From positions 1 through 51,846 of the IMG/VR virus record IMGVR_UViG_3300041964_000088: a stretch of DNA of 51,846 nucleotides; one strand, written 5' to 3'. Below are positions 1 through 51,846 of this stretch, piece by piece. Numbering within the stretch: position 1 is the stretch's first letter; each line of letters starts with the position of its first letter. Source of the stretch: a virus. The position numbers and the translations under genes are program-made. Below the pieces are notes generated by a model. The model worked only from the letters and a program-made list of their open reading frames with translations, was not told the origin of the DNA and ran no database searches.

Positions 1-480
1 GTAAAACTCTTTGAAGTCTTCCGCGTTGTCAGGGGCTTTACCTTTGCGGTCAAACTCTTGCTTGATTAGTTCTGCAATTGTCACAACAGCTAATCCTTCC
101 AACGAATGTTTTACGCGGCTTAAGGCAGACTCTAACACTCTAAGCAACTCGTCTACAGGGGCTGCGTTTAGATAGGCTTTGGCTTCTGCCTCAGTAATCC
201 ACTTTGGGCTTGAAGGCGGCTCCTCACCGTCCTTACCTTCCAACCAGGCACGCACTAGGGCAACAGAGATTTGGCGATATTTGGCAATTTTCTCTAGAGA
301 ATCATCCCGCAGACCTTGCTTGCCAATGTTCTTGATTCGCCAGTTGCGAATGGTCTGACCAGTCACCCGATCGCCAGCCGCGTTTGATATTTGCGCTGCC
401 AACTCAGCATCACTGCCAACCCGCCTCACTTCTTTGGTTGTCCAGTCTGCAAGGCGCTCTAGATAGCTGTCTGAAGCCAT
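1..480 (-). CDS. HTH-type regulator, N-terminal part (cut by window edge)
   Basis: Reading from ATG at 480 down to base 1 gives 160 open codons with no stop. The start reads MASDSYLERLADWTTKEVRR, followed by a region with helix-turn-helix character (DAELAAQIS...TGQTIRNWRI, residues 24-52). It is the minus-strand gene diverging from the early operon, the usual place for a phage repressor or regulator, and its upstream region carries palindromic sites. Base 1 is the last base of a codon, and the fragment at 51846-51643 opens in the same frame, so if the molecule is circular this is the first 160 residues of a protein of about 227. The family is unknown to me beyond the HTH character; the regulatory role is inferred from position. 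Confidence 0.6.
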   Translation of the reverse strand, partial: MASDSYLERLADWTTKEVRRVGSDAELAAQISNAAGDRVTGQTIRNWRIKNIGKQGLRDDSLEKIAKYRQISVALVRAWLEGKDGEEPPSSPKWITEAEAKAYLNAAPVDELLRVLESALSRVKHSLEGLAVVTIAELIKQEFDRKGKAPDNAEDFKEFY

Positions 481-490
481 TCCCGTATGT

Positions 491-566
491 CGTTTAGATG
501 TCAATACCTAAACGTTAGCACCTACGATTGTGAAAAGTTTGTAAGTGCACTTGCAAAGTACACTTT
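491..566. promoter_or_regulatory. Palindromic operator-like sites between regulator and early operon
   Basis: An inverted repeat CGTTTAG (491-497) / CTAAACG (508-514) with a 10-base spacer lies just upstream of the minus-strand regulator start. Further on, AAGTGCACTT (543-552, a perfect palindrome) is followed by the near copy AAGTACACTT (556-565). Such clustered small palindromes between a regulator and a divergent operon are typical operators. Which protein binds is not known. I could not identify a convincing -35/-10 pair here. Confidence 0.45.
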
Positions 567-634
567 GATCAATTAGGGTGAGGTCATCAGCAATGAACGA
601 GCTGATCCTAGTTTCAACCAAGCTTTGCGTCCTT

Positions 635-658
635 CCCGTAGCTCCTGCGGGCTTTTTT
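635..658 (+). terminator. Intrinsic terminator ahead of the first early gene
   Basis: Stem CCCGTAG (635-641), loop CTC, stem CTGCGGG (645-651, one G-U pair), then CTTTTTT. This is a good rho-independent terminator on the plus strand. It lies upstream of the first plus-strand gene, so it would stop leftover transcription or act as an attenuator in the early transcript. Confidence 0.7.
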
Positions 659-693
659 AGAATCTCTTGGTACTCCAGTGGTACTCCCGAACT

Positions 694-864
694 ATGAACA
701 GACTCGAACTGCCGCATACCGAGCGCAAGACTCTCGTAGTACATGAATCCCTGTTGCCGCGCATTAAAGCCGCCGCTCAACCACATGAGCATCAATGGCA
801 AACTGTGCAGCGCTTGATCGAAGCGGGTCTGCGTCAGCACAACGCCAATACAAGTAACGCCTAA
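694..864 (+). CDS. Small ribbon-helix-helix-like protein
   Basis: 56 residues from ATG 694 (an upstream TTG at 667 is possible but extends into the terminator region). The pattern KTLVVHESLLPRIKAAA...QTVQRLIEAGL fits a short beta strand followed by two helices, as in Arc/MetJ-type ribbon-helix-helix DNA-binding proteins. It is the first gene of the early region and may be an early regulator. No strong Shine-Dalgarno sequence precedes it. The assignment rests on the pattern alone. Confidence 0.5.
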   Translation: MNRLELPHTERKTLVVHESLLPRIKAAAQPHEHQWQTVQRLIEAGLRQHNANTSNA

Positions 865-869
865 TCTCC

Positions 870-889
870 AGCCTGATTTCTCAGGCTTT
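870..889 (+). terminator. Weak hairpin after the first early gene
   Basis: AGCCTGA (870-876), loop TTTC, TCAGGCT (881-887), followed by only a short T run (TTTG). It lies between the 694 gene and the 927 gene. It could be a weak terminator or an mRNA-processing or stability hairpin. Confidence 0.35.
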
Positions 890-926
890 GCAGCCAACCT
901 AACCGCGTGAGTGAGACGCGATTCGT

Positions 927-1358
927 ATGACACAAACCAACATAACCGACGCAGCCTCAACACTGCTTGCCCAGTTTGAACAATGGGCGCAACTGGAACC
1001 CGATCGCTGTCGGGTAGACACGTACAGCGCTACGCCAGAATTGAAAGCTCAATCTGACATCGCCCTAAAGCTAGGCGATAGCTGGTTTACCGTTTGGGCA
1101 ACCGCTTTTGCCAGCATTTCAAATAGTGGATTAGCCATCCTCCAAGCAGCGTTGCAGGAGGCGATCGTCGCCAAAGGCTGGGATATGTCACTGCATTTCA
1201 CCGCTGGCACAGACGGCGAAGCGGTTGGCTGGATAGGAGAAGTTGACATTCATCGTTTGACTCGCCCTTCCTTCTGGCAAGTATTCCACGAAGCAGCCGC
1301 GATCGCTCTCCTCACCGCATACCTGCAAGCCCTTCGAGCAGAGAGGGCAGCAGCATGA
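927..1358 (+). CDS. Hypothetical early protein, paralogue A of a tandem pair
   Basis: 143 residues, family not recognised. It shares a pattern with the next gene: LLAQFEQWA near the N-terminus, then AILQA..QEAI.AK.WD in the middle and AIALL.AYLQAL at the C-terminus, so the two are tandem paralogues. No transmembrane segment or cysteine motif is visible. The stop overlaps the start of the next gene (GCATGA), implying translational coupling. Confidence 0.7.
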   Translation: MTQTNITDAASTLLAQFEQWAQLEPDRCRVDTYSATPELKAQSDIALKLGDSWFTVWATAFASISNSGLAILQAALQEAIVAKGWDMSLHFTAGTDGEAVGWIGEVDIHRLTRPSFWQVFHEAAAIALLTAYLQALRAERAAA

Positions 1359-1793
1359 ACAACCTCACCTCTCTTACATTGCTTGCCCAGTTTGAACAAT
1401 GGGCAGCAGCAGACTACGAGTTTTGCCGCATCTTTCATCTGAGCGCAGGCATCATCAACATCGAGGTCGGGCTTGATGGCAGATGGGAGCCGATTTGGTC
1501 GGCCCATCTATCAGGTCTTACAGCCAGTAGCAAAGCAATCCTTCAGGCAGTGGTACAAGAGGCGATCGCTGCCAAGAACTGGGACTGCCAGTTATCCCGA
1601 AGCTATGACTACAGTACGCCTATACCCACCCGCATCTGGGAGGCAAAAGTAAGCAACCCGTTTGAAGTTGATGCAACTGGGAGCGCAGTTGTGCATCTCA
1701 TAAACCATGCTGAGTCAGCGATCGCTTTGTTTAGTGCTTACTTGCAAGCACTTGCTGTTTTTGAGGCAGCAGCATGAACAACCTCACCTCTCT
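1346..1793 (+). repeat. 29-bp direct repeat at two gene junctions
   Basis: The same 29 bases occur at 1346-1374 and 1765-1793. Both cover the end of one gene, the overlapping ATGA and the first seven codons (MNNLTSL) of the next. The copies are 419 bp apart and flank the 1355-1777 gene, as expected from tandem gene duplication. Confidence 0.8.
1355..1777 (+). CDS. Hypothetical early protein, paralogue B of a tandem pair
   Basis: 140 residues, recognisably homologous to the preceding product across its whole length (LLAQFEQWA, AILQAVVQEAIAAKNWD, AIALFSAYLQAL). The start region (ATGAACAACCTCACCTCTCT) is repeated exactly at the start of the next gene as part of a 29-bp direct repeat. That suggests the array grew by duplication with crossovers at the overlapping stop/start. 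Function unknown. Confidence 0.7.
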   Translation: MNNLTSLTLLAQFEQWAAADYEFCRIFHLSAGIINIEVGLDGRWEPIWSAHLSGLTASSKAILQAVVQEAIAAKNWDCQLSRSYDYSTPIPTRIWEAKVSNPFEVDATGSAVVHLINHAESAIALFSAYLQALAVFEAAA

Positions 1794-2403
1794 CGCCTGG
1801 TGGCAGGGTAAGCAACCTGTTGCCCCTCAGCCTGCCCCTCGCCCAACGATCGCACCCGAACAAATCATCCTCGCTGCGTTCAAGGTCGATCACGTTTTGA
1901 CAATCCACAGCAAAAGCAGCGCTTCAACGGTCTGCCCTGACCTCCGCGCTGCTCCTACTACTCCCGCAAGGAGTGCAATGCAAGCAATTACTCTATCAGA
2001 TTCAACCCGTTTTTGTGCCTTTCCGGCAAGGCTGATCAATGATTTCGATGCTCTGGTAGCCACCGCTACCGCCATCCTTCGCCATCACCCTGGCATTGAG
2101 CGCGATCGCTTCCTCCTCAAGCTGGGGTTTGAGTTGATCCGCAGTGGCAAGAGCCGCCCCCGTCCCTCGGCTCAGGGAGAACGAGCGCTCAAGCAGCTAG
2201 AGGCAGCAAACATCATTCGACTGCAACCACCGACCGCGATTCGAGAGCAAACGCTGGTCTATCCGGCTGGGTATCGGGTGGCAGTCAAGCCGCGCGATCG
2301 GGCAGTGGATCTGCTGGCGGTTCGGAGTTGGATTGAGCCGAGCTTGGTGGGTACATGGCAACCAGCGGCGGCGGGCAAACGTAATTTTAGGAGAGCGAAA
2401 TAA
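1774..2403 (+). CDS. Hypothetical early protein with duplicated N-terminus
   Basis: 209 residues. The first seven (MNNLTSL) copy the start of the preceding gene, after which the sequence diverges into a Pro/Ala-rich linker. The C-terminal half (about residues 90-170) is helical and basic, with HHPGIERDRFLLKLGFELIRSGK, and might bind nucleic acid. Family not recognised. It overlaps its upstream neighbour by ATGA and the downstream gene begins one base after its stop region. Confidence 0.6.
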   Translation: MNNLTSLAWWQGKQPVAPQPAPRPTIAPEQIILAAFKVDHVLTIHSKSSASTVCPDLRAAPTTPARSAMQAITLSDSTRFCAFPARLINDFDALVATATAILRHHPGIERDRFLLKLGFELIRSGKSRPRPSAQGERALKQLEAANIIRLQPPTAIREQTLVYPAGYRVAVKPRDRAVDLLAVRSWIEPSLVGTWQPAAAGKRNFRRAK

Positions 2404-2621
2404 TGACTGTTTCATTGCTGATCGAAGTCCCAGAAGAGCTGCACGACTCGTTAAAGACGTTCATGGCGCATCGCCCCGACTACGACCAGGATCGCGCGTT
2501 CACGGCTGGCTTATCGCTGTTTCTCATGCAGCACCGTACTGAGCTGGGTCACAACGGTTCACAACGGAAAGCTGCGCGATCGTTCCTCAATGCCGTGTTC
2601 GGTCGAAGGGGTGAGGCGTGA
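2403..2621 (+). CDS. DUF2811-family small protein
   Basis: 72 residues beginning MTVSLLIEVPEELHDSLKTF, then DYDQDRAFTAGLSLFLMQ. This EVPEELH...DQDR.F.A.LSLFL pattern is that of DUF2811, a small family I know from cyanobacteria; the fold may be ribbon-helix-helix-like. A clear ribosome-binding site (AGGAGAGCG) lies upstream of ATG 2403. Its stop overlaps the GTG start of the next gene. Role unknown; a DNA-binding function is only inferred. Confidence 0.7.
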   Translation: MTVSLLIEVPEELHDSLKTFMAHRPDYDQDRAFTAGLSLFLMQHRTELGHNGSQRKAARSFLNAVFGRRGEA

Positions 2622-3193
2622 ATGCAATCAAGAAGCGACCAGTGGCGTTTTATTGCGCCAATGAGGACGAAGCACAGCTCTTGTTTCTACACTCTGCCAA
2701 CCAAGCCAGGCGTACTGACGAGTGGGAAACGATTGAACGGCGACCTGAATACGATTGCTTTGCAGAGCTGGGCTTTATTCCAGACGGCTTGTTATTTCAG
2801 GATGGGTGGTCATCCTTTTGCTGGGAATGTGACCGCACTATTGACAGTGATTGCTGGGACTACGAAGAGGATGTTGAATTACATCCAGTTTTTGAAGGAC
2901 AGCGATCGTTTTGCTCTGAGGCCTGCTGCAACGGTTGGCACGAAGAGCGACGGCGGCGTCGGGAGTTAAAGGCTGAGGCGATCGCACTGGTAACAAACCG
3001 CTATCCAGGCAGCGTTATCGAAAGCGTCTCGGTTGGCTTGTTTGGCCCTACAAGTAAGCAGCGTGTTGAGTTTAGTGTTCCCGGTGTAGCGGGTGTTGTG
3101 TGGGATAGCGCAGAGCCAGATTTTGTATTGATTCGCAAATACGACTTAGAAGATTGGCAGGCATATAAAGCCAGCTTGGGAGTTGCTTCATGA
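2618..3193 (+). CDS. Putative zinc-binding hypothetical protein
   Basis: 191 residues from GTG 2618, which overlaps the preceding TGA. Two cysteine clusters (CWEC near residue 69 and CSEACC near residue 98) could form a zinc site. A strongly basic segment (EERRRRRELKAE) follows, then a compact C-terminal domain. Family not recognised. It ends in ATGA overlap with the next gene. Confidence 0.6.
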   Translation: MNAIKKRPVAFYCANEDEAQLLFLHSANQARRTDEWETIERRPEYDCFAELGFIPDGLLFQDGWSSFCWECDRTIDSDCWDYEEDVELHPVFEGQRSFCSEACCNGWHEERRRRRELKAEAIALVTNRYPGSVIESVSVGLFGPTSKQRVEFSVPGVAGVVWDSAEPDFVLIRKYDLEDWQAYKASLGVAS

Positions 3194-3639
3194 TCCTCCA
3201 ACTCCAGCCAATCGACTACGAAGAAGCCTGCGTGTTTATTAAGCAACACCACAGGCACCATCTCCCGCCGCAAGGGTGGAAGTTCGGCATTGGGTTGAAC
3301 AACGGGCTTACAGTCGTTGGGGTGATCACGGTCGGTCGTCCAGTGGCTAGACACTTTGACAATGGGCTGACGTTGGAAGTGACTCGTTGCTGCACAGATG
3401 GCACCAAGAATGCTTGCTCAATGCTCTATGGGGCTGCATGGCGGGCTGCTAAAGCAATGGGCTATCTGAGGCTCATCACTTACACATTGCAGACGGAGCC
3501 AGGTACGAGCCTTAAATCCGCAGGCTGGAAAGAAATAGGGACAGCGGGGGGAGGTGGTTGGAATCGTCCCAGTCGCCACAGGGTTGATAAAGCCCCCACT
3601 CAGTTAAAGCTTCTGTGGGAAGCCAGAGCCAGCCCCTAA
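3190..3639 (+). CDS. XF1762-like phage protein (acetyltransferase-like fold)
   Basis: 149 residues. The opening (DYEEACVFIKQHHRHHLPPQGWKFGIGL), G.ITVGRPVAR, LEVTRCCTDGTKNACSMLYGAAWRAAKAMGY and TYTLQTEPGTSLKSAGWKE match the phage family usually named XF1762, which is often considered GNAT-like. The substrate is unknown. It is the last gene of the first early block, followed by two strong hairpins. Confidence 0.75.
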   Translation: MILQLQPIDYEEACVFIKQHHRHHLPPQGWKFGIGLNNGLTVVGVITVGRPVARHFDNGLTLEVTRCCTDGTKNACSMLYGAAWRAAKAMGYLRLITYTLQTEPGTSLKSAGWKEIGTAGGGGWNRPSRHRVDKAPTQLKLLWEARASP

Positions 3640-3645
3640 AAAGAA

Positions 3646-3720
3646 TCCTCCCCACTGGTGACGCAGGGGGAGGACTAGACACCGCTTGTTTGTAGGGTTC
3701 GGGAAACAGGCGGTGTTGTT
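3646..3720. terminator. Double-hairpin bidirectional terminator
   Basis: Hairpin 1: TCCTCCCC (3646-3653) pairs with GGGGAGGA (3667-3674). Hairpin 2: ACACCGCTTGTTT (3679-3691) pairs with AAACAGGCGGTGT (3704-3716, one G-U), followed by TGTTTT. It separates convergent genes, the plus-strand gene ending at 3639 and the minus-strand repressor ending at 3721, so it probably serves both. Confidence 0.8.
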
Positions 3721-3948
3721 TTAGCCAGTGCTTAGTTCGTCGTCGGGCATGTACGCCAAAAAATCACCAGGCTGAGCATTGAATGTCTTGCAGATGATGT
3801 CCTGACTCTTGATTGACGGGTAAGCCTTTGGATCGTTCAGCAGACGCACGATCGTCGGTCGAGGAATGCCAGTCCGCTTTGCAATTCCGTAAGCAGTCGT
3901 CTCCCCCCTAGCTTCAAAAAACTCTTTCAGCTTGTTAATCATGACCAT
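3721..3948 (-). CDS. Cro/CI-type HTH repressor (first of two)
   Basis: 75 residues: MVMINKLKEFFEARGETTAYGIAKRTGIPRPTIVRLL..., a complete XRE-family helix-turn-helix domain (about residues 18-60) with little else. It is related to the 48469-48675 protein (K.KEF...RG.T.Y.....TGI...T...L....P and a PGE/D-containing C-terminus). It diverges from the gene at 4131; the shared region contains a near-consensus promoter overlapped by palindromic sites, so autorepression and repression of the 4131 operon are likely. Confidence 0.8.
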   Translation of the reverse strand: MVMINKLKEFFEARGETTAYGIAKRTGIPRPTIVRLLNDPKAYPSIKSQDIICKTFNAQPGDFLAYMPDDELSTG

Positions 3949-3988
3949 TACAAATAACCCTACAGATACAAATTACTGCCAAAAACAA

Positions 3989-4032
3989 GACATGTCAATT
4001 AGCTTGACATGTCAACTTAGTGGACATATGAT
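3989..4032 (+). promoter_or_regulatory. Near-consensus sigma70 promoter with overlapping operators
   Basis: -35 TTGACA (4004-4009), 17-bp spacer, -10 TATGAT (4027-4032). The -35 box lies within a perfect 12-bp palindrome TTGACATGTCAA (4004-4015). A second palindrome GACATGTC sits at 3989-3996 and a related GGACATATG covers the -10 region. This is the arrangement expected of a promoter for the 4131 operon, repressed by the adjacent HTH protein. Confidence 0.75.
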
Positions 4033-4069
4033 CGTAGGTAAGCAAGCGATTCAAAGCTTGCGCATCCAA

Positions 4070-4107
4070 GCTACTCCCGAAGTTTTCTCAGGACCGTTGG
4101 GAGTAGC
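4070..4107 (+). ncRNA. Leader hairpin in the 4131 mRNA
   Basis: GCTACTCCC (4070-4078) and GGGAGTAGC (4099-4107) form a perfect 9-bp stem with a 20-base loop. It lies between the promoter's expected start site (about 4040) and the ribosome-binding site of the gene at 4131. No U-run follows, so it is a structured leader rather than a terminator. Function unknown. Confidence 0.45.
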
Positions 4108-4130
4108 ACCCACTAAGAGGTACTCAGATT

Positions 4131-4454
4131 ATGGCACCCGTAGCAACAGCGGTTCAAGAAAGAACGATCGCGCCCCACCTGGAGATTGTGCAAGTCAAGC
4201 ACGAGCCAGCGCGTCAGATCAACGAAACCTACATCCTGACCGTGAATGACCCTGACAGCACCGCACCGCAAGAGCGGCTCATGGTTTTGGTGCTCGACCA
4301 CTTTGACGAAGAAGAAATCCTGTTCAATGTCTTGACGAATAACTGCCGGATCGATGTGCTGATGAGCGCTATTCGTCGGTTCATGAAGGGCACCGATCGC
4401 GCTCGTCACCGCCTCTGTTTTGAAGAGAGCTGGGTAGCCGCCACGCCTTTCTAA
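4131..4454 (+). CDS. Hypothetical early protein behind a regulated promoter
   Basis: 107 residues, family not recognised. Acidic centre (VLDHFDEEEILFNVLTNNCR) and compact helical C-terminus (IDVLMSAIRRFMKGTDRARHRLCF). It is preceded by AGAGG and by the strongest promoter seen in the window, so it is probably abundant early in infection or induction. It could be an anti-host or regulatory protein, but nothing in the sequence shows which. Confidence 0.65.
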   Translation: MAPVATAVQERTIAPHLEIVQVKHEPARQINETYILTVNDPDSTAPQERLMVLVLDHFDEEEILFNVLTNNCRIDVLMSAIRRFMKGTDRARHRLCFEESWVAATPF

Positions 4455-4512
4455 AGTTTTCTCCTAGTCACGCGGGGTGAGCGATCGCCCCTTCTTTATT
4501 CCTGAAAGAGTT

Positions 4513-5568
4513 ATGAAATGGTTTCGACACGATACCGACATGAGGAAGAATCCCAAGGTTCGCATGGTCATCAGAACTCATGGCGTTACTGGTTATGGCA
4601 TCTGGAGCGCGCTCTTAGAGGAGCTGTACACGCATGAGGAAGGATTCCAGGTTGAAGCTACTCCTTTGTGGTTGGCGACCTTTGCAGACGACTTAAGAAT
4701 TACCGACGATCGCACACTAACCAGAGTCTTTGACACCTTTGCGGAACTGGGTTTAATCTCCGCTCAACTTTGGGCGGAAGGGGTTCTCTATTGCGAAGCA
4801 ATTACGAAGCGCGGTGATGCTTACATCAAACAGCGTACCTACGAAGCAGAGAAAAAACGGAACCAACGAGCCAAAGAAAAAGAATTGTCCCTAGGGACAA
4901 ACAAGGGACAACGGGACAAAGTGCCAATGTCCCCCCCTCAGATATCAGATCTTCAGATCTCAGAATTACAGAATTCAGATCTTCAGATCTCACACACAGA
5001 TCCGGAAAGGCGTGTGTGTGCGATCGAGGAAATTGAAATTCAAGACAGACCGGAACCGGAAACCGAGCCGCTGCCAAAATTCAAACCGTCAACCGAAAGT
5101 TCTGAAGCAAGGTTCCGCCCGCCCGCCGCGTGGCGTTTGAGCAATAAGCGCAACGACTTTGAGCCTGGATTTGTCGAGTCTGTGCGGCTCTACATGGCAG
5201 ATTTGCCGAGCTACAAGGGCAAGAAGGTCACGACTGCGGAGGGTAAAGGTTGGATTGCCAAGCGCGAATTTGACGAACAGGGACTGGCAGAGATTGAAAT
5301 CCGTTGGGAGGTTTACACCCAGGCGATCGCTGCCAAACAACAAGCCGAGGAGCGCCGCCGCGCCGCAGAGCAACAACGCCTTGAGCAACAACGCCAACAG
5401 ACGATCGAGCATAGTCCTGACGAATTAGCCGCGATCGCTCGTCGTCAGCACCTGAGTCGATTGCGCGTCAAGGCAACGCTACCAGGCGAACGCGCCAAAG
5501 CAATTCAGGAAGCGCTCAGTATTGGCGCGACCCTTGCCGATATCGGACTGGAGGAGGCAACCCCATGA
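4513..5568 (+). CDS. Replication initiator-like protein (DUF4373/Lin1244-type N-terminus)
   Basis: The N-terminus (MKWFRHDTDMRKNPKVRM, then GYGIWSALLEELYTHEEGF) resembles the DUF4373/Lin1244-Lin1753 N-terminal domain found in phage replication proteins. I chose ATG 4513 because AAAGAG lies at proper spacing; an in-frame GTG at 4477 would add 12 residues. After residue 125 comes a linker encoded by iteron-like DNA (PQISDLQISELQNSDLQIS), then a C-terminal domain with a long Gln/Glu/Arg-rich helix. The likely job is origin recognition or helicase loading, inferred from the family. It overlaps the next gene by ATGA. Confidence 0.7.
   Translation: MKWFRHDTDMRKNPKVRMVIRTHGVTGYGIWSALLEELYTHEEGFQVEATPLWLATFADDLRITDDRTLTRVFDTFAELGLISAQLWAEGVLYCEAITKRGDAYIKQRTYEAEKKRNQRAKEKELSLGTNKGQRDKVPMSPPQISDLQISELQNSDLQISHTDPERRVCAIEEIEIQDRPEPETEPLPKFKPSTESSEARFRPPAAWRLSNKRNDFEPGFVESVRLYMADLPSYKGKKVTTAEGKGWIAKREFDEQGLAEIEIRWEVYTQAIAAKQQAEERRRAAEQQRLEQQRQQTIEHSPDELAAIARRQHLSRLRVKATLPGERAKAIQEALSIGATLADIGLEEATP
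4945..4992 (+). repeat. Iteron-like repeats, candidate replication origin
   Basis: TCAGATCTTCAGATCTCA occurs exactly at 4945-4962 and again at 4975-4992 (30-bp period). The interval holds related CAGAATT copies and a leading CAGATA copy. The block lies inside the replication-initiator-like gene, as in lambda O, where the origin iterons lie inside the initiator gene. It is AT-richer than the flanks. Confidence 0.55.
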
Positions 5569-6059
5569 TCAACCCTCAAGAGCGCTATCAGCTCAAGGTG
5601 AAGGCACGGGTCGGGAATCGGGTCGAGCGATCGTACTCCTGCCTCTGCTGCCGCGACCAGGCATTGATTCCCGCTGATGTTGTACGCCGTTATGCTGACC
5701 CCGAATTTGATGCTTTCTTGACAGGCGATGTTGCCTATTTCTGCCGCAGACCTGGCTGCGATGCCAACAGCGTCACAGTTCACACCGAAAAAGGGTCACA
5801 AGAAGTGCACCGCTACGCCCTGGATGCCGCCTCGCATGACATCCACCCCGGCAAGTGCAAGCAGATCCATGAGTTGGAATGGCAGCGCATGAGGGAGGCA
5901 GACGCTGCCATGAAGTCAGCCGATGCCCGACCAAACCCGATCACCAGCAACGTCATTGCCGCGATCGCTAAGCCAATGCCCGCCGCTGATCCACCCCCTA
6001 TCCCTGCTACCGCGATCGTTGAGTTTGACCAATGGATGGACCAACAGGAGCTGCTGTGA
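5565..6059 (+). CDS. Putative zinc-binding protein downstream of the initiator
   Basis: 164 residues. SCLCCRDQ (about residues 25-31) and YFCRRPGCDAN (about residues 58-68) give paired cysteines suited to a zinc ribbon. The C-terminus is Pro/Ala-rich and ends with FDQWMDQQELL. Its 4-bp overlap with the initiator-like gene implies co-translation and a role in replication or primer/helicase loading, which is inference. Family not recognised. Confidence 0.6.
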   Translation: MINPQERYQLKVKARVGNRVERSYSCLCCRDQALIPADVVRRYADPEFDAFLTGDVAYFCRRPGCDANSVTVHTEKGSQEVHRYALDAASHDIHPGKCKQIHELEWQRMREADAAMKSADARPNPITSNVIAAIAKPMPAADPPPIPATAIVEFDQWMDQQELL

Positions 6060-6301
6060 ATGAACTCACCATCTATCAAGCCTTTCTCGCCCTCCCTCCC
6101 TCCCGACTCCCCACCGCACCCTTCCAACTCACACCCTGGATTCGCGTTAACGATGCCCGTTGGTTCATCCTCCTCCGCAACGAAGTCAACGCCGCTGTGG
6201 ACTACCTCGAAGGCAGACGCACTCAACCCCACCCACGGCAACGCACAGGCGCACTACTTGCCGACCTTCGCCACCTCAAACCCCATCTTTTAAAACCATG
6301 A
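6056..6301 (+). CDS. Small hypothetical early protein
   Basis: 81 residues from GTG 6056, which overlaps the preceding TGA (GTGA). The product starts MNELTIYQAFLALPPSRLPT and contains PWIRVNDARWFILLRNEVNAAVDYLEG. Stop TGA at 6299-6301 overlaps the ATG of the ASCH gene. I prefer this frame over a Ser/Pro-rich one from 6060 because of these overlaps and its normal amino-acid composition. Function unknown. Confidence 0.55.
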   Translation: MNELTIYQAFLALPPSRLPTAPFQLTPWIRVNDARWFILLRNEVNAAVDYLEGRRTQPHPRQRTGALLADLRHLKPHLLKP

Positions 6302-6831
6302 CAGAAATGCGAATTATTACACTCTGGCAACCCTGGGCAACCCTCGTCGCCTTAGGTCTGAAGCAATATGAAACCCGATCGTGGGGCACTGACTATCGGG
6401 GCGAGTTAGCGATCCATGCGGCTAAACGCAAAGTCAGGCGTGATGAGGTTTTGCCAATCCTTTATGCAACAGGCGGCGGCGGGGTTCCCATGGACGTTCT
6501 TGAAAAGCTTAATTGCCTGCTAGAAGAAACGGAACGGTTGCCACTGGGCGCGATCGTGGCGATCGCCGATTTAACGGAATGCAGGCTTATGACGAATGAT
6601 CCCTACCGGACAGGGGCGCACATATTCAAGCAAACGCCTCTGGAATTAGCGGTTGGAAATTGGGAGAAGGGTCGCTACGCCTGGAAGCTCGAAAATGTCC
6701 GCGCTCTAGATGAACCAATCCCGTTCAAAGGCGGGCAGGGTTTGCGATGGCTATCCAGCCGTGATGATTCCCCAACACTACTAGCGATCGCGGGTCGCCT
6801 GGGCGGTCTAGTGCAAAGCGCCGATCGCTAA
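6298..6831 (+). CDS. ASCH-domain protein
   Basis: 177 residues from ATG 6298, which overlaps the preceding stop. The N-terminus MTEMRIITLWQPWATLVALG with LKQYETRSW and YRGELAIHA is the start of an ASCH (PUA-like) domain; later GAIVAIADLTEC and GRYAWKLENVRALDEPIPFKGGQGL complete the fold. ASCH domains bind RNA or modified nucleosides and are common in phages; some members are nucleases or deaminase-related. The precise activity here is unknown. Confidence 0.85.
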   Translation: MTEMRIITLWQPWATLVALGLKQYETRSWGTDYRGELAIHAAKRKVRRDEVLPILYATGGGGVPMDVLEKLNCLLEETERLPLGAIVAIADLTECRLMTNDPYRTGAHIFKQTPLELAVGNWEKGRYAWKLENVRALDEPIPFKGGQGLRWLSSRDDSPTLLAIAGRLGGLVQSADR

Positions 6832-6868
6832 CGAAGTATTCCAAACTACCTACCCCTCACCCAAAACC

Positions 6869-7234
6869 ATGACCACTGACCTTTCTCACCGCGCCTTTCG
6901 TGCCCACGCCGCCCAGCAGTTAGCCAGCTCTCCCACCTTGCGCGATAGCGTCTTGCACCAGCTACACTCACGCCTCTCTCACCGCACCATGGTCACGATC
7001 GACTCCGCCACCATCCGCTTCGCCTACGCCCCTGGCGAGGAGCCGTTCCTCATCGTTGGCTACAGCAACCAGGCAACGATTGCCCTGCCACAGTACTGGA
7101 TGGAACTGAGTGAGCTCTGCTGGGAGACAGTCTTTGTCTGTGGCATCTCACACTTGCAAATCGTCGGCAAGCGTACAGGCAGCTACTGCCGCTTGGGTCA
7201 AGACGGCAAATGGATTAGGGAGGCCCTGCGATGA
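6869..7234 (+). CDS. Hypothetical early protein
   Basis: 121 residues, unrecognised. Helical N-terminus (HRAFRAHAAQQLASSPTLRDSVLHQLHSRL) followed by a beta-rich part (MVTIDSATIRFAY...FLIVGYSNQATIAL). It overlaps the next frame by ATGA at 7231-7234. Confidence 0.6.
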   Translation: MTTDLSHRAFRAHAAQQLASSPTLRDSVLHQLHSRLSHRTMVTIDSATIRFAYAPGEEPFLIVGYSNQATIALPQYWMELSELCWETVFVCGISHLQIVGKRTGSYCRLGQDGKWIREALR

Positions 7235-7296
7235 CTCAACTTCCCATCCCCGATCCACCCCCAAAGCCCAAGCGTACCTGCCCTCAAGGAGAACCA

Positions 7297-8817
7297 ATGA
7301 CCACCGCAATACGTAAAACAAAGACCGCAGATGAGAAGTTGCCATTGCTCCAGAAGGGCGATCGCATCCGCGGCACCTCACCCAACGGCACACAACACGC
7401 GGGCACCTTTGAGGGCTACAGCAGCAAAGACCTGATTCTTTGCAAAGAAGGGGAACGCACGATCGCCCTCCGTCCTGGCAGCGTCGAACCCGTCACAGAA
7501 TCAGCCCCTAAACTGCCTACTAAAATTACCGAAGTTAACTCAGTCGCCGTTTACAAAGACGCGGTTTATTACTCTGAATCAAAGTGCGGATCGTGGCGGT
7601 TAGCCTCGGATGAGGAAATTGCCGAACTCCAAAAGGGCGATGACGTTTCTGAAGTAGAGCTTCCCTGGTCCTACAAATTCGTCAAGCTTGGTGGCGATGG
7701 CACTGGCGACATGGTTGCCATTTGCGCTTTTGTCGATCACCCCTGCTTCCATTACCACATCCCGGTACAGCGCCTTCAGATCCCAGGTAGAGCCGCGATC
7801 GCCCCCGCCACTCCACTCGAAACACTCAGCGCTGCCATTGCTGCCCTCTACGCTGATGCCGAGCAAGCCGAAGCCACCATGCTTAACGCTGGCAAAGCAG
7901 CACTCTCGCTCTACCTGGAGCTAGGCGAAAAGCTGATTGAGGCGAAGGGGCAAGTGGCTCATGGGCAGTGGCTACCCTGGCTAGAAGAGCAGAAAATTCA
8001 GGAGCGCAAAGCACAACGGGCGATCGCGCTCTTTAAAGGCAGAGCCGCACTTGAAGCCAAAAACGACACACTGACGGATTTAACCCTGACAGAAGCCCTC
8101 GCGATCGTCAGCAACAGAAAGCTCAAAACCGCAACGCCAGAGGAACCCCAAACTGAAAACGCTCCGATCCCCGCAAATTCTCCCCCTCCTGAAGCGACGG
8201 CGCCCGATCGGGTAGCAGAAGATGTCGCGCCAGAAACGGAGCCGCTAGAGGGCAAAAATGGGGCGATCGTGATTGATGAGTATGAGTACGTTGAGATGTC
8301 GCCCCGCGAGTGCTGGTTTGATCCAGGTGGCGGGGTGGTCGAGGGCAGTGCGATCGCCCAAAACGGTAAAGGCTTCGTGCGGATCAACTGGGGCGAGGGA
8401 AGGCAGAGTGATGTGCCAGGTTCTCGGGTGAGTTGGAGCGACCCAGCTATCACCGCAGTCGCTGCTGAGATTGAGACAGGGTTAGCAGCGATCGGGCTTA
8501 AAGTTTGCCGCCCCTCTATTACTCCGGAGGAGTTCAACTGCGAGATGTGGGGCGATCGTCCTTTGCTTCCTAACGGGTTAGCTGAGGAACGTCCCACAGG
8601 TTCACAGTGGTTGCCGGAAGAGGTTGACCACTACGCAAGGATTCAACTGCAAGGGCTGCTTAAGCATTTGTCGCCTAGCGAACTGGTGAAGAGTGCGATC
8701 GTGCATAGCGAATGCAGCTTAGTGGAGGTTGCTCAGCTAATAGTTTCAATGGCAAACAAGAAGCAGTTTGAAGCAATTTGTGATGTGTTGATTAAGGAGA
8801 GCGATCGCAATGTCTAA
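7297..8817 (+). CDS. DUF3102-domain protein
   Basis: 506 residues from ATG 7297, chosen because AAGGAG lies seven bases upstream. The frame is open back to ATG 7231, which would add 22 residues and overlap the previous stop. The N-terminal part has a small beta-barrel-like segment (LQKGDRIRGTSPNGTQHAGTFEGY). The centre (about residues 195-290) has LYLELGEKLIEAKGQVAHGQWLPWLEEQKIQERKAQRAIAL cut into helices as in DUF3102, a phage family with HTH features. A Pro-rich linker and an unknown C-terminal domain follow. A DNA-binding early function is inferred. Confidence 0.7.
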   Translation: MTTAIRKTKTADEKLPLLQKGDRIRGTSPNGTQHAGTFEGYSSKDLILCKEGERTIALRPGSVEPVTESAPKLPTKITEVNSVAVYKDAVYYSESKCGSWRLASDEEIAELQKGDDVSEVELPWSYKFVKLGGDGTGDMVAICAFVDHPCFHYHIPVQRLQIPGRAAIAPATPLETLSAAIAALYADAEQAEATMLNAGKAALSLYLELGEKLIEAKGQVAHGQWLPWLEEQKIQERKAQRAIALFKGRAALEAKNDTLTDLTLTEALAIVSNRKLKTATPEEPQTENAPIPANSPPPEATAPDRVAEDVAPETEPLEGKNGAIVIDEYEYVEMSPRECWFDPGGGVVEGSAIAQNGKGFVRINWGEGRQSDVPGSRVSWSDPAITAVAAEIETGLAAIGLKVCRPSITPEEFNCEMWGDRPLLPNGLAEERPTGSQWLPEEVDHYARIQLQGLLKHLSPSELVKSAIVHSECSLVEVAQLIVSMANKKQFEAICDVLIKESDRNV

Positions 8818-9097
8818 AGGTTTTGATAAAGCCGCAACGAGTCAGTTAGATTCGATCAAAAGTGCAGTTGCAACATTATTTCATGCTGCCAGTTACAAAC
8901 CGCTGATGATTCCGATCGTTCCATCACGTAACAGTCTTGGCTTGCAGAAGGGTCAAGTAAAGACTTGGCATGGCGAATCAATACCAGACTGTACAGGCTT
9001 TGTATTCGCTGTTTCTTGTTCGTCAGAAGAGGCGAAGTTGTTGATCGATCTGCTCACAAATTGGCAGCAGCAAAGGGAGAGCGATCGCAATGGCTGA
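8810..9097 (+). CDS. Small hypothetical early protein
   Basis: 95 residues, unrecognised. The start at 8810 is preceded by AAGGAGAGCGATCGCA, in which the HIP1 palindrome itself forms the spacer between ribosome-binding site and ATG. Nearly the same string precedes the next gene (9077-9092). It overlaps both neighbours by eight bases. Confidence 0.6.
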   Translation: MSKGFDKAATSQLDSIKSAVATLFHAASYKPLMIPIVPSRNSLGLQKGQVKTWHGESIPDCTGFVFAVSCSSEEAKLLIDLLTNWQQQRESDRNG

Positions 9098-9425
9098 ATA
9101 CATCCAATCAGAACACTACTACCTCCAAAATTGTGTCAATGATCGCTACTGGCTTGAGCGCGGTTCTTTGCGTGAAACATACTCAGAGAAAATCAACCAA
9201 GCGCTCCATTCGAGGGACTGGATATTAGCGGATCGGCTTGAACAAGAAGAATCACTAGCTGAAGGCAAACTCATTGCCCAAAAACAGCGAAGCGAGGATA
9301 TCATCTGCTGGCTCAGGCTAGACACCGCACTGAGGCAGGAGGGCAAAACCTATCCCGACGTCTACGAGAGAGTGGCTCACGAATGGTGTGACACCGCGCA
9401 ACTCTTCCCAACCCTTCACCCGTAG
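9090..9425 (+). CDS. Small hypothetical early protein
   Basis: 111 residues, charged and helical (YWLERGSLRETYSEKINQALHSRDWILADRLEQEESLAEGKLIAQK). Family not recognised. The start has the GGGAGAGCGATCGCAATG context shared with the upstream gene, with eight bases of overlap. Probably co-expressed early. Confidence 0.6.
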   Translation: MAEYIQSEHYYLQNCVNDRYWLERGSLRETYSEKINQALHSRDWILADRLEQEESLAEGKLIAQKQRSEDIICWLRLDTALRQEGKTYPDVYERVAHEWCDTAQLFPTLHP

Positions 9426-9455
9426 TACAGTTGATTTAACACAGGCTGAACAACC

Positions 9456-9830
9456 ATGAACCTGGCAGACCTCCACAAAGAATTGCAGCAAGTCAAGACG
9501 CACAATCAAACGATCGAGGCGCGGTTAGAGTGGTTTGAACGCATCTTCAAATCCCTCGTCGGAGTCTCTGGTCCCTGGCTCTCCCCCGCCAAAGCAGGCG
9601 CACTGTTAGGCGTGAGCCGAGACAGGATCATGGATGAGATCACACTGGCAGAGCAAATGAGAGCCAGCAGCAAACGTTGGGATGTCGTCTATGGCACTCA
9701 CTACCGCACGATCCAAGGACTCGACAGCGAAGCTCCAACCTGGCAGATCAACGTGCAAGCGTTTGAGCAGATTCTGAACTGCCCACCCGATCAACGAGCA
9801 ATGGGTATGAGCGATCGGAGGGTAGGTTGA
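9456..9830 (+). CDS. Putative excisionase/HTH accessory protein
   Basis: 124 residues: an N-terminal coiled coil (LHKELQQVKTHNQTIEARLEWFERIF), then SPAKAGALLGVSRDRIMDEI (about residues 43-62), a winged-helix/excisionase-like HTH. It is convergent with the integrase, with the two stop codons six bases apart. Position and motif suggest a recombination directionality factor. This is not proven by sequence alone. Confidence 0.5.
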   Translation: MNLADLHKELQQVKTHNQTIEARLEWFERIFKSLVGVSGPWLSPAKAGALLGVSRDRIMDEITLAEQMRASSKRWDVVYGTHYRTIQGLDSEAPTWQINVQAFEQILNCPPDQRAMGMSDRRVG

Positions 9831-9835
9831 GTCGA

Positions 9836-11014
9836 TCAGCGATCGCCCTGCTCCCTCAACTCTTCGCTCTTCATCCGCTCAAACACCCCTTGGTGCTGCG
9901 ACTCACTGATCGCCTGCAAATAAATTTTTGTCCGCACTGCAACACTATGACCCGCCCAACGCGCCGCCACACCATCAGGTACACCTAACAAGGCTGTCCG
10001 AATGCACCAAGCGTGTCGCAAGTCATAGGGGTCATGCCAGATCTTCTGTTCCCTGAACTCCTGCGATATCTTTCGCCCCAAGTCCTTGTTGCTCTTGCCC
10101 TCGGTCTGGATATCGGGCATCTGCACATTCCACAACTCAAAGCGATCGCGCCATGCAGATGGACAGGGATAGGCTAGCCGCTGCCCCGTTTTGGTCTCTT
10201 CAAACACACGCACTGCTTCCGTCTGCTGCGTGAACCGCTCCAGGTCCAGGTGAAAGATTTCATGTGGTCGCAAACCATAGGTTGCCAGCATCCCATAGAC
10301 CCACTTCCACCCTGGCTGCTTAATGCCGTGCCACAGTTCTAAGATTTGCGCTTCTGTTGGCAAGTCTTCTGGCTTCACTGGCGTGGGTTCATAGCCGCGA
10401 CTCAGCTCTAAGACTGCCAGCCGGAAACCTTCAAACGAGTCAGCATCGATCGCGCCTTGCCGCTTCATAAACTCCGCTAGCTTCCGATATGCCATGCAGA
10501 AGACCTCTCTGCTGCGAGTCTCTGGCTCCGACTCTTGCAGCAGTGTTCGCCTTAGCAAGTCCAGTGTCAACAACTCCGCCTGAGGCAAGCGCCGGAAGAT
10601 CAGCCGATAGTTGTTGTGATAGCTGCTGTCCTTGCTGGCAGTGCGTTGCGTCGTTTGCCAGTGCGCTGTCTCATAGCGCTCTACCCACTCTGCCACGGTT
10701 GTTGCTGGCTTGTGCTTCCCTTTCAGCCACGGCTTCCAGTCAAACTTCCCCCAGAGGATCTGATTGTCAATTTCTTGCGCCTTAAGTTTCGCTAGCCGCA
10801 GGCCCGCGATCGACGCATTGCAACCCAGCGCAAATTCTTCGCGCTTTGCGACTGACTCGCCAGGGCGTGGGGGAAACCGCCGCCCCCGCACATAGAGCTT
10901 GTCACCCTTCTGCCTGAGCGTGATCGTCTCCAGGCTAGCGTTAATGGCCTGGATCTTCGCGTCTAGATCGTTCCCCGCTTCCCCCAAGCTTCCCCCAATT
11001 TGCCCCAAAATCAA
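9836..11014 (-). CDS. int: Tyrosine recombinase (phage integrase)
   Basis: 392 residues. The C-terminal catalytic domain shows R249 (ATYGLRPHEIF), R333 in DPYDLRHAW, H356 in RWAGHSV and the nucleophile Y365 in RTKIYLQ. The usual first His of the HxxR box is Tyr here. The N-terminal part has a basic arm-binding-like segment and a SAM-like core-binding region. The annotated start is TTG with no good ribosome-binding site, so the true start may differ. It catalyses integration and excision; the adjacent tRNA-Ser fragment at 11083-11150 is its likely attachment site. Confidence 0.9.
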   Translation of the reverse strand: MILGQIGGSLGEAGNDLDAKIQAINASLETITLRQKGDKLYVRGRRFPPRPGESVAKREEFALGCNASIAGLRLAKLKAQEIDNQILWGKFDWKPWLKGKHKPATTVAEWVERYETAHWQTTQRTASKDSSYHNNYRLIFRRLPQAELLTLDLLRRTLLQESEPETRSREVFCMAYRKLAEFMKRQGAIDADSFEGFRLAVLELSRGYEPTPVKPEDLPTEAQILELWHGIKQPGWKWVYGMLATYGLRPHEIFHLDLERFTQQTEAVRVFEETKTGQRLAYPCPSAWRDRFELWNVQMPDIQTEGKSNKDLGRKISQEFREQKIWHDPYDLRHAWCIRTALLGVPDGVAARWAGHSVAVRTKIYLQAISESQHQGVFERMKSEELREQGDR

Positions 11015-11034
11015 CCAAACTCAGCCTAGATTTA

Positions 11035-11056
11035 CTACGTTGATTTAGTCAAGTAG
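11035..11056. promoter_or_regulatory. Inverted repeat between integrase and att core
   Basis: CTAC-G-TTGA (11035-11043), loop TTTAG, TCAA-GTAG (11049-11056), with one bulged base. It lies between the int start and the tRNA fragment, where arm-type sites or an int operator are expected. Cytosine runs (CCCCCAA) at 10981-11008 and 11193-11213 flank the region on both sides and could be further protein sites. Confidence 0.35.
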
Positions 11057-11082
11057 AACGGCTGAAAGCCTGATTTGAGTAA

Positions 11083-11150
11083 CGGAGAGGGGGAGATTCG
11101 AACTCCCGTTGGGTTACCCCAAACCTGATTTCGAGTCAGTCCCACCAGGT
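11083..11150 (-). other. attP: attP-like 3' fragment of a tRNA-Ser(CGA) gene
   Basis: On the minus strand the sequence reads as the 3' part of a class II tRNA. The anticodon loop CTCGAAA has anticodon CGA (11133-11131). A long variable arm follows with stem TTGGG/CCCAA. The T arm is GGGAG-TTCGAAT-CTCCC (11107-11091), then acceptor strand CCTCTCC and discriminator G at 11083. The D arm and 5' acceptor strand are absent, and the anticodon stem has an A/G mismatch at its base, so this is not a functional tRNA. Phages that integrate into tRNA genes carry exactly such a 3' portion to rebuild the host gene. Phage genes lie on both sides. Confidence 0.75.
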
Positions 11151-11257
11151 TTGTAAGGGTTTACTAGCAGTGCTTTGGCGGTCGTGTCTTCAGGATTCCC
11201 CCAAATATCCCCCACAGCAAGATGCTGATAGCGCTGATTAAGTGCGTTTAGCTTGGT

Positions 11258-11530
11258 TCAAGCAGGCTTTTGCAACGCGATCGCATCGCGTCCTAAGCTA
11301 CCTGGGAGCAGCACGATCGCCTCCGGTCTAGCGTTGCTCATATAGCGCCCGTACACGGTCCCCCCATCGGCTGCTTCTAATTGTCGTAGTCCAGTCGCTG
11401 TGTCGCGGCGGGTATAGGTGGGAGTGGTTGCCAAGGGTTGGTCACGCTGTTGCTGACGACGCAGGGAGAGCGATCGGCTCATGTTCCCCAGTCGGGTCTG
11501 CTCAATTGCGTCTCGGTGTGAGTCGTTCAT
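11258..11530 (-). CDS. Small late protein, related to its upstream neighbour
   Basis: 90 residues, last gene of the late operon. Its opening (MNDSHRDAIEQTRLGNMSR) parallels that of the upstream product (MTLSDRHRELIEETRTANRAR), and both continue through a Gln/Arg-rich stretch to ATGL and a DG..V/I.G segment. It may be a shortened paralogue. ATG overlaps the upstream stop (ATGA). Function unknown; probably virion or tail-tip associated. Confidence 0.6.
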   Translation of the reverse strand: MNDSHRDAIEQTRLGNMSRSLSLRRQQQRDQPLATTPTYTRRDTATGLRQLEAADGGTVYGRYMSNARPEAIVLLPGSLGRDAIALQKPA

Positions 11531-12504
11531 TTAAAGGCAAACTCCCAGGTCGTTTTGTAGGTGTAGTAGCCGTTATCGTCGCTCTGGTCGAAGATAAAAA
11601 TGAAATGGTCGCGGCGGGTGTTAAAAGCGGGAATGATGCCTTTGATCGTCTCACCTGCATATTCCCCTGGTGGGCGATCGACAAACCCTGTACTGCTGGC
11701 AGGAAACGGCGGCTGTACAAAGCTGGTGGCATCAAAGTCGCCAAGGTCAAAATCGTCACCTGTTAGTCGGATGGAGTTAAGGACCAGCCAGTTTGTTAGC
11801 TCCTTCTCTCCCCCTGCCGAGTTGCCCTCTGCTACCTCCGATCGTACGCTAATCGTGACGGGTAGCCTGCTGCGCTTGAGGACGTAAAAACTAGCACCGA
11901 CAGTCGTTTGCTTAGTGCCATCGATGGCGCCCTCAAAAGTCAGCTTGAGTTTGCGATTCGTCGTGCGAATGCGGGTTGTGATCAAGCCCTGCCCGTTGAC
12001 GATGCGATCTGCGTTGGCAAAGCTAACCTCTTTGGTCACGCCCCCACCGCGAAACGTATAAACCTGATCGGTGGCACGGATGCCAAAGAAATCAAGCTCA
12101 AAGCCAATCTCTTCAACAACCTCTTCCTCGTAGTTCCAGACCTGCCCGTTGATGTAGCCCACGTTGTTGTCTTTGAGCGCTCCCTGCGTGGCAATGCCCC
12201 TCACACCCTCCTGCTCTGGCAGCGTCAGCGGTGAGAGTTGTCCCTTCTGCCCCAACAGCCCGATCGTGCCATCTGTCAGGGGTAAACCCGTCGCCATGTC
12301 GCCTTTGACCGAGTGAGCGTCGTAGAGCTTCCGCCCGTTTGCCGTCTCGGAGCCATCGGGGTAGAGAGCGCTGTAGTTGCCTGTCAGTGGGTCACGATCG
12401 CCAATCCGTTGGGGCACTGGCTTAGACTTGCCTGCCTGCTGTCGGGCACGATTGGCAGTGCGGGTTTCTTCAATCAGTTCCCGGTGTCTGTCGGAAAGGG
12501 TCAT
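11527..12504 (-). CDS. Late virion protein of unknown function
   Basis: 325 residues. The N-terminal 100 residues include DRDPLTGNYSALYPDGSETANG and repeated G/L-rich turns. The C-terminal two thirds are beta-rich (VYTFRGGG, LITTRIRTTNRKLKLTFEG) and end with YYTYKTTWEFAFK. Such composition near the end of the tail operon suits a tail-tip or baseplate-fibre protein. Family not recognised. Confidence 0.6.
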   Translation of the reverse strand: MTLSDRHRELIEETRTANRARQQAGKSKPVPQRIGDRDPLTGNYSALYPDGSETANGRKLYDAHSVKGDMATGLPLTDGTIGLLGQKGQLSPLTLPEQEGVRGIATQGALKDNNVGYINGQVWNYEEEVVEEIGFELDFFGIRATDQVYTFRGGGVTKEVSFANADRIVNGQGLITTRIRTTNRKLKLTFEGAIDGTKQTTVGASFYVLKRSRLPVTISVRSEVAEGNSAGGEKELTNWLVLNSIRLTGDDFDLGDFDATSFVQPPFPASSTGFVDRPPGEYAGETIKGIIPAFNTRRDHFIFIFDQSDDNGYYTYKTTWEFAFK

Positions 12505-12587
12505 AGCCTAATAGGTGGGTCAACACTTCGCGCCGATGCGCTAATCTTCTTGCCTTCTGCCTTCGGTACTCTTTGAGAAGTAAAGCT

Positions 12588-12611
12588 CTTACGCAAGGCA
12601 GACTGCGTAAG
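12588..12611. promoter_or_regulatory. Perfect hairpin within the late operon
   Basis: CTTACGCA (12588-12595) and TGCGTAAG (12604-12611) form a perfect 8-bp stem with an 8-base loop, in the 143-bp gap between two late genes. No U-run follows on either strand, so it is more likely an RNA-processing or stability hairpin, or a protein site, than a terminator. The rest of this gap shows no gene. Confidence 0.45.
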
Positions 12612-12648
12612 AAGCGCTGGCACCAGTTGTAGTTGGCACATTTTCTCA

Positions 12649-13347
12649 TCAGGCTGCATTGCGGGCACGCAGGATGATGGTCACGATCTTTGGCGCGCCT
12701 GGGTTGACGCTGACATCAGCCGACTCAGTTGTGAGCTGTGGCTCTGTCCCTGTCGTGTTGCCGATCGTACCTGTCGCACCCCGCAAGAACAGGACGTGAC
12801 GGAACACCATTGCTGTACCAGTCGCGCTATAGGTGGCAGAGAAGGGTGCTTTTTCACCTACTGCACCGATCGCCGTTGCTGCTGCCAGTCCCGTAATCTC
12901 CTGTCGGCTGTAGCTAGCGTGGTTGAGTTCTTTGTTGATCAGCACCGTGATGGGGTCAGCGTCCGTCAAGCGTTGCTCGGTCAACGTGTGGGAGCCGCTG
13001 CCAGTACCAGTAAAGTCGATCGCTGTGCCTGCAAGAGCATTGGCGAGAGTGGTGGCTATTTTGCCCGTGGTCGTGGTGTCTGCGATCCAAAAGTAATCAG
13101 TAGTGGTGTTGAGAGTGCCACTGTTGAGGACAGGTAGAGTGCCTGTCGTGGACAGTCGGACACGTGAGCCTGTGACCATGCCGTGCGGGGTGGCTGTCGT
13201 GAGGATGTCGGTCGAGGTGTTCACCGTGAACGTGTTGCTGTAGAGATCGCCCCTCAGCAGGATCAAACGCCCGAGGGAAGTGGATGGTGCCCAGATACGA
13301 TCGGCGATCAGGGCAAGGGAAGCAGCAGAAAGAGTGCCAGCGCTCAT
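12649..13347 (-). CDS. Tail fibre/tip-like protein
   Basis: 232 residues, Thr/Gly/Ala-rich and predicted beta. The central segment (TPHGMVTGSRVRLSTTGTLP..., residues about 52-125) resembles the repeats seen in phage tail-tip and fibre proteins that read 'TA.PHGL.TGD.V'. The last residues carry KIVTIILRARNAA. Start ATG overlaps the acyltransferase stop (ATGA). Likely a host-recognition or tail-tip component. Confidence 0.55.
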   Translation of the reverse strand: MSAGTLSAASLALIADRIWAPSTSLGRLILLRGDLYSNTFTVNTSTDILTTATPHGMVTGSRVRLSTTGTLPVLNSGTLNTTTDYFWIADTTTTGKIATTLANALAGTAIDFTGTGSGSHTLTEQRLTDADPITVLINKELNHASYSRQEITGLAAATAIGAVGEKAPFSATYSATGTAMVFRHVLFLRGATGTIGNTTGTEPQLTTESADVSVNPGAPKIVTIILRARNAA

Positions 13348-14354
13348 ATAGTTCTCCGGAGAAAGGGACGTTCAAAAGCCAACGAAAACAGCCAGCAACC
13401 GAACAGGACGGGGAGAGCTTGAAGGGCGATCGCACCCCACCCTACAACGCCCTGCCAACCCAGCCACCGACCGCTATAGGCTAGTAAGGCATAATGCATT
13501 AGGTACAGGCTATATGACCATGTTGCCAACCAGCCTAGCCATGGGTGAGAAAGTAGGTCGATCGCTCGGTTGTTTTTGCCTATCAGTACAGCGTGAGCCA
13601 TTGCCTGAAGCAGCATCGCCACCATTCCCCCAAACAGTAGATCGGTAACGGGTAGCATTCCTAGCACATAAGGCTCGGTTGGCAGTTGGCTTTTGATGGC
13701 AATGGAAGCTGTGAGCAGCGCGATCGCTGGCAACATTACAGGCAGTTTGCAATCCAATAATTGCGCGGCGGCGATGCCAAAAACGAAGGCAAACAGCAGC
13801 CACAGATGCCCATTTGGTAGCCCTGTCGTCGCCAGGATTGACGCACCCAGACAGTAGAAGGCGATCGCACTCAACCCCAATCCTGCAAAGCGCCAACGCC
13901 TAAAACAAACGGCAAACACGGGCACTAACAGGTAGAGCCGATACTCGATCCCTACCGACCAAAACACGACTGACCCTGAAAGCCAATCAGTTGGGTCAGG
14001 GAATAGCTCTCTCACCATGAAAAGGTTTGGCAGTAGCTCTCTGAGTGGGAACTGTAGCCAAATACCAGAGCGTAAAGCCTTCGCCATCACCAGCAAGCAC
14101 AGCACCGCTAACGCTGCGAAGTATGGAGGCAACAAACGGCGCGATCGCCTGCCCATGAATGCCAAAACATTGCGTGATCGCTCTAGTTGCAAGCCCAAAC
14201 AAAACCCGCTCAAAACAATGAAGGTTGTCACCGCTTCATAGCCCCATTGTGTCAGCCCATAACCCATCCACGGAAACTGCTGATGATAAGCATGGTGGCA
14301 GAACACAAACAAGGCAGCAAGGGCGCGAACACCGTCCAGGAAGGGGAATATCAT
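13344..14354 (-). CDS. Membrane acyltransferase (acyltransferase 3 family)
   Basis: 336 residues from ATG 14354, chosen because it overlaps the upstream TGA (ATGA). The start FLDGVRALAALFVFCHHAYH contains the family's early Arg and His. About ten hydrophobic segments follow, with RRLLPPYFAAL and WSVGIEYRLYLLVPVF typical of the acyltransferase 3 (OafA/NodX-like) family. These integral membrane enzymes O-acylate cell-surface sugars. The gene sits inside the tail operon between the distal tail protein and a fibre-like gene and is translationally coupled to both. It may alter the host surface or a receptor, an inference from known seroconversion genes. Confidence 0.85.
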   Translation of the reverse strand: MIFPFLDGVRALAALFVFCHHAYHQQFPWMGYGLTQWGYEAVTTFIVLSGFCLGLQLERSRNVLAFMGRRSRRLLPPYFAALAVLCLLVMAKALRSGIWLQFPLRELLPNLFMVRELFPDPTDWLSGSVVFWSVGIEYRLYLLVPVFAVCFRRWRFAGLGLSAIAFYCLGASILATTGLPNGHLWLLFAFVFGIAAAQLLDCKLPVMLPAIALLTASIAIKSQLPTEPYVLGMLPVTDLLFGGMVAMLLQAMAHAVLIGKNNRAIDLLSHPWLGWLATWSYSLYLMHYALLAYSGRWLGWQGVVGWGAIALQALPVLFGCWLFSLAFERPFLRRTI

Positions 14355-17300
14355 GCGATCGACCAGAAGGCTTTCAAGAAGGCTGTAATCCGAGTTCTCT
14401 CGGTTGATGTTGGCACAGCATTCAACCACATTAAATCGCCAATCTCTCCGAACAAGTAGCGCAAGCCATCAGCGTTTTCAAAGGAGTCAGCACCGATCGC
14501 GGCTGTCTTGCTACCGGAAGTAGTTGCTTTCGCGGCGTAGATCACATTGAAGCCAGTCGCGTTGGGCAACTCTGAGCCAATATTAAAGGCGGCAAAATCA
14601 GAGACTACTACTGGGGTGCCGTTGATTTCTCCAGCCGTGGCAGCGTCATAGGTGATTTTATTCGTCGCTGCATTGAAGGTTGCCCCCGTAAGGATATGCC
14701 CCTCGTTACTGGCTGCAATTCCTGGCTTGACAACCCCGCCCGATCGCATCACAAAGATCCCAGGATAGTTATTTGCCGCAAACAGAGCATTTGTTTTCCT
14801 GGCAACCGAGAAGCTAGCAGGCAACGCGAAACTAGCGGTACTGGTAATCAGGTAATGGCTGGAGCCGTTGAAACTTGCACCCGTCGAAGCCGTGAGTGTT
14901 GGACGGTTCCCATTAGTGAAGGCGGTTGTATGGATGCTGCCGATCCACGGGTTGAACCGTGCCACCGGATCGCCTGCCACAGCGACAAACGCCCCAGCAT
15001 TATCCTGGAACGCTGCCCCAGGTCTGAACACCAACCAGTTGAAAATTCGAGCGACCAAAGTATCAACTACTTGATATTGCGTCGTGCCACCGCCGATCGT
15101 CGCCGATGCAGTAAAGGCAGCATCCGCCACAGCCTGACGCTGCGACACTGGCACATTCGGCATCTGAGCCGCAATGTAGGCAGCATCGCCACCGACGATA
15201 TTTGTCGTAATCGTCACCTCCATCTCAGGCACAACAACTGCCTCGACTGGAATCACTTGATCCTCAAGCGTCACCTCCATCTCAGGCACCACCGAAGCGA
15301 TCGCCTCGATGACTGGAATTGCGGTAATGGAGACATCCATCTCTGGAATTACTGATGCAACCACATCCGTGCTTGTTGACAGCGCGATCGTCACCTCCAT
15401 CTCAGGCACCACCGCAAAAATCGCCAGGATCGGTGTACTAATCAACACCTCCATCTCTACCGCGATGCTGCCCAAGCGGTTCAGCACTTCTGCCACAGGT
15501 GCCACAGGAGCAGCCACAGCAACAACATCAATCCAGACCGTCGCTGTCGCTGTCGCTGCACTCGCATCCTGCACTTGCACGGTGTAGTAAGCGCCTGGAG
15601 TCGCCGTGGTCGGTGTGCCAGAAATCACCCCCGCACTGGAGAGCGTGAGTCCTGCTGGGAGGGTATCAACGGTTGCCCATGTGTAGGGAGGGGTGCCCCC
15701 GATCGCGCTGAGTTGCTGACTGCTGACCGCTGACCCTCCGATCGCACGAATGCCCGCGATCGGCACAACCATCAACCCATTGACAGGCACAAACGGTACA
15801 GGCGGTACAGGTTCGGGGATGGTGGGAATGGTGCCGATCCGTCCACCCGTAAAGCTCAGGCTCATTTCCCTGGAGCTGCCATCCAGGATCAGAATCGGCT
15901 CATCAATCTGTAGTTCAGCATTATGGATCTGGCAGCGCGTGAGGGGAGGACAGCCAGCCGCTAGCCATTCGACAGGGATGGGCATGGTGATGCTAACGGC
16001 ATCCCGCCGCCTAATCTCCCGCATCCCCAACTGTCGCGCCAGATTATCAGCGTGGGCTTGAGAGGGCAGAAAGCCGATATCTTCGACCAGCGGCTTTTGG
16101 CGAAACGGAGTCCACCCGATCGGCTGAAGTTGACATTCACCACGCAGGTTTTGGGTTGTGAGTGGAACATCTGCCTGCGTCACCGTCCATTCTTTGCGCG
16201 GCGGCTTCTCCAATCGGAGCGCCTCTCCATCCTTGCCCTTCTGATTTCGCACTGCTCCATCGGGTTCCACTCGTCCGCTGGCGATCGCTTCGGCTTTAGC
16301 AACCTCTAGCGTGGTGTCGCCTGGGTAGGCATCGGGGTTAGTCTGCCCCTTAGTCAAGTATTTGATCCTGGCGTAATCCCGCTCCACAAGTTTTTCTGCC
16401 ACAAAGAGCGAGGTACTAGCGGGCTGCTCGTCGGGGTAGACTTCTCCCGCTGTGCGCTCAAAGCTGGTCACAGTTTCCACTAAATCGCCCGTCGCATAGC
16501 CTAGCGATTCCAGGGGCGGGAACTGCTGCAAAATGCTCTCAGCCTCGCCCTGTGCCACGTTGATCGCTGGCAGCGTCTCAAAGTCCGTGTTGATGCCCCA
16601 ATAACGGTACAGTACCGTTTTGACCTCTGCCAACACATCACTCGTATCGAGCGGCTTGCCCTCGTCGTCGTAGAGGTCGTAGAGGTCTGCTTTCTTCTTG
16701 TAGGTGGGAACGGTCAGCTTGATCTGCCGCCCCTCCTCATCGTGGCTGTCGTCTAGCGGCTGGCTCAGAACCTTCAGCGTCACCCCTCCAGGAGCCGCCC
16801 GCTGCCTGCTGCCAGTGACGATGATCTGCTCTGCCGCAAAGTCAATGTTCTCCAGGTCAGGTTCCCATTCCACCTGTCCGAGCGATCGCACAAACAGCAC
16901 TGGGTTCACGCTCGGATCACCGTTTGCCGTGCGGATTTGCTCGGCACTATCCACCCACAACCAGACGTAGTTAGTCGCGGTTAACCGTTGTGCGTCAGCT
17001 AGCGGATCGCGGGATGTCAGCCGTGTGTCCAGATAGCCAGTCAGGGGGGAGAGTGCGATCGCTGGCATCAGTGTCGCTCCCGCAAACGCTGCCTCTAGGA
17101 GTTTGACCGTGACATCCGTTAGTGCCGTGCCATCCCTGCCTACTGTCGTGGCGATTTCTTCAGCGGGTCGATCGCCTGCTACTGTGTCCAGCACTTGATA
17201 CAAGTCACCTCTACCTACCCTGGTTTGTGGGTTATAGACATACTTTCTGATTCGGAGTGTCGGGATGGGGTAGTCCTCGATCGTCAGTACTACGGGCACC

Positions 17301-17530
17301 TGATCTGGTCGCCAACGGGTAGGGAGAGCTAGCGGGTCAAAGTCGTCATGATCCAAGCCCGCTGCCTGCGCTTTGCGGTTCAGTGATAGTTCAAATTCCC
17401 CTGTCCAGGTCAACGCTTTACCCAGATCGGCGGTGCCCTGCGTGACCTTGAGCGTGTCAAGGTAATCGGTCGCGTCAAAGCCACCAATGCTCAGGGTAAA
17501 ACTGCCGATCGAGTAGTCAAGTGTCGTCAT
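14351..17530 (-). CDS. Large distal tail/receptor-binding protein
   Basis: About 1059 residues from ATG 17530 (ATGA overlap with the upstream gene). The N-terminal 600 residues look like a tail hub/tip protein (MTTLDYSIGSFTLSIGGFDA; LTATNYVWLWVDSAEQIRTANGDPS). Then a putative Ig domain of the He_PIG type (GGTPPYTW...PAGLTLSSAGVISGTPTTA), a stretch with at least four VPEMEV/IPEMDV repeats, and a C-terminal LamG/concanavalin-like domain (FNGSSHYL...GEIGDLMWLNAVPTSTERTRI). The order hub, Ig, repeats, lectin-like domain suggests cell-surface binding. Confidence 0.75.
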   Translation of the reverse strand: MTTLDYSIGSFTLSIGGFDATDYLDTLKVTQGTADLGKALTWTGEFELSLNRKAQAAGLDHDDFDPLALPTRWRPDQVPVVLTIEDYPIPTLRIRKYVYNPQTRVGRGDLYQVLDTVAGDRPAEEIATTVGRDGTALTDVTVKLLEAAFAGATLMPAIALSPLTGYLDTRLTSRDPLADAQRLTATNYVWLWVDSAEQIRTANGDPSVNPVLFVRSLGQVEWEPDLENIDFAAEQIIVTGSRQRAAPGGVTLKVLSQPLDDSHDEEGRQIKLTVPTYKKKADLYDLYDDEGKPLDTSDVLAEVKTVLYRYWGINTDFETLPAINVAQGEAESILQQFPPLESLGYATGDLVETVTSFERTAGEVYPDEQPASTSLFVAEKLVERDYARIKYLTKGQTNPDAYPGDTTLEVAKAEAIASGRVEPDGAVRNQKGKDGEALRLEKPPRKEWTVTQADVPLTTQNLRGECQLQPIGWTPFRQKPLVEDIGFLPSQAHADNLARQLGMREIRRRDAVSITMPIPVEWLAAGCPPLTRCQIHNAELQIDEPILILDGSSREMSLSFTGGRIGTIPTIPEPVPPVPFVPVNGLMVVPIAGIRAIGGSAVSSQQLSAIGGTPPYTWATVDTLPAGLTLSSAGVISGTPTTATPGAYYTVQVQDASAATATATVWIDVVAVAAPVAPVAEVLNRLGSIAVEMEVLISTPILAIFAVVPEMEVTIALSTSTDVVASVIPEMDVSITAIPVIEAIASVVPEMEVTLEDQVIPVEAVVVPEMEVTITTNIVGGDAAYIAAQMPNVPVSQRQAVADAAFTASATIGGGTTQYQVVDTLVARIFNWLVFRPGAAFQDNAGAFVAVAGDPVARFNPWIGSIHTTAFTNGNRPTLTASTGASFNGSSHYLITSTASFALPASFSVARKTNALFAANNYPGIFVMRSGGVVKPGIAASNEGHILTGATFNAATNKITYDAATAGEINGTPVVVSDFAAFNIGSELPNATGFNVIYAAKATTSGSKTAAIGADSFENADGLRYLFGEIGDLMWLNAVPTSTERTRITAFLKAFWSIA
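15214..15465 (-). repeat. VPEMEV-encoding repeats in the receptor-binding gene
   Basis: GTCACCTCCATCTCAGGCAC occurs exactly at 15214-15233, 15270-15289 and 15390-15409. Degenerate copies lie near 15332 and 15446. Each encodes V/I-P-E-M-E/D-V on the minus strand. Spacing varies (56, about 60 and 60 bp), so the units may expand or contract by recombination. Confidence 0.75.
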
Positions 17531-17715
17531 TTCGTCTCTGCTGATTCCCCTTTCTCCGCACAGTTGCGCCGGATTTCTCCTGCTACCTGCTCCAGCGCGA
17601 TCGCCCAACTGATGGCATCGGGAAACCCATCACAGATCTCAGTGAGCCATGCCGCGATCTGTTCCTGCTGCTGCCGAATTGTCTGCTGGTCGATACTGCT
17701 GCTGGAATAACTCAT
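17527..17715 (-). CDS. Small late protein
   Basis: 62 residues, acidic and helical: QQTIRQQQEQIAAWLTEICDGFPDAISWAIALEQVAGEIRRNC. It overlaps both its neighbours by ATGA. Unrecognised; its place just after the 182-residue tail protein suggests a minor tail or assembly role. Confidence 0.6.
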   Translation of the reverse strand: MSYSSSSIDQQTIRQQQEQIAAWLTEICDGFPDAISWAIALEQVAGEIRRNCAEKGESAETK

Positions 17716-18227
17716 GCTTGTAGTGCCTGAAATTGGAGGAGGTAGCGATCGGGTGTCAAGAAAGTTTTATAGTCGGCATCCACATCGAGCCAAACGTTGT
17801 AGGCAGCATAACCCTCTGGATAACCTAGAGCGCTCGTGACGGGGTAGCCAGCCAGCCACGCAGGTTCCCTGGTTGCCCCAGCAATGTAAGTCGTTCGCTC
17901 GAACTCATCAACCAGTGTCACAGGGGCAGCAGTACTGTTCTGCGTGGCTAACAGGATCTCAAACAATTGGATCATCGTGCGAGTCACCGTAGCGCTGATC
18001 TGCCATTCCTCGGGCGGTTTGTAGCCCGCACCCTTCACCCGCACCCCACCTGTTAAGCTGCGACCATCCGAGGTCTGCCAATCACGCAGGCTGGACTTGT
18101 AGCCCTCTGCCCCTGGGAAGACACTGATCAGCAGGGAGTGCGCTACAGCGGGATGCGCCAGCGTGACCCGTCGCCAGGTTGCGAAGGGGTGAGTGGGGGT
18201 GAGTCCGAAGAGATGAGCAATGGGCAT
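17712..18227 (-). CDS. Tail protein downstream of the tape measure
   Basis: 171 residues from ATG 18227, whose codon overlaps the tape-measure stop (TAATG); a longer start at 18260 would lie inside the tape measure. Contains PFATWRRVTLAHPAVAHSLL, GGVRVKGAGYKPPEEWQISATVT and WLDVDADYKTFLTPDRYLLQFQALQ. Its position matches distal-tail (Dit-like) or minor tail proteins of siphoviruses. The family is not recognised with certainty. Confidence 0.6.
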   Translation of the reverse strand: MPIAHLFGLTPTHPFATWRRVTLAHPAVAHSLLISVFPGAEGYKSSLRDWQTSDGRSLTGGVRVKGAGYKPPEEWQISATVTRTMIQLFEILLATQNSTAAPVTLVDEFERTTYIAGATREPAWLAGYPVTSALGYPEGYAAYNVWLDVDADYKTFLTPDRYLLQFQALQA

Positions 18228-21200
18228 TAGATCATCCCCCTCATGAGCGATCGCCGCCACCGATAGTAGCGGTCATAATTCTGCTCCGATTTATCGCCCT
18301 CAAAATTGACCGGGAAATTTGCCACAGGTGGTCTTTCCTCTACCGTTTTTCGCAGACTCCGCAACTCTGACAGCATCGCATCTTGCCCCACTGATGGCGC
18401 AACAATCACTGAGGGGGCAGCGCTACGAGTGCCCAGCGCTTCACGGGCAAGGGCGATCGCTTCCTCATGCCGAACCACAAACCCGTTCTGAGAGGGCACA
18501 AAGTATTCGGGTCCCGCTTCACCCACCTGATAGAGGCTGCCACTATCAACGGGCCCACCTAAGCGCCGTCCTGGTACCTTCGCCCCCGGTGTTGTCCCTG
18601 GCTTGCCTGGAGTGGTTGGACTCGCTTCCGGTGGTTTGGTCGATTCGGCGATCGCCTTGACTTGCCGTGCTGTCTCCAGGTCAAACTCACGCTGCGTCTG
18701 CTTGAAGGCACGGTCAGCGGTTTGTTGTTCGGCTTTAAAGGCACGATCGGCTGACTGCTGCTGCGCCTTGAATGCTCGCTCTGCTGCCTGCTCCTCTGCT
18801 TTGAAGGCACGGTCAGCGGCTTGCTGCTCCAGTTTGAACGCTTTCTCCTTCTCCTCCTGCTCTGCCTTAAACGCACGATCGAGCGCTTGTTGGTCAGCTT
18901 TGAAGACACGCTCCTCTGCCTGCTGCTGCGCTTTAAAGACCCGTTCTACTACCTGCTGCTGTTCCTTGAAGGCACGGTCAGTTTCCCGCTCCTGCTGTTT
19001 AAAGGCAGCGTCGATCGCTCGTTGCTCCTCCTGGAACAAGCGCGCCTGCTCTTTCTGTTCAGCTTCAAAGGCTAATTGCTCGACCCTCTGAGCTTCCTCA
19101 AAGGCTTGCTTCTGCGCCTCCCGTTCCGCCTCAGCCGCCTCCGCTTCAGCCTTCTGCTGTTCCTCAAACGCCCGCCGCTTCTCTTCTAGCGGTTCCCGTT
19201 CCCGTTCTTCTTTATCCTGCTCACGGAATTGTTTGCGGAGGTTAGCCCTCTCTTCTGGGTCAGCGCCCCGCAATTGCTGACGACGATCGAGCGCTTTCTC
19301 TTCCACACTGAGGGATTCGTCAAACGCCCGTTTAGCGTCGGATTGCTTTTTGCTAAAAGCGTCAGCACTTGCCTCCTGCTGCTTGTTGAAAGCGTCCTGC
19401 TTGGAGCGCTGCCCTTCCTGAAACGCTTCCTGAGCCGCCTTCTGCCGATCCTGAAACGCCTGCTCTTTTTGACGCTGCTGGTCAGCAAAGGTAGCTTCAC
19501 GCGACTGTTTAGCATCCTGGAAGGATTGCTCTCGCACTGCCTGCTGGTCTGCAAAGGATTGTTCAGCCGCCTTCTGCCGATCCTGAAACGCCTGCTCCTC
19601 TGCTGCCTTCTGGTCTTGAAACGCTGCCTCCTCAGCCTGCTTCTGGTCTTGAAAGGACTGCTCACGCTGCTGCTTGGTATCTTGAAAGGACTGCTCACGC
19701 TGCTGTTTGGCATCCTGGAACGCCTGCTCCTTCTTCTGTTGCGAGTCCTGAAAGGATTGCTCCTTCTTCTGTTGCGAGTCCTGGAACGCCTGCTGCGCTT
19801 TTTGCTGCTGACCCTCCCGATCGGCTTTGAGGTCAACCTTCTCCTCAGCCTGTGCCTTCTTGGGATCAACCAGTACTTTGTTATTTGCCTTCGCTGCCTC
19901 AGTGTTGCCCTGAAGCGCCTTCTTTTGATCCTCCAGTGCACGAATCTGGTTCTTAATAGCAGCAATATTGGTATCACGAGTCCGGTTTTGAGCGTCGGCT
20001 TCCTCTTGCCCAAAACCTCCAAAACCCGCCTGAGCTTTAGGGGTTTTCTCTGCCTGGTCAAGCTGCTGTTTCAACAGGGTCAGCGTTTGATCTGCCTGTG
20101 CCTTTGCCCGCTTTTCAGCCTCGATTTGTTCCTGAGTCAGAGCAATTCCTTTCTGTCGGGCGGCATTCTGAGCGTCGATCGCCGCTTTCAACCGCGTCTG
20201 AGCGTTCAACCCCGCACCCAGCACAGCATCAGTCGAGGCTCTCAGTTCCTCCAGTGTGTTGTTCTGGTCGCCTAGCTGCTCTGTAAACTTGACCAAGCCA
20301 GTTAGCGCCACACCTGCTCCCAACGCTGCTAGAGGAGCAACTACAGTCAACAGGGAAGCAGCAAACGCTTGTGAGGCTCCCGCCGCTCCCGTTGTTGCCG
20401 CAGCGTATGCCTGTTGGGCGATCGTGGCGATCCCTTGAGCGGCTGTCAAGGCTACCAGTCGAGCGCCCGCAACCGTGATCTGGGTGTTAAACAACAACTG
20501 AGCGGCTGACCCTGCTCCAGTGGCGATCGTGCTGGCGATCGTGGCAGCAGTCTTCAGTGTCAGAGCGGCGGTTGTTGCCACATTGAGCAACTGATAGGCA
20601 GTGAGTACAGCCGTTGCAGCAGCTAGGACTGCCGCCAAACTGCCTACCCCCACAATCAACCCTTGAAGCGGAGCAGGGAGCGTCAAGAAGCCATTGAGTA
20701 AAGCAGTCGCGCCTCTAACTAGCGGCTCAACGCCGACTGAGAGGAACTCCCCGATCTTCTGTGTGCCCAGACTCAGAGAGCTACCAAAGAGGGTCAGGGA
20801 TGCTCCTAAGCCCTTCGTCAATTCACCCGATGCTTTGGCTGAGGCACCCTCAAACTGTGCCATTGATCCAGTCACCTGAGCAATTTGCGCGTCAGTCTGA
20901 CCGAGCAGCGTTTGGATGATGCGCCCACCCTGCACACCAAAGAGGGAGTTCAGCAGCAGATCTTTATCGCCCTCTCCCAGTGAGGTCAGTGATCCTTTGA
21001 GCTTTTTGAGGATTTCGGGGAAGGGCAGCAGTTTCCCTGTACTATCGCGCACGTCATTGTTTAGGCGATCGAACGCCGCCACCGCTGCTTTGCTACCTTT
21101 GCTTCGCAGATCAACTAATTCGGTTGTGGCGCTAGCACTAGCCACCTTTAACCGCTTCAGTGCCTCTGCCAGTCCCGTACCCGCCGAACTGCCTTTGATA

Positions 21201-22099
21201 CCTGCGTTGGCTAGTAGAGCCAGGGTTGTGATCGTGTCCTCGATCGACTGGTTTGACCCTGCTGCCTGGGAGCCAACATAAGAGAGCGCCTCGCCCAGGT
21301 CATTGGTGCCCGCCGCAGAAGCGTTCGATGCTTGAGTCAGCAGGTCAGCAATCTTAAGACTCTTATCAGCACCCAAGCCGAACTGATTCAGGGTCGCGCC
21401 GATGACCTCGCCTGTACGTGCTAGCCCCTCGCCTGTCGCTTCAGACGATTGCACAACACCCGCTAGCGCTAGCTTGGTCTGCTCCGCTGAGAAGCCAGCC
21501 TTACCCAACTCTACGGACACATCCGCAATCTCTTGGGGCGTCTTAGTGGTTGCCGCCGAGAGTCGCTCGACCTCACCCCGCAAGTCTGCCAGCGCTGCCG
21601 TGCCCGTTGAGTTGGTGACAACCCCGAACGTCCTGATCGACTTGTCAAACGCTGCGAACGTTTTGACACCTTGCGCCCCGATCGCACCCAAGCCCGCCAC
21701 GATCGCGCCACTAGCTACCGCTAACCCTTGCAGTCCTTCCTTGCTCTTGCCCGCTGCCTGATTGAGTTGATCGAACTGAGCGCGAGTGATGCCCATCTCC
21801 CGCGACAGTGCGCGGAATTTCTCAGCGTTGCTGGCACCCACCCGATCGAGTTCACGCAGCTTGTTAACTGCCTCGGCTGACTTCTGAGCGGTCAGCCCTA
21901 GTTCACGAGTGAATTGCTGTGCGTTCTTGAAGCTGCCCCCCAGCGCCTGCGCAAGTTGAGTGGTAGCGGCTGAGGTGTCACGCAAAGATTTGTCAGCTTT
22001 TGCACCTTGAAGTTTAAGTAACTCATTTGTGAGTCCTTTGATCTCCTGGTTTAGAGCGCCACCTTCGCCCTTGAAACGAATGACTACATCATCTGCCAT
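18227..22099 (-). CDS. Tail tape measure protein with hendecad coiled coil
   Basis: 1290 residues. N-terminal TP901-type tape-measure domain (MADDVVIRFKGEGGALNQEI; LADLRGEVERLSAATTKTPQEIADVSVELGKAGFSAEQT; LLTQASNASAAGTNDLGEALSYVG), then a hydrophobic membrane-active segment (about residues 450-620). Residues about 760-1140 form very regular 11-residue units, first of type KEQ.FQD.QQ and later AFKAEQQAADR. The C-terminus has RLGGPVDSGSLYQVGEAGPEYFVPSQNG, typical of this family. It sets tail length and may help DNA entry; it is the largest gene in the window. Long plus-strand frames opposite the repeats are artefacts. Confidence 0.93.
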   Translation of the reverse strand: MADDVVIRFKGEGGALNQEIKGLTNELLKLQGAKADKSLRDTSAATTQLAQALGGSFKNAQQFTRELGLTAQKSAEAVNKLRELDRVGASNAEKFRALSREMGITRAQFDQLNQAAGKSKEGLQGLAVASGAIVAGLGAIGAQGVKTFAAFDKSIRTFGVVTNSTGTAALADLRGEVERLSAATTKTPQEIADVSVELGKAGFSAEQTKLALAGVVQSSEATGEGLARTGEVIGATLNQFGLGADKSLKIADLLTQASNASAAGTNDLGEALSYVGSQAAGSNQSIEDTITTLALLANAGIKGSSAGTGLAEALKRLKVASASATTELVDLRSKGSKAAVAAFDRLNNDVRDSTGKLLPFPEILKKLKGSLTSLGEGDKDLLLNSLFGVQGGRIIQTLLGQTDAQIAQVTGSMAQFEGASAKASGELTKGLGASLTLFGSSLSLGTQKIGEFLSVGVEPLVRGATALLNGFLTLPAPLQGLIVGVGSLAAVLAAATAVLTAYQLLNVATTAALTLKTAATIASTIATGAGSAAQLLFNTQITVAGARLVALTAAQGIATIAQQAYAAATTGAAGASQAFAASLLTVVAPLAALGAGVALTGLVKFTEQLGDQNNTLEELRASTDAVLGAGLNAQTRLKAAIDAQNAARQKGIALTQEQIEAEKRAKAQADQTLTLLKQQLDQAEKTPKAQAGFGGFGQEEADAQNRTRDTNIAAIKNQIRALEDQKKALQGNTEAAKANNKVLVDPKKAQAEEKVDLKADREGQQQKAQQAFQDSQQKKEQSFQDSQQKKEQAFQDAKQQREQSFQDTKQQREQSFQDQKQAEEAAFQDQKAAEEQAFQDRQKAAEQSFADQQAVREQSFQDAKQSREATFADQQRQKEQAFQDRQKAAQEAFQEGQRSKQDAFNKQQEASADAFSKKQSDAKRAFDESLSVEEKALDRRQQLRGADPEERANLRKQFREQDKEEREREPLEEKRRAFEEQQKAEAEAAEAEREAQKQAFEEAQRVEQLAFEAEQKEQARLFQEEQRAIDAAFKQQERETDRAFKEQQQVVERVFKAQQQAEERVFKADQQALDRAFKAEQEEKEKAFKLEQQAADRAFKAEEQAAERAFKAQQQSADRAFKAEQQTADRAFKQTQREFDLETARQVKAIAESTKPPEASPTTPGKPGTTPGAKVPGRRLGGPVDSGSLYQVGEAGPEYFVPSQNGFVVRHEEAIALAREALGTRSAAPSVIVAPSVGQDAMLSELRSLRKTVEERPPVANFPVNFEGDKSEQNYDRYYRWRRSLMRGMI
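18680..19810 (-). repeat. 33-bp tandem repeats encoding the tape-measure coiled coil
   Basis: Roughly 30 degenerate 33-bp units in two blocks (Gln/Lys-rich FQD units, then AFKAEQ units). The 11-residue period places a Phe at every eleventh position, the signature of a right-handed or straight hendecad coiled coil. Near-identical neighbouring units (for example GGCACGGTCAGCGG at several places around 18706-18820) show recent duplication. Confidence 0.75.
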
Positions 22100-22115
22100 C
22101 AGCTAAACTCTGAAC

Positions 22116-22433
22116 ATGGAAATCAGCCAGAAAAAACTCAAAGAGAACTACCCTTTCGACGTTCCGAGCGGGTGGCTTGAGTGTGAATTGAGTGGGAAAT
22201 TGATGTCTGACGGCACTCCAATCCCTCACATCTTGTTTGTGGGTGCCGATGGCGTTCGCTATGCCTTAAATGGGTATGCGCGATCGAGCGGCTTATACAG
22301 GGACTATGAGAGTATTTGGCGCGATCATCCAGGTAAAAGGGGGCAGAAGGTGCCAGTGCAGAGAGTGATGTCATTGGGTTTACAGGTACTAAAAGAAAAG
22401 TATCCAGACGTTCATCAAAGAATTGTCGGTTAA
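22116..22433 (+). CDS. DUF2511-like protein, plus-strand insert in the tail operon
   Basis: 105 residues: YPFDVPSGWLECELSG..., then VGADGVRYALNGYARS..., a pattern like DUF2511 (YebY-type), with no export signal visible. It lies on the opposite strand between the tape measure (start only 16 bp away, divergent) and the tail-assembly gene ending at 22430 (stops overlap). This is a classic moron position. The start has no obvious ribosome-binding site and no clear promoter is visible. The family call is moderate. Confidence 0.55.
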   Translation: MEISQKKLKENYPFDVPSGWLECELSGKLMSDGTPIPHILFVGADGVRYALNGYARSSGLYRDYESIWRDHPGKRGQKVPVQRVMSLGLQVLKEKYPDVHQRIVG

Positions 22434-22921
22434 GCTGCCCTTAATTCCGTCACCGTGTCGGTTTTGCCCTTCTGCCGCCATTCATCCGCATCCATCAGCA
22501 CACTCTTGGGGTTCATGCAGTGCAACGTCAAGATTGAGCAGCCCGCGAACCTGTCCAGGTCGAAGGTGGCAATCGTCCACCCGTGCGCTGCCTCTCGTCC
22601 CACATCCACGAACCGCGCCAGGAAAAGCTTCTCTAGCAGCTCGTAATCGTTACTGAGTGGCTCCAGGCTGAACCCTGTCACCGCCGGATTGTCTTTGTGT
22701 GGCAGCATGGCAGCGATCGCGCCCATCAATTCCCACGCCCGATCGTCTGCTACTGTCTCACCCGTGCCAAACCCGTTGGCAACCCAGATGGCCTGTAACT
22801 CGACAAACATGGAGCGCATCTCTGGCAGCTTGGAGCGTGGCACAGGCAGCAACTCCAAGTTCTTGTCTGAGCACTCAATCACCAGGGGTTTGATTGTCAT
22901 AGTTTCAATCACTTCAATCAT
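22430..22921 (-). CDS. Probable tail assembly chaperone (downstream of pair)
   Basis: 163 residues; an internal ATG at 22900 (MTIKPLVIECSDKNLELLPVPRSKLPEMRSMF) may be the true start, but ATG 22921 overlaps the upstream stop (ATGA). It lies between tail tube and tape measure, where siphoviruses encode two overlapping tail-assembly chaperones (lambda G/GT). No frameshift site was identified. The function comes from position. Confidence 0.6.
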   Translation of the reverse strand: MIEVIETMTIKPLVIECSDKNLELLPVPRSKLPEMRSMFVELQAIWVANGFGTGETVADDRAWELMGAIAAMLPHKDNPAVTGFSLEPLSNDYELLEKLFLARFVDVGREAAHGWTIATFDLDRFAGCSILTLHCMNPKSVLMDADEWRQKGKTDTVTELRAA

Positions 22922-23454
22922 TGGGGCATCGGCGTAAACAAGTCAGCATCCAGTTCTTTGATCAGTTCCTGCATTTTCGGGTCGTCCATAGACGGCTTTT
23001 TGTCGGTTTTGAGCTGTTTGGCTCTGGCTTTGAGAATGTCATCCAGTAAATCGCAGGGCACGGATTCAGCCGTCGCGATCGCACCCCTCACCCCCTCCAC
23101 ATCAATCAAGGCCGCAATCAAGCTGTACACCCACTCCTGCACACTCACAGGCTCACCACTACCTTTCTCCTCTGCTGCCATCCGGTTGAGATCAGGCAGG
23201 TCTACTGTTACCAGTCGGATCACCAACTCAGGTGGGTAGCGGTCAGCGGTCAGGGCGTGTAGTGCGAGGATGCGATCGCACACCTGACCAAACAACTGAT
23301 CCTCTAAGTAGACATCCTCTAACGATCGCTGGCGGTCTCCAGTGCGCTGTTCCAGGACTTGCAACCAGTCCAAGAACTCCAGCAGGGGTAGGGGCGGCAA
23401 CTGTGCCACTCTCACCAGTGCGCCATCAGGATCAAGGAAGGTTTTGGAACGCAT
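22918..23454 (-). CDS. Probable tail assembly chaperone (upstream of pair)
   Basis: 178 residues, acidic and helical (PPLPLLEFLDWLQVLEQRTGDRQRSLEDVYLEDQLFGQVCDRI), ending with KMQELIKELDADLFTPMPQ. It directly follows the tail-tube gene and is coupled to the next gene by ATGA. It would keep the tape measure soluble during tail assembly; inferred from gene order only. Confidence 0.6.
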   Translation of the reverse strand: MRSKTFLDPDGALVRVAQLPPLPLLEFLDWLQVLEQRTGDRQRSLEDVYLEDQLFGQVCDRILALHALTADRYPPELVIRLVTVDLPDLNRMAAEEKGSGEPVSVQEWVYSLIAALIDVEGVRGAIATAESVPCDLLDDILKARAKQLKTDKKPSMDDPKMQELIKELDADLFTPMPQ

Positions 23455-24195
23455 CTACGCCGCATCCCAGAAGGCATACGGCTGATTCCACGCCGCTGGA
23501 GTCAAGACATCATAGGCGAGTGAGATCTCGCTGGTATCCCCGATCGTCTGCTCGAAGTCCCTCGTGTACACCACGCGGGGGAACCAGATGTGTTTCTTCG
23601 TCCGCGTGCCCTTGATGATGCCCTTAAAACTACAACTACCGTAGCTGGAAGGAGTAGCTGTGGCACCAATGATCTTGGTGCCTGTCTTGGTTTCCAGGTA
23701 GTAGAACGCGATCGTCGCGCCCGCTTGAGTGCCGTGGAATGTCACCGTGTCAGCCGTGATCTTGAAGGTGCCCGCCGCTACCACACCCGCACCCGTTACT
23801 TGATTGAGGTACAGCGGGTCCGTGTCACTGAGGACAGTGGCAAAGCAGACCTGATCGATCGTCAAGCCTGGGACTGTAACAGTGTATGGCCCGACAGTGG
23901 GCACATCTAGCCTTGATTGTTCTCCAGGTAGTTGAATGCTGGCAATCTCCCCTTCTCTTTGATCCAACAACACTTGGAAGTCAAGCCCGTCGATCGATTG
24001 CTGCGTGAGGTTCAGCGTGTAGTTTTCCTGGCGGATGGCAGAGTCTAGTTTCTGCGATGGTCCCACGTCATAGGGAAAGCCAAAGGCTTCGATCTTTTCC
24101 CCTGCCCGCCCGTAACCAAACTGGGAGGGTTTCAGTACATGGACAACCTTCTGATCCTCAGAAACCAGTACCAATCGACCCGCTTGATATAACAC
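23455..24195 (-). CDS. Major tail tube protein
   Basis: 246 residues from GTG 24195 with AGAGG upstream. Beta-rich throughout (LVLVSEDQKVVHVLKPSQFGYGRAG; YTVTVPGLTIDQVCFATV; YLETKTGTKIIGATATPSSYGSCSFKGIIKGTRTKKHIWFPRVV). Position between the tail terminator and the chaperone pair, the size and the composition all fit a tail tube protein. The 53-bp repeated element ends 13 bases upstream of the start, so this gene may begin a separately controlled tail transcript. Confidence 0.7.
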   Translation of the reverse strand: MLYQAGRLVLVSEDQKVVHVLKPSQFGYGRAGEKIEAFGFPYDVGPSQKLDSAIRQENYTLNLTQQSIDGLDFQVLLDQREGEIASIQLPGEQSRLDVPTVGPYTVTVPGLTIDQVCFATVLSDTDPLYLNQVTGAGVVAAGTFKITADTVTFHGTQAGATIAFYYLETKTGTKIIGATATPSSYGSCSFKGIIKGTRTKKHIWFPRVVYTRDFEQTIGDTSEISLAYDVLTPAAWNQPYAFWDAA

Positions 24196-24208
24196 TATGC
24201 CTACCTCT

Positions 24209-24261
24209 AAATGTCAGGGTTTGCTGACATTATGCCCTTTACCAATCGGATGTACTACTGT
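24209..24261 (-). promoter_or_regulatory. 53-bp repeated element, copy A (upstream of tail tube)
   Basis: 49 of 53 bases match the copy at 31928-31980. On the minus strand it contains AGTACATCCGATTG, then GGGCATAATG and a 7-bp inverted repeat AATGTCA/TGACATT with an 8-base loop. It begins at the stop codon of the upstream gene (CAGTAG) and ends just before the tail-tube start. CATAAT could be a -10 box, but no good -35 is seen at normal spacing, so an activator-dependent late promoter or an RNA element is possible. Confidence 0.6.
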
Positions 24262-24689
24262 AATGGCTCGAAGTCCGTGAAATTGAACTCGATTTCAAAG
24301 AATGGCACCAAGCCATCTTTAAAGCCGAGGATGCGATCGCGACACTTGAAATCGTAGGGAGGCTCAATCTGCCAGTTAAAATCCGGCTCATCCAGGTTGC
24401 GGAGTACTTTGCAGATCGCTAACTGCATCGTCCGAAATTGCCCCGGCAGTCGCTCCTTCTCTGCTGGCGAGAGCATCAGATAGCGCACAATCCCCCTGCA
24501 TCGCTCTAATGCCTCTCCATGCGCCTCCGTGCGATGCACAACCAGATGGGGATAGGCAGCAGGATCAGAGGGTACATGGTCGATGGCTGAGATTTGAACA
24601 ACGGAGCCTTGCCATTTGTTGTTCAGTTGTTCCATCAGGAGCAGAGCGATCGCTTGGGTCGTGGCATCACAGCTAGGGTTAACAGGCAT
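24255..24689 (-). CDS. Tail terminator-like protein
   Basis: 144 residues. SCDATTQAIALLLMEQLNNKWQGSVVQISAIDHVPSDPAAYPHLVVHRTE suits tail-terminator/minor tail proteins that cap the tube (the gpU-like position before the tail tube). The start is directly adjacent to the preceding stop. The C-terminal FFEIEFNFTDFEPLQ is beta. The call is based on order and general pattern. Confidence 0.55.
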   Translation of the reverse strand: MPVNPSCDATTQAIALLLMEQLNNKWQGSVVQISAIDHVPSDPAAYPHLVVHRTEAHGEALERCRGIVRYLMLSPAEKERLPGQFRTMQLAICKVLRNLDEPDFNWQIEPPYDFKCRDRILGFKDGLVPFFEIEFNFTDFEPLQ

Positions 24690-25151
24690 CTAATTCCCCT
24701 CCACGATGAACTGCTCCCAGCGGTTGGCGATCGCGCTGGTCATAGAATCCGTCACGAACAAGAACTCCCGCTTCTTTCTCAGCCCACGCCCCTTGGGGAG
24801 TGCCGTGCCAAAGGTCAGCGTGTCTGAGTTGGCGGTGAGGATGTTACCCGCTCCACCAACGGTGAGCGATCCAAGCAACTCACCTTGATCGCGCAGAATC
24901 TGACCGCCACGTCGATCGGGTCGTTGCTTCAAGTAAGCATCCGTCAGTGCTGGCCATGTCCTTCCGCCCTGTACCGTGCCACCTGATTCGGTGCCAGGAG
25001 AGCTGTTGAAAACCTCATCCACTTCGCTCTGGATGATCAGTCCCGTGTCACGCAGCAGCTCAGTCGTCACGTTTGCAGCGCGACCCTGGATTTTCGCCAG
25101 CCGATCGAGCACCCCTTGAACGCCCAAAATCTCTACACTAAATTCGGTCAT
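24690..25151 (-). CDS. Virion morphogenesis/tail completion protein (Mu gpG-like)
   Basis: 153 residues. FSVEILGVQGVLDRLAKIQGRAANV at the start and GGRTWPALTDAYLKQRPDRRGGQILRDQGELLGSL in the middle (the W.PL...T...K....ILRDTG.L.S pattern) match the phage virion morphogenesis family (Phage_tail_S / Mu gpG). It joins head and tail during assembly. Confidence 0.8.
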   Translation of the reverse strand: MTEFSVEILGVQGVLDRLAKIQGRAANVTTELLRDTGLIIQSEVDEVFNSSPGTESGGTVQGGRTWPALTDAYLKQRPDRRGGQILRDQGELLGSLTVGGAGNILTANSDTLTFGTALPKGRGLRKKREFLFVTDSMTSAIANRWEQFIVEGN

Positions 25152-25154
25152 AGT

Positions 25155-27635
25155 TTATAACCCTGCGATCGCAGCATTCTTCGCTGCATTGGCTGTCTTT
25201 TCTTTGGCGATCACCGTGGATGCTTCAATCTGCGTGAGCGTCGGCAATGCTTCCAGCGCAGTACGATCGTCGTTGCTGAACCCACCCAATACCGTCACCT
25301 GAACATCGGCAGTAGAAGCAGGGCTGCTTGGCAGGTTGGCGGTTTTGTTGTTGATGGCTGCTAGTTGAGCCGCCTGATCGGTCGTAAGCGCCCCTGCTCC
25401 GCTGACCGTAATGCTTGCCGCTACTGCTTCGGTCTGGAATCTGATCGTTCGTCCACCAGCGGTTGTAAAGTCGAAAATGCTGAACAGTGGCGCTGTTGAA
25501 CCCTCATGCACGATCACAAAATCAGTCAGTGTCGGATCTGACGTGTTTGCACTTTTAGGCTTGATCCGTACTGGGTTTGGCGTGTTGGCTGCTGCGTCGT
25601 AGGGGAAAAAGAGATATTGGCGCGATGTGCCTGAGCCAGTACTCACAATCACGGGGTAGGGAGGTGTGCTGAAGAATACGGCTTCAGGCGTTGCCAGGTA
25701 GTCTTCGATCGTATGAAACACATCGGCCAGCGAGAGGTTCGGTGTGCCGTCACCAACCATGACAGTAAAATTATTTGTGTTGAGGAAAATGTCACTGGCT
25801 CTGCTCGTTCCCAGCTCGTACAACGCTCTGAAGTTAGGCAGGTTGAACGTGTAGCTTGGTACGTTGCCAGCTAGTGTCACTGTCTGCCTGAGATAGCCCC
25901 TAGCGTCACAGGCGATGAAATAATTATGAGACAACTCTACGGTGATTGTTGCCGTTCCATCTGCGATTGTGGGAAACGTTTGCGCGTTTGTGTTGAGGTC
26001 AATGACTCCGACGATCGCATTAGCACCTGTTGGTATCCCTGAGATTGTGATTGCTGCTTGAGGCGTTTGCAGTGTGACACCTGCCCCTGCTGTAATACCT
26101 GTTGTATCATCCACAGTGACGATCGCTGTACCACTGCTTACATTAATTGTTGCTCCCGTGGCAAATGTCCAACCCTGTAGATTAGTTGAGCCGGATGCTA
26201 CCGTGACTACGCCCACTGCTGGCACGTCCCACGGTCTTGCACTATAGCTGCCTGTTGCTGACAGGGTGAGGGTTCCCGTGTGTGTAGCCCGATCGTATTT
26301 GGCTGTAGTGGTAGGGTTAGCGGTGGGAGAGGCGATCGTGATATTTGCTGCCCCAAAATCAGCCACACTACCTACCTTGCTGGGGACGCTTACCCCGTCA
26401 TTGTTGTACCAATACAATTTGCGAGAATCGTAGACTTGGCTGAGTGTAAGCGTCCCTGACAGGCTGAAGCCGATTGTGGTGTGGGCAATACCTGAGTAGC
26501 CAGAGACGGTCGTTGTATTGGTTATGGTCACACCTTCATCAACCAACAACGGGAAAGGGCGGTAAAAGTTTACTGATTCATCGGGATTAATTCTACCGAT
26601 CTCAGCCGTGGGCGCACCAATAAGATCGGGTGCTGAATGCAGATAACTTCTAACTTCTATTTCTACTAGAATGTCTTGAACATCATACAGATGGTCAACA
26701 TAAGAACCATTAACTTGTGCTGCTGTATAAAACGTGTTGGGGGGAGATTGAGCGACGATCGCCCCAGTCGGCGCACTCTGCTGAGTCAATATCCACAGGG
26801 AAGGACGCTCAACGTTTGCACCATTTACACCTTGCTTGCTGTCAAAAGTGCCCGTAGGGATGCCGGAACTATTAGTTAGGTATCGCCCTAGTTCAGTTTT
26901 TGATCCTCCAATACTATTGCGATCGTCTCGATAAATCACAAGCGTATTGCTGATGCCGCCGCTAGTATCGGAAAACTGCCAGCTAACAGTAAAGCCTTTG
27001 TAAGCGCGATGTTCAGCGCTCGTATGTAAAACTTTTGAAAAGTCTAGGGCGACAGGATTCCAAAAAAAGAACTTATTGTTGTTAGACCCCTGTCCCAATG
27101 CACAGTAATAACCTGACGTTGTAGAAGGGATGTTGATGCCAGTCAGGTCTAATCGTCCTGCTAGCCAATTCAAAATTCCCAACACACTGTCGATAAATGA
27201 AACGTTAGCAAAGCTTGAGAAGCTGCCGTTAACTTCCATCCAGTAGAAGCCAATAAAGCTAGAGTTCTGAATACTCGCATTAGGATTTGTAAAAACCAGA
27301 ACCCTATGCTTCAGTCCAGTTTCAATAAAGATTGAGTCGGTGAAAGTGTTTAAATAAAAGGAATGTTCGTTGCTGAATGATTCAATCGACAGTGAAGACT
27401 GCGAAGCAGCCACGGCGTTAAGAATTGCTGTCCCAGCCCGATTGTCGCCAGTAGACGCTCGAGTAGAAGTAGATGAAATCTGGCTACGTTGAACCGTCAA
27501 GCTGCCATATAACTGCGTCGCGCCATCTAAGTGCAACACTTCGTCCGCGATCGTGGCGATCGCGTTGAAAACCGAAGCCGTCAGAAAATCAACGCCGTTG
27601 ATGCTGGTGGTTGGGGTTAGCCCAGTGTATGGCAT
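25155..27635 (-). CDS. Large fibre-like virion protein within the connector region
   Basis: 826 residues, Ser/Thr/Asn-rich and beta throughout. N-terminal: MPYTGLTPTTSINGVDFLTA. Residues about 60-220 look like a beta-helix or appendage domain (FYLNTFTDSIFIETGLKHRVLVF). Repeated TLTLS..G.YSARPWD and GAAVTLQTPQAAITISG modules follow, then an Ala-rich helical C-terminus (TVIAKEKTANAAKNAAIAGL). The gene is visibly AT-richer than its neighbours. It sits among head-tail joining genes rather than with the other fibres, so a head or neck fibre is possible. Family not recognised. Confidence 0.6.
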   Translation of the reverse strand: MPYTGLTPTTSINGVDFLTASVFNAIATIADEVLHLDGATQLYGSLTVQRSQISSTSTRASTGDNRAGTAILNAVAASQSSLSIESFSNEHSFYLNTFTDSIFIETGLKHRVLVFTNPNASIQNSSFIGFYWMEVNGSFSSFANVSFIDSVLGILNWLAGRLDLTGINIPSTTSGYYCALGQGSNNNKFFFWNPVALDFSKVLHTSAEHRAYKGFTVSWQFSDTSGGISNTLVIYRDDRNSIGGSKTELGRYLTNSSGIPTGTFDSKQGVNGANVERPSLWILTQQSAPTGAIVAQSPPNTFYTAAQVNGSYVDHLYDVQDILVEIEVRSYLHSAPDLIGAPTAEIGRINPDESVNFYRPFPLLVDEGVTITNTTTVSGYSGIAHTTIGFSLSGTLTLSQVYDSRKLYWYNNDGVSVPSKVGSVADFGAANITIASPTANPTTTAKYDRATHTGTLTLSATGSYSARPWDVPAVGVVTVASGSTNLQGWTFATGATINVSSGTAIVTVDDTTGITAGAGVTLQTPQAAITISGIPTGANAIVGVIDLNTNAQTFPTIADGTATITVELSHNYFIACDARGYLRQTVTLAGNVPSYTFNLPNFRALYELGTSRASDIFLNTNNFTVMVGDGTPNLSLADVFHTIEDYLATPEAVFFSTPPYPVIVSTGSGTSRQYLFFPYDAAANTPNPVRIKPKSANTSDPTLTDFVIVHEGSTAPLFSIFDFTTAGGRTIRFQTEAVAASITVSGAGALTTDQAAQLAAINNKTANLPSSPASTADVQVTVLGGFSNDDRTALEALPTLTQIEASTVIAKEKTANAAKNAAIAGL

Positions 27636-27654
27636 CAGCTAAACCTTTTCGTTG

Positions 27655-28020
27655 TCAACTGAAAGTCCATCCCGTTAACTCTCCTGCCGTGTAGTTGAAC
27701 GATCGAGTGAGCGTTGCGCCAGTGCGTCCATTGGTTAGCACGATCGCGCTCAAGTTGCCATCGACATAACTAAACGCTTGAGTCAGTAACAGGGTTGTCT
27801 TAGAGGTTGAGTCCCAGGTTTTGATGGCCGTGATGTTGCCATCCTGGTCGAGCGGATCAAATTCAGTGTGCGGTAGTGGGAAGCCGCTTAACGCCTGAGT
27901 CTTGAAATCGGCTGTACTCAGACCTGCTGACTGCCTGCCAACCTGCAAGACAGTGGTTAGAGACTGCTCGACCGCCACACTGAACCGCCTGGGCTTGATC
28001 GTGATTTGCGGATGGGTCAT
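27655..28020 (-). CDS. Late virion protein with YD-like strand repeats
   Basis: 121 residues. N-terminus basic (ITIKPRRFSVAVEQSLTTVLQVGR). The second half has FDPLDQDGNITAIKTWD...FSYVDGNLSAIVLTN...FNYTAGELTGWTFS, three strands resembling YD/RHS-type turns. ATG overlaps the preceding stop (ATGA). Probably a fibre-associated or baseplate-type protein; unrecognised. Confidence 0.55.
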   Translation of the reverse strand: MTHPQITIKPRRFSVAVEQSLTTVLQVGRQSAGLSTADFKTQALSGFPLPHTEFDPLDQDGNITAIKTWDSTSKTTLLLTQAFSYVDGNLSAIVLTNGRTGATLTRSFNYTAGELTGWTFS

Positions 28021-28367
28021 GGCGTGTAGCTCCGACGCACAATCACATCGCCTTCCAGGTAGTAGGCAGGCAGCCCACTAGTATCTGTCAGCTTGACATC
28101 GTAGAGATAGCGTTTCGCTGGCAGTTGCACCGTTCTGGAGGCAGGCAGTGTCATTCGCATGGTGCCCGTAGTTGGGAAGGTGACGCTAAAGGCGATCGCC
28201 ACTCCATTGCTATCCAGGGGCGCAGCGGCATCAAGGGTTTGGATGCTGCTAGCCCCCACCCACCCAGACGTATCAATCAGGTCATTGCGGCGCTCATCCC
28301 GCAGATCAACATCGACGCTGTACGCCTCCCCCTGCTTGATCTCGTGGCGATAGATGCCTGCTACCAC
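28017..28367 (-). CDS. Small beta-sandwich virion protein (BppU-N-like)
   Basis: 116 residues from GTG 28367. YRHEIKQGEAYSVDVDLRDERRNDLIDTSGW...RYLYDVKLTDTSGLPAYYLEGDVIVRRSY resembles small beta-sandwich domains at the start of baseplate/fibre adaptor proteins (gas vesicle-free phages often call them BppU N-terminal-like). It precedes the two proteins that it may anchor to the virion. Moderate confidence. Confidence 0.5.
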   Translation of the reverse strand: MVAGIYRHEIKQGEAYSVDVDLRDERRNDLIDTSGWVGASSIQTLDAAAPLDSNGVAIAFSVTFPTTGTMRMTLPASRTVQLPAKRYLYDVKLTDTSGLPAYYLEGDVIVRRSYTP

Positions 28368-28858
28368 TGAATACTCCCCGCATCGATCCGAGTGGTCGAG
28401 ATGATTGGTGCTCTTTGTCCCGCGATCGTCAGATTACGAGCGATCTGCGGTTCTGGCTCCGTTGCCGGAAGTTCACCCTCTAGCGCGATCGTGCCATTCA
28501 ACAGCGCTTGCAATTCGGCGTTATAGGCTTTGCAATAGAAGCCCGCAAAGGAGCGATCGACACCCACATCACCCGCCGTCGGCAACTCCTCACCACTGGC
28601 ATGAGTCGGCAGCAACCGACACAAAATCCCTGCTTCCACAATGGAGGCAAGGATCGGGTTTTGGGGTTGAGCCAGTGGCAGGCGGAAGACAGTGGCGAGT
28701 TGAGCGTTGAGCTTTGCCTCGACCTGTGCCCCAATTTGTTCGATCAGGTTATCGTCTACCGTTGTGGGACCAAACGGAAACTGAGTGCCCCCAACTTGCA
28801 GCCGTCCCCGCAACAGATTGGCGATCGCTTCTTTGGTGGTATAGAGCAAAGTTGCCAA
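28361..28858 (-). CDS. Head-tail connector protein
   Basis: 165 residues. TTKEAIANLLRGRL...DDNLIEQIGAQVEAKLNAQLATVFRLPL...NPILASIVEAGILCRLLP is the helical pattern of DUF1320/gp6-type head-completion connectors. It directly follows the capsid gene (stop one base before), the expected place. It would bind the portal after packaging. Confidence 0.65.
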   Translation of the reverse strand: MATLLYTTKEAIANLLRGRLQVGGTQFPFGPTTVDDNLIEQIGAQVEAKLNAQLATVFRLPLAQPQNPILASIVEAGILCRLLPTHASGEELPTAGDVGVDRSFAGFYCKAYNAELQALLNGTIALEGELPATEPEPQIARNLTIAGQRAPIISTTRIDAGSIQW

Positions 28859-29950
28859 TTACGCCACCTTACGAGCAGCCAAGCGACGTGGGTCAGCAGC
28901 TAGGGGGATCATATTTCCGACCGCTACCGTTCTTTCCTGTCTTGGCGCATCATTCAGTACGCGAGAATTTTGGTAAAGACCAGGAGCAAAATCTTTCTCA
29001 ACGGTGGGCACAAAAGCCTGCTCTAGAAACCTTGGACTGCCGAAAAAGTACCAATCTTCTTCGAGATAGTATTTGTCCGTTACATCACCCGCTGAGTTCT
29101 CTTCCGAGTATTGCGCGTCAAAGATTTCGACGGACGTGCAACGTGTGCGCTCCCTGATCAGGTCTATGACCTCTTGATCAGAGAGGTACACACTAGCCAG
29201 GTCTGTGCTGGCAGTGTTCGATCCCATCTTGGCAAGCTTGGCAGTCTTTGCTTCGTTCGTGTTGGCAATTTGCCTCAGCGAGGTGAAGTGCAGAACCAAG
29301 GTCGGCATCCACATTCCAAGATTGTCATAGATGATCCGTGCGTGATCCTCTAGGTTTTTAAGTGGTGTTGCAGTTGCCGCTTGAGACCATCGGGCAGCGC
29401 CAGTCAGAGGTGCTGGAAGGTGAGCCGGAACGATGTCGGGATAGCTCAGTGTGAACTTAGCGCCTGTGATTGGATCGGTGAAGGTTGCGACCTGTCCAGT
29501 CGCGACTCTCATTGTCAGAACGAGCGCTTTCTCATTGATTGCGGGCACCAAATCAGCCACAGCACCGAAATAATGCTTCTCCAACCCAGCAACTACCTGA
29601 GTGCCTAAATTGCCCATTGATGATGCCATCATCTTCATCTTCTGCATCATCTCGAAATCACGGGCAAACCATATTATCTGCTTGCCTAGCTTGCAATTGC
29701 CCAACAGATCCTCAGTCAGCTGCGATCGTGGGCGGGATGCTGGGATCTCCTGTTCTTCAGCAACCAGGCTGGCTACCGTTGGGCGGTGGTTTTTCATCTT
29801 GAGGAGCAGGAGAGTCCGATCGACATAGCTCGTTCTGGGCATGAGCGCATCGATCGGGGCTGTCCCTTCCAAGAGACGAAAGAAGGTTTGATCGACAATT
29901 TTGTCGATCGTGCGCTTTTCTCGGTTCAGGTATTCAACAACGGATGGCAT
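28859..29950 (-). CDS. Major capsid protein (gpE-like)
   Basis: 363 residues. The opening (YLNREKRTIDKIVDQTFFRLLEGTAPIDALMPRTSYVDRTLLL), the long helix (ARDFEMMQKMKMMAS), and the P-domain-like PDIVPAHLP fit an HK97-fold shell protein of the gpE type. It is preceded by a decoration-protein-like gene and a protease/scaffold gene, and followed by the connector. No strong ribosome-binding site precedes the ATG, which is unusual for such a highly expressed gene. Confidence 0.78.
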   Translation of the reverse strand: MPSVVEYLNREKRTIDKIVDQTFFRLLEGTAPIDALMPRTSYVDRTLLLLKMKNHRPTVASLVAEEQEIPASRPRSQLTEDLLGNCKLGKQIIWFARDFEMMQKMKMMASSMGNLGTQVVAGLEKHYFGAVADLVPAINEKALVLTMRVATGQVATFTDPITGAKFTLSYPDIVPAHLPAPLTGAARWSQAATATPLKNLEDHARIIYDNLGMWMPTLVLHFTSLRQIANTNEAKTAKLAKMGSNTASTDLASVYLSDQEVIDLIRERTRCTSVEIFDAQYSEENSAGDVTDKYYLEEDWYFFGSPRFLEQAFVPTVEKDFAPGLYQNSRVLNDAPRQERTVAVGNMIPLAADPRRLAARKVA

Positions 29951-29996
29951 ATTTTTGGGTAGGTGAGGGAGTAGTAGAGAAGCTCAAAGTGAAAGG

Positions 29997-30578
29997 TTAG
30001 TTTGGCGTGACGAGCGTGATCTCAGGCAATATAGCCTGAACCTCTGGCGACCAATACGGCAAGCGATCGCCGTACACAGAACAGCTTGTATAGCAAGCCA
30101 CATCGTTGCTGAACTCAGACAGGTCGATCACACTCAGCACCATGCCCAGAATGTCATCTACTGAGCCAGCGTCAGCAGCTAGCAACGCATCACCCACAGC
30201 CACCGCTACCGCTGCATTCGCCGTGAGCATGATTGTCCCCGCACCAATCGCCTCGACAGTACCGACAGTTGTGCCTGCGGTTGAAGTCAACTTGATGACA
30301 TCCCCAGGCTTGAACAGGTTCGCGTTCCGCACAGTTAGCGTGTCGCTACTGGTAGGGGTGGCAGCTTTGACTGTGGTAGCTGGATAGAGGCGACCATACC
30401 CATTCGGCAATTTAGTCACCAATGAACCAGGCAGGATAACTTGCTGCCCGTTAGGGTCAAGTGGAACAGTCGTTAAATCAATGGTCTTCATCCGTGGCGA
30501 TCGCAATCCCTGCTCAGAGAACAGGACATTGAGATCGGTCTTTTCAAAAGACGTAGAGCGGAGAAACATATCAGGCAT
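29997..30578 (-). CDS. Head decoration/stabilisation protein
   Basis: 193 residues. LPNGYGRLYPATTVKAATPTSSDTLTVRNANLFKPGDVIKL...GTVEAIGAGTIMLTANAAVAVAVGDALLAADA is like lambda gpD-type and related trimeric capsid cement proteins (V..G.LV...NG.....). The place between protease and capsid is typical. It would clamp the expanded shell. Confidence 0.7.
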   Translation of the reverse strand: MPDMFLRSTSFEKTDLNVLFSEQGLRSPRMKTIDLTTVPLDPNGQQVILPGSLVTKLPNGYGRLYPATTVKAATPTSSDTLTVRNANLFKPGDVIKLTSTAGTTVGTVEAIGAGTIMLTANAAVAVAVGDALLAADAGSVDDILGMVLSVIDLSEFSNDVACYTSCSVYGDRLPYWSPEVQAILPEITLVTPN

Positions 30579-30620
30579 GGCAGTTACTCAATGAGGGTGA
30601 AAAGCGACAGGGCGACGGGT

Positions 30621-31922
30621 TTAGTAGAGCTTGCGCGGGGTGTACGAGGTGGCAAACTCTTCCGCTTTCTTGTCAGCTTCGTCTGCCGTAGGAGCGCTTA
30701 AATCCTTCTCGACGGGCATACCAAATTTGACGGCAACACCGTTCGCCTCAAGGTCATCCAGCAGATATTCCAGGCGATCGCAATCCTTTTCAAATGCTGC
30801 CACCGCTGCCACCGCTTCGTCCAACCGAGCCACGGCAAACTGAGCGATCGCGGGTGCTGCCTTACCGTCGAACTTTTGCTTGAAGCTAGCGGGTGTGAGC
30901 TTGCCTTGATCTAGCAAGAGACTTGCTTTCTGGCGCAAAGTGGTGAAGCGATCGGCTACGGTTTCGCGCCGACCAAACAAATCGATCTGGCGTTTGTTGG
31001 TAGCATCAGCCGTTTCTAGCGTTTCAATCCGAGCGGACATTTGTTCGAGATCCATGTTGGCTCCAAATAGAGGAATGGTTGTCAATGGCTCCGGTATGGG
31101 AGCAGGGGCGGCAACTTGCAAGCGGCTGCGGAGTTGCGTGATGAAATCTTCGGTTGCTTTCGATCGCAGTGCTTCAGGCGTTTGCCCATCCAGTTGATCT
31201 GGGTTCTCGTCTGCGGTTCTGCGAATATCACGCAGCACAGACGTGAACGCCTCAAAGAGTCCCCAGAGTTGCATCTCCGCTCTCTGGATGGCGTCCTCTT
31301 GTATTTGATCAGTCAATGTCAGAGCATAAGCTAAGGTCGCCTCAAAGTGGGCGATCGCTTGCTCTGGTGACGGAGGATTGCCAGTGGAAAACAGCGCCGC
31401 CCCTGCCAGTGAAGGGATGGAAACAGCGCTGACCTCTACGATTTCATTGTTTGGCGTGATGCCGACTGATAGCTCCTTGAGCCTGCCATCACGGTACTGA
31501 TCAACGTTTGCCGCACCAGAGATTTGCACCATCCCGAAGATGCCAATTTTGCCAACGAGGTCAGTGAGTCCCGGTAGTGGCAGGTTATCGGCGCTGATCT
31601 CCTCAGCCGTCACATCGCCCGTCAAGAACCCGATCGTGCTGCTCTGCGAGATGTAGTGATCCTGACTGCCAGCGTACAGCTTGACCCGCCGCCCACCTGC
31701 CATCCATTTGTTGGTTGCGTCCGCGATCGCCCGAATCTTGGCAGCGTTGTAGGTGGTTGCCTTGCCCTCCATGCTCGTGTGCTTGCCTTCGTAAAACAGC
31801 AGGCAGCGCACTTGTAAGGTATCGCCAGCAGGCGCGTCAGTCGCCAGTAATCCCGCTGTCTGGAAGTGAGCTTTGGCTGGAGCGGCTGCTACATAGTGGA
31901 GGACAGAGGGCACAGAAGGCAT
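30621..31922 (-). CDS. Prohead protease fused to scaffold
   Basis: 433 residues. The N-terminal 190 carry RCLLFYEGKHTSMEGKATTYN and GRLKELSVGITPNNEIVEVSAVSIPSLAGAALFS; the E(L/V)SAVS.P motif is usual for phage maturation proteases (S49/U35 type). From about residue 285 a coiled-coil scaffold follows (MDLEQMSARIETLETADATNKRQIDLF; MDLEQM could be an internal scaffold start, as in Mu I/Z). ATG 31922 lies five bases after the 53-bp repeat and has no ribosome-binding site. Confidence 0.75.
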   Translation of the reverse strand: MPSVPSVLHYVAAAPAKAHFQTAGLLATDAPAGDTLQVRCLLFYEGKHTSMEGKATTYNAAKIRAIADATNKWMAGGRRVKLYAGSQDHYISQSSTIGFLTGDVTAEEISADNLPLPGLTDLVGKIGIFGMVQISGAANVDQYRDGRLKELSVGITPNNEIVEVSAVSIPSLAGAALFSTGNPPSPEQAIAHFEATLAYALTLTDQIQEDAIQRAEMQLWGLFEAFTSVLRDIRRTADENPDQLDGQTPEALRSKATEDFITQLRSRLQVAAPAPIPEPLTTIPLFGANMDLEQMSARIETLETADATNKRQIDLFGRRETVADRFTTLRQKASLLLDQGKLTPASFKQKFDGKAAPAIAQFAVARLDEAVAAVAAFEKDCDRLEYLLDDLEANGVAVKFGMPVEKDLSAPTADEADKKAEEFATSYTPRKLY

Positions 31923-31927
31923 AGCGC

Positions 31928-31980
31928 AAATGTCAGGGTTTCATGACATTATGCCCTCTATCAATCGGATGTACTACTGT
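31928..31980 (-). promoter_or_regulatory. 53-bp repeated element, copy B (upstream of protease/scaffold)
   Basis: Differs from the copy at 24209-24261 at only four positions. The inverted repeat AATGTCA/TGACATT is kept while its loop differs, so the stem seems to be under selection. It begins at the stop codon of the zinc-ribbon gene (CAGTAG) and reaches to the start of the head-protease gene. Confidence 0.6.
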
Positions 31981-32225
31981 TGGCGGGAAATTAGCTGCCT
32001 CACACGTTCGCGAGAGATGTGAGCCTTGATGCCAATCTTGGCAAAACTCCACCCCTGTTCTCTGAGCGATCGCATCGCTTCTACCGTCAGCACCGCCTTA
32101 GTACGGGCTTTGGGTGGCTCCAGTTGAAAGGTGACGCGACAGGCAGGACACCAGTAACGCTGCCGATCGCTGGCAGACCTGCCATTCTTTACAATGTCGT
32201 CACTGCTGCAATGCGGACAGAGCAT
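31974..32225 (-). CDS. IS1 InsA-like zinc ribbon plus HTH protein, putative late regulator
   Basis: 83 residues. CPHCSSDDIVKNGRSASDRQRYWCPACRVTFQLE is the zinc ribbon of IS1 InsA-type proteins (C3, C6, C26, C29). RSLREQGWSFAKIGIKAHISRERVRQLI is a C-terminal HTH. No transposase catalytic gene or terminal repeats accompany it, so it looks domesticated. It could be a late-gene activator, by analogy to the small zinc protein Ogr of P2, acting on the 53-bp element that begins at its own stop. The role is inference. Confidence 0.65.
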   Translation of the reverse strand: MLCPHCSSDDIVKNGRSASDRQRYWCPACRVTFQLEPPKARTKAVLTVEAMRSLREQGWSFAKIGIKAHISRERVRQLISRQQ

Positions 32226-32287
32226 AAATCAATACGATAGTTGACGTTGTTGATTATAATGGTTAGGTCGTCACGTGCCTTCCACCA

Positions 32288-32563
32288 ATGGCTCTAAAGC
32301 TCTACATCCTGGCTTTGTCTGAGGCGGCTCATAAGCAGGCAGTGTCAAGCAACTGGCAGGCTTACAACTACGAATATCTTGTTGTGGCGGAGTCCGAAGC
32401 ACAAGCAAGACGCTTTGCCAGCGATCGCACCCCTAAAGACGATGGAGCGGGGGAAGAAAACTGGTTAGACAGCGATCGAGCAGAGTGTAAATTGATCAGT
32501 TCTTACGATGGCGATCAGCCGCTTGGCACTATCCTAATGACTGCGTGGGCGGATCAAGTTTGA
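32288..32563 (+). CDS. Hypothetical moron protein
   Basis: 91 residues, plus strand within the late region. ALKLYILALSEAAHKQAVSSNWQAYNYEYLVVAESEAQARRFASDRTPKDDG is compact alpha/beta with many acidic residues. Family not recognised. A TATAAT hexamer at about 32251 in the 62-bp gap to the divergent zinc-ribbon gene is a candidate -10 box, without a clear -35. Confidence 0.55.
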   Translation: MALKLYILALSEAAHKQAVSSNWQAYNYEYLVVAESEAQARRFASDRTPKDDGAGEENWLDSDRAECKLISSYDGDQPLGTILMTAWADQV

Positions 32564-32574
32564 GGAGAGGTTTC

Positions 32575-32955
32575 ATGGACATTCAAAACGCGCGGTATGG
32601 CAGCCAGGATGGTTATCCCCTCCTGCTGCTAGACGTTGATCTTTTACCCGCTCGATTGTTTTGGGAAGCCAAGCCTACGCCACTCCGTCATGGGCTGGTG
32701 TTTCTTGGCTCAGAGTTTGCTGACTGGGTGCCAGCAATCACGCTAGGCGATACCGTGCTGCGCGGCTTTACGAGCGATCGCACAATCTTCCGCCTGTTCC
32801 TCGCGTTTGGTCTGGAGGTCTACTACGATCGCTTCCAAGAAGGCGTGATAGTGGAGCAACCTGACCCAGAGGAGCTGGCAGAATTGGGCGATCGGTTGTC
32901 TGGCTTTGCCTTGCCTGGAGCGCCAAGCTGGGCAGAGCTGACCGCTTTTAGTTGA
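32575..32955 (+). CDS. Hypothetical moron protein
   Basis: 126 residues from ATG 32575, chosen because AGGAGAGG lies five bases upstream; the longer frame from 32545 overlaps the previous gene. Contains GYPLLLLDVDLLPARLFWEAKPTPLRHGLVFLG and acidic C-terminal half. Unrecognised. It converges on the head-protein gene, with stops overlapping at 32948-32955. It forms a two-gene cargo unit with the previous gene. Confidence 0.55.
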   Translation: MDIQNARYGSQDGYPLLLLDVDLLPARLFWEAKPTPLRHGLVFLGSEFADWVPAITLGDTVLRGFTSDRTIFRLFLAFGLEVYYDRFQEGVIVEQPDPEELAELGDRLSGFALPGAPSWAELTAFS

Positions 32956-35572
32956 ACAGATCGCCAAAGTCGGTAAAGTCGCCCAGCTCAGCTAGCTCGT
33001 CTGCCAACTCTTGCGTGGTTTTCTTTTTGGTCTTCCGCTTCACCGTCTTTTCATAATCAAAGGGGATGTCATCCAGCAAGGTGACAAACTCATTCTCCCC
33101 GTCTCCTAAGAAGGCAGACCCACCTTGACCGGGCGATCGCTCATGGAAGTAGTTACCGAACACGCGATGGTAGGGCACATCCTGAGTCGTCACTTCGCTG
33201 CCAAACACTTCCACCCGCTTGTAGATTGAGGTTGATTCTGCCGCGCCTCGCTTGAGGGTCAGATTCTTGGTGCCAGGGACAAAATTATTTGCAGACATCA
33301 CCGCTTTGTTTTCGGTGCGGATGAGCTTGATGGTCTTACTGGCAGCATCCCGCAGGTCAAAGTCAACGCGATCCATCATCTCGTACTGGAAAGCGTGCCA
33401 AGGTACAAAGCTCTTGGCATAGGTGGCAGCGTTGCCTGTGCGCTTCTTGGCTTCGCCTGCCACTCTCAGCGCTTGCTGTTTCGCATTCTCCACACCATCA
33501 CGCCAGAAATAGGAGTCCATCGGAGCCGATCGGTTGTTGGCAATGAAGTATTTAAAGGCTTGCGAATCATTGCTCCAACTGGAACCAGCCTGTGCATCCA
33601 TCCAGTTTTCAATGATGTTATAGTCGCCACCCACGCTCTTGATGTAATCGCGCACTGCCAGCATATGGGAGCCTTCGCCCCGCAGGTCATCAAAGGCTTT
33701 ACCCGCTTTGTCAACGACTGTCACGCCACCCTTAGCCTTCTGCCGCAACTGATCGGGCAGACGCTCCACAATGCCACTCGATCGCAGTCCCAACGAGTGA
33801 CGGTTGAAGCTGCCGATGTAACCCTCATTCCATTTGTCAGCCTTGAGCGTATCGGCAATGCCGACCTGCCGCCGCATTTCAAACAAGCGCCCCTTGATGG
33901 TTTCGTGTAGCTCCTTGGGTAGGGCTTTGAGCAGTGCGGCTTCCTTCTCTCCGAGCGATCGCATTTGCTCCACCACGTCGAAATGCTTTAGCCCACCGAA
34001 CACCTCACTCGTCTGCACATTCACCGCAGCATCACGCAGGGAGAAAAGCTCAGTCGGGTATTTGTTCCAAGCGTTTCCCTTTAGCGCCCCCTGTGCCCGA
34101 TAGCGGAGTGAGCCGCCATTGTCGATCCGCCAGACTTGCCCGCCCTTATCAACCAGTACATTGTCCAGGTCAAGTCCAACCACATCCCAGTTACCCAGCA
34201 GAGCATCAGCCGCAAAGTTCTTCTCAAGTTGAGCGATCGCCTTTGCTGCTGCTTCCCCACCTTCCGCTAGTACAGCTTTGAGCGATCGCCCTTCCACAAA
34301 CTCAGCCAGTTTGGCAGGTCCCGTCGCTGTTTCGTACAACTTCGCCTTGGGTACTGACACCCCTAGCGCTTGATACGCCTGGTCAGCGGCAAACTCTTCC
34401 CGCAAATGTTCAGCACTGCTTCCCCGTTTCAGCACGAACTGCTTGCCTGTTTTTGGGTCGCGTACCAATGTGGCACCTGTACTACCGCCGAGCGATCGGA
34501 CCGTCTCTAGTTTGTCGATCGACTTGGGAAACGCCTCTGCTTTCGCCTTCTTCGGTTTGGTCGGGGTGGGTGTGGGAGTAGGAGCAGGGGGAGGGGTGGG
34601 AGCCTTGGGCAGTTCGCTAGTCGTCCAGCCCTTAGGCAATGGTTCCAGTGTGCGGTTGCCTGGTTGTCTGGCAGGGTCAGCTATCCATTCAGCGTGAGTC
34701 GGGTTGATGGTACCCATCACCGGGCTAACGGTCGAGCGACAGCGGACGTGGAGCGGTGGCTTGTTGGCAGCGATCGCGCTCAGATCACTAGCAGCAATCA
34801 GCATCCCGTTGCGGCTCCGACAGATGGGAGTAGTACGTGCGTCCCCGATCGCTAAAAACCTGAAGTGAGTCACGATGCTGGACTGCAACGCCGTCTGGAT
34901 GCGCGAGGAGTTGTAAGCATTCGTCAGCTCAGTGCGGGCGATCATCTCTGCTCTTGCCTTGCCTACCTTCAGGTTCGCTTGCACCTGATCGAGCAACTCT
35001 TTCCGGCTCAACACCTTCCCATCCGCATCGGGCGAGATAGCGCCAATCAGTGACACCTTGAGCTTCGCCAGTTGGTCATCCCCAAAGTTACCAGCGAGTT
35101 GAATCGTGCGCCGTAGCACTGCCTGTTCTGCTGCCGTGTTGACGATCGTGCCTGGTTGCAGTTGGAGGAGGCTGGCGATCGCATCTTTCTCCTGAGCCGT
35201 GGCGAAAGTGCGGAGAGAGGATGAGAACGATATCTTCTTCCTCAAGTTTTCAGGGACAGAAGATATCATCTCCCTGATCATGTGAGCGCTGCCAAGTTGC
35301 CAACCCATTGACCAGACAGAGAAGATGGGAGCCTGCAAAGCAACGGAGGCTGACCATTCGAGTGATTGGATGCCTGCCACATCTCGCGCTGCCAGAAATA
35401 CCCCTGCCTTCTCTAGCAGGTTGGCGGTCTGCTCCATCAAGATGCGTTGTTGCTGCTCAATGCTGGCGTTCTCGATCGCATCCAGTCCACGCTCAATGTC
35501 AGCGATCGGGATGAGGGGGCGATCGCTCTCAAAGGGGACGGTGAGTGCAGCCGTAAAGACGCTATCAAACAT
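32948..35572 (-). CDS. MuF-type head protein fused to a kinase-like domain and unknown C-terminus
   Basis: 874 residues. Residues about 200-286 (KARAEMIARTELTNAYN...GDARTTPICRSRNG...PPLHVRCRS) are the Phage_Mu_F minor head domain. A Pro/Thr linker (324-340) leads to residues about 355-500, which read like an atypical kinase (HipA/PI3-4-kinase-like). These show a Gly loop GGSTGAT, K382 in FVLKR, hinge LAEFVEG, catalytic D463 and N471 in GNWDVVGLDLDN, and metal D484 in RIDNGGS. The C-terminal 370 residues include a region with R775 and GENEF (825-829) that could be an ADP-ribosyltransferase-like fold, but weakly. MuF proteins are virion components and some carry toxins, so an effector delivered with DNA is plausible. 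Confidence 0.7.
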   Translation of the reverse strand: MFDSVFTAALTVPFESDRPLIPIADIERGLDAIENASIEQQQRILMEQTANLLEKAGVFLAARDVAGIQSLEWSASVALQAPIFSVWSMGWQLGSAHMIREMISSVPENLRKKISFSSSLRTFATAQEKDAIASLLQLQPGTIVNTAAEQAVLRRTIQLAGNFGDDQLAKLKVSLIGAISPDADGKVLSRKELLDQVQANLKVGKARAEMIARTELTNAYNSSRIQTALQSSIVTHFRFLAIGDARTTPICRSRNGMLIAASDLSAIAANKPPLHVRCRSTVSPVMGTINPTHAEWIADPARQPGNRTLEPLPKGWTTSELPKAPTPPPAPTPTPTPTKPKKAKAEAFPKSIDKLETVRSLGGSTGATLVRDPKTGKQFVLKRGSSAEHLREEFAADQAYQALGVSVPKAKLYETATGPAKLAEFVEGRSLKAVLAEGGEAAAKAIAQLEKNFAADALLGNWDVVGLDLDNVLVDKGGQVWRIDNGGSLRYRAQGALKGNAWNKYPTELFSLRDAAVNVQTSEVFGGLKHFDVVEQMRSLGEKEAALLKALPKELHETIKGRLFEMRRQVGIADTLKADKWNEGYIGSFNRHSLGLRSSGIVERLPDQLRQKAKGGVTVVDKAGKAFDDLRGEGSHMLAVRDYIKSVGGDYNIIENWMDAQAGSSWSNDSQAFKYFIANNRSAPMDSYFWRDGVENAKQQALRVAGEAKKRTGNAATYAKSFVPWHAFQYEMMDRVDFDLRDAASKTIKLIRTENKAVMSANNFVPGTKNLTLKRGAAESTSIYKRVEVFGSEVTTQDVPYHRVFGNYFHERSPGQGGSAFLGDGENEFVTLLDDIPFDYEKTVKRKTKKKTTQELADELAELGDFTDFGDLFN

Positions 35573-35650
35573 CTGAGACGCAATAATTGTGTACTAACGT
35601 TGTACCACCCATGTCTAGCGCTAAGATATTTGTACTAATGGAACTGTATT

Positions 35651-35685
35651 GCGATCGTGCGGGGCTGTGCGATCGCTTTTTATTT
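35651..35685 (+). terminator. HIP1-containing intrinsic terminator upstream of the moron
   Basis: GCGATCG (35651-35657) and CGATCGC (35670-35676) form the stem, followed by TTTTTATTT on the plus strand. It would insulate the plus-strand cargo gene at 35750 from upstream plus-strand (antisense) transcription. The stem is built from the HIP1 palindrome. Confidence 0.6.
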
Positions 35686-35688
35686 GCC

Positions 35689-35726
35689 TTGACACTCTTT
35701 AAGACTTTGGGGTAACTTTGGGGTAA
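35689..35726 (+). promoter_or_regulatory. Moron promoter with tandem 11-bp repeat
   Basis: -35 TTGACA (35689-35694), 18-bp spacer, -10-like TAACTT (35713-35718). The box overlaps a tandem repeat TTTGGGGTAA (35706-35715 and 35717-35726), a likely regulator or activator site. The 35750 gene therefore has its own promoter. Confidence 0.55.
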
Positions 35727-35749
35727 GTTCAAACCAAAGGAGCATGGCA

Positions 35750-36262
35750 ATGACTTACATTAAAAGCTTTACTGTTAACGAAGCTATCTCGATTGTAGGT
35801 GCGGGTTATTACCCCGCTCTGCCGGGGGTAAATGTTGATCGGGTCAAGTGGAGCCAGTTTGTCGAATCAAATGTTGATTATGCTTTTATTGATGCTGCCG
35901 TTACGCTTTTTCAGCAAATTGACGAGAATTTAAACGGTTTAGAAGACCTTTGCAAATGGATTGCAAACGGTGCTGAGCCGAACCGTCTTGTTATGAAAGG
36001 CATAATTTCTTGCCGCATTGCCCCATCTGTGGCGGATGGATTAATCGCTGACAATGGTCGTTTGTCGCTTGGTGTCGCTTGGGATAATGGATGGAAACTT
36101 ATTCTCAATACTCAAGGCGTAGATTTGGCTCTAACTTGGGGGCACGGAAAGAATTTCAGCAAAGAACTGTCAAAAGAAAGTTTTGACAGGGCAGAAGCAG
36201 TGCTTATCAACTGGGGGATGGTAATTGTGGGAAAGCCTGTAGAGTTTGCAGGCATCCATTAG
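35750..36262 (+). CDS. Hypothetical moron protein, AT-rich
   Basis: 170 residues. ATG 35750 is preferred because AGGAG lies seven bases upstream; ATG 35744 is only one base from it. Sequence TYIKSFTVNEAISIVGAGYYPALPGVNVDRVKWSQF..., family not recognised, no membrane segment. It is clearly AT-richer than the late genes, lies on the opposite strand and has its own promoter and terminator, so it is probably expressed in the lysogen and acquired separately. Confidence 0.65.
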   Translation: MTYIKSFTVNEAISIVGAGYYPALPGVNVDRVKWSQFVESNVDYAFIDAAVTLFQQIDENLNGLEDLCKWIANGAEPNRLVMKGIISCRIAPSVADGLIADNGRLSLGVAWDNGWKLILNTQGVDLALTWGHGKNFSKELSKESFDRAEAVLINWGMVIVGKPVEFAGIH

Positions 36263-36277
36263 CAGCACAAAATAAAT

Positions 36278-36378
36278 CGGGTTACTGCTCTAAACACGCT
36301 GAGCAACGACCCGATCGCCGCAACCGCAAGCCACACAAATATCGCTGAAACTTACCGCTCTCAATGGGCGGTTTTTTA
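36278..36378 (+). terminator. Moron terminator region with two hairpins
   Basis: Hairpin 1: CGGGT...GCTC (36278-36290) with GAGC...ACCCG (36301-36313). Hairpin 2: ACCGCTC (36354-36360), short loop, GGGCGGT (36366-36372) followed by TTTTTATT, a proper intrinsic terminator for the plus-strand gene. Nothing else is visible in this 113-bp gap. Confidence 0.7.
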
Positions 36379-36615
36379 TTGCCGCTCGATCGCCTCAGCC
36401 TTAGCGATCGCTGCCAGTGCTGCTTGCTGCCAGTTTGCCGCCGCCAGTTTCCATTCCAGGGTCATCTCTAACCAGCGCTGTGACTCTTCTTCCTTCGCCT
36501 TAAGCGCTGCCTCTAGCTGTACTACATGGAGCCGTAGCTCAGTGTTGTTGTAGAGGAGTTCAGAGTTCTGCTGCCGCATAGTGCGGATAAATTCAGCGAT
36601 CGAGCGTAGCACCAT
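36376..36615 (-). CDS. Small coiled-coil late protein
   Basis: 79 residues from ATG 36615, with GGAGGGG eight bases upstream (ATG 36621 is only two bases from it). MVLRSIAEFIRTMRQQNSELLYNNTELRLHVVQLEAALKAKEEES is a leucine-zipper-like coiled coil. It overlaps the end of the portal gene. Possibly a portal- or scaffold-associated factor; family unknown. Confidence 0.6.
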   Translation of the reverse strand: MVLRSIAEFIRTMRQQNSELLYNNTELRLHVVQLEAALKAKEEESQRWLEMTLEWKLAAANWQQAALAAIAKAEAIERQ

Positions 36616-37888
36616 TGCCATTCCCCTCCAGTTTCCAGTAGTCAAGACTGCCGCCGAACAAGCGCCCCATTGCTTTGACAGGTGTTTCCGGTGGTTCCAT
36701 CCCCAGTAGTTCATACCCTCGATCGACCAGCCTTTGATCCGCCGCTGACATAAAGCCTTGCTGCACGGCATTGGTGAGTGCTGCCAGCAGAGCCGATCGC
36801 TGCTCTAACGTCTCCTCGCTTTCAGGTTCAGGGAAGCTGCCGAAATCCGTCACGCTGTCGCCTTTGTTCCACGTGATCAACCGTCTGACGGGGTTCTCAA
36901 GGATGACTTCTTTGATCTGCCCGACCAGTGAATTGATGATGAGTCCCAGCGTCGATCGATGACCTGTGTTGAGGTTGCTATCGCCCACCCCTGTCGCGGT
37001 CAAAATCGACTCAGGGAACAGCAGTCCCATCAGTTGCAACTGTTGGAGCAGGCGACAAAGCTCGATCAGGAAGGTGCCGTTTGTTTGCTGCTGCAAGGCT
37101 TCGATCCGGTTGGTGATGTCAGTGCTGATGACCGATCGATTGTCCAGGGATTGCAGTTGCGCCAGCATCGCGGTGGGAGCTTGGATGACGACAGGATTGT
37201 TCTCGGCATCCAGCACTGGCGCGCCCGCAGCATCCAGCAAGGGTACGGTGATCTGGCTGTCGGAGTAGCCCACAAGGATCGGGGTTGCTTGTCTCTGAGC
37301 TGCGACCAGGATCTCACCAATCACAATCTTCCAGGCTTTCCACGCTGCCATGACGCGCCGTAGTGCTGCCACGCCGAACGGGTCGCGGAAGGTTAGGTGA
37401 CGTTGGTTCGTCACATGGATGATCCTGCCATCCTCACCGCTGTAGGGGATGCGCTCATCCTTCGTACCGCCTCTCACAACCACGTTCTCGATCGCGCCTA
37501 GCTTGCCCTCGAATGAGTAATCAGCAGGGTTGAGAATCTGAATGTCAATCAGTCGATACTCACCCCCTGCCTGATCTACTCCCCACTGAGAAGCGGCGTA
37601 GCCGAACGGGAAGACGCTCATCAGTTCTTCTAGCGAGAGGGCGAGAGAGCCGCGCATCCGCTCAAAGTTCATCCGCATGAACTGCTGGATCTCCTCGTCG
37701 GGGTGAGTGTATTCACCCAACTGCAAGACCGCTAACTGAGTGATCACCTGGAGGGCAGAGCCGACGATCGGACTCGTCTTTGCCAGGTCGAGGTAGTCAG
37801 CGATCGTGTTTGTGTCGTCACTGGCTACCTCTGCCAGCAGATCGGCAATGAGGCTTTTAATCGCTGGCAGTAATTTATCGCTGACCAT
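36593..37888 (-). CDS. Portal protein (DUF935, Mu gp29-like)
   Basis: 431 residues. DYLDLAKTSPIVGSALQVITQLAVL, EELMSVFPFGYAASQWG, DIQILNPADYSFEG, GRIIHVTNQRHLTFRDPFGVAALRRVMAAWKAWKIVIGEI and the C-terminal QRSALLAALTNAVQQGFMSAADQRLVDRG fit the DUF935 portal family of Mu-like phages. The portal is the dodecameric vertex through which DNA is packaged. Start ATG 37888 is shared with the end of the upstream gene. Confidence 0.85.
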   Translation of the reverse strand: MVSDKLLPAIKSLIADLLAEVASDDTNTIADYLDLAKTSPIVGSALQVITQLAVLQLGEYTHPDEEIQQFMRMNFERMRGSLALSLEELMSVFPFGYAASQWGVDQAGGEYRLIDIQILNPADYSFEGKLGAIENVVVRGGTKDERIPYSGEDGRIIHVTNQRHLTFRDPFGVAALRRVMAAWKAWKIVIGEILVAAQRQATPILVGYSDSQITVPLLDAAGAPVLDAENNPVVIQAPTAMLAQLQSLDNRSVISTDITNRIEALQQQTNGTFLIELCRLLQQLQLMGLLFPESILTATGVGDSNLNTGHRSTLGLIINSLVGQIKEVILENPVRRLITWNKGDSVTDFGSFPEPESEETLEQRSALLAALTNAVQQGFMSAADQRLVDRGYELLGMEPPETPVKAMGRLFGGSLDYWKLEGNGNGATLDR

Positions 37889-38313
37889 TACTCAGCCTTG
37901 GTAGGAGGCTTGGGTTCAGTCTGAGTGCGTTGGTCAACAATGGAAGCGATCTTCTCAGTCAACGCTTCTTCCACCGCCTCTTTTAGAGACTCCTTCTTTC
38001 CGTCTGGGTGGAAAGGAAACTTGACTGGTAAAGGGTCGCCATCAACCAACAGAAGCAGCTCAGAACCTCGGTCCTCAAGCGCCACAGACACTTCCATTAC
38101 TGCAAACTTAGCAAAGGGAACACGGCTCTCCCCATACGCCGCAGTTGTAATTTCGCCCTTCACTCCGAGCGACTTAGCAAACTCAGACAGCTTTTTGTTT
38201 GCGTCAGTGAATACCTTCTTAGCCTGCTGCTCTACTTCCGTCGCAGCATCTTCCTGGGCTTTACGGGCAGCAGCGATCGCTTCAACTCTTTTCTTGACAT
38301 TGGCTTCTAGCAT
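37888..38313 (-). CDS. Late protein between terminase and portal
   Basis: 141 residues: a long N-terminal helix (KKRVEAIAAARKAQEDAATEVEQQAKKVFTDANKKLSEF) followed by a small beta domain and an acidic helical tail (KKESLKEAVEEALTEKIASIVDQ). Unrecognised. Place and shape suggest an assembly factor or a portal/terminase adaptor. Confidence 0.6.
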   Translation of the reverse strand: MLEANVKKRVEAIAAARKAQEDAATEVEQQAKKVFTDANKKLSEFAKSLGVKGEITTAAYGESRVPFAKFAVMEVSVALEDRGSELLLLVDGDPLPVKFPFHPDGKKESLKEAVEEALTEKIASIVDQRTQTEPKPPTKAE

Positions 38314-38349
38314 AGGGTGGGTGCCTAAAACGGTTGTACTAAGTATGCA

Positions 38350-39699
38350 TCAGAAAATCTTTCGTAGAGTGCCAGCATTGACAGAAGCGGGTTTAGGCGT
38401 GGGTGCTGCCTGCTGCGTCTTATGGTTGCGGATGAGAGGCGCTAGGGCATAGCGGGTGCTATCGATCAGATGGTTGTGTTTGTCTACGATCGTTCGCAAC
38501 GGGTCGCCTGCTGCATTTGCCTTGTAGCTGTAGAGTCGGCACTCATCAATAAAACGTTTGCAGCGCTGGTGAACGACGATCGCCTTGAAGTTGCGGAGAT
38601 ACTCGATCCCAGCCTCCACGCTGCCCGCCCATTTTTCAGCAGGCGCCAGCCCAGGGATTGAGGGTCGATCCCTGTCACCACGCTTCACATGACTGATCGT
38701 GTCGGGTCTGGAGCTATCAGCCCTGACGGTGTGTTTAGCAATCTCTGGAATGTCTTGTATCCAGCGCTTTGCGGTTTCGTCTAGCTCCAGACCTTGCGCC
38801 CATGACTCGTACTCTACCCACAGACAGCGATCGTGCAGCCAGAGCCTAACCGCTGCTGTCGGGTCAGTGGAGAAGCCCCAGTCAGCACCATAGTATGGTC
38901 CGTCCCAATCCTTTTGAGGTTCAAACTCATCCATGCGCCATTTGCCAGCGAGGATCTGGAGTTGAGATCTGACGTTGTAGCCACCCAGCCAAACATGGTT
39001 GAAGTAATCTGTGTCACCCTCCCGATCGAGCGCCATGTCATCAAGCGATTCTTGAGTGATGTGCGGGTTCTGGTCGTAGTTGACGGAGACAACGGTCGCG
39101 CCTTTGGGTGGCCCTTCTTCGCTCCGAAAAAACTGATCGACCGGATCAGTCGGCTGCTCAGGGTTCCACCCAAACCAAAGCTCTGAGCCAATGGCGCGAA
39201 TGGTGGGACGGAGCAGGGCAAGGGATGTCTGAGAGAGGTTCTGCGCCTCTTCCACCCAGGCAACGTTAAACCCCTCCAGAGATTTGATTGATTGCGCCGT
39301 GTGATCTTGCATCCCCTGAAAAATGCAAATGCCCCTCCCCCCTTTGCGTCTGATCTCAGTGGTCAGAATCTCAAACAGATGGGAGACTCCCAGCGCTTGA
39401 ATCTTGAGGGCGATCAGCGCTTTGACCGAGAAGGTGAGAGACTTCTGAATCTCACGGATGCAGACGACTCGCAAATCTGGATCGGCTGACATCCGCCGCA
39501 CAACCTTCTCAGCGAAATAGTGAGACTTGCCTCCCGATCGACCGCCATAGGCTGCTTTGTAGCGTGATTTTTGCTCTAGCGGTAGTGCCCACTCTGGTAC
39601 GTCAAGCGTCAGGGCGATGGACTGCGATCGCACCTTGACTGGTGGCAACCATTTATTGAGTCGCTTCTCTTTCCGCTCTAGCCGCTCTAAGCCTTTCAT
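38350..39699 (-). CDS. terL: Terminase large subunit
   Basis: 449 residues. Walker A GGRSGGKS (52-59) and Walker B VAWVEEA (146-152) mark the packaging ATPase. The nuclease domain begins at YYGADWGFSTDPTA and continues to HTVRADSSRPDTISHVK and IVDKHNHLIDSTRYAL, as in the Terminase_3 family. It cuts and pumps DNA into the prohead. It overlaps the small-subunit gene by 47 bp. It is coded on the minus strand, in line with the whole late operon. Confidence 0.93.
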   Translation of the reverse strand: MKGLERLERKEKRLNKWLPPVKVRSQSIALTLDVPEWALPLEQKSRYKAAYGGRSGGKSHYFAEKVVRRMSADPDLRVVCIREIQKSLTFSVKALIALKIQALGVSHLFEILTTEIRRKGGRGICIFQGMQDHTAQSIKSLEGFNVAWVEEAQNLSQTSLALLRPTIRAIGSELWFGWNPEQPTDPVDQFFRSEEGPPKGATVVSVNYDQNPHITQESLDDMALDREGDTDYFNHVWLGGYNVRSQLQILAGKWRMDEFEPQKDWDGPYYGADWGFSTDPTAAVRLWLHDRCLWVEYESWAQGLELDETAKRWIQDIPEIAKHTVRADSSRPDTISHVKRGDRDRPSIPGLAPAEKWAGSVEAGIEYLRNFKAIVVHQRCKRFIDECRLYSYKANAAGDPLRTIVDKHNHLIDSTRYALAPLIRNHKTQQAAPTPKPASVNAGTLRKIF

Positions 39700-40039
39700 C
39701 TACCATCTTCTGTGTCAGGGCTATGTCTGCTAAAGTCTCAACCGCTCCTGCAATGGCAGCGATCGCGTCTGGGTCTTTGGGGTCTGCCTGGGTGCCAGCA
39801 TCCTTGAGAAAACGAATGCCGCTTGCTAGTGCTGCTGCTAAATCGTCAGCCCAGCGCTCATCTTTTTTAGCCCGCATTTCCTGGAAGAAAGCGGCAAAAG
39901 CTTTGTCAGTGTCCAGGCGATCGCGCCATTCTCGGATGCTGCGCTCACAGACATTGTACTTTTCTGCTGCGGCTCGATCGCCCATCAGGATGGCATCGAC
40001 TAATGCTTTGGCGGCTCGGTCTTGGTTGAAGGTTGGCAT
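39653..40039 (-). CDS. terS: Terminase small subunit
   Basis: 128 residues from ATG 40039 (five residues shorter than the longest frame). MPTFNQDRAAKALVDAILMGDRAAAEKYNVCERSIREWRDRL is an HTH DNA-binding domain typical of TerS, followed by helical oligomerisation region and a basic C-terminus. It selects the packaging site. It immediately precedes and overlaps TerL. Confidence 0.8.
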   Translation of the reverse strand: MPTFNQDRAAKALVDAILMGDRAAAEKYNVCERSIREWRDRLDTDKAFAAFFQEMRAKKDERWADDLAAALASGIRFLKDAGTQADPKDPDAIAAIAGAVETLADIALTQKMVDERLRAARAEREATQ

Positions 40040-40083
40040 TTTTCCATCATGCACTCTGAGGGGCGATCGCAGACAGGTGAGAA

Positions 40084-40611
40084 TTACTGTTTCCCAATGC
40101 GATGGAGCCAGATGTCTTTAGGGTTTGCTTCCGATTCGGGGCTGCATACCCTGGCAATCAACCCGTTACTGTAGTGCAGACCCTCGCCTGAAACGCTAGT
40201 GTCATAGCCGCTCGAATGCCATTCACCCCATGGATCGTTCACAATAAAGCCGCCCCGATCGTAGCCCTTGACGACGATGATATGTCCGAACCGGGTGAAG
40301 TACCCATGCAAAACACAGGGCAGACCGTCATCGATCGCGTCTCTGATGTCTGTCAGCGTGCCACTGGTGGTTAAGTGATCCTTAAGCTTGTAGGACTCGA
40401 CCAGGCATTGCAGCCCATAGGGGTCGTGGCGTGACCAGCCTTGATGAAGGCAGCGATCGTACAGTTGATCCTCTAACTGCGGGAAACTACCATCCCCTCT
40501 GATGCCGAAATAGTGCAAGCACATCCCGATCGAGGTCACGTTGCAACTACCACTGGGATTGAGATGGTTATCGCGCTGGCTGAAATAAGGAAAGTTTTTG
40601 AGTACTGGCAT
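40084..40611 (-). CDS. C39-like papain-fold peptidase
   Basis: 175 residues. FPYFSQRDN...GSCNVTSIGMCLHYFG with C23, FTRFGHIIVVKGYD with H110, and FIVNDPWG with N125/D126 give a Cys-His-Asp arrangement of the Peptidase_C39_2 family. No signal peptide. It lies between an FHA membrane protein and TerS. It may be the endolysin or a virion protease; no other muramidase or amidase is visible in the window, which favours a lysis role, but that is inference. Confidence 0.7.
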   Translation of the reverse strand: MPVLKNFPYFSQRDNHLNPSGSCNVTSIGMCLHYFGIRGDGSFPQLEDQLYDRCLHQGWSRHDPYGLQCLVESYKLKDHLTTSGTLTDIRDAIDDGLPCVLHGYFTRFGHIIVVKGYDRGGFIVNDPWGEWHSSGYDTSVSGEGLHYSNGLIARVCSPESEANPKDIWLHRIGKQ

Positions 40612-40661
40612 GGGTTGGTGGTTGGTGGTTGACCTTAGTTTGCCCAGGCAGAGACGATCGC

Positions 40662-41492
40662 TCAGGTCGTTGGTAGATCTTTTTTAGGGGCGATCGCTCC
40701 ATTATTTTCTTTGCTTTTTTGCACAAGCAGCGCTCCTCCACCGAGTGCGCCTGCCAGTAGCAACTCCTTGATCGCCGATGAGAGCAGCGATCGCCACTCT
40801 TTGCGCTCATCTGCCCCCAAGTCCTTCAAAAGACCGGAACCCAGAACAATCACCGCCGCGAACACAAGTACGCCAGAGATAATGTGCCTCACTCGACGCT
40901 GCAAGTCGTTGAGTAGTTGCGATTGCTCGGTGTCAAGCTTCTCACGCTGAGCGTCCAGCTTCCCCCGGTGCGCGAGCTGTTCTGCCAGCGAAGCCACTTG
41001 TATCTTTACCTGCTCGTTCTGCTCTACCAACAGTGTCACCTGTTCTTGCAGCAAGCCTAGCAGGTCATGACCTGTGTAGGTGTCAGAGTTACGATCGCCC
41101 TCGGTGTCAGGGTCGTTAATAATCAGCGAGACTTTCGCCGAGCCGCTTTTGAACAGCGTTAGCTCTAAGCCTGGATGAAGTGCGATCGCGCCCTGAATCG
41201 GCTCACCATGTACCCAAATGCCATTTGTAGACGGTTTTTCGCGACTGCCATCAATCAGCACAATGCCTTCGCCTGTGGACTCGATCGTCGCCTGCACACG
41301 GGCAATGCCTTTCGCCCAATCGCCTAGCGTTTTACCGATCGGGTAGGTGCAAGTTTCGGAGCGTCCCAGAGTGATTTTGCTTTGGGGGTCGAGGTTGATC
41401 ACCTGCTTCGATCGCTCGATCGCTCCCATAAACTCGCGCAAGGTGGCTGTCAGCATTGAGATTGCCTCGCTTACTGCCTCCATAATACCCAC
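40662..41492 (-). CDS. FHA-domain membrane protein
   Basis: 276 residues from GTG 41492; ATG 41483 is also possible. Residues about 38-130 form an FHA (phosphothreonine-binding) domain: ITLGRSETCTYPIG, then GIARVQATIES, STNGIWVHGEPIQ and HPGLELTLF. A coiled coil follows (QVTLLVEQNEQVKIQVASLAEQLAHRG), then two hydrophobic segments (IISGVLVFAAVIVLGSGLL and AIKELLLAGALGGGALLVQ). FHA proteins are rare in phages. Two membrane segments next to a peptidase might suggest a holin-like or signalling role. Confidence 0.7.
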   Translation of the reverse strand: MGIMEAVSEAISMLTATLREFMGAIERSKQVINLDPQSKITLGRSETCTYPIGKTLGDWAKGIARVQATIESTGEGIVLIDGSREKPSTNGIWVHGEPIQGAIALHPGLELTLFKSGSAKVSLIINDPDTEGDRNSDTYTGHDLLGLLQEQVTLLVEQNEQVKIQVASLAEQLAHRGKLDAQREKLDTEQSQLLNDLQRRVRHIISGVLVFAAVIVLGSGLLKDLGADERKEWRSLLSSAIKELLLAGALGGGALLVQKSKENNGAIAPKKDLPTT

Positions 41493-41539
41493 GCTAGTAC
41501 AGATGGTCAGGCAGAATGAAGGCAGCGTGAGGGTTAACT

Positions 41540-41725
41540 GTGGATGTACAGCGCCTGCTGCAAGAACTTGATCAATTAGCAGCGCTCCGACAGCGCATCC
41601 GACAGCTAGAGGTAAAGATTTGCAGAGCTGATGAAGCCGAGTGTCGTGCGATCGCTCAAGAGTTGGGAGAGTTAAAGGCAGAGTTAGCTGCTCTCTGCGT
41701 GAAAGCGCCGACTGAGCGATCGTAG
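41540..41725 (+). CDS. Small coiled-coil protein
   Basis: 61 residues from GTG 41540 with GAGGG upstream. LLQELDQLAALRQRIRQLEVKICRADEAECRAIAQELGELKAEL is a likely coiled coil. Plus strand, divergent from the FHA gene (47 bp apart). Could be real, but it is short and without a recognised family. Confidence 0.45.
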   Translation: MDVQRLLQELDQLAALRQRIRQLEVKICRADEAECRAIAQELGELKAELAALCVKAPTERS

Positions 41726-41836
41726 TGGCATCACGGCTTGCAAGCGGCTAACGGTTGCTTAAGGTAAGGGTTCCTGAAGCCTGAATCGTTATGACTACTC
41801 GCTTGCTGACTTGTTTTTTGTGTCTCGTTCTAACCC

Positions 41837-42022
41837 TTGAACAGAGAGGTGTGCCGGGTCGTCGTGTTGGTGGTGGCACTCGCGTTGCTGTGGGGAGTGT
41901 GCAGTGATGATGACCGCTATGGATGCGATCGCTCTCTACTGGCTCGGAATCAACAGCTGCGCTCCGGTGGGGGCGAGAGTGAAGAGGGTGAAAAACGTCA
42001 TGCTGACGGATTTGGCTATTAA
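41837..42022 (+). CDS. Possible small membrane peptide, doubtful
   Basis: 61-residue frame from TTG 41837 (GTG 41849 also possible) with one hydrophobic segment (VCRVVVLVVALALLWGVC). A second plus-strand frame at 41907-42047 (46 residues, starting MMTAMDAIALYWLGINSC) overlaps it. Both run into the terminator of the opposing operon. Either could be a small lysis or spanin-like product, but neither is convincing. The interval 41726-42056 holds no other gene. Confidence 0.25.
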   Translation: MNREVCRVVVLVVALALLWGVCSDDDRYGCDRSLLARNQQLRSGGGESEEGEKRHADGFGY

Positions 42023-42044
42023 AAAGCCGCCCCATAAGGACGGC
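42021..42044 (-). terminator. Intrinsic terminator of the 42-47 kb operon
   Basis: On the minus strand GCCGTCC, a short loop, and GGGCGGC (42044-42026, one G-U pair) are followed by TTTTT (42025-42021). It lies directly after the stop of the ATPase gene (42057). The plus-strand fold has a C/A mismatch, so the terminator is meant for minus-strand transcripts. Confidence 0.75.
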
Positions 42045-42056
42045 TAGAAAGAGCCT

Positions 42057-44495
42057 TCATGCAGCAACTTTACGCTTAGGCGGTGGATTTTGAGCAGGGT
42101 CAGGCTCCGTCTCTGCCTCGGATGGTGCGGCGCTTTTGCTAGGCAAGGGGAGGTTGTTCTCAGTGAGCCACGACTTCAGACAGTCCACCGTGCGCTTCTC
42201 AATCAAACCCCGCCGCTCTAGCTTGGTGCCTAACTTATCCAGTACAGCAGAACACGTAGAGCATTCGGCATAGAGGGAGCGATACTCAGCCACCATTGCC
42301 GCATTTTCATCGATCGCTGGTGATTCGGTTGGCTCCGTTGCTTCCGCAGGCAGACTGAAAACGGCACTCAGATCGGCGGGGTTAGCGGTCGGGATCGGCT
42401 CATTGGCAGCATCAAAGTTATCAAAGTGCACATTGAAGGCGGCTCCGCCAGGAATGCGGAGGATGCCGCGACCGGATGAGCACAGTAGACCTGTTTCAGG
42501 ATGATGATCGGGCGCGAGTAGCTCTAATTCAACCAGACCTGAATCGCGCAGGTTCGCGCCCCGCTTTAAACCAACGAAATCAAGGGCGCGATCGTGGGCA
42601 ATGAAGACTGGAGCCATTGCCACTTTGCGAGATTCAGAGAGCGCTGCCAGCGAGAAAGCGCCCAGCAGATCTTTGTCCAGGTTGTGGAACCAGCCACTCA
42701 TCTCTTCACAGATGGGCGAGAGCACCTTGTTTTGAGTCACAAGCTGCTCCAGGAACTGCTGCTCGGTCAGTCCGCTATCGGCAAACGTTTTGTAGCGCTC
42801 GGTGATTTCGCCCAGGTACGTCTTCAGAAAGCCGTTGATCTTCATGTAGTCACGCCCTTGCCCTACGACTTCGGCACCATCCCATTCCACAGGTGATCCG
42901 TGTGGATTGACGACAAATACCGTCTGCCCTTGTTGGCGTTTGAGTCTGACCAACTGCCGTGCGATCGTGCTTTTGCCGCTGCCCTGTGGTCCCCAAATGA
43001 GGAGGGGGCGATAGCGGAAGAGTTCAAAGTAATCGCTCAGTGGCTTGGCTGGCTCCGCTTTTGGCTCGACTGTGGCGACTGGTTGATCCGCGAGCAGGCT
43101 AGCGGTTTCGACTTGAGGAATGGGAGCCAACCAGCGGTTGGCTAGCTCAACGGGTGGCTCTTTGTCCGTGCGACGGTCAACGATGTCGCCAAAGTTGGGT
43201 ACTGGATACCACTTGCGATCGCGCTTCCGATAGCCTGCTGCAAATCCTTGCTTGAACACAGGATGATTGGCGGCGATGGCAGGAGCGGCAAACGCTGCCC
43301 CACTCCCATCGGCAAAGGCGAGATTGGCAGGGCTGGCAAGAGTAAAGACGTTGAAGCTATCGGCATCACCTTTGCTGAAGCCGCGACCGCCCACCGTGTT
43401 GGCAGGCAGAATCACCCAGGCGTAGAAGCCGTTAGCCTGCATCATGCTGGCACTGAGCATGACTTTATCAATCAGCCAGCGATCGAAGCCTTGAGTGTCG
43501 CCAGAGAACACGACTGGATCGATGTCGCACATCTTGACACCAGCCACCAAGCCGAGCAGGCGCGAGAACTCGTCAATGACCAGCACAGTAGGGTTCTCGC
43601 GATCGCGTTGCAGTGCGGTGAACTCAACAATGAACTGGTAGATGCTGCGTACTACTGCCTGTTTGTTGCCAGCATCCAGGTCGGGGTTGTGGAACTGATC
43701 GACGGTCTGCCAGTACCAATACTCACCTGGAAACTGCTTCGGGGTCATCACCCAGAACTTGATGCTCTTGATGCTGGGATGCTTGCCGCTAGTGACCAGC
43801 TTCTGAGTCGCTCGGATGGCTCCCGCAATGAGTACGCCTTTCCCAGTTCGGACTGGGGCAGAGAGAAAGAGGCTTTTAGGGTCAGCCGCGATCGCCTCAA
43901 TCAGATTGACTGGAGCAATATCACTGCTGTCCGCTGACTCCCCCACAGGCATTGCTCCATCGTCTAGCAGGTTCGCTTCAACAGCGGGTTTATCCTCTAC
44001 CGTTTCAGCGGTGACTGTGACCGTGTTGGCTTCCTCTTGCTGGCGTTTGTCATACGCTGCCAGTTCTGCTTTTAGATCGGGTGGAGTGGTCGAGATGCCG
44101 CAATGCTCCAGGTAATCGAGCGCTGAACCGGACAGATATTTGCCATCCTCTAGCGCTTCTTTGAGCTGATCAATCACCGTCTGCTTGCCGACCAGGCTGG
44201 TGAGTTTCAGCAACTGTCGATCGCTCAGCAGGGGTGCAAAGTTGCCTGACTCCTTCATGTAGGCAGCAGCAGAGCCAGATTTCACAGCGCGCTTGATGGC
44301 AATGAGTACCAACGGAGCCGCAACCATTGCCGCCGCTGGCAGACCCAACGGAGCAACCAGCAGGGCAAAGACGGCAACGCCACCGATCAGGAACTTGGTA
44401 TTGCTTTGGGTGACGGTTGAAGCTGCTTCTTTTTCTAGCGCCTGGATTTGTGCCAGCACCGCGTCATCAACGTGAATGAGTTTTGTGGGATGCAT
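42057..44495 (-). CDS. Membrane-anchored protein with two P-loop ATPase motifs
   Basis: 812 residues from ATG 44495 with AAGGAA upstream. A membrane hairpin near residues 30-75 (FLIGGVAVFALLVAPLGLPAAAMVAAPLVLIAI). First P-loop SAPVRTGKG (about 215) with Walker B TVLVIDEFSRLL (about 305); second P-loop LLIWGPQGSGKSTIARQ (about 503) with an ICEEMSGW acidic motif (about 595). The C-terminus (EYRSLYAECSTCSAVLDKLGTKLERRGL) looks like a small DNA-binding or docking domain. The architecture recalls VirD4/FtsK/HerA-type translocases of plasmids. It is the last gene of the operon. The substrate, DNA or protein, is unknown. Confidence 0.7.
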   Translation of the reverse strand: MHPTKLIHVDDAVLAQIQALEKEAASTVTQSNTKFLIGGVAVFALLVAPLGLPAAAMVAAPLVLIAIKRAVKSGSAAAYMKESGNFAPLLSDRQLLKLTSLVGKQTVIDQLKEALEDGKYLSGSALDYLEHCGISTTPPDLKAELAAYDKRQQEEANTVTVTAETVEDKPAVEANLLDDGAMPVGESADSSDIAPVNLIEAIAADPKSLFLSAPVRTGKGVLIAGAIRATQKLVTSGKHPSIKSIKFWVMTPKQFPGEYWYWQTVDQFHNPDLDAGNKQAVVRSIYQFIVEFTALQRDRENPTVLVIDEFSRLLGLVAGVKMCDIDPVVFSGDTQGFDRWLIDKVMLSASMMQANGFYAWVILPANTVGGRGFSKGDADSFNVFTLASPANLAFADGSGAAFAAPAIAANHPVFKQGFAAGYRKRDRKWYPVPNFGDIVDRRTDKEPPVELANRWLAPIPQVETASLLADQPVATVEPKAEPAKPLSDYFELFRYRPLLIWGPQGSGKSTIARQLVRLKRQQGQTVFVVNPHGSPVEWDGAEVVGQGRDYMKINGFLKTYLGEITERYKTFADSGLTEQQFLEQLVTQNKVLSPICEEMSGWFHNLDKDLLGAFSLAALSESRKVAMAPVFIAHDRALDFVGLKRGANLRDSGLVELELLAPDHHPETGLLCSSGRGILRIPGGAAFNVHFDNFDAANEPIPTANPADLSAVFSLPAEATEPTESPAIDENAAMVAEYRSLYAECSTCSAVLDKLGTKLERRGLIEKRTVDCLKSWLTENNLPLPSKSAAPSEAETEPDPAQNPPPKRKVAA

Positions 44496-44505
44496 AATCG
44501 TTTCC

Positions 44506-45630
44506 TTATTGAACGGTTGCTGCTTGACGAGCGCGAACCCATTGCAGGGCGATGATGAGCAAGATGAGAACGACCTCAAATGCAAAGAGCATGACTAGCA
44601 ACTTGGCGAGGTTCCCCATGTTGATGGCACCCCACATACCAGAACTGAGCGCGAACAGGAAGGAGTTGAGGGAAGCAGCAGGGGGATAGAGGCTGAGTCC
44701 AACAACCAGATCAAAGGCGTAAGCGCCGAGCGAGAGGAGTGCGCCCCAACGGATGAAGAAGTAGGGAATCTTGCGGGCTTTGCGGGCGATCGAACGGGCG
44801 GCGGGATCTGCCTGTCCACTGATGAGGAAGCGTCCTGATTGCGACTGCTGGACTGCGCCTTGCAGCGCTTGTTTGTCGAGGCCGATCAGTAGCCAGAGGC
44901 ATTGCAGCGCTTGCACCAAGGCCCAGACCAGCACACCAACTACGGTCACGATCGCGGCTGACCAAGCTGTAACGATCCAGCCAATCAGGGGGAGGGAGGT
45001 GAGCCAGTTGGGAGTACCAACGCCAAGTGCTGTGACCAGGGCCACATAAGGGGCAATGTTGAGCCAGCTCACGTAGCCCATTGCTGCGATTAGTCCGCTG
45101 ACAATCACCCAACTGGCGAGGCGCATAATCCAGCTCTCCTCGTAAACTTCGCGCCCTCTGTCGGCTGTATGGCGGACGCGATCGTGCCAGCGTTGTCTTC
45201 CTGTCCGTCCGTCTGTCGTGGTTGTCATTGGTTCTGTCTCCTGCGAAGTAAACTGTCTGGTGTTTGCTTGAAGCTGGTAGATCACGTCATCGTTATTTCT
45301 GTCGCCTGCTACTCGGTTGTCTGTGTCCTTGATCCAGAACGGATGCTGGTGTAAGGCGTGATGGCAGGTGCCGGGTGTGTGAGCGGTGCCACAAACGGCA
45401 AAGGCGTCTCGCAATGGCACAACGTCATTCTTGAGCAGGGTCTTGCCGTCGAGCGAGTAACGGGCGTGATGCACCTCGGTTTCGCGGTGGTCAAAGTGCT
45501 CGCCACACCAGGCGCATACCACCTGTCCGTTGATTGTCTGGAGCTGCTCTGTGTGTCTGGAAATCTCCTGCCAGCGATCGCCATAACGTTGCTTCCAGTC
45601 ATAGTCCTGTTGTGGTTTTGTGGCTGTCAT
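44506..45630 (-). CDS. HNH-like domain joined to a multi-spanning membrane protein
   Basis: 374 residues. N-terminal C39/C42 (CAWC), H54-H55 (TEVHHARY), C80, C89 and HH90-91 resemble a zinc-stabilised HNH domain. From residue 135 on there are about five hydrophobic segments (ASWVIVSGLIAAMGYVSWL; AIVTVVGVLVWALVQ; LLVMLFAFEVVLILLIIAL). A strong internal ribosome-binding site (AGGAGA) lies eight bases before in-frame ATG 45228 (M135), so a separate 240-residue membrane protein is probably also made. The stop overlaps nothing; the ATPase start follows by 10 bases. Confidence 0.65.
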   Translation of the reverse strand: MTATKPQQDYDWKQRYGDRWQEISRHTEQLQTINGQVVCAWCGEHFDHRETEVHHARYSLDGKTLLKNDVVPLRDAFAVCGTAHTPGTCHHALHQHPFWIKDTDNRVAGDRNNDDVIYQLQANTRQFTSQETEPMTTTTDGRTGRQRWHDRVRHTADRGREVYEESWIMRLASWVIVSGLIAAMGYVSWLNIAPYVALVTALGVGTPNWLTSLPLIGWIVTAWSAAIVTVVGVLVWALVQALQCLWLLIGLDKQALQGAVQQSQSGRFLISGQADPAARSIARKARKIPYFFIRWGALLSLGAYAFDLVVGLSLYPPAASLNSFLFALSSGMWGAINMGNLAKLLVMLFAFEVVLILLIIALQWVRARQAATVQ

Positions 45631-45827
45631 TACTCCTCCTCTGGGTCGCTATCCAACAAAAGGCAAGAAAGGACTCCTGAGAAGGCGGCAACCGAGCCAG
45701 TGGCAAAGCCAAGCAGGGCATAAACGTCTTTTGATTCTTTGCTGCCAGTCACACCAGCAGCAACAAAACCAACGATCGCGAACAGCGTTAAAAAGCCTGG
45801 AGTAAAGCTCCGCATGAACTTGATCAT
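45630..45827 (-). CDS. Small two-helix membrane protein
   Basis: 65 residues with two hydrophobic segments (FLTLFAIVGFVAAGVTG and ALLGFATGSVAAFSGVLSCLLL), positively charged N-terminus and acidic C-terminus (DSDPEEE). Holin-like in shape, but it is embedded in the ATPase operon, with ATGA overlap upstream and TAATG downstream. A subunit of the membrane complex is more likely. Confidence 0.6.
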   Translation of the reverse strand: MIKFMRSFTPGFLTLFAIVGFVAAGVTGSKESKDVYALLGFATGSVAAFSGVLSCLLLDSDPEEE

Positions 45828-46351
45828 TTCAGCACCCCCGCCCGCCGCGCTCTCACCCGTTGCATGGCAGTGGCAACCACCTCGCGATCGGAGGTGCTAG
45901 CGATCGACTGCACGACCGGAAAGCCCTGAGCGTTGTTCTCCAGTACCGAAGTATTGCCGTAGGCATCGCAGACCGTCGAGCCTGCTGGCAGAACGGCAGA
46001 CAGAGGCAACTTGTTAACAGGCAGGTTCTTCACTTTGGCTGCTACGTTGCCGTCGATAACAGGTGAGCCGACAGACAGCACTTTGTATTGCCCAGAGACA
46101 TCGAATGAGAGCACCATCTCACAGCCCTTCTGGTAGCGCTCCAGAGCAATCGGCTCTAGCCCCTTCTGCTTCTCTTGCAGAATCTGCTGCGCCTGTACCT
46201 GCTCCTGGTTGATGGCAACCAGCGATCGGAGTTGTGCCTGTTTAGCCAGCGAGTCTTTAATACCGCCCATGTTGAGGAGGGCGATACCCACTCCAAGGGC
46301 GATCGCGCCTGCTTCCATCGGATTTCGTTTAGCCCAGCGTTGCATTGTCAT
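45824..46351 (-). CDS. Membrane-anchored periplasmic-type protein
   Basis: 175 residues. One N-terminal hydrophobic helix (NPMEAGAIALGVGIALLNMGG), a coiled-coil linker (AKQAQLRSLVAINQEQVQAQQILQEKQKG), then a small globular domain with two cysteines (C77, C128). AAGGAA lies upstream of the ATG. It is probably an inner-membrane protein with an external domain, part of the same complex as the ATPase. Unrecognised family. Confidence 0.6.
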   Translation of the reverse strand: MTMQRWAKRNPMEAGAIALGVGIALLNMGGIKDSLAKQAQLRSLVAINQEQVQAQQILQEKQKGLEPIALERYQKGCEMVLSFDVSGQYKVLSVGSPVIDGNVAAKVKNLPVNKLPLSAVLPAGSTVCDAYGNTSVLENNAQGFPVVQSIASTSDREVVATAMQRVRARRAGVLK

Positions 46352-46373
46352 TTGTCTGTTCCTTGAGTGTGAA

Positions 46374-46404
46374 TTGTCTGGTCGTCTGCTTGTCTGGTCG
46401 TCTG
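46374..46404. repeat. 15-bp tandem direct repeat
   Basis: TTGTCTGGTCGTCTG at 46374-46388 and 46390-46404, period 16 bp. It lies upstream of the membrane-protein gene start (46351) in a 202-bp gap that otherwise holds no gene. Possible regulatory site or remnant. Confidence 0.5.
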
Positions 46405-46553
46405 TCTGACTGCTGACCCAAACAGCCCTTAAAAGCGTGGTTTTGCGTTTGGTTGCAGCAGGCGGGTGGGTGTGTGCGATCGCTCAGCAGACAGGTGGGG
46501 GAGTAGGAAGGGGAGACAGAAAAGTGCGATCGCCCCTCCGATAGCGATGAGGG

Positions 46554-47087
46554 TTAGGACTTTCCCAGGTCTTGCAATGCCGCTAAGGACTGCTGCAAAG
46601 CATCGGTTTCACTGGTCTGAGCGGTGTCAATCATGTGAGTCTGCTGCTGATAGAGCCGCTTCTCCAGGTGCAACTCAGCCGCCTTCTTAGCAATCTTCTC
46701 CTTCGCCTGTCGCGTCTGATTAAGCTTGGCTTCGCGCCGCTGGATGTCTTGCTGCATGGCGCTTGTGACCATATCTGCCGCTTCAAAAAATTGATTAGCA
46801 AGCGTCAGTGGATCTTCAAGCTGGATTGACTCATCCGATCGCAAGCTGTCGAGCGAAAAGGTTTGCGGCAGTTGGGGGTTGCCCATCACGATCTGATGGT
46901 TGCCTACTTCCACCGTGATTTCAGGGGTTTCGACGGTTGGCTCCAGGTCAAACTCATGCAGCAAAGTATTGAGATCGACGGGCGTGAGTCCGTCTGTCGT
47001 CTCAAGATTTAGTTCCTGGCAGCGGCGATAGACGGTGGACTTAGGAAGATTGTGGTCTTTGCAAAACTTGGTGAGGGATGTCTTCAT
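46554..47087 (-). CDS. HTH/coiled-coil DNA-binding protein (KfrA/partition-like)
   Basis: 177 residues from ATG 47087 (the longer frame to 47165 runs through operator repeats and lacks a good start). MKTSLTKFCKDHNLPKSTVYRRCQEL is an N-terminal HTH. The C-terminal 100 residues are a coiled coil (QFFEAADMVTSAMQQDIQRREAKLNQTRQAKEKIAKKAAELHLEKRLYQQQ). HTH plus long coiled coil resembles KfrA-like plasmid proteins. Eight phased half-sites lie just upstream. Likely autoregulator and/or partition-site binder for the operon that follows. Confidence 0.65.
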   Translation of the reverse strand: MKTSLTKFCKDHNLPKSTVYRRCQELNLETTDGLTPVDLNTLLHEFDLEPTVETPEITVEVGNHQIVMGNPQLPQTFSLDSLRSDESIQLEDPLTLANQFFEAADMVTSAMQQDIQRREAKLNQTRQAKEKIAKKAAELHLEKRLYQQQTHMIDTAQTSETDALQQSLAALQDLGKS

Positions 47088-47110
47088 GATGGTTTTGGTG
47101 AAAGGCTTGC

Positions 47111-47207
47111 TGGAACTGGGTTGGAACGAACTGGAACGGGTTGGAACACGATTCTCTCGTTCCACGCTGAAGGAAATCAGTTCCCATCGCGTTCCAAGGG
47201 TGTTCCA
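47111..47207. repeat. Array of eight helically phased TGGAAC/GTTCCA half-sites
   Basis: TGGAAC at 47111, 47122, 47132 and 47142 (steps of 11, 10, 10 bp), then inverted GTTCCA at 47159, GTTCCC at 47180, and GTTCCA at 47191 and 47202 (steps of 21, 11, 11). All fall on one helical face, with opposite orientation left and right of about 47153. This is the layout of a cooperative operator, plasmid iteron or centromere. Confidence 0.8.
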
Positions 47208-47245
47208 CGCATGAGATCAAGTTAGCACAAATTGTTGGATTATTT

Positions 47246-47277
47246 GCATCAATCTCGCATCAATACAGTCATATAAT
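47246..47277 (+). promoter_or_regulatory. Promoter region of the GIY-YIG operon
   Basis: A perfect -10 box TATAAT (47272-47277) is present; the best -35 (TTGCAT 47244-47249) is 22 bp away, too far. Direct repeats GCATCAAT at 47246-47253 and 47257-47264 (11-bp step) cover the place of the -35, suggesting an activator or repressor site. Drives the genes at 47319 and 47563. Confidence 0.5.
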
Positions 47278-47318
47278 TGAATCAGTTAGATTTTGACGTA
47301 ATTTAGAGGGAGGTACTT

Positions 47319-47570
47319 TTGAGTAATGAGATGCCGCCAAAACGCTTAACGCTAAAGGGACTTAGCGAATTTCACTACAAGTGGGGAAAACTCTGGGCGT
47401 TTGCAAAGAACCGGACGGTGTCTCGACTCATCACAGATGTGTTTGAGGCTCGAATTGAATCGAACCGAGAGGAAATTGAGTTTATGATCCGCGAGATTGC
47501 AGAGCAGCGCGGCATTTCCTACGAAGAAATGGTTGAGTTGGTTCTCAAAGAGAAGGAAGTAGATGATTAA
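47319..47570 (+). CDS. Small basic/acidic protein coupled to GIY-YIG nuclease
   Basis: 83 residues from TTG 47319, with GGGAGG upstream (ATG 47331 is possible). KRLTLKGLSEFHYKWGKLWAFAKNRTVSRLITDVFEARIE could be ribbon-helix-helix-like (L.LKGL....V..L..D...), then an acidic helical tail. It overlaps the nuclease gene by eight bases. It might be a regulator or antidote of the nuclease; inference. Confidence 0.6.
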   Translation: MSNEMPPKRLTLKGLSEFHYKWGKLWAFAKNRTVSRLITDVFEARIESNREEIEFMIREIAEQRGISYEEMVELVLKEKEVDD

Positions 47571-48177
47571 TATTTTTTCGCTTGACCCTTGGAAACTTGA
47601 TCGAATTGATATCCGGAGCAAGCACTTATTGCCCAGCGCTGGGGGGCTTTATTTTGTGTTTCAACAAGACAAGCTTTTGTATGTTGGCAAAACAGAAAGC
47701 GGGTTCAATACTCGGTGGCACTATCGCGGTGGTCACCATCGTGAGTACCAGCTCTTGCAAATGGAGGAGATCACGATCGCTTGCTGGGTTAGGTCAGAAA
47801 CTGGCAAGGAACTTCATGAGCTTGAAAAGCAGGCTAATCAAATTTTCAAGCCACTTCTAAACGGCACACCCGTTACCAAAGGGATCGTGACGACAGGGGC
47901 AGGTAGACGCAAATCCAAGAGAAACCATGTTGACGTACCAGTAAGCAATCTGCTTCACCAACGCTTGCAGAAATTTGCCGTGAAGACAGGCTTATCAGTA
48001 GAAGAGCTTTGCAGCAAGGCGATAAGAAGAGGCTTGCCTGTGCTCATTCAGGAAGAAAGTGATCAGCTCAAAAGAGAGCAAATGTTTAACCAATCGCCTC
48101 TCCCGCCTTATGCAGATTCAGTACCCAAGGAACGGCTAGACGAAGCGATCGCCCTGCTCAGGGGCATGACTGAGTGA
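47563..48177 (+). CDS. GIY-YIG nuclease with C-terminal ribbon-helix-helix-like domain
   Basis: 204 residues. GLYFVF (28-33), LLYVGKT (38-44), R51 and E88 in LEKQANQIFKPLLNG give the GIY-YIG endonuclease fold with its catalytic Tyr/Arg/Glu set. After a basic linker (GAGRRKSKRNH) the part VDVPVSNLLHQRLQKFAVKTGLSVEELCSKAIRRGL looks like a DNA-binding ribbon-helix-helix. It cuts DNA at a site presumably set by this domain. It might be a homing, superinfection or host-DNA-degrading enzyme. A strong terminator follows. Confidence 0.8.
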   Translation: MINIFSLDPWKLDRIDIRSKHLLPSAGGLYFVFQQDKLLYVGKTESGFNTRWHYRGGHHREYQLLQMEEITIACWVRSETGKELHELEKQANQIFKPLLNGTPVTKGIVTTGAGRRKSKRNHVDVPVSNLLHQRLQKFAVKTGLSVEELCSKAIRRGLPVLIQEESDQLKREQMFNQSPLPPYADSVPKERLDEAIALLRGMTE

Positions 48178-48184
48178 AGATGGC

Positions 48185-48231
48185 AAACAAAGAGGGGGCG
48201 ATCGTAGTCAGCGATCGCCCCCTCTTTGTTT
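48185..48231. terminator. Strong bidirectional terminator
   Basis: A perfect 20-bp inverted repeat: 48185-48204 pairs with 48212-48231, loop TAGTCAG. The stem starts AAACAAAGAGG and ends CCTCTTTGTTT, so each strand has a U-rich tail. It contains HIP1 sequence (GCGATCG) on both sides. Confidence 0.85.
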
Positions 48232-48281
48232 AGTTCGGACAATGACGGGGAAGCTTTAAAGCAACCCATTAGAGTCACCGC

Positions 48282-48398
48282 ATGAAAACCATTCCACCGG
48301 GCGGTAGAGTCGCTTTTGAAACATTCGTAGACAGGAAAGATGTAAACAAGGTGCCTACTAACCGCATGTTGTTTAGCGTGGTCAGCATCAACGAATAA
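48282..48398 (+). CDS. Possible 38-residue peptide or small RNA unit
   Basis: ATG 48282 to TAA 48398 encodes MKTIPPGGRVAFETFVDR and 20 further residues, with no clear ribosome-binding site. It lies between two plus-strand terminators (48185-48231 and 48428-48456), so a separate short transcript seems to be made here. Without a family it may be a peptide or a non-coding RNA. Confidence 0.35.
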   Translation: MKTIPPGGRVAFETFVDRKDVNKVPTNRMLFSVVSINE

Positions 48399-48427
48399 CC
48401 AGCAGTAGAACCAACCTTTTGCTTCAA

Positions 48428-48456
48428 CCCTCGATCGAGCGATCGAGGGTTTCTTT
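48428..48456 (+). terminator. Intrinsic terminator
   Basis: CCCTCGATCG (48428-48437), loop AG, CGATCGAGGG (48440-48449), then TTTCTTT. It closes the small plus-strand unit at 48282 and faces the convergent repressor gene ending at 48469. Confidence 0.75.
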
Positions 48457-48468
48457 ATGGGCGATCGC

Positions 48469-48675
48469 TCAGTGCTTTACCCACTCCAGTAATTCGCCGG
48501 GTTGCACTTCGTAGGCATCGCAAATTTTAGCCAACACGGTAGAGGACGGAAGCTGCTCTGGCTTGTCGTACAGGTCATAAGCCGTACGTTGAGCAATTCC
48601 CGTATCTTTCCTGAACTGATAACGGGTTATTCCCCTGCTATCGAGAAATTCTTTAACTTTGTTCTTCACTGGCAT
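48469..48675 (-). CDS. Cro/CI-type HTH repressor (second of two)
   Basis: 68 residues: MPVKNKVKEFLDSRGITRYQFRKDTGIAQRTAYDLYDKPEQLPSSTVLAKICDAYEVQPGELLEWVKH, quoted here only as landmarks: VKEFLDSRGITRYQF, TGIAQRTAYDL and VQPGELL. A single XRE-family HTH domain, similar to the 3721-3948 protein. It diverges from the gene at 48870, and the 190-bp region between carries repeated sites, so it probably represses itself and that operon. Confidence 0.8.
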   Translation of the reverse strand: MPVKNKVKEFLDSRGITRYQFRKDTGIAQRTAYDLYDKPEQLPSSTVLAKICDAYEVQPGELLEWVKH

Positions 48676-48707
48676 GTCCTCAACTTTACCATTGCTTTGA
48701 TACTAGC

Positions 48708-48817
48708 ATCTAGTTGATAGTATTAGGTAATTAGTATTAGTTATCTAATGCCTTGCTATTGATAAGTAATTGATACTACTAAAAGGATGACACTATTGCT
48801 ATCTAGTTGATAGTATT
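48708..48817. promoter_or_regulatory. Operator region with 17-bp direct repeat
   Basis: ATCTAGTTGATAGTATT occurs exactly at 48708-48724 and 48801-48817. Between them are further TGATA/TATCA-type sites (GATAAGTAATTGATACTACT around 48761-48780). The stretch is AT-rich. It is a likely operator/promoter region for the second repressor and its divergent neighbour. The -35/-10 boxes are not clear. Confidence 0.6.
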
Positions 48818-48869
48818 GATTCATGGCAAACGACACGCCTTCTTCACCCCATCACTACACGGGAATCCA

Positions 48870-49235
48870 ATGCAAGACCTTCTCACCGCCGCCGCTACCG
48901 CTACAGAAATCGCCGCGATCGCACTTCTCTTCACCAGCTTCGTTTCCGCCTGGACTCGCACCGCACCGCAACCCGCTCCTGTCGCCGCCGCCTCCACACC
49001 AGCCGCCACAGTCGAGCCAGTTGCACCCACTCCTGAGCCAGCCGTTGAACCAGAGCCAATTGTTGAGCCAACCTTCACCGCTGACGAGCAGATCACCACG
49101 ACGATCGCACCCGACTACCACGCCATGACGCTGCCCGAACTGAAGGCGATCGGGCAGCTGCACAAGATCAAGGGCTGGCAGGTGTGGAAAAAGCCAGCCA
49201 CAGCGATCGCCAAACTGGAGGCACTCGCCGCCTAG
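48870..49235 (+). CDS. Membrane-anchored SAP/Rho-N-like protein
   Basis: 121 residues from ATG 48870. An N-terminal hydrophobic helix (LLTAAATATEIAAIALLFTSFVSAW), then a Pro/Ala/Glu linker (APTPEPAVEPEPIVEP) and a C-terminal MTLPELKAIGQLHKIKGWQVWKKPATAIAKLEAL, which resembles a SAP/Rho N-terminal helix-extension-helix nucleic-acid-binding motif. It might tether DNA or RNA to the membrane. A start at 48823 in another frame is less likely, because its product has low-complexity Pro/Ser sequence. Confidence 0.6.
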   Translation: MQDLLTAAATATEIAAIALLFTSFVSAWTRTAPQPAPVAAASTPAATVEPVAPTPEPAVEPEPIVEPTFTADEQITTTIAPDYHAMTLPELKAIGQLHKIKGWQVWKKPATAIAKLEALAA

Positions 49236-49304
49236 ACTGCTGCTGCCTGCGAACAGCGTTAGCGATCGCACCTATCCAAACCGCAAACCTTTTGATTACT
49301 TGCC

Positions 49305-49835
49305 ATGAACAAAATTCTGTTAGTAGACATCAACGGCACCATCACTAAAACACTGGATGGATCGCCCTTTACATTGGATACGGAGCCGACAGCGATCGAG
49401 CTAATTCCTGGCGTCACGGAAGCGCTCGATCGCTATGTGGCACTTGGTTTTGCAATCATCGGTGTTAGTAATCAAGGTGGCATTGAGGCAGGGTTTCGCA
49501 GTCATGCGAGTGTGCAATCTGAGATGCAGCACACCATGTTGCTAGCACCTCAGATTAGCGAAATCCTTTACTGCCCAGACTTCAAGGGTTTGGAGTGCTG
49601 GAGTGTCACTCCGTTTCAGTGGGCAGAATGCCATAACTCAGATCTGGCAGGCGCTTATCGCAAACCGAACCCAGGAATGCTTCAGTGGGCAATGCCAGAC
49701 GCGCCATACTTCGCCGTCATGGTGGGCGATCGTGACGAAGACCGTCAAGCAGCCGCAGCGATCGACGTCATCTTTCTGGATGCCGCTGCCTGGAGAGAAG
49801 GCGCGATCGCCACACCAGAAGCCGTCATCCTTTAG
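49305..49835 (+). CDS. HAD-superfamily phosphatase-like protein with altered motif I
   Basis: 176 residues. Motif I is LLVDINGTI (D8, N10): the usual DxDGT has Asn at the second Asp. Motif II GVSNQGGIEAG (residues 53-63), K120 in YRKPNPGM, and motif IV VGDRDEDRQAA (140-150) match the HAD III-A group (polynucleotide 3'-phosphatase, histidinol-phosphatase). The lost second Asp is the general acid in phosphatases, so activity may be low or different. DNA-end repair is possible, given the neighbouring Rad52-like gene. Confidence 0.75.
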   Translation: MNKILLVDINGTITKTLDGSPFTLDTEPTAIELIPGVTEALDRYVALGFAIIGVSNQGGIEAGFRSHASVQSEMQHTMLLAPQISEILYCPDFKGLECWSVTPFQWAECHNSDLAGAYRKPNPGMLQWAMPDAPYFAVMVGDRDEDRQAAAAIDVIFLDAAAWREGAIATPEAVIL

Positions 49836-49918
49836 CCGTAACAGCCACTGCGATCGGGCGCATTCACACACCCACCGCTGGCACCCTTCCCTGTCAGCTT
49901 CCCTATCCCCTCACAGTC

Positions 49919-50833
49919 ATGAGCTTCACAGAAATCATCAATCGCTTAAAAGAACCGTTTCCGCCTGAGCTGCACGTAGAGCGCGATCTCCCAGGTGGCG
50001 GGAAATGGTTTTACGTCACCTGGCAACGCATTCGAGAACGCCTGGATGATGTTTGCCCTGAGTGGCGCATCGAATACGGTACTCCGTTCTACCTGGACAA
50101 ATATTGTGTGGTCAGTTGCAAGCTGACGATCGCAGGTATCAGCCGTGAAGCCTTGGGCAATGCCGAGATTGAATTACTCAGCAAAACTGGCAAGGATATG
50201 AGTCGGGGGACGGCGATCGAACGTGCCCTAGCCGATGCCTTTAAGAATGCTGCCGAAGCGTTTGGGGTCTGCCGCTACTTGGACGAGCAGAGCAAAGACA
50301 AGCGCGAGTTTACCATCCGCTATTTGCAAGCAAAAGGCGATGGGCGAGGCGTCAAGGTTGCTGCTGAAAACGGCTGGCTCCCTGGCAACCTCAATCCTGA
50401 AGCCACAGAAGCACGCAAAAGGGCAGAGTTTGCTGCCAAGCATCCACTGCCTAAAAGTGCTGCCAGTGCCAAGCCAATGCCGGCACGCCCAGCGCCCGTT
50501 CACGTAGAGCCATTGACCACCAACCGCGATCGCTTCATCCGGCTTCGCACTTTGACGGGTCACGCCTCAGAGCAGGTCAAAACGTTGTGTCAGGAGTTAA
50601 ACATCCCGCCTGCTGCCAATAGCCTTAATGCCGCTCAATGCTTGCAGTTGCGTGATGCCATGCTCACTGACTGGGCGATGGGTCAACAACGGTTCAAGCA
50701 TCTCAACCATGCCCAAAACAGTTTCAACAATGTGCTGGCCAGCTTCGAGCAACCGCCAGATGACGATCAGCTCTGGGTGGTTTGGGAAACAAAGGTGCTG
50801 GAAAAGCCTGTACTGGAAGCAACCACTGCCTAA
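49919..50833 (+). CDS. Rad52-family single-strand annealing protein
   Basis: 304 residues. LKEPFPPELHVERDLPGGGKWFYVTWQRIRERLDDVCPEW, then CVVSCKLTIAG...REALGNAEIE and SRGTAIERALADAFKNAAEAFGVCRYL are characteristic of the Rad52/Rad22 fold (residues about 8-125). The C-terminal half is a Pro/Ala linker plus a helical domain (RFIRLRTLTGHASEQVKTLCQELNI). It promotes strand annealing in phage recombination and replication. It lies downstream of the HAD gene. Confidence 0.85.
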   Translation: MSFTEIINRLKEPFPPELHVERDLPGGGKWFYVTWQRIRERLDDVCPEWRIEYGTPFYLDKYCVVSCKLTIAGISREALGNAEIELLSKTGKDMSRGTAIERALADAFKNAAEAFGVCRYLDEQSKDKREFTIRYLQAKGDGRGVKVAAENGWLPGNLNPEATEARKRAEFAAKHPLPKSAASAKPMPARPAPVHVEPLTTNRDRFIRLRTLTGHASEQVKTLCQELNIPPAANSLNAAQCLQLRDAMLTDWAMGQQRFKHLNHAQNSFNNVLASFEQPPDDDQLWVVWETKVLEKPVLEATTA

Positions 50834-50916
50834 ACCCGACACGGTGACGGATTTCAACCGCCATTTGCGGATACGTGTAGCCTTTTGTACTACTCCAGGG
50901 TGTTTTCTTTCTACAA

Positions 50917-50990
50917 TGACTGAAACCACGCCAGTCGCGCTCAGCACTGCCTGCGTGCGGGTGACTCTTAAGCCCCTACTATGCACCTGA
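50917..50990 (+). CDS. Possible 24-residue leader peptide
   Basis: ATG 50917 to TGA 50990 gives MTETTPVALSTACVRVTLKP and four more residues; it overlaps the ATG of the next gene (50981) by 10 bases, in another frame. The gap 50834-50980 holds no other gene. It could couple translation to the PAS-like gene; weakly supported. (The peptide frame ends at the TGA within CACCTGACTG.). Confidence 0.25.
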
Positions 50991-51646
50991 CTGAAGAAGA
51001 CGATCGCCTGTTGGCATGGCTTGCTCAGGCAGGCGACTCGAACGGTATTGACGTGAAGCCGTCATCCGGGCAAATCCTTGCCCGTTGCCCCAATGCTTAC
51101 ATTGCTTCGGCGCTTTGGCGATCGCGGCAATTGCTCCTTTCAGACCAGCCCAAACGCCTCACGTTATGGGTTGGGAAACGGTTGTATGGTGACACCCTCC
51201 TCGACAAAAAGACCTTTTATGCATCTACTACGGATGTAACCATGCAACAAACAACAACGATGACTAGCCGTTGGGCGCTCCGTTACCCACAGGTTTTTCA
51301 AACGATGACAGGCATCATCTTCGTGCATGGGACTGACCCAGAGCATCGATTCCTGGCCATCAATCCCGGGATCACTGAGCGTCGGCTCAACAAGCCCATC
51401 AGTGACACGATCGGGCAACCACTCCGCACAGTGGACGAAGCGATCGCCCTACCCAAGGAGCGCGCCATCCAGCAAGCGATCGCCACGGGTGAAGCCGCTG
51501 AGTACACCTACGAATACATCGATCACGCACGCTGGCAGTTTAAAGGCACCGCTATTCTGCTGCCAGATGTGGATGAAGTGCTGGTGATTGTGGAAGATGC
51601 TGCCAACTGGCAAGCGGACTACTGGCGGTCTACAGTAGCGGCTTAG
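50981..51646 (+). CDS. PAS-like domain protein
   Basis: 221 residues. Residues about 105-210 read like a PAS domain: VFQTMTGIIFVHGTDPEHRFLAINPGI, GQPLRTVDEAI, AIQQAIATGEAAEYTYEYI, WQFKGTAILLP and DEVLVIVED. The N-terminal part (MHLTEEDDRLLAWLAQAGDS) is unrecognised. PAS domains sense ligands or mediate dimerisation and are unusual in phage genomes. It converges on the edge-spanning regulator, with stop codons overlapping at 51643-51646. Confidence 0.6.
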   Translation: MHLTEEDDRLLAWLAQAGDSNGIDVKPSSGQILARCPNAYIASALWRSRQLLLSDQPKRLTLWVGKRLYGDTLLDKKTFYASTTDVTMQQTTTMTSRWALRYPQVFQTMTGIIFVHGTDPEHRFLAINPGITERRLNKPISDTIGQPLRTVDEAIALPKERAIQQAIATGEAAEYTYEYIDHARWQFKGTAILLPDVDEVLVIVEDAANWQADYWRSTVAA

Positions 51647-51846
51647 TGTTGGTGGACGTGAGCGCCGTTTTCATGCCCATTCGACAAGAGCAAGCGCTCC
51701 AGGCGGGCATAGGGGCAGGGTCTGCCGCTATAGACTTCGATCGCAAACGCGAGGTCTGCCAGATCATCGATCGTGGGGCATTCAAGACCAGTGACCAGCC
51801 GCCGCAACCGCTCAATCTCATCCGGCTCAGTGTAGGGGCCGCAAAG
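51643..51846 (-). CDS. C-terminal part of a gene cut by the window edge
   Basis: Open from base 51846 to TAA at 51645-51643: LCGPYTEPDEIERLRRLVTG, then PTIDDLADLAFAIEVYSGRPCPYARLERLLLSNG to the end, 67 residues without an internal start of its own that fits well. It is in frame with the regulator fragment that starts at 480 and ends at base 1. If the molecule is circular, this is that protein's C-terminus. Confidence 0.6.
   Translation of the reverse strand, partial: LCGPYTEPDEIERLRRLVTGLECPTIDDLADLAFAIEVYSGRPCPYARLERLLLSNGHENGAHVHQH

Follow-up and report, generated by a model that had tools for sequence, protein, structure and literature searches.

Gene content of the window

The window analyzed in this work is an entire single virus record (IMGVR_UViG_3300041964_000088), 51,846 bases long, with an early operon on the plus strand, a late operon on the minus strand, an integrase and an attachment site between them, a Rad52-like and a PAS-like gene on the plus strand towards the right-hand end, and a minus-strand gene divided between the two ends. 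The early operon (927..9830) includes a replication-initiation-like gene (4477-5568, plus strand) and is collinear up to 8798 with locus L017 of a second virus record (see below). The late operon (11258..47165) comprises tail, head and unassigned genes, and matches to PHROGs families were found there for the tape measure (18227-22099), the portal (36593-37888) and the large subunit of the terminase (38350-39699), all on the minus strand; together with a head morphogenesis match, these are the genes by which a tailed phage is recognized. An O-acetyltransferase-like gene (13344-14429; phrog_3333, 1.3e-29) lies in the terminal part of this operon, and its product possibly modifies the host surface.

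The Rad52-like recombination gene (49919..50833, plus strand; PF04098, 2.3e-7) is 98% identical in L017 and is the final strongly conserved gene ahead of the junction of the two record ends. It adjoins a polynucleotide kinase 3'-phosphatase-like gene (49305-49835; PF08645, 2.3e-5), and the two could form a phage DNA-repair pair. It is followed by the PAS-like gene (50981..51646, plus strand), recognized by a weak PAS_4 match, which is convergent with the gene at the junction, their 3' ends overlapping by 4 nt.

Integrase, attachment site and probable hosts

A tyrosine integrase is encoded on the minus strand at 9836..11014 (phrog_1 integrase, 3.6e-11; PF00589, 7e-4). At 66 bp from its start lies the attP (11081..11139, minus strand), 59 bp of a tRNA-Ser(CGA) gene from the anticodon loop to the 3' end, present as one copy in the window and flanked by the integrase on one side and the end of the late operon on the other. 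Because the attP is intact, occurs once and lies well inside the window, the window does not end at prophage borders, and the integrase and the late operon, which would sit at opposite ends of an integrated copy, are adjacent here, so that the record represents the unintegrated form. The sequence-only reading had taken the tRNA fragment, together with the spanning frame, as favoring a complete circle, and its position between integrase and late operon fits an unintegrated genome. Phages that integrate into tRNA genes restore the 3' end of the tRNA upon integration, and in this case the integrase would recombine attP with the tRNA-Ser(CGA) gene of the host.

The attP is identical at 58 of its 59 positions to the intact tRNA-Ser(CGA) gene of Tildeniella nuda, and at 57 of 59 to that of Leptolyngbya sp. 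FACHB-321. It is from the att sequence only that we place the probable hosts among the relatives of Leptolyngbya and Tildeniella. In Leptolyngbya sp. FACHB-321 the tRNA-Ser(CGA) gene is adjoined by a remnant of a related integrase with an in-frame stop (L028, 6785-7079), which looks like the scar of a related element, as would be expected of one. The window as a whole contains 88 copies of the cyanobacterial repeat GCGATCGC (HIP1), which fits a long residence in a cyanobacterial host.

A gene divided between the record ends

On the minus strand, 1..480 contains 160 open codons from an ATG (an alternative in-frame TTG start is found at 504), the N-terminal portion of a repressor-like, putatively DNA-binding protein, while 51643..51846 contributes 67 C-terminal codons and a TAA in the same phase. 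Fused, 480-1 and 51846-51643 give a stop-free gene of 684 nt and 227 amino acids, with the join at residues 160|161. The sequence-only reading had described these open, in-phase frames correctly, but its estimate that they would agree by chance one time in three was too optimistic, since an open reading frame of at least 227 amino acids spans 47% of 3,688 random joins made between distant points within the window. A spanning frame is thus poor evidence of circularity here, and it is homology and gene order in relatives that carry the conclusion, the latter being good evidence. No direct terminal repeat of at least 9 nt was found between the window ends, and the outer 2 kb of each end have no 14-mers in common. 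The exact 25-nt junction sequence is absent from viral_contigs, a collection that may omit near-identical records.

Codon usage clearly favors the minus frame of 1-480 (log-odds of 39 bits, with every other frame negative). Over the final 204 bases the opposing plus-strand frame scores 9.2 bits versus 0.9 for the claimed minus frame, and for the 67-codon tail fragment codon usage is uninformative.

The best match of the joined protein among whole genomes was obtained in G045, to a 260-amino-acid gene on the minus strand (L033, 1342-2124), and the alignment covers residues 2-180, extending beyond the join. The N-terminal 160 codons are homologous to this gene (shuffle p about 1e-10); the 67-residue tail alone, compared pairwise with the same regulator, gives p 0.18, below significance. 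Two further regulators, in L049 and L050, have 239 and 279 amino acids. A profile built from the C-terminal domains of the L033, L049 and L050 regulators, with the window excluded, gives 14.3 bits for the joined C-terminal region versus 5.8 for the N piece and 4.4 for the C piece. When tails were shuffled in place, 14.3 bits was reached in 8 of 3,000 cases, and the tails of 43 window genes used as controls reached a maximum of 12.7 bits. Given the pairwise result for the tail alone, we take this line of support for the joined gene as moderate and not decisive. Two other matches are short proteins that stop before the join, L039 (151 amino acids) and L034 (161), so the N-terminal part of the junction gene can stand alone. 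Database comparison of the joined protein had been proposed as a check on circularity; L033 aligns past the join, and L039 and L034 cover the N-terminal part alone.

Searches of phages, plasmids, viral_contigs and genome_contigs with the joined protein gave zero matches, no Pfam or PHROGs family matched it, and nothing significant came from a search of solved structures. Nor did viral_contigs, searched with the L050 regulator, yield a relative. A single-sequence fold of the 160-residue fragment had a mean pLDDT of 47 and was left unused owing to its low quality. The gene reads leftward from 480, divergent to the rightward early operon, in the layout of a repressor, and its positional relative in L049 carries HTH_3 (2.6e-6, above the Pfam cut-off). 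From this position and this domain we infer that the junction gene is the minus-strand immunity or lysogeny repressor of the phage, a regulator that would repress the divergent plus-strand early operon. The putative immunity gene sits exactly at the record ends, where annotation of the record as linear would lose it.

Gene order across the junction in related phages

By means of the Rad52-like gene we reached a related record of 39,405 bp, IMGVR_UViG_3300041964_000080 (G001; loci L017, L025, and L026), which is collinear in one piece of ~37.7 kb with window 23541..51846|1..8798. The DNA matches, mostly about 79-97% identical, keep a single order and orientation from 23541 to 50933 and then from 578 up to 8798; since they pass from 50933 to 578 in order, the window ends are neighbors in this phage. 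Its record stops short of the integrase, attP and tail end seen in the window. The regulator at the junction in L017 is a gene of 112 amino acids (339 nt) without similarity to the joined 227-amino-acid protein; being unrelated, it leaves this phage as evidence of adjacency and not of the junction gene itself. The PAS-position gene is separated from the first matched block past the junction by 461 nt in L017, counted from its stop codon, versus 777 nt in the joined window, a difference about as expected from the lengths of the two regulator genes (339 and 684 nt).

That first matched block is a box of 84 bp on the plus strand (578..661), 100% identical to 12258-12341 of L017, at the head of the early operon, with flanks that diverge between the two phages. 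Within viral_contigs the phage of L017 is its sole other carrier. It contains a 22-codon frame, MNELILVSTKLCVLPVAPAGFF, the end of which overlaps a terminator-like hairpin (635-651), and it is possibly a leader or attenuator.

The second case is a phage-like region on contig C89 of G053, a genome from the taxonomic order to which Leptolyngbya sp. FACHB-321 belongs; the region is identical over the part compared to IMGVR_UViG_3300034630_000009 (72,210 bp). At the protein level it is collinear with the window through the junction (38.4-40.0, 46.5-48.5, then 0.7-6.3 kb). Its terminase is 73% identical and its early genes appear in the same order, although it is larger than the window and contains unrelated segments. 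Both relatives thus run across the point where the record ends meet.

The PAS-like gene and its convergent partner

At the equivalent place in L017, L033, L049, L050, and G053, a plus-strand gene is convergent with an uninterrupted minus-strand gene. Three of the five minus-strand regulators (L033, L049, and L050; 239-279 amino acids) are relatives of the joined protein, and the spacing between the stop codons of the pairs ranges from a 47-nt overlap to a 24-nt gap, a range into which the 4-nt overlap of the window fits. The plus-strand neighbor in L033 is strongly similar to 50981-51646 (score 237 versus a shuffled mean of 31), and it was by searching with this neighbor that the pairs of L049 and L050 were retrieved. 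The gene at the PAS position in L017 is only marginally similar to that of the window (p 0.008). In G053 the partner of the PAS-position gene is a minus-strand gene of 247 amino acids; its product does not resemble the joined protein significantly in sequence, so it counts as positional evidence only. A four-member PAS-like profile also matches PAS-type regions of long cyanobacterial proteins.

Several cyanobacterial genomes and phages thus have a PAS-like gene facing a convergent repressor-like gene, the sequence of the latter differing from one to another. The pair matched nothing in PHROGs, and in Pfam nothing above the family cut-offs. One could speculate, as an improbable scenario, that these conserved pairs are a lysogeny switch of cyanophages that has no name yet. 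The PAS-like protein would sense a host cue of the light or redox type and control the repressor, and the arrangement would be preserved when the repressor sequence is exchanged.

Completeness and form of the genome

We are confident that the window gives the genome of a temperate tailed cyanophage in essentially complete form, with probable hosts related to Leptolyngbya/Tildeniella, as a circular permutation cut at an arbitrary position within the probable lysogeny-repressor gene; very probably, the phage is a temperate virus of filamentous cyanobacteria. The DNA would come from an excised or replicating circle, or from circularly permuted (terminally redundant) virions, and the assembly would have been closed into a circle and its overlapping ends removed. 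The circular complete genome proposed from the sequence alone is supported, in the form of an essentially complete and circularly permuted one, by relatives that are contiguous across the ends, by relatives of the junction gene that extend beyond the join and by the internal attP. What was an unlabelled contig can now be read as a temperate cyanophage genome that is essentially complete, has a defined attP and points to a likely group of hosts.

The precision of the join deserves more caution. The ends might adjoin with a few to tens of bases missing or altered between them, the assembly having broken in a strain-variable immunity gene, a situation we hold to be rather unlikely. Strain mixtures do break assemblies at such places, the regulator cassette is wholly different in the near relative L017, and inserting 4-10 residues at the join leaves the profile score nearly equal to that without insertion. 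Against it, the reading frame is preserved across the join, the L050 regulator aligns with the joined protein gap-free over it, and the intervals of 777 and 461 nt approximately match the regulator gene lengths. There is even less room for a linear fragment with an in-frame join arising by chance, for which we see very little probability: the frequency of spanning frames among random joins would permit it, but both G001 and G053 C89 run through the join, three regulators of similar length occupy the equivalent place, and the window carries genes for integrase, portal, terminase, tape measure and replication.

A prophage cut from a host contig was also considered, as the window has both an integrase gene and an att sequence derived from a tRNA, and related integrase remnants are present in host genomes. 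It is just as improbable as a chance join, and we rejected it on the grounds that the lone attP is internal, with the integrase and the late operon on either side; besides, the window ends fall within a gene and carry no att repeat, and they are neighbors in G001 and G053 C89, which is impossible for an integrated copy unless prophages lie in tandem.

A published case resembles the unintegrated, circularly permuted phage genome described here. Synechococcus elongatus PCC 7942 carries a 49-kb prophage with an att site formed by the last 60 bp of a tRNA-Leu gene and a putative Cro/CI-type switch, and its excised circle has been demonstrated by PCR (PMC9239245). The likeness, drawn from the published description, lies in a temperate cyanophage of similar size with an att site in a tRNA gene, whereas the tRNA concerned is tRNA-Leu in that prophage and tRNA-Ser(CGA) in the window.

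Follow-up and report, generated by a model that had tools for sequence, protein, structure and literature searches.

In type II partition loci (ParMRC, e.g. R1 parMRC), a ParM-type actin gene is followed by the gene for a small ribbon-helix-helix (RHH)-like protein and a phased repeat array is expected upstream; the parC repeats of R1 form two sets of five, as cited in PMC4949242. R1 also sets a precedent for contact between a ParM actin and a DNA motor of the membrane, TraD (PMC4949242). FcmBC, a chromosomal ParM/ParR-derived system of filamentous cyanobacteria, shows that the ParM-type actins of these organisms can gain envelope roles (PMC12645912). Membrane DNA motors of the FtsK, HerA, TcpA and VirD4 types, for their part, have an N-terminal transmembrane (TM) hairpin and a RecA-like P-loop domain.

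The DNA analysed here (the window) is a 51,846-base IMG/VR virus record from a tailed cyanobacterial phage. It carries a minus-strand operon whose relatives likewise encode a ParM-type actin then a small RHH-like protein, and upstream of which a phased repeat array resembles the two repeat blocks of R1 parC. However, the window has no ParM, and was therefore not assigned to ParMRC; its repeats form inverted blocks of four, and ParMRC has no membrane complex with an FtsK/HerA-like ATPase, which is the core of the module described here. The window ATPase shares the TM hairpin and the RecA-like P-loop domain with FtsK/HerA/TcpA/VirD4 motors, with marginal profile matches, but the phage has no gamma domain, relaxase or type IV secretion system (T4SS) partners, and two homologous P-loop domains stand in tandem in one chain. 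FcmBC is similar in its ParM-type actin and downstream partner, its occurrence in filamentous cyanobacteria and its action at the cell envelope, and differs in being chromosomal, in controlling cell shape and in that no membrane ATPase is described there (PMC12645912). In R1, the motor gene is part of a conjugation operon apart from ParM; here, the motor and ParM are encoded in one operon. The module would thus resemble, in its way of working, a partition locus of the ParM type to which a membrane motor has been added. The best-supported reading, which we put forward tentatively, is that the operon is a membrane-docked machine for the segregation or maintenance of a mobile element's DNA; DNA transfer and defence are rival readings to be taken seriously.

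The tailed-phage genes of the window encode a terminase, a Mu-like portal, a Mu F-like protein, a capsid protein and a tape measure protein, and a tyrosine integrase gene was found at 9836-11014. End repeats were looked for in the 51,846-base contig and none were found, so that it could be a fragment or permuted. The virus had been considered a phage-plasmid; with its tyrosine integrase, no closed circle and no plasmid Rep recognised in the window, this status is conjectural. No relaxase was recognised among the large window proteins (Pfam scan). We also observed, in the tail region, a gene for a membrane acyltransferase (Acyl_transf_3, 13344-14429), which is 36% identical to an acyltransferase from the tail region of a Stenomitos prophage and might play a role in surface modification by lysogens. 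Genes for a Rad52-like protein and a 3' phosphatase of the PNKP type adjoin each other at 49305-50833, and the two were also found next to the module in another phage contig (G283:C34). On the 3' side of the operon terminator, an FHA-domain protein with a C-terminal TM helix is encoded at 40662-41492, adjoined by a C39-like peptidase.

The operon was confirmed to comprise five minus-strand open frames within 42057-47165 (Table 1). From 46351 to 42057, these are tightly packed, with two overlaps of 4 or 1 bases and one gap of about 10 bases. The first gene, HTHcc, is separated from the remaining genes by 202 bp, so that the single transcript initially proposed is likely rather than certain. The HTH-like N-terminus and coiled-coil-like C-terminus of HTHcc, the two TM segments of the small peptide, and the TM hairpin and two P-loops of the ATPase were all found as first annotated. 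The same holds for the terminator, located directly 3' of the ATPase stop; six terminator-like matches were found in the region versus 7.8 expected by chance, so that only its placement is telling.

The protein described in the initial annotation as an HNH-like membrane protein does exhibit HNH-type residues, and a single open frame (45630-44506) spans HNH (to 45229) and memTM. However, these are probably two units, because the closest relative, on contig C63, has no HNH part but keeps the ATG at 45228 and its surroundings; for the same reason, an HNH-membrane fusion was rejected as a basic feature of the operon. From this Met onward, memTM, whose family is conserved, was 90% identical to the C63 protein. 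HNH is a separate gene in other loci, and related stand-alone HNH genes were observed at the 3' end of other modules. A tblastn search of plasmids with the HNH-membrane frame gave no match. The mem175 protein, which we propose to be membrane-anchored with a periplasmic domain, has homologues in about 20 independent loci; its AlphaFold model (pLDDT 81) matched no fold in the PDB (E >= 1.5). No named family was found for mem175, memTM or HTHcc in Pfam, PHROGs, PADLOC and NCBIfam scans, the last of these covering the C63 neighbour genes only, and there was no Rfam match in window 40-48.5 kb.

Table 1. Features of the operon and its surroundings (window positions)
Feature	Position	Strand	Remarks
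Rho-independent terminator-like hairpin	42025..42045	-	9-bp stem and T run, 12 bases past the ATPase stop
Membrane ATPase, 812 aa: TM hairpin (aa 40-71), P-loop domains D1 then D2, C-terminal tail	42057..44495	-	start at 44495
D2 segment of the ATPase	42255..43104	-	gap in the DNA matches to the otherwise ~80% identical C63 operon
memTM, 240-aa multi-TM protein	44506..45228	-	own ATG and Shine-Dalgarno (GGAG)
HNH-type nuclease domain, accessory, in frame with memTM	45229..45630	-	CxxC...ExHH...CHxxxH residues
2-TM peptide, 65 aa	45630..45827	-	hydropathy; no homologue in C63
mem175: N-terminal membrane anchor, long helix, small beta domain, two invariant Cys	45824..46351	-	
HTHcc, 177-aa HTH and coiled-coil-like putative DNA-binding adaptor	46554..47087	-	start at 47087, a longer frame crosses the repeat array
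Iteron array, candidate operator/centromere	47112..47206	.	4 GGAAC facing 4 GTTCC
Divergent 83-aa protein, possibly ribbon-helix-helix	47319..47570	+	weak Pfam match to DUF6364 (E 0.004), below cut-off

As with the possible RHH protein of the window, C63, Kovacikia, G392 and Nostoc plasmids have a small gene of RHH or CopG/ParG type that points away from the operon. A GIY-YIG-like protein (E 0.015) is also encoded divergently from the window operon, at 47563-48177, and Stenomitos, G305 and G190 also have GIY-YIG-type genes in the vicinity of the module. Putative short CAGAC/GGCAGACA repeats were noted 5' of mem175 both in the phage window (46358-46420) and in a plasmid (L090, 17355-17405).

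The ATPase is RecA-like, with a Walker A/B domain and an N-terminal TM anchor, and its domains D1 and D2 are mutually homologous (hhalign E 6e-7). Its N-terminal part and D1 were 85% identical to the C63 ATPase, which consists of these parts only, and D2 was 62% identical to a Stenomitos prophage protein consisting of D2 only. Since the window ATPase alone, within the compared set, has D1 and D2 in tandem, with two lineages in one chain, it is probably a chimera. Comparison with VirD4, HerA and FtsK, as first suggested, gave a mixed answer: a weak similarity to FtsK/TcpA/HerA-type motors was detected, but the E-values of D2 against PDB profiles were only marginal (TcpA, 0.005; HerA/DUF87, 0.015; VirB4, 0.08; FtsK, 0.09). 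The fold match of D1 was generic: among RecA-like rings, Rho scored best, with the FtsK motor at 2e-4, and confidence in the D1 model was moderate (pLDDT 80-90 in the core, 62 overall). For the two structure predictions, alignment rows from plasmid records were left out, as was, for folding, a mixed alignment (A5) that had put D1-only proteins on D2.

C63, the closest relative of the window operon, is a 28-kb draft contig of Leptolyngbya sp. FACHB-321, whose gene content (two ParA genes, a primase-like putative Rep and a recombinase) points to a plasmid; no virion genes were recognised among the C63 proteins examined. DNA matches of about 80% were found at 42069-42254, 43105-45235 and 45824-46355, and the HNH part and 2-TM gene are absent from C63. 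Only the operon, with its core of mem175, memTM and ATPase, is common to C63 and the window, and therefore the module was exchanged rather than whole genomes. For mem175, memTM and the N-terminal part and D1 of the ATPase, dN/dS between the two was about 0.10. This ratio indicates that the genes are under purifying selection, with the same strong constraint in the phage and plasmid versions; both would thus be functional.

Neither a nucleotide search of PLSDB with the window, nor a tblastn search of INPHARED phages with the whole ATPase, nor a single-sequence ATPase scan of IMG/VR gave a match, and relatives were reached by profile queries only. The genes were then found to recur, in order, in many genomes, both on plasmids and in other phages, so that the initial reading is not refuted by a lack of co-occurrence elsewhere; the initial expectation that such a set would be unusual was thus wrong in one sense, as it is a recurrent cyanophage cassette. 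A complete Kovacikia plasmid, in which the module spans the start of the record, has an unchanged order of genes for an HTH protein, a coiled-coil protein, mem175, memTM, a 2-TM protein and the ATPase. Further, diverged relatives came from the profile scans, on a complete Scytonema plasmid (AP018200) and on contigs from Microcoleus, Symplocastrum, Leptolyngbya and other cyanobacterial genomes. Nostoc-type plasmids have the ATPase D2 domain and the overall layout in common with the window; their membrane proteins differ. The named hosts all belong to filamentous genera.

Among the phage carriers, which likewise have diverged versions, the Stenomitos prophage encodes a serine integrase, a terminase, a portal and a capsid protein, and its module begins with ParM; this 102,201-bp unit is present as two exact tandem copies in the chromosome, with flanking chromosomal genes including rpoB. 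The site of the tandem is at about 8.07-212 kb of Stenomitos rutilans scaffold JAHHIE010000002 (L148-L154, L011, L012), where each copy begins with the serine integrase gene; it could correspond to a tandem lysogen or to an assembly effect. The module was also found on G283:C34, a contig of 50 kb from a Mu-like myovirus that encodes portal, capsid, sheath and tape measure proteins, and on IMG/VR contigs of up to 92 kb (L161-L164), one of which, L161, has the ATPase only, at the contig edge. In most of the other carrier phages, the order was HTH, HTH-coiled-coil, mem175, memTM, ATPase, HNH. IMG/VR contigs L084-L087, which have a D2-like ATPase only, without mem175 or memTM, were left out as carriers.

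On plasmids, the operon is usually headed by genes for a ParM-type actin and small proteins, which bears out the likeness to plasmid partition noted in the initial annotation. Searching PDB profiles identified the actin as a true ParM (E 4e-17 against a ParM structure); there is none in the window operon, and it is present in most plasmid relatives and in the Stenomitos prophage. Of the 65 ATPase loci for which 6 kb or more of upstream sequence was available, 48 have ParM upstream on the same strand, and 56 have either ParM or an HTHcc; in this count, related Nostoc loci were entered separately, and a few of the remaining loci were doubtful matches. Two Nostoc plasmids, AP018331 and CP117769, are 91-94% identical in the ATPase and the two preceding genes, but ParM and its RHH partner are swapped for two HTH proteins. 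This natural swap suggests that HTH proteins may take the place of ParM and the RHH protein. In the limited literature searched, no published operon combining a ParM actin with a membrane ATPase after it came to light.

Upstream of HTHcc, eight copies of a short box were found within 95 bp, with GGAAC at 47112, 47123, 47133 and 47143, and GTTCC at 47159, 47180, 47191 and 47202. The boxes are spaced by 10-11 or 21 bases, i.e. in helical phase. This density was reached in none of 2000 dinucleotide shuffles; the array is the densest cluster in the window (the next best, unrelated cluster had 4), and the half-array pattern is unique within it. A putative site of centromere-like phased repeats is thus present 5' of the operon. 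Upstream of the ParM operons, repeat arrays were weak in most loci.

HTHcc was 60% identical to its homologue on Stenomitos contig C81, where five array copies are in place upstream of the gene. In C63, the C-terminal ~120 aa of HTHcc are conserved, the N-terminus differs, and the array is absent upstream of the gene. A blind pattern scan of 2.9 million IMG/VR viral contigs gave 15 matches, 2 of which were directly upstream of HTHcc homologues (97% and 60% identical) on phage contigs; homologues preceded by the array are thus found in Stenomitos C81, G391 and G392. Because the array goes along with a conserved HTHcc N-terminus and the blind scan recovers HTHcc, the two appear to be linked, most simply as a site and its predicted binder. 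In G392, HTHcc is followed by 2-TM, membrane-anchored and Walker-A membrane proteins and an HNH-like gene, and these membrane proteins showed no detectable similarity to their window counterparts. In G391 (L184), a 107-kb IMG/VR contig, the HTHcc gene (about 11,690-12,230), 97% identical to that of the window, is broken by a frameshift/stop; the array is intact despite this. No homology was detectable between the window HTHcc and the HTH-coiled-coil proteins of other carrier phages, so that the likeness between them is one of analogy only.

In the mechanism that we propose, HTHcc would bind the phased iteron array upstream of the operon, which would be operator and centromere-like site at once; in other loci, the ParM actin and small RHH-type proteins would take the role of HTHcc. 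Mem175, through its anchor and periplasmic domain, and memTM would hold this adaptor at the membrane, where the N-terminally anchored FtsK/HerA-like ATPase would spend ATP on holding, positioning or pumping the DNA bound by the adaptor, resulting in the inheritance of phage or plasmid copies; HNH would be an accessory nuclease. The observations cover the conservation, order and purifying selection of the genes, the swapped adaptors, the array and its link with HTHcc, and the motifs and membrane segments of the ATPase; that HTHcc binds the array, that the proteins form a complex, that ATP drives an action on DNA and that segregation is its purpose are inferences. Given the RecA-like ATPase, the adaptor swapping and the array, docking on a membrane motor for maintenance seems the simplest mechanism. 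The module is probably a device shared by phages and plasmids that holds or moves the DNA of the element at the membrane. Some observations count against this reading, and against ordinary partition in particular: a ParA or ParAB system of their own is encoded by several carrier plasmids, for which the module may thus be only a secondary means of partition; integration into the chromosome is seen for the Stenomitos carrier, one module is located on a 5.46-Mb contig, and the window has an integrase. The mostly weak arrays of the ParM operons and the marginal or generic motor similarities count against it as well. Moreover, the recurrent HNH fits a nuclease effector equally well.

Such an effector is central to the strongest rival reading, exclusion or anti-phage defence, in which the membrane ATPase would be a sensor, HNH its effector, and HTHcc and the array an autoregulatory pair. 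HNH recurs in the window, Stenomitos, G283:C34, G289, L162, L164 and G391, GIY-YIG genes lie nearby, and prophages and plasmids are the usual carriers of defence genes. In PADLOC, D2 matched mad8 (E 5e-9), over little beyond the P-loop region, and HNH weakly matched PtuB; however, the operon matched no complete defence system. HNH is also missing from many members, including the closest one, and on plasmids the operon is tied to ParM/RHH partition genes, all of which makes a defence role rather unlikely.

Alternatively, the ATPase could be a coupling or translocation motor (VirD4/TcpA/TraB-like) to which ParM or HTHcc would bring DNA, for conjugation or for movement along the filament; TraB/Spd of Streptomyces is an analogue. 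This would fit the filamentous genera of all named hosts, the marginal TcpA profile match, the typing of 23 of the 34 plasmids with the ATPase as mobilizable, and the MobC/relaxase genes about 2 kb beyond the ATPase of the Kovacikia plasmid. The contact between R1 ParM and TraD is a precedent here as well (PMC4949242). However, the other 11 plasmids were typed non-mobilizable, no relaxase was recognised in the phage carriers of the module, whose DNA is already moved by the virion, and the operon showed no T4SS channel set. Plasmids also abound in filamentous cyanobacteria, and the host bias may reflect sampling. A full T4SS identity is not supported, and the conjugation coupling envisaged at first is, in our view, unlikely. 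The operon was confirmed to match neither virion nor lysis modules, with no PHROG match to either and with homologues on plasmids that lack virion genes. If the role were specific to phages (packaging, DNA ejection or host takeover), the copies on plasmids would be relics of capture. This would suit the module position near the TerL/portal side in the window and beside a terminase-like gene in L164 (HNH genes are common near terminases), but is highly improbable, as plasmids that have no virion genes carry most of the copies, with long frames intact, the module position differs among phages, and the phage and plasmid versions are equally constrained.

We therefore favour, still tentatively, the membrane-docked segregation or maintenance machine. 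A more far-reaching version, which we regard as speculative and improbable as it stands, is that of a new kind of machine common to phages and plasmids of multicellular cyanobacteria, in which an interchangeable adaptor that binds a centromere (ParM with small RHH-type proteins, or an HTH-coiled-coil protein with iterons) would deliver DNA to a dedicated membrane motor for segregation or for passage across the division septum. The adaptor swap and the HTHcc-linked array make the module directly testable, and the array alone can find further carriers by DNA search, as done here. Partition actins, membrane DNA motors and temperate phages, which are normally separate subjects of study, are joined in this module. 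If its motor acts in segregation, a membrane-motor class of partition systems would be hidden among the 'hypothetical proteins' of cyanobacterial plasmids.
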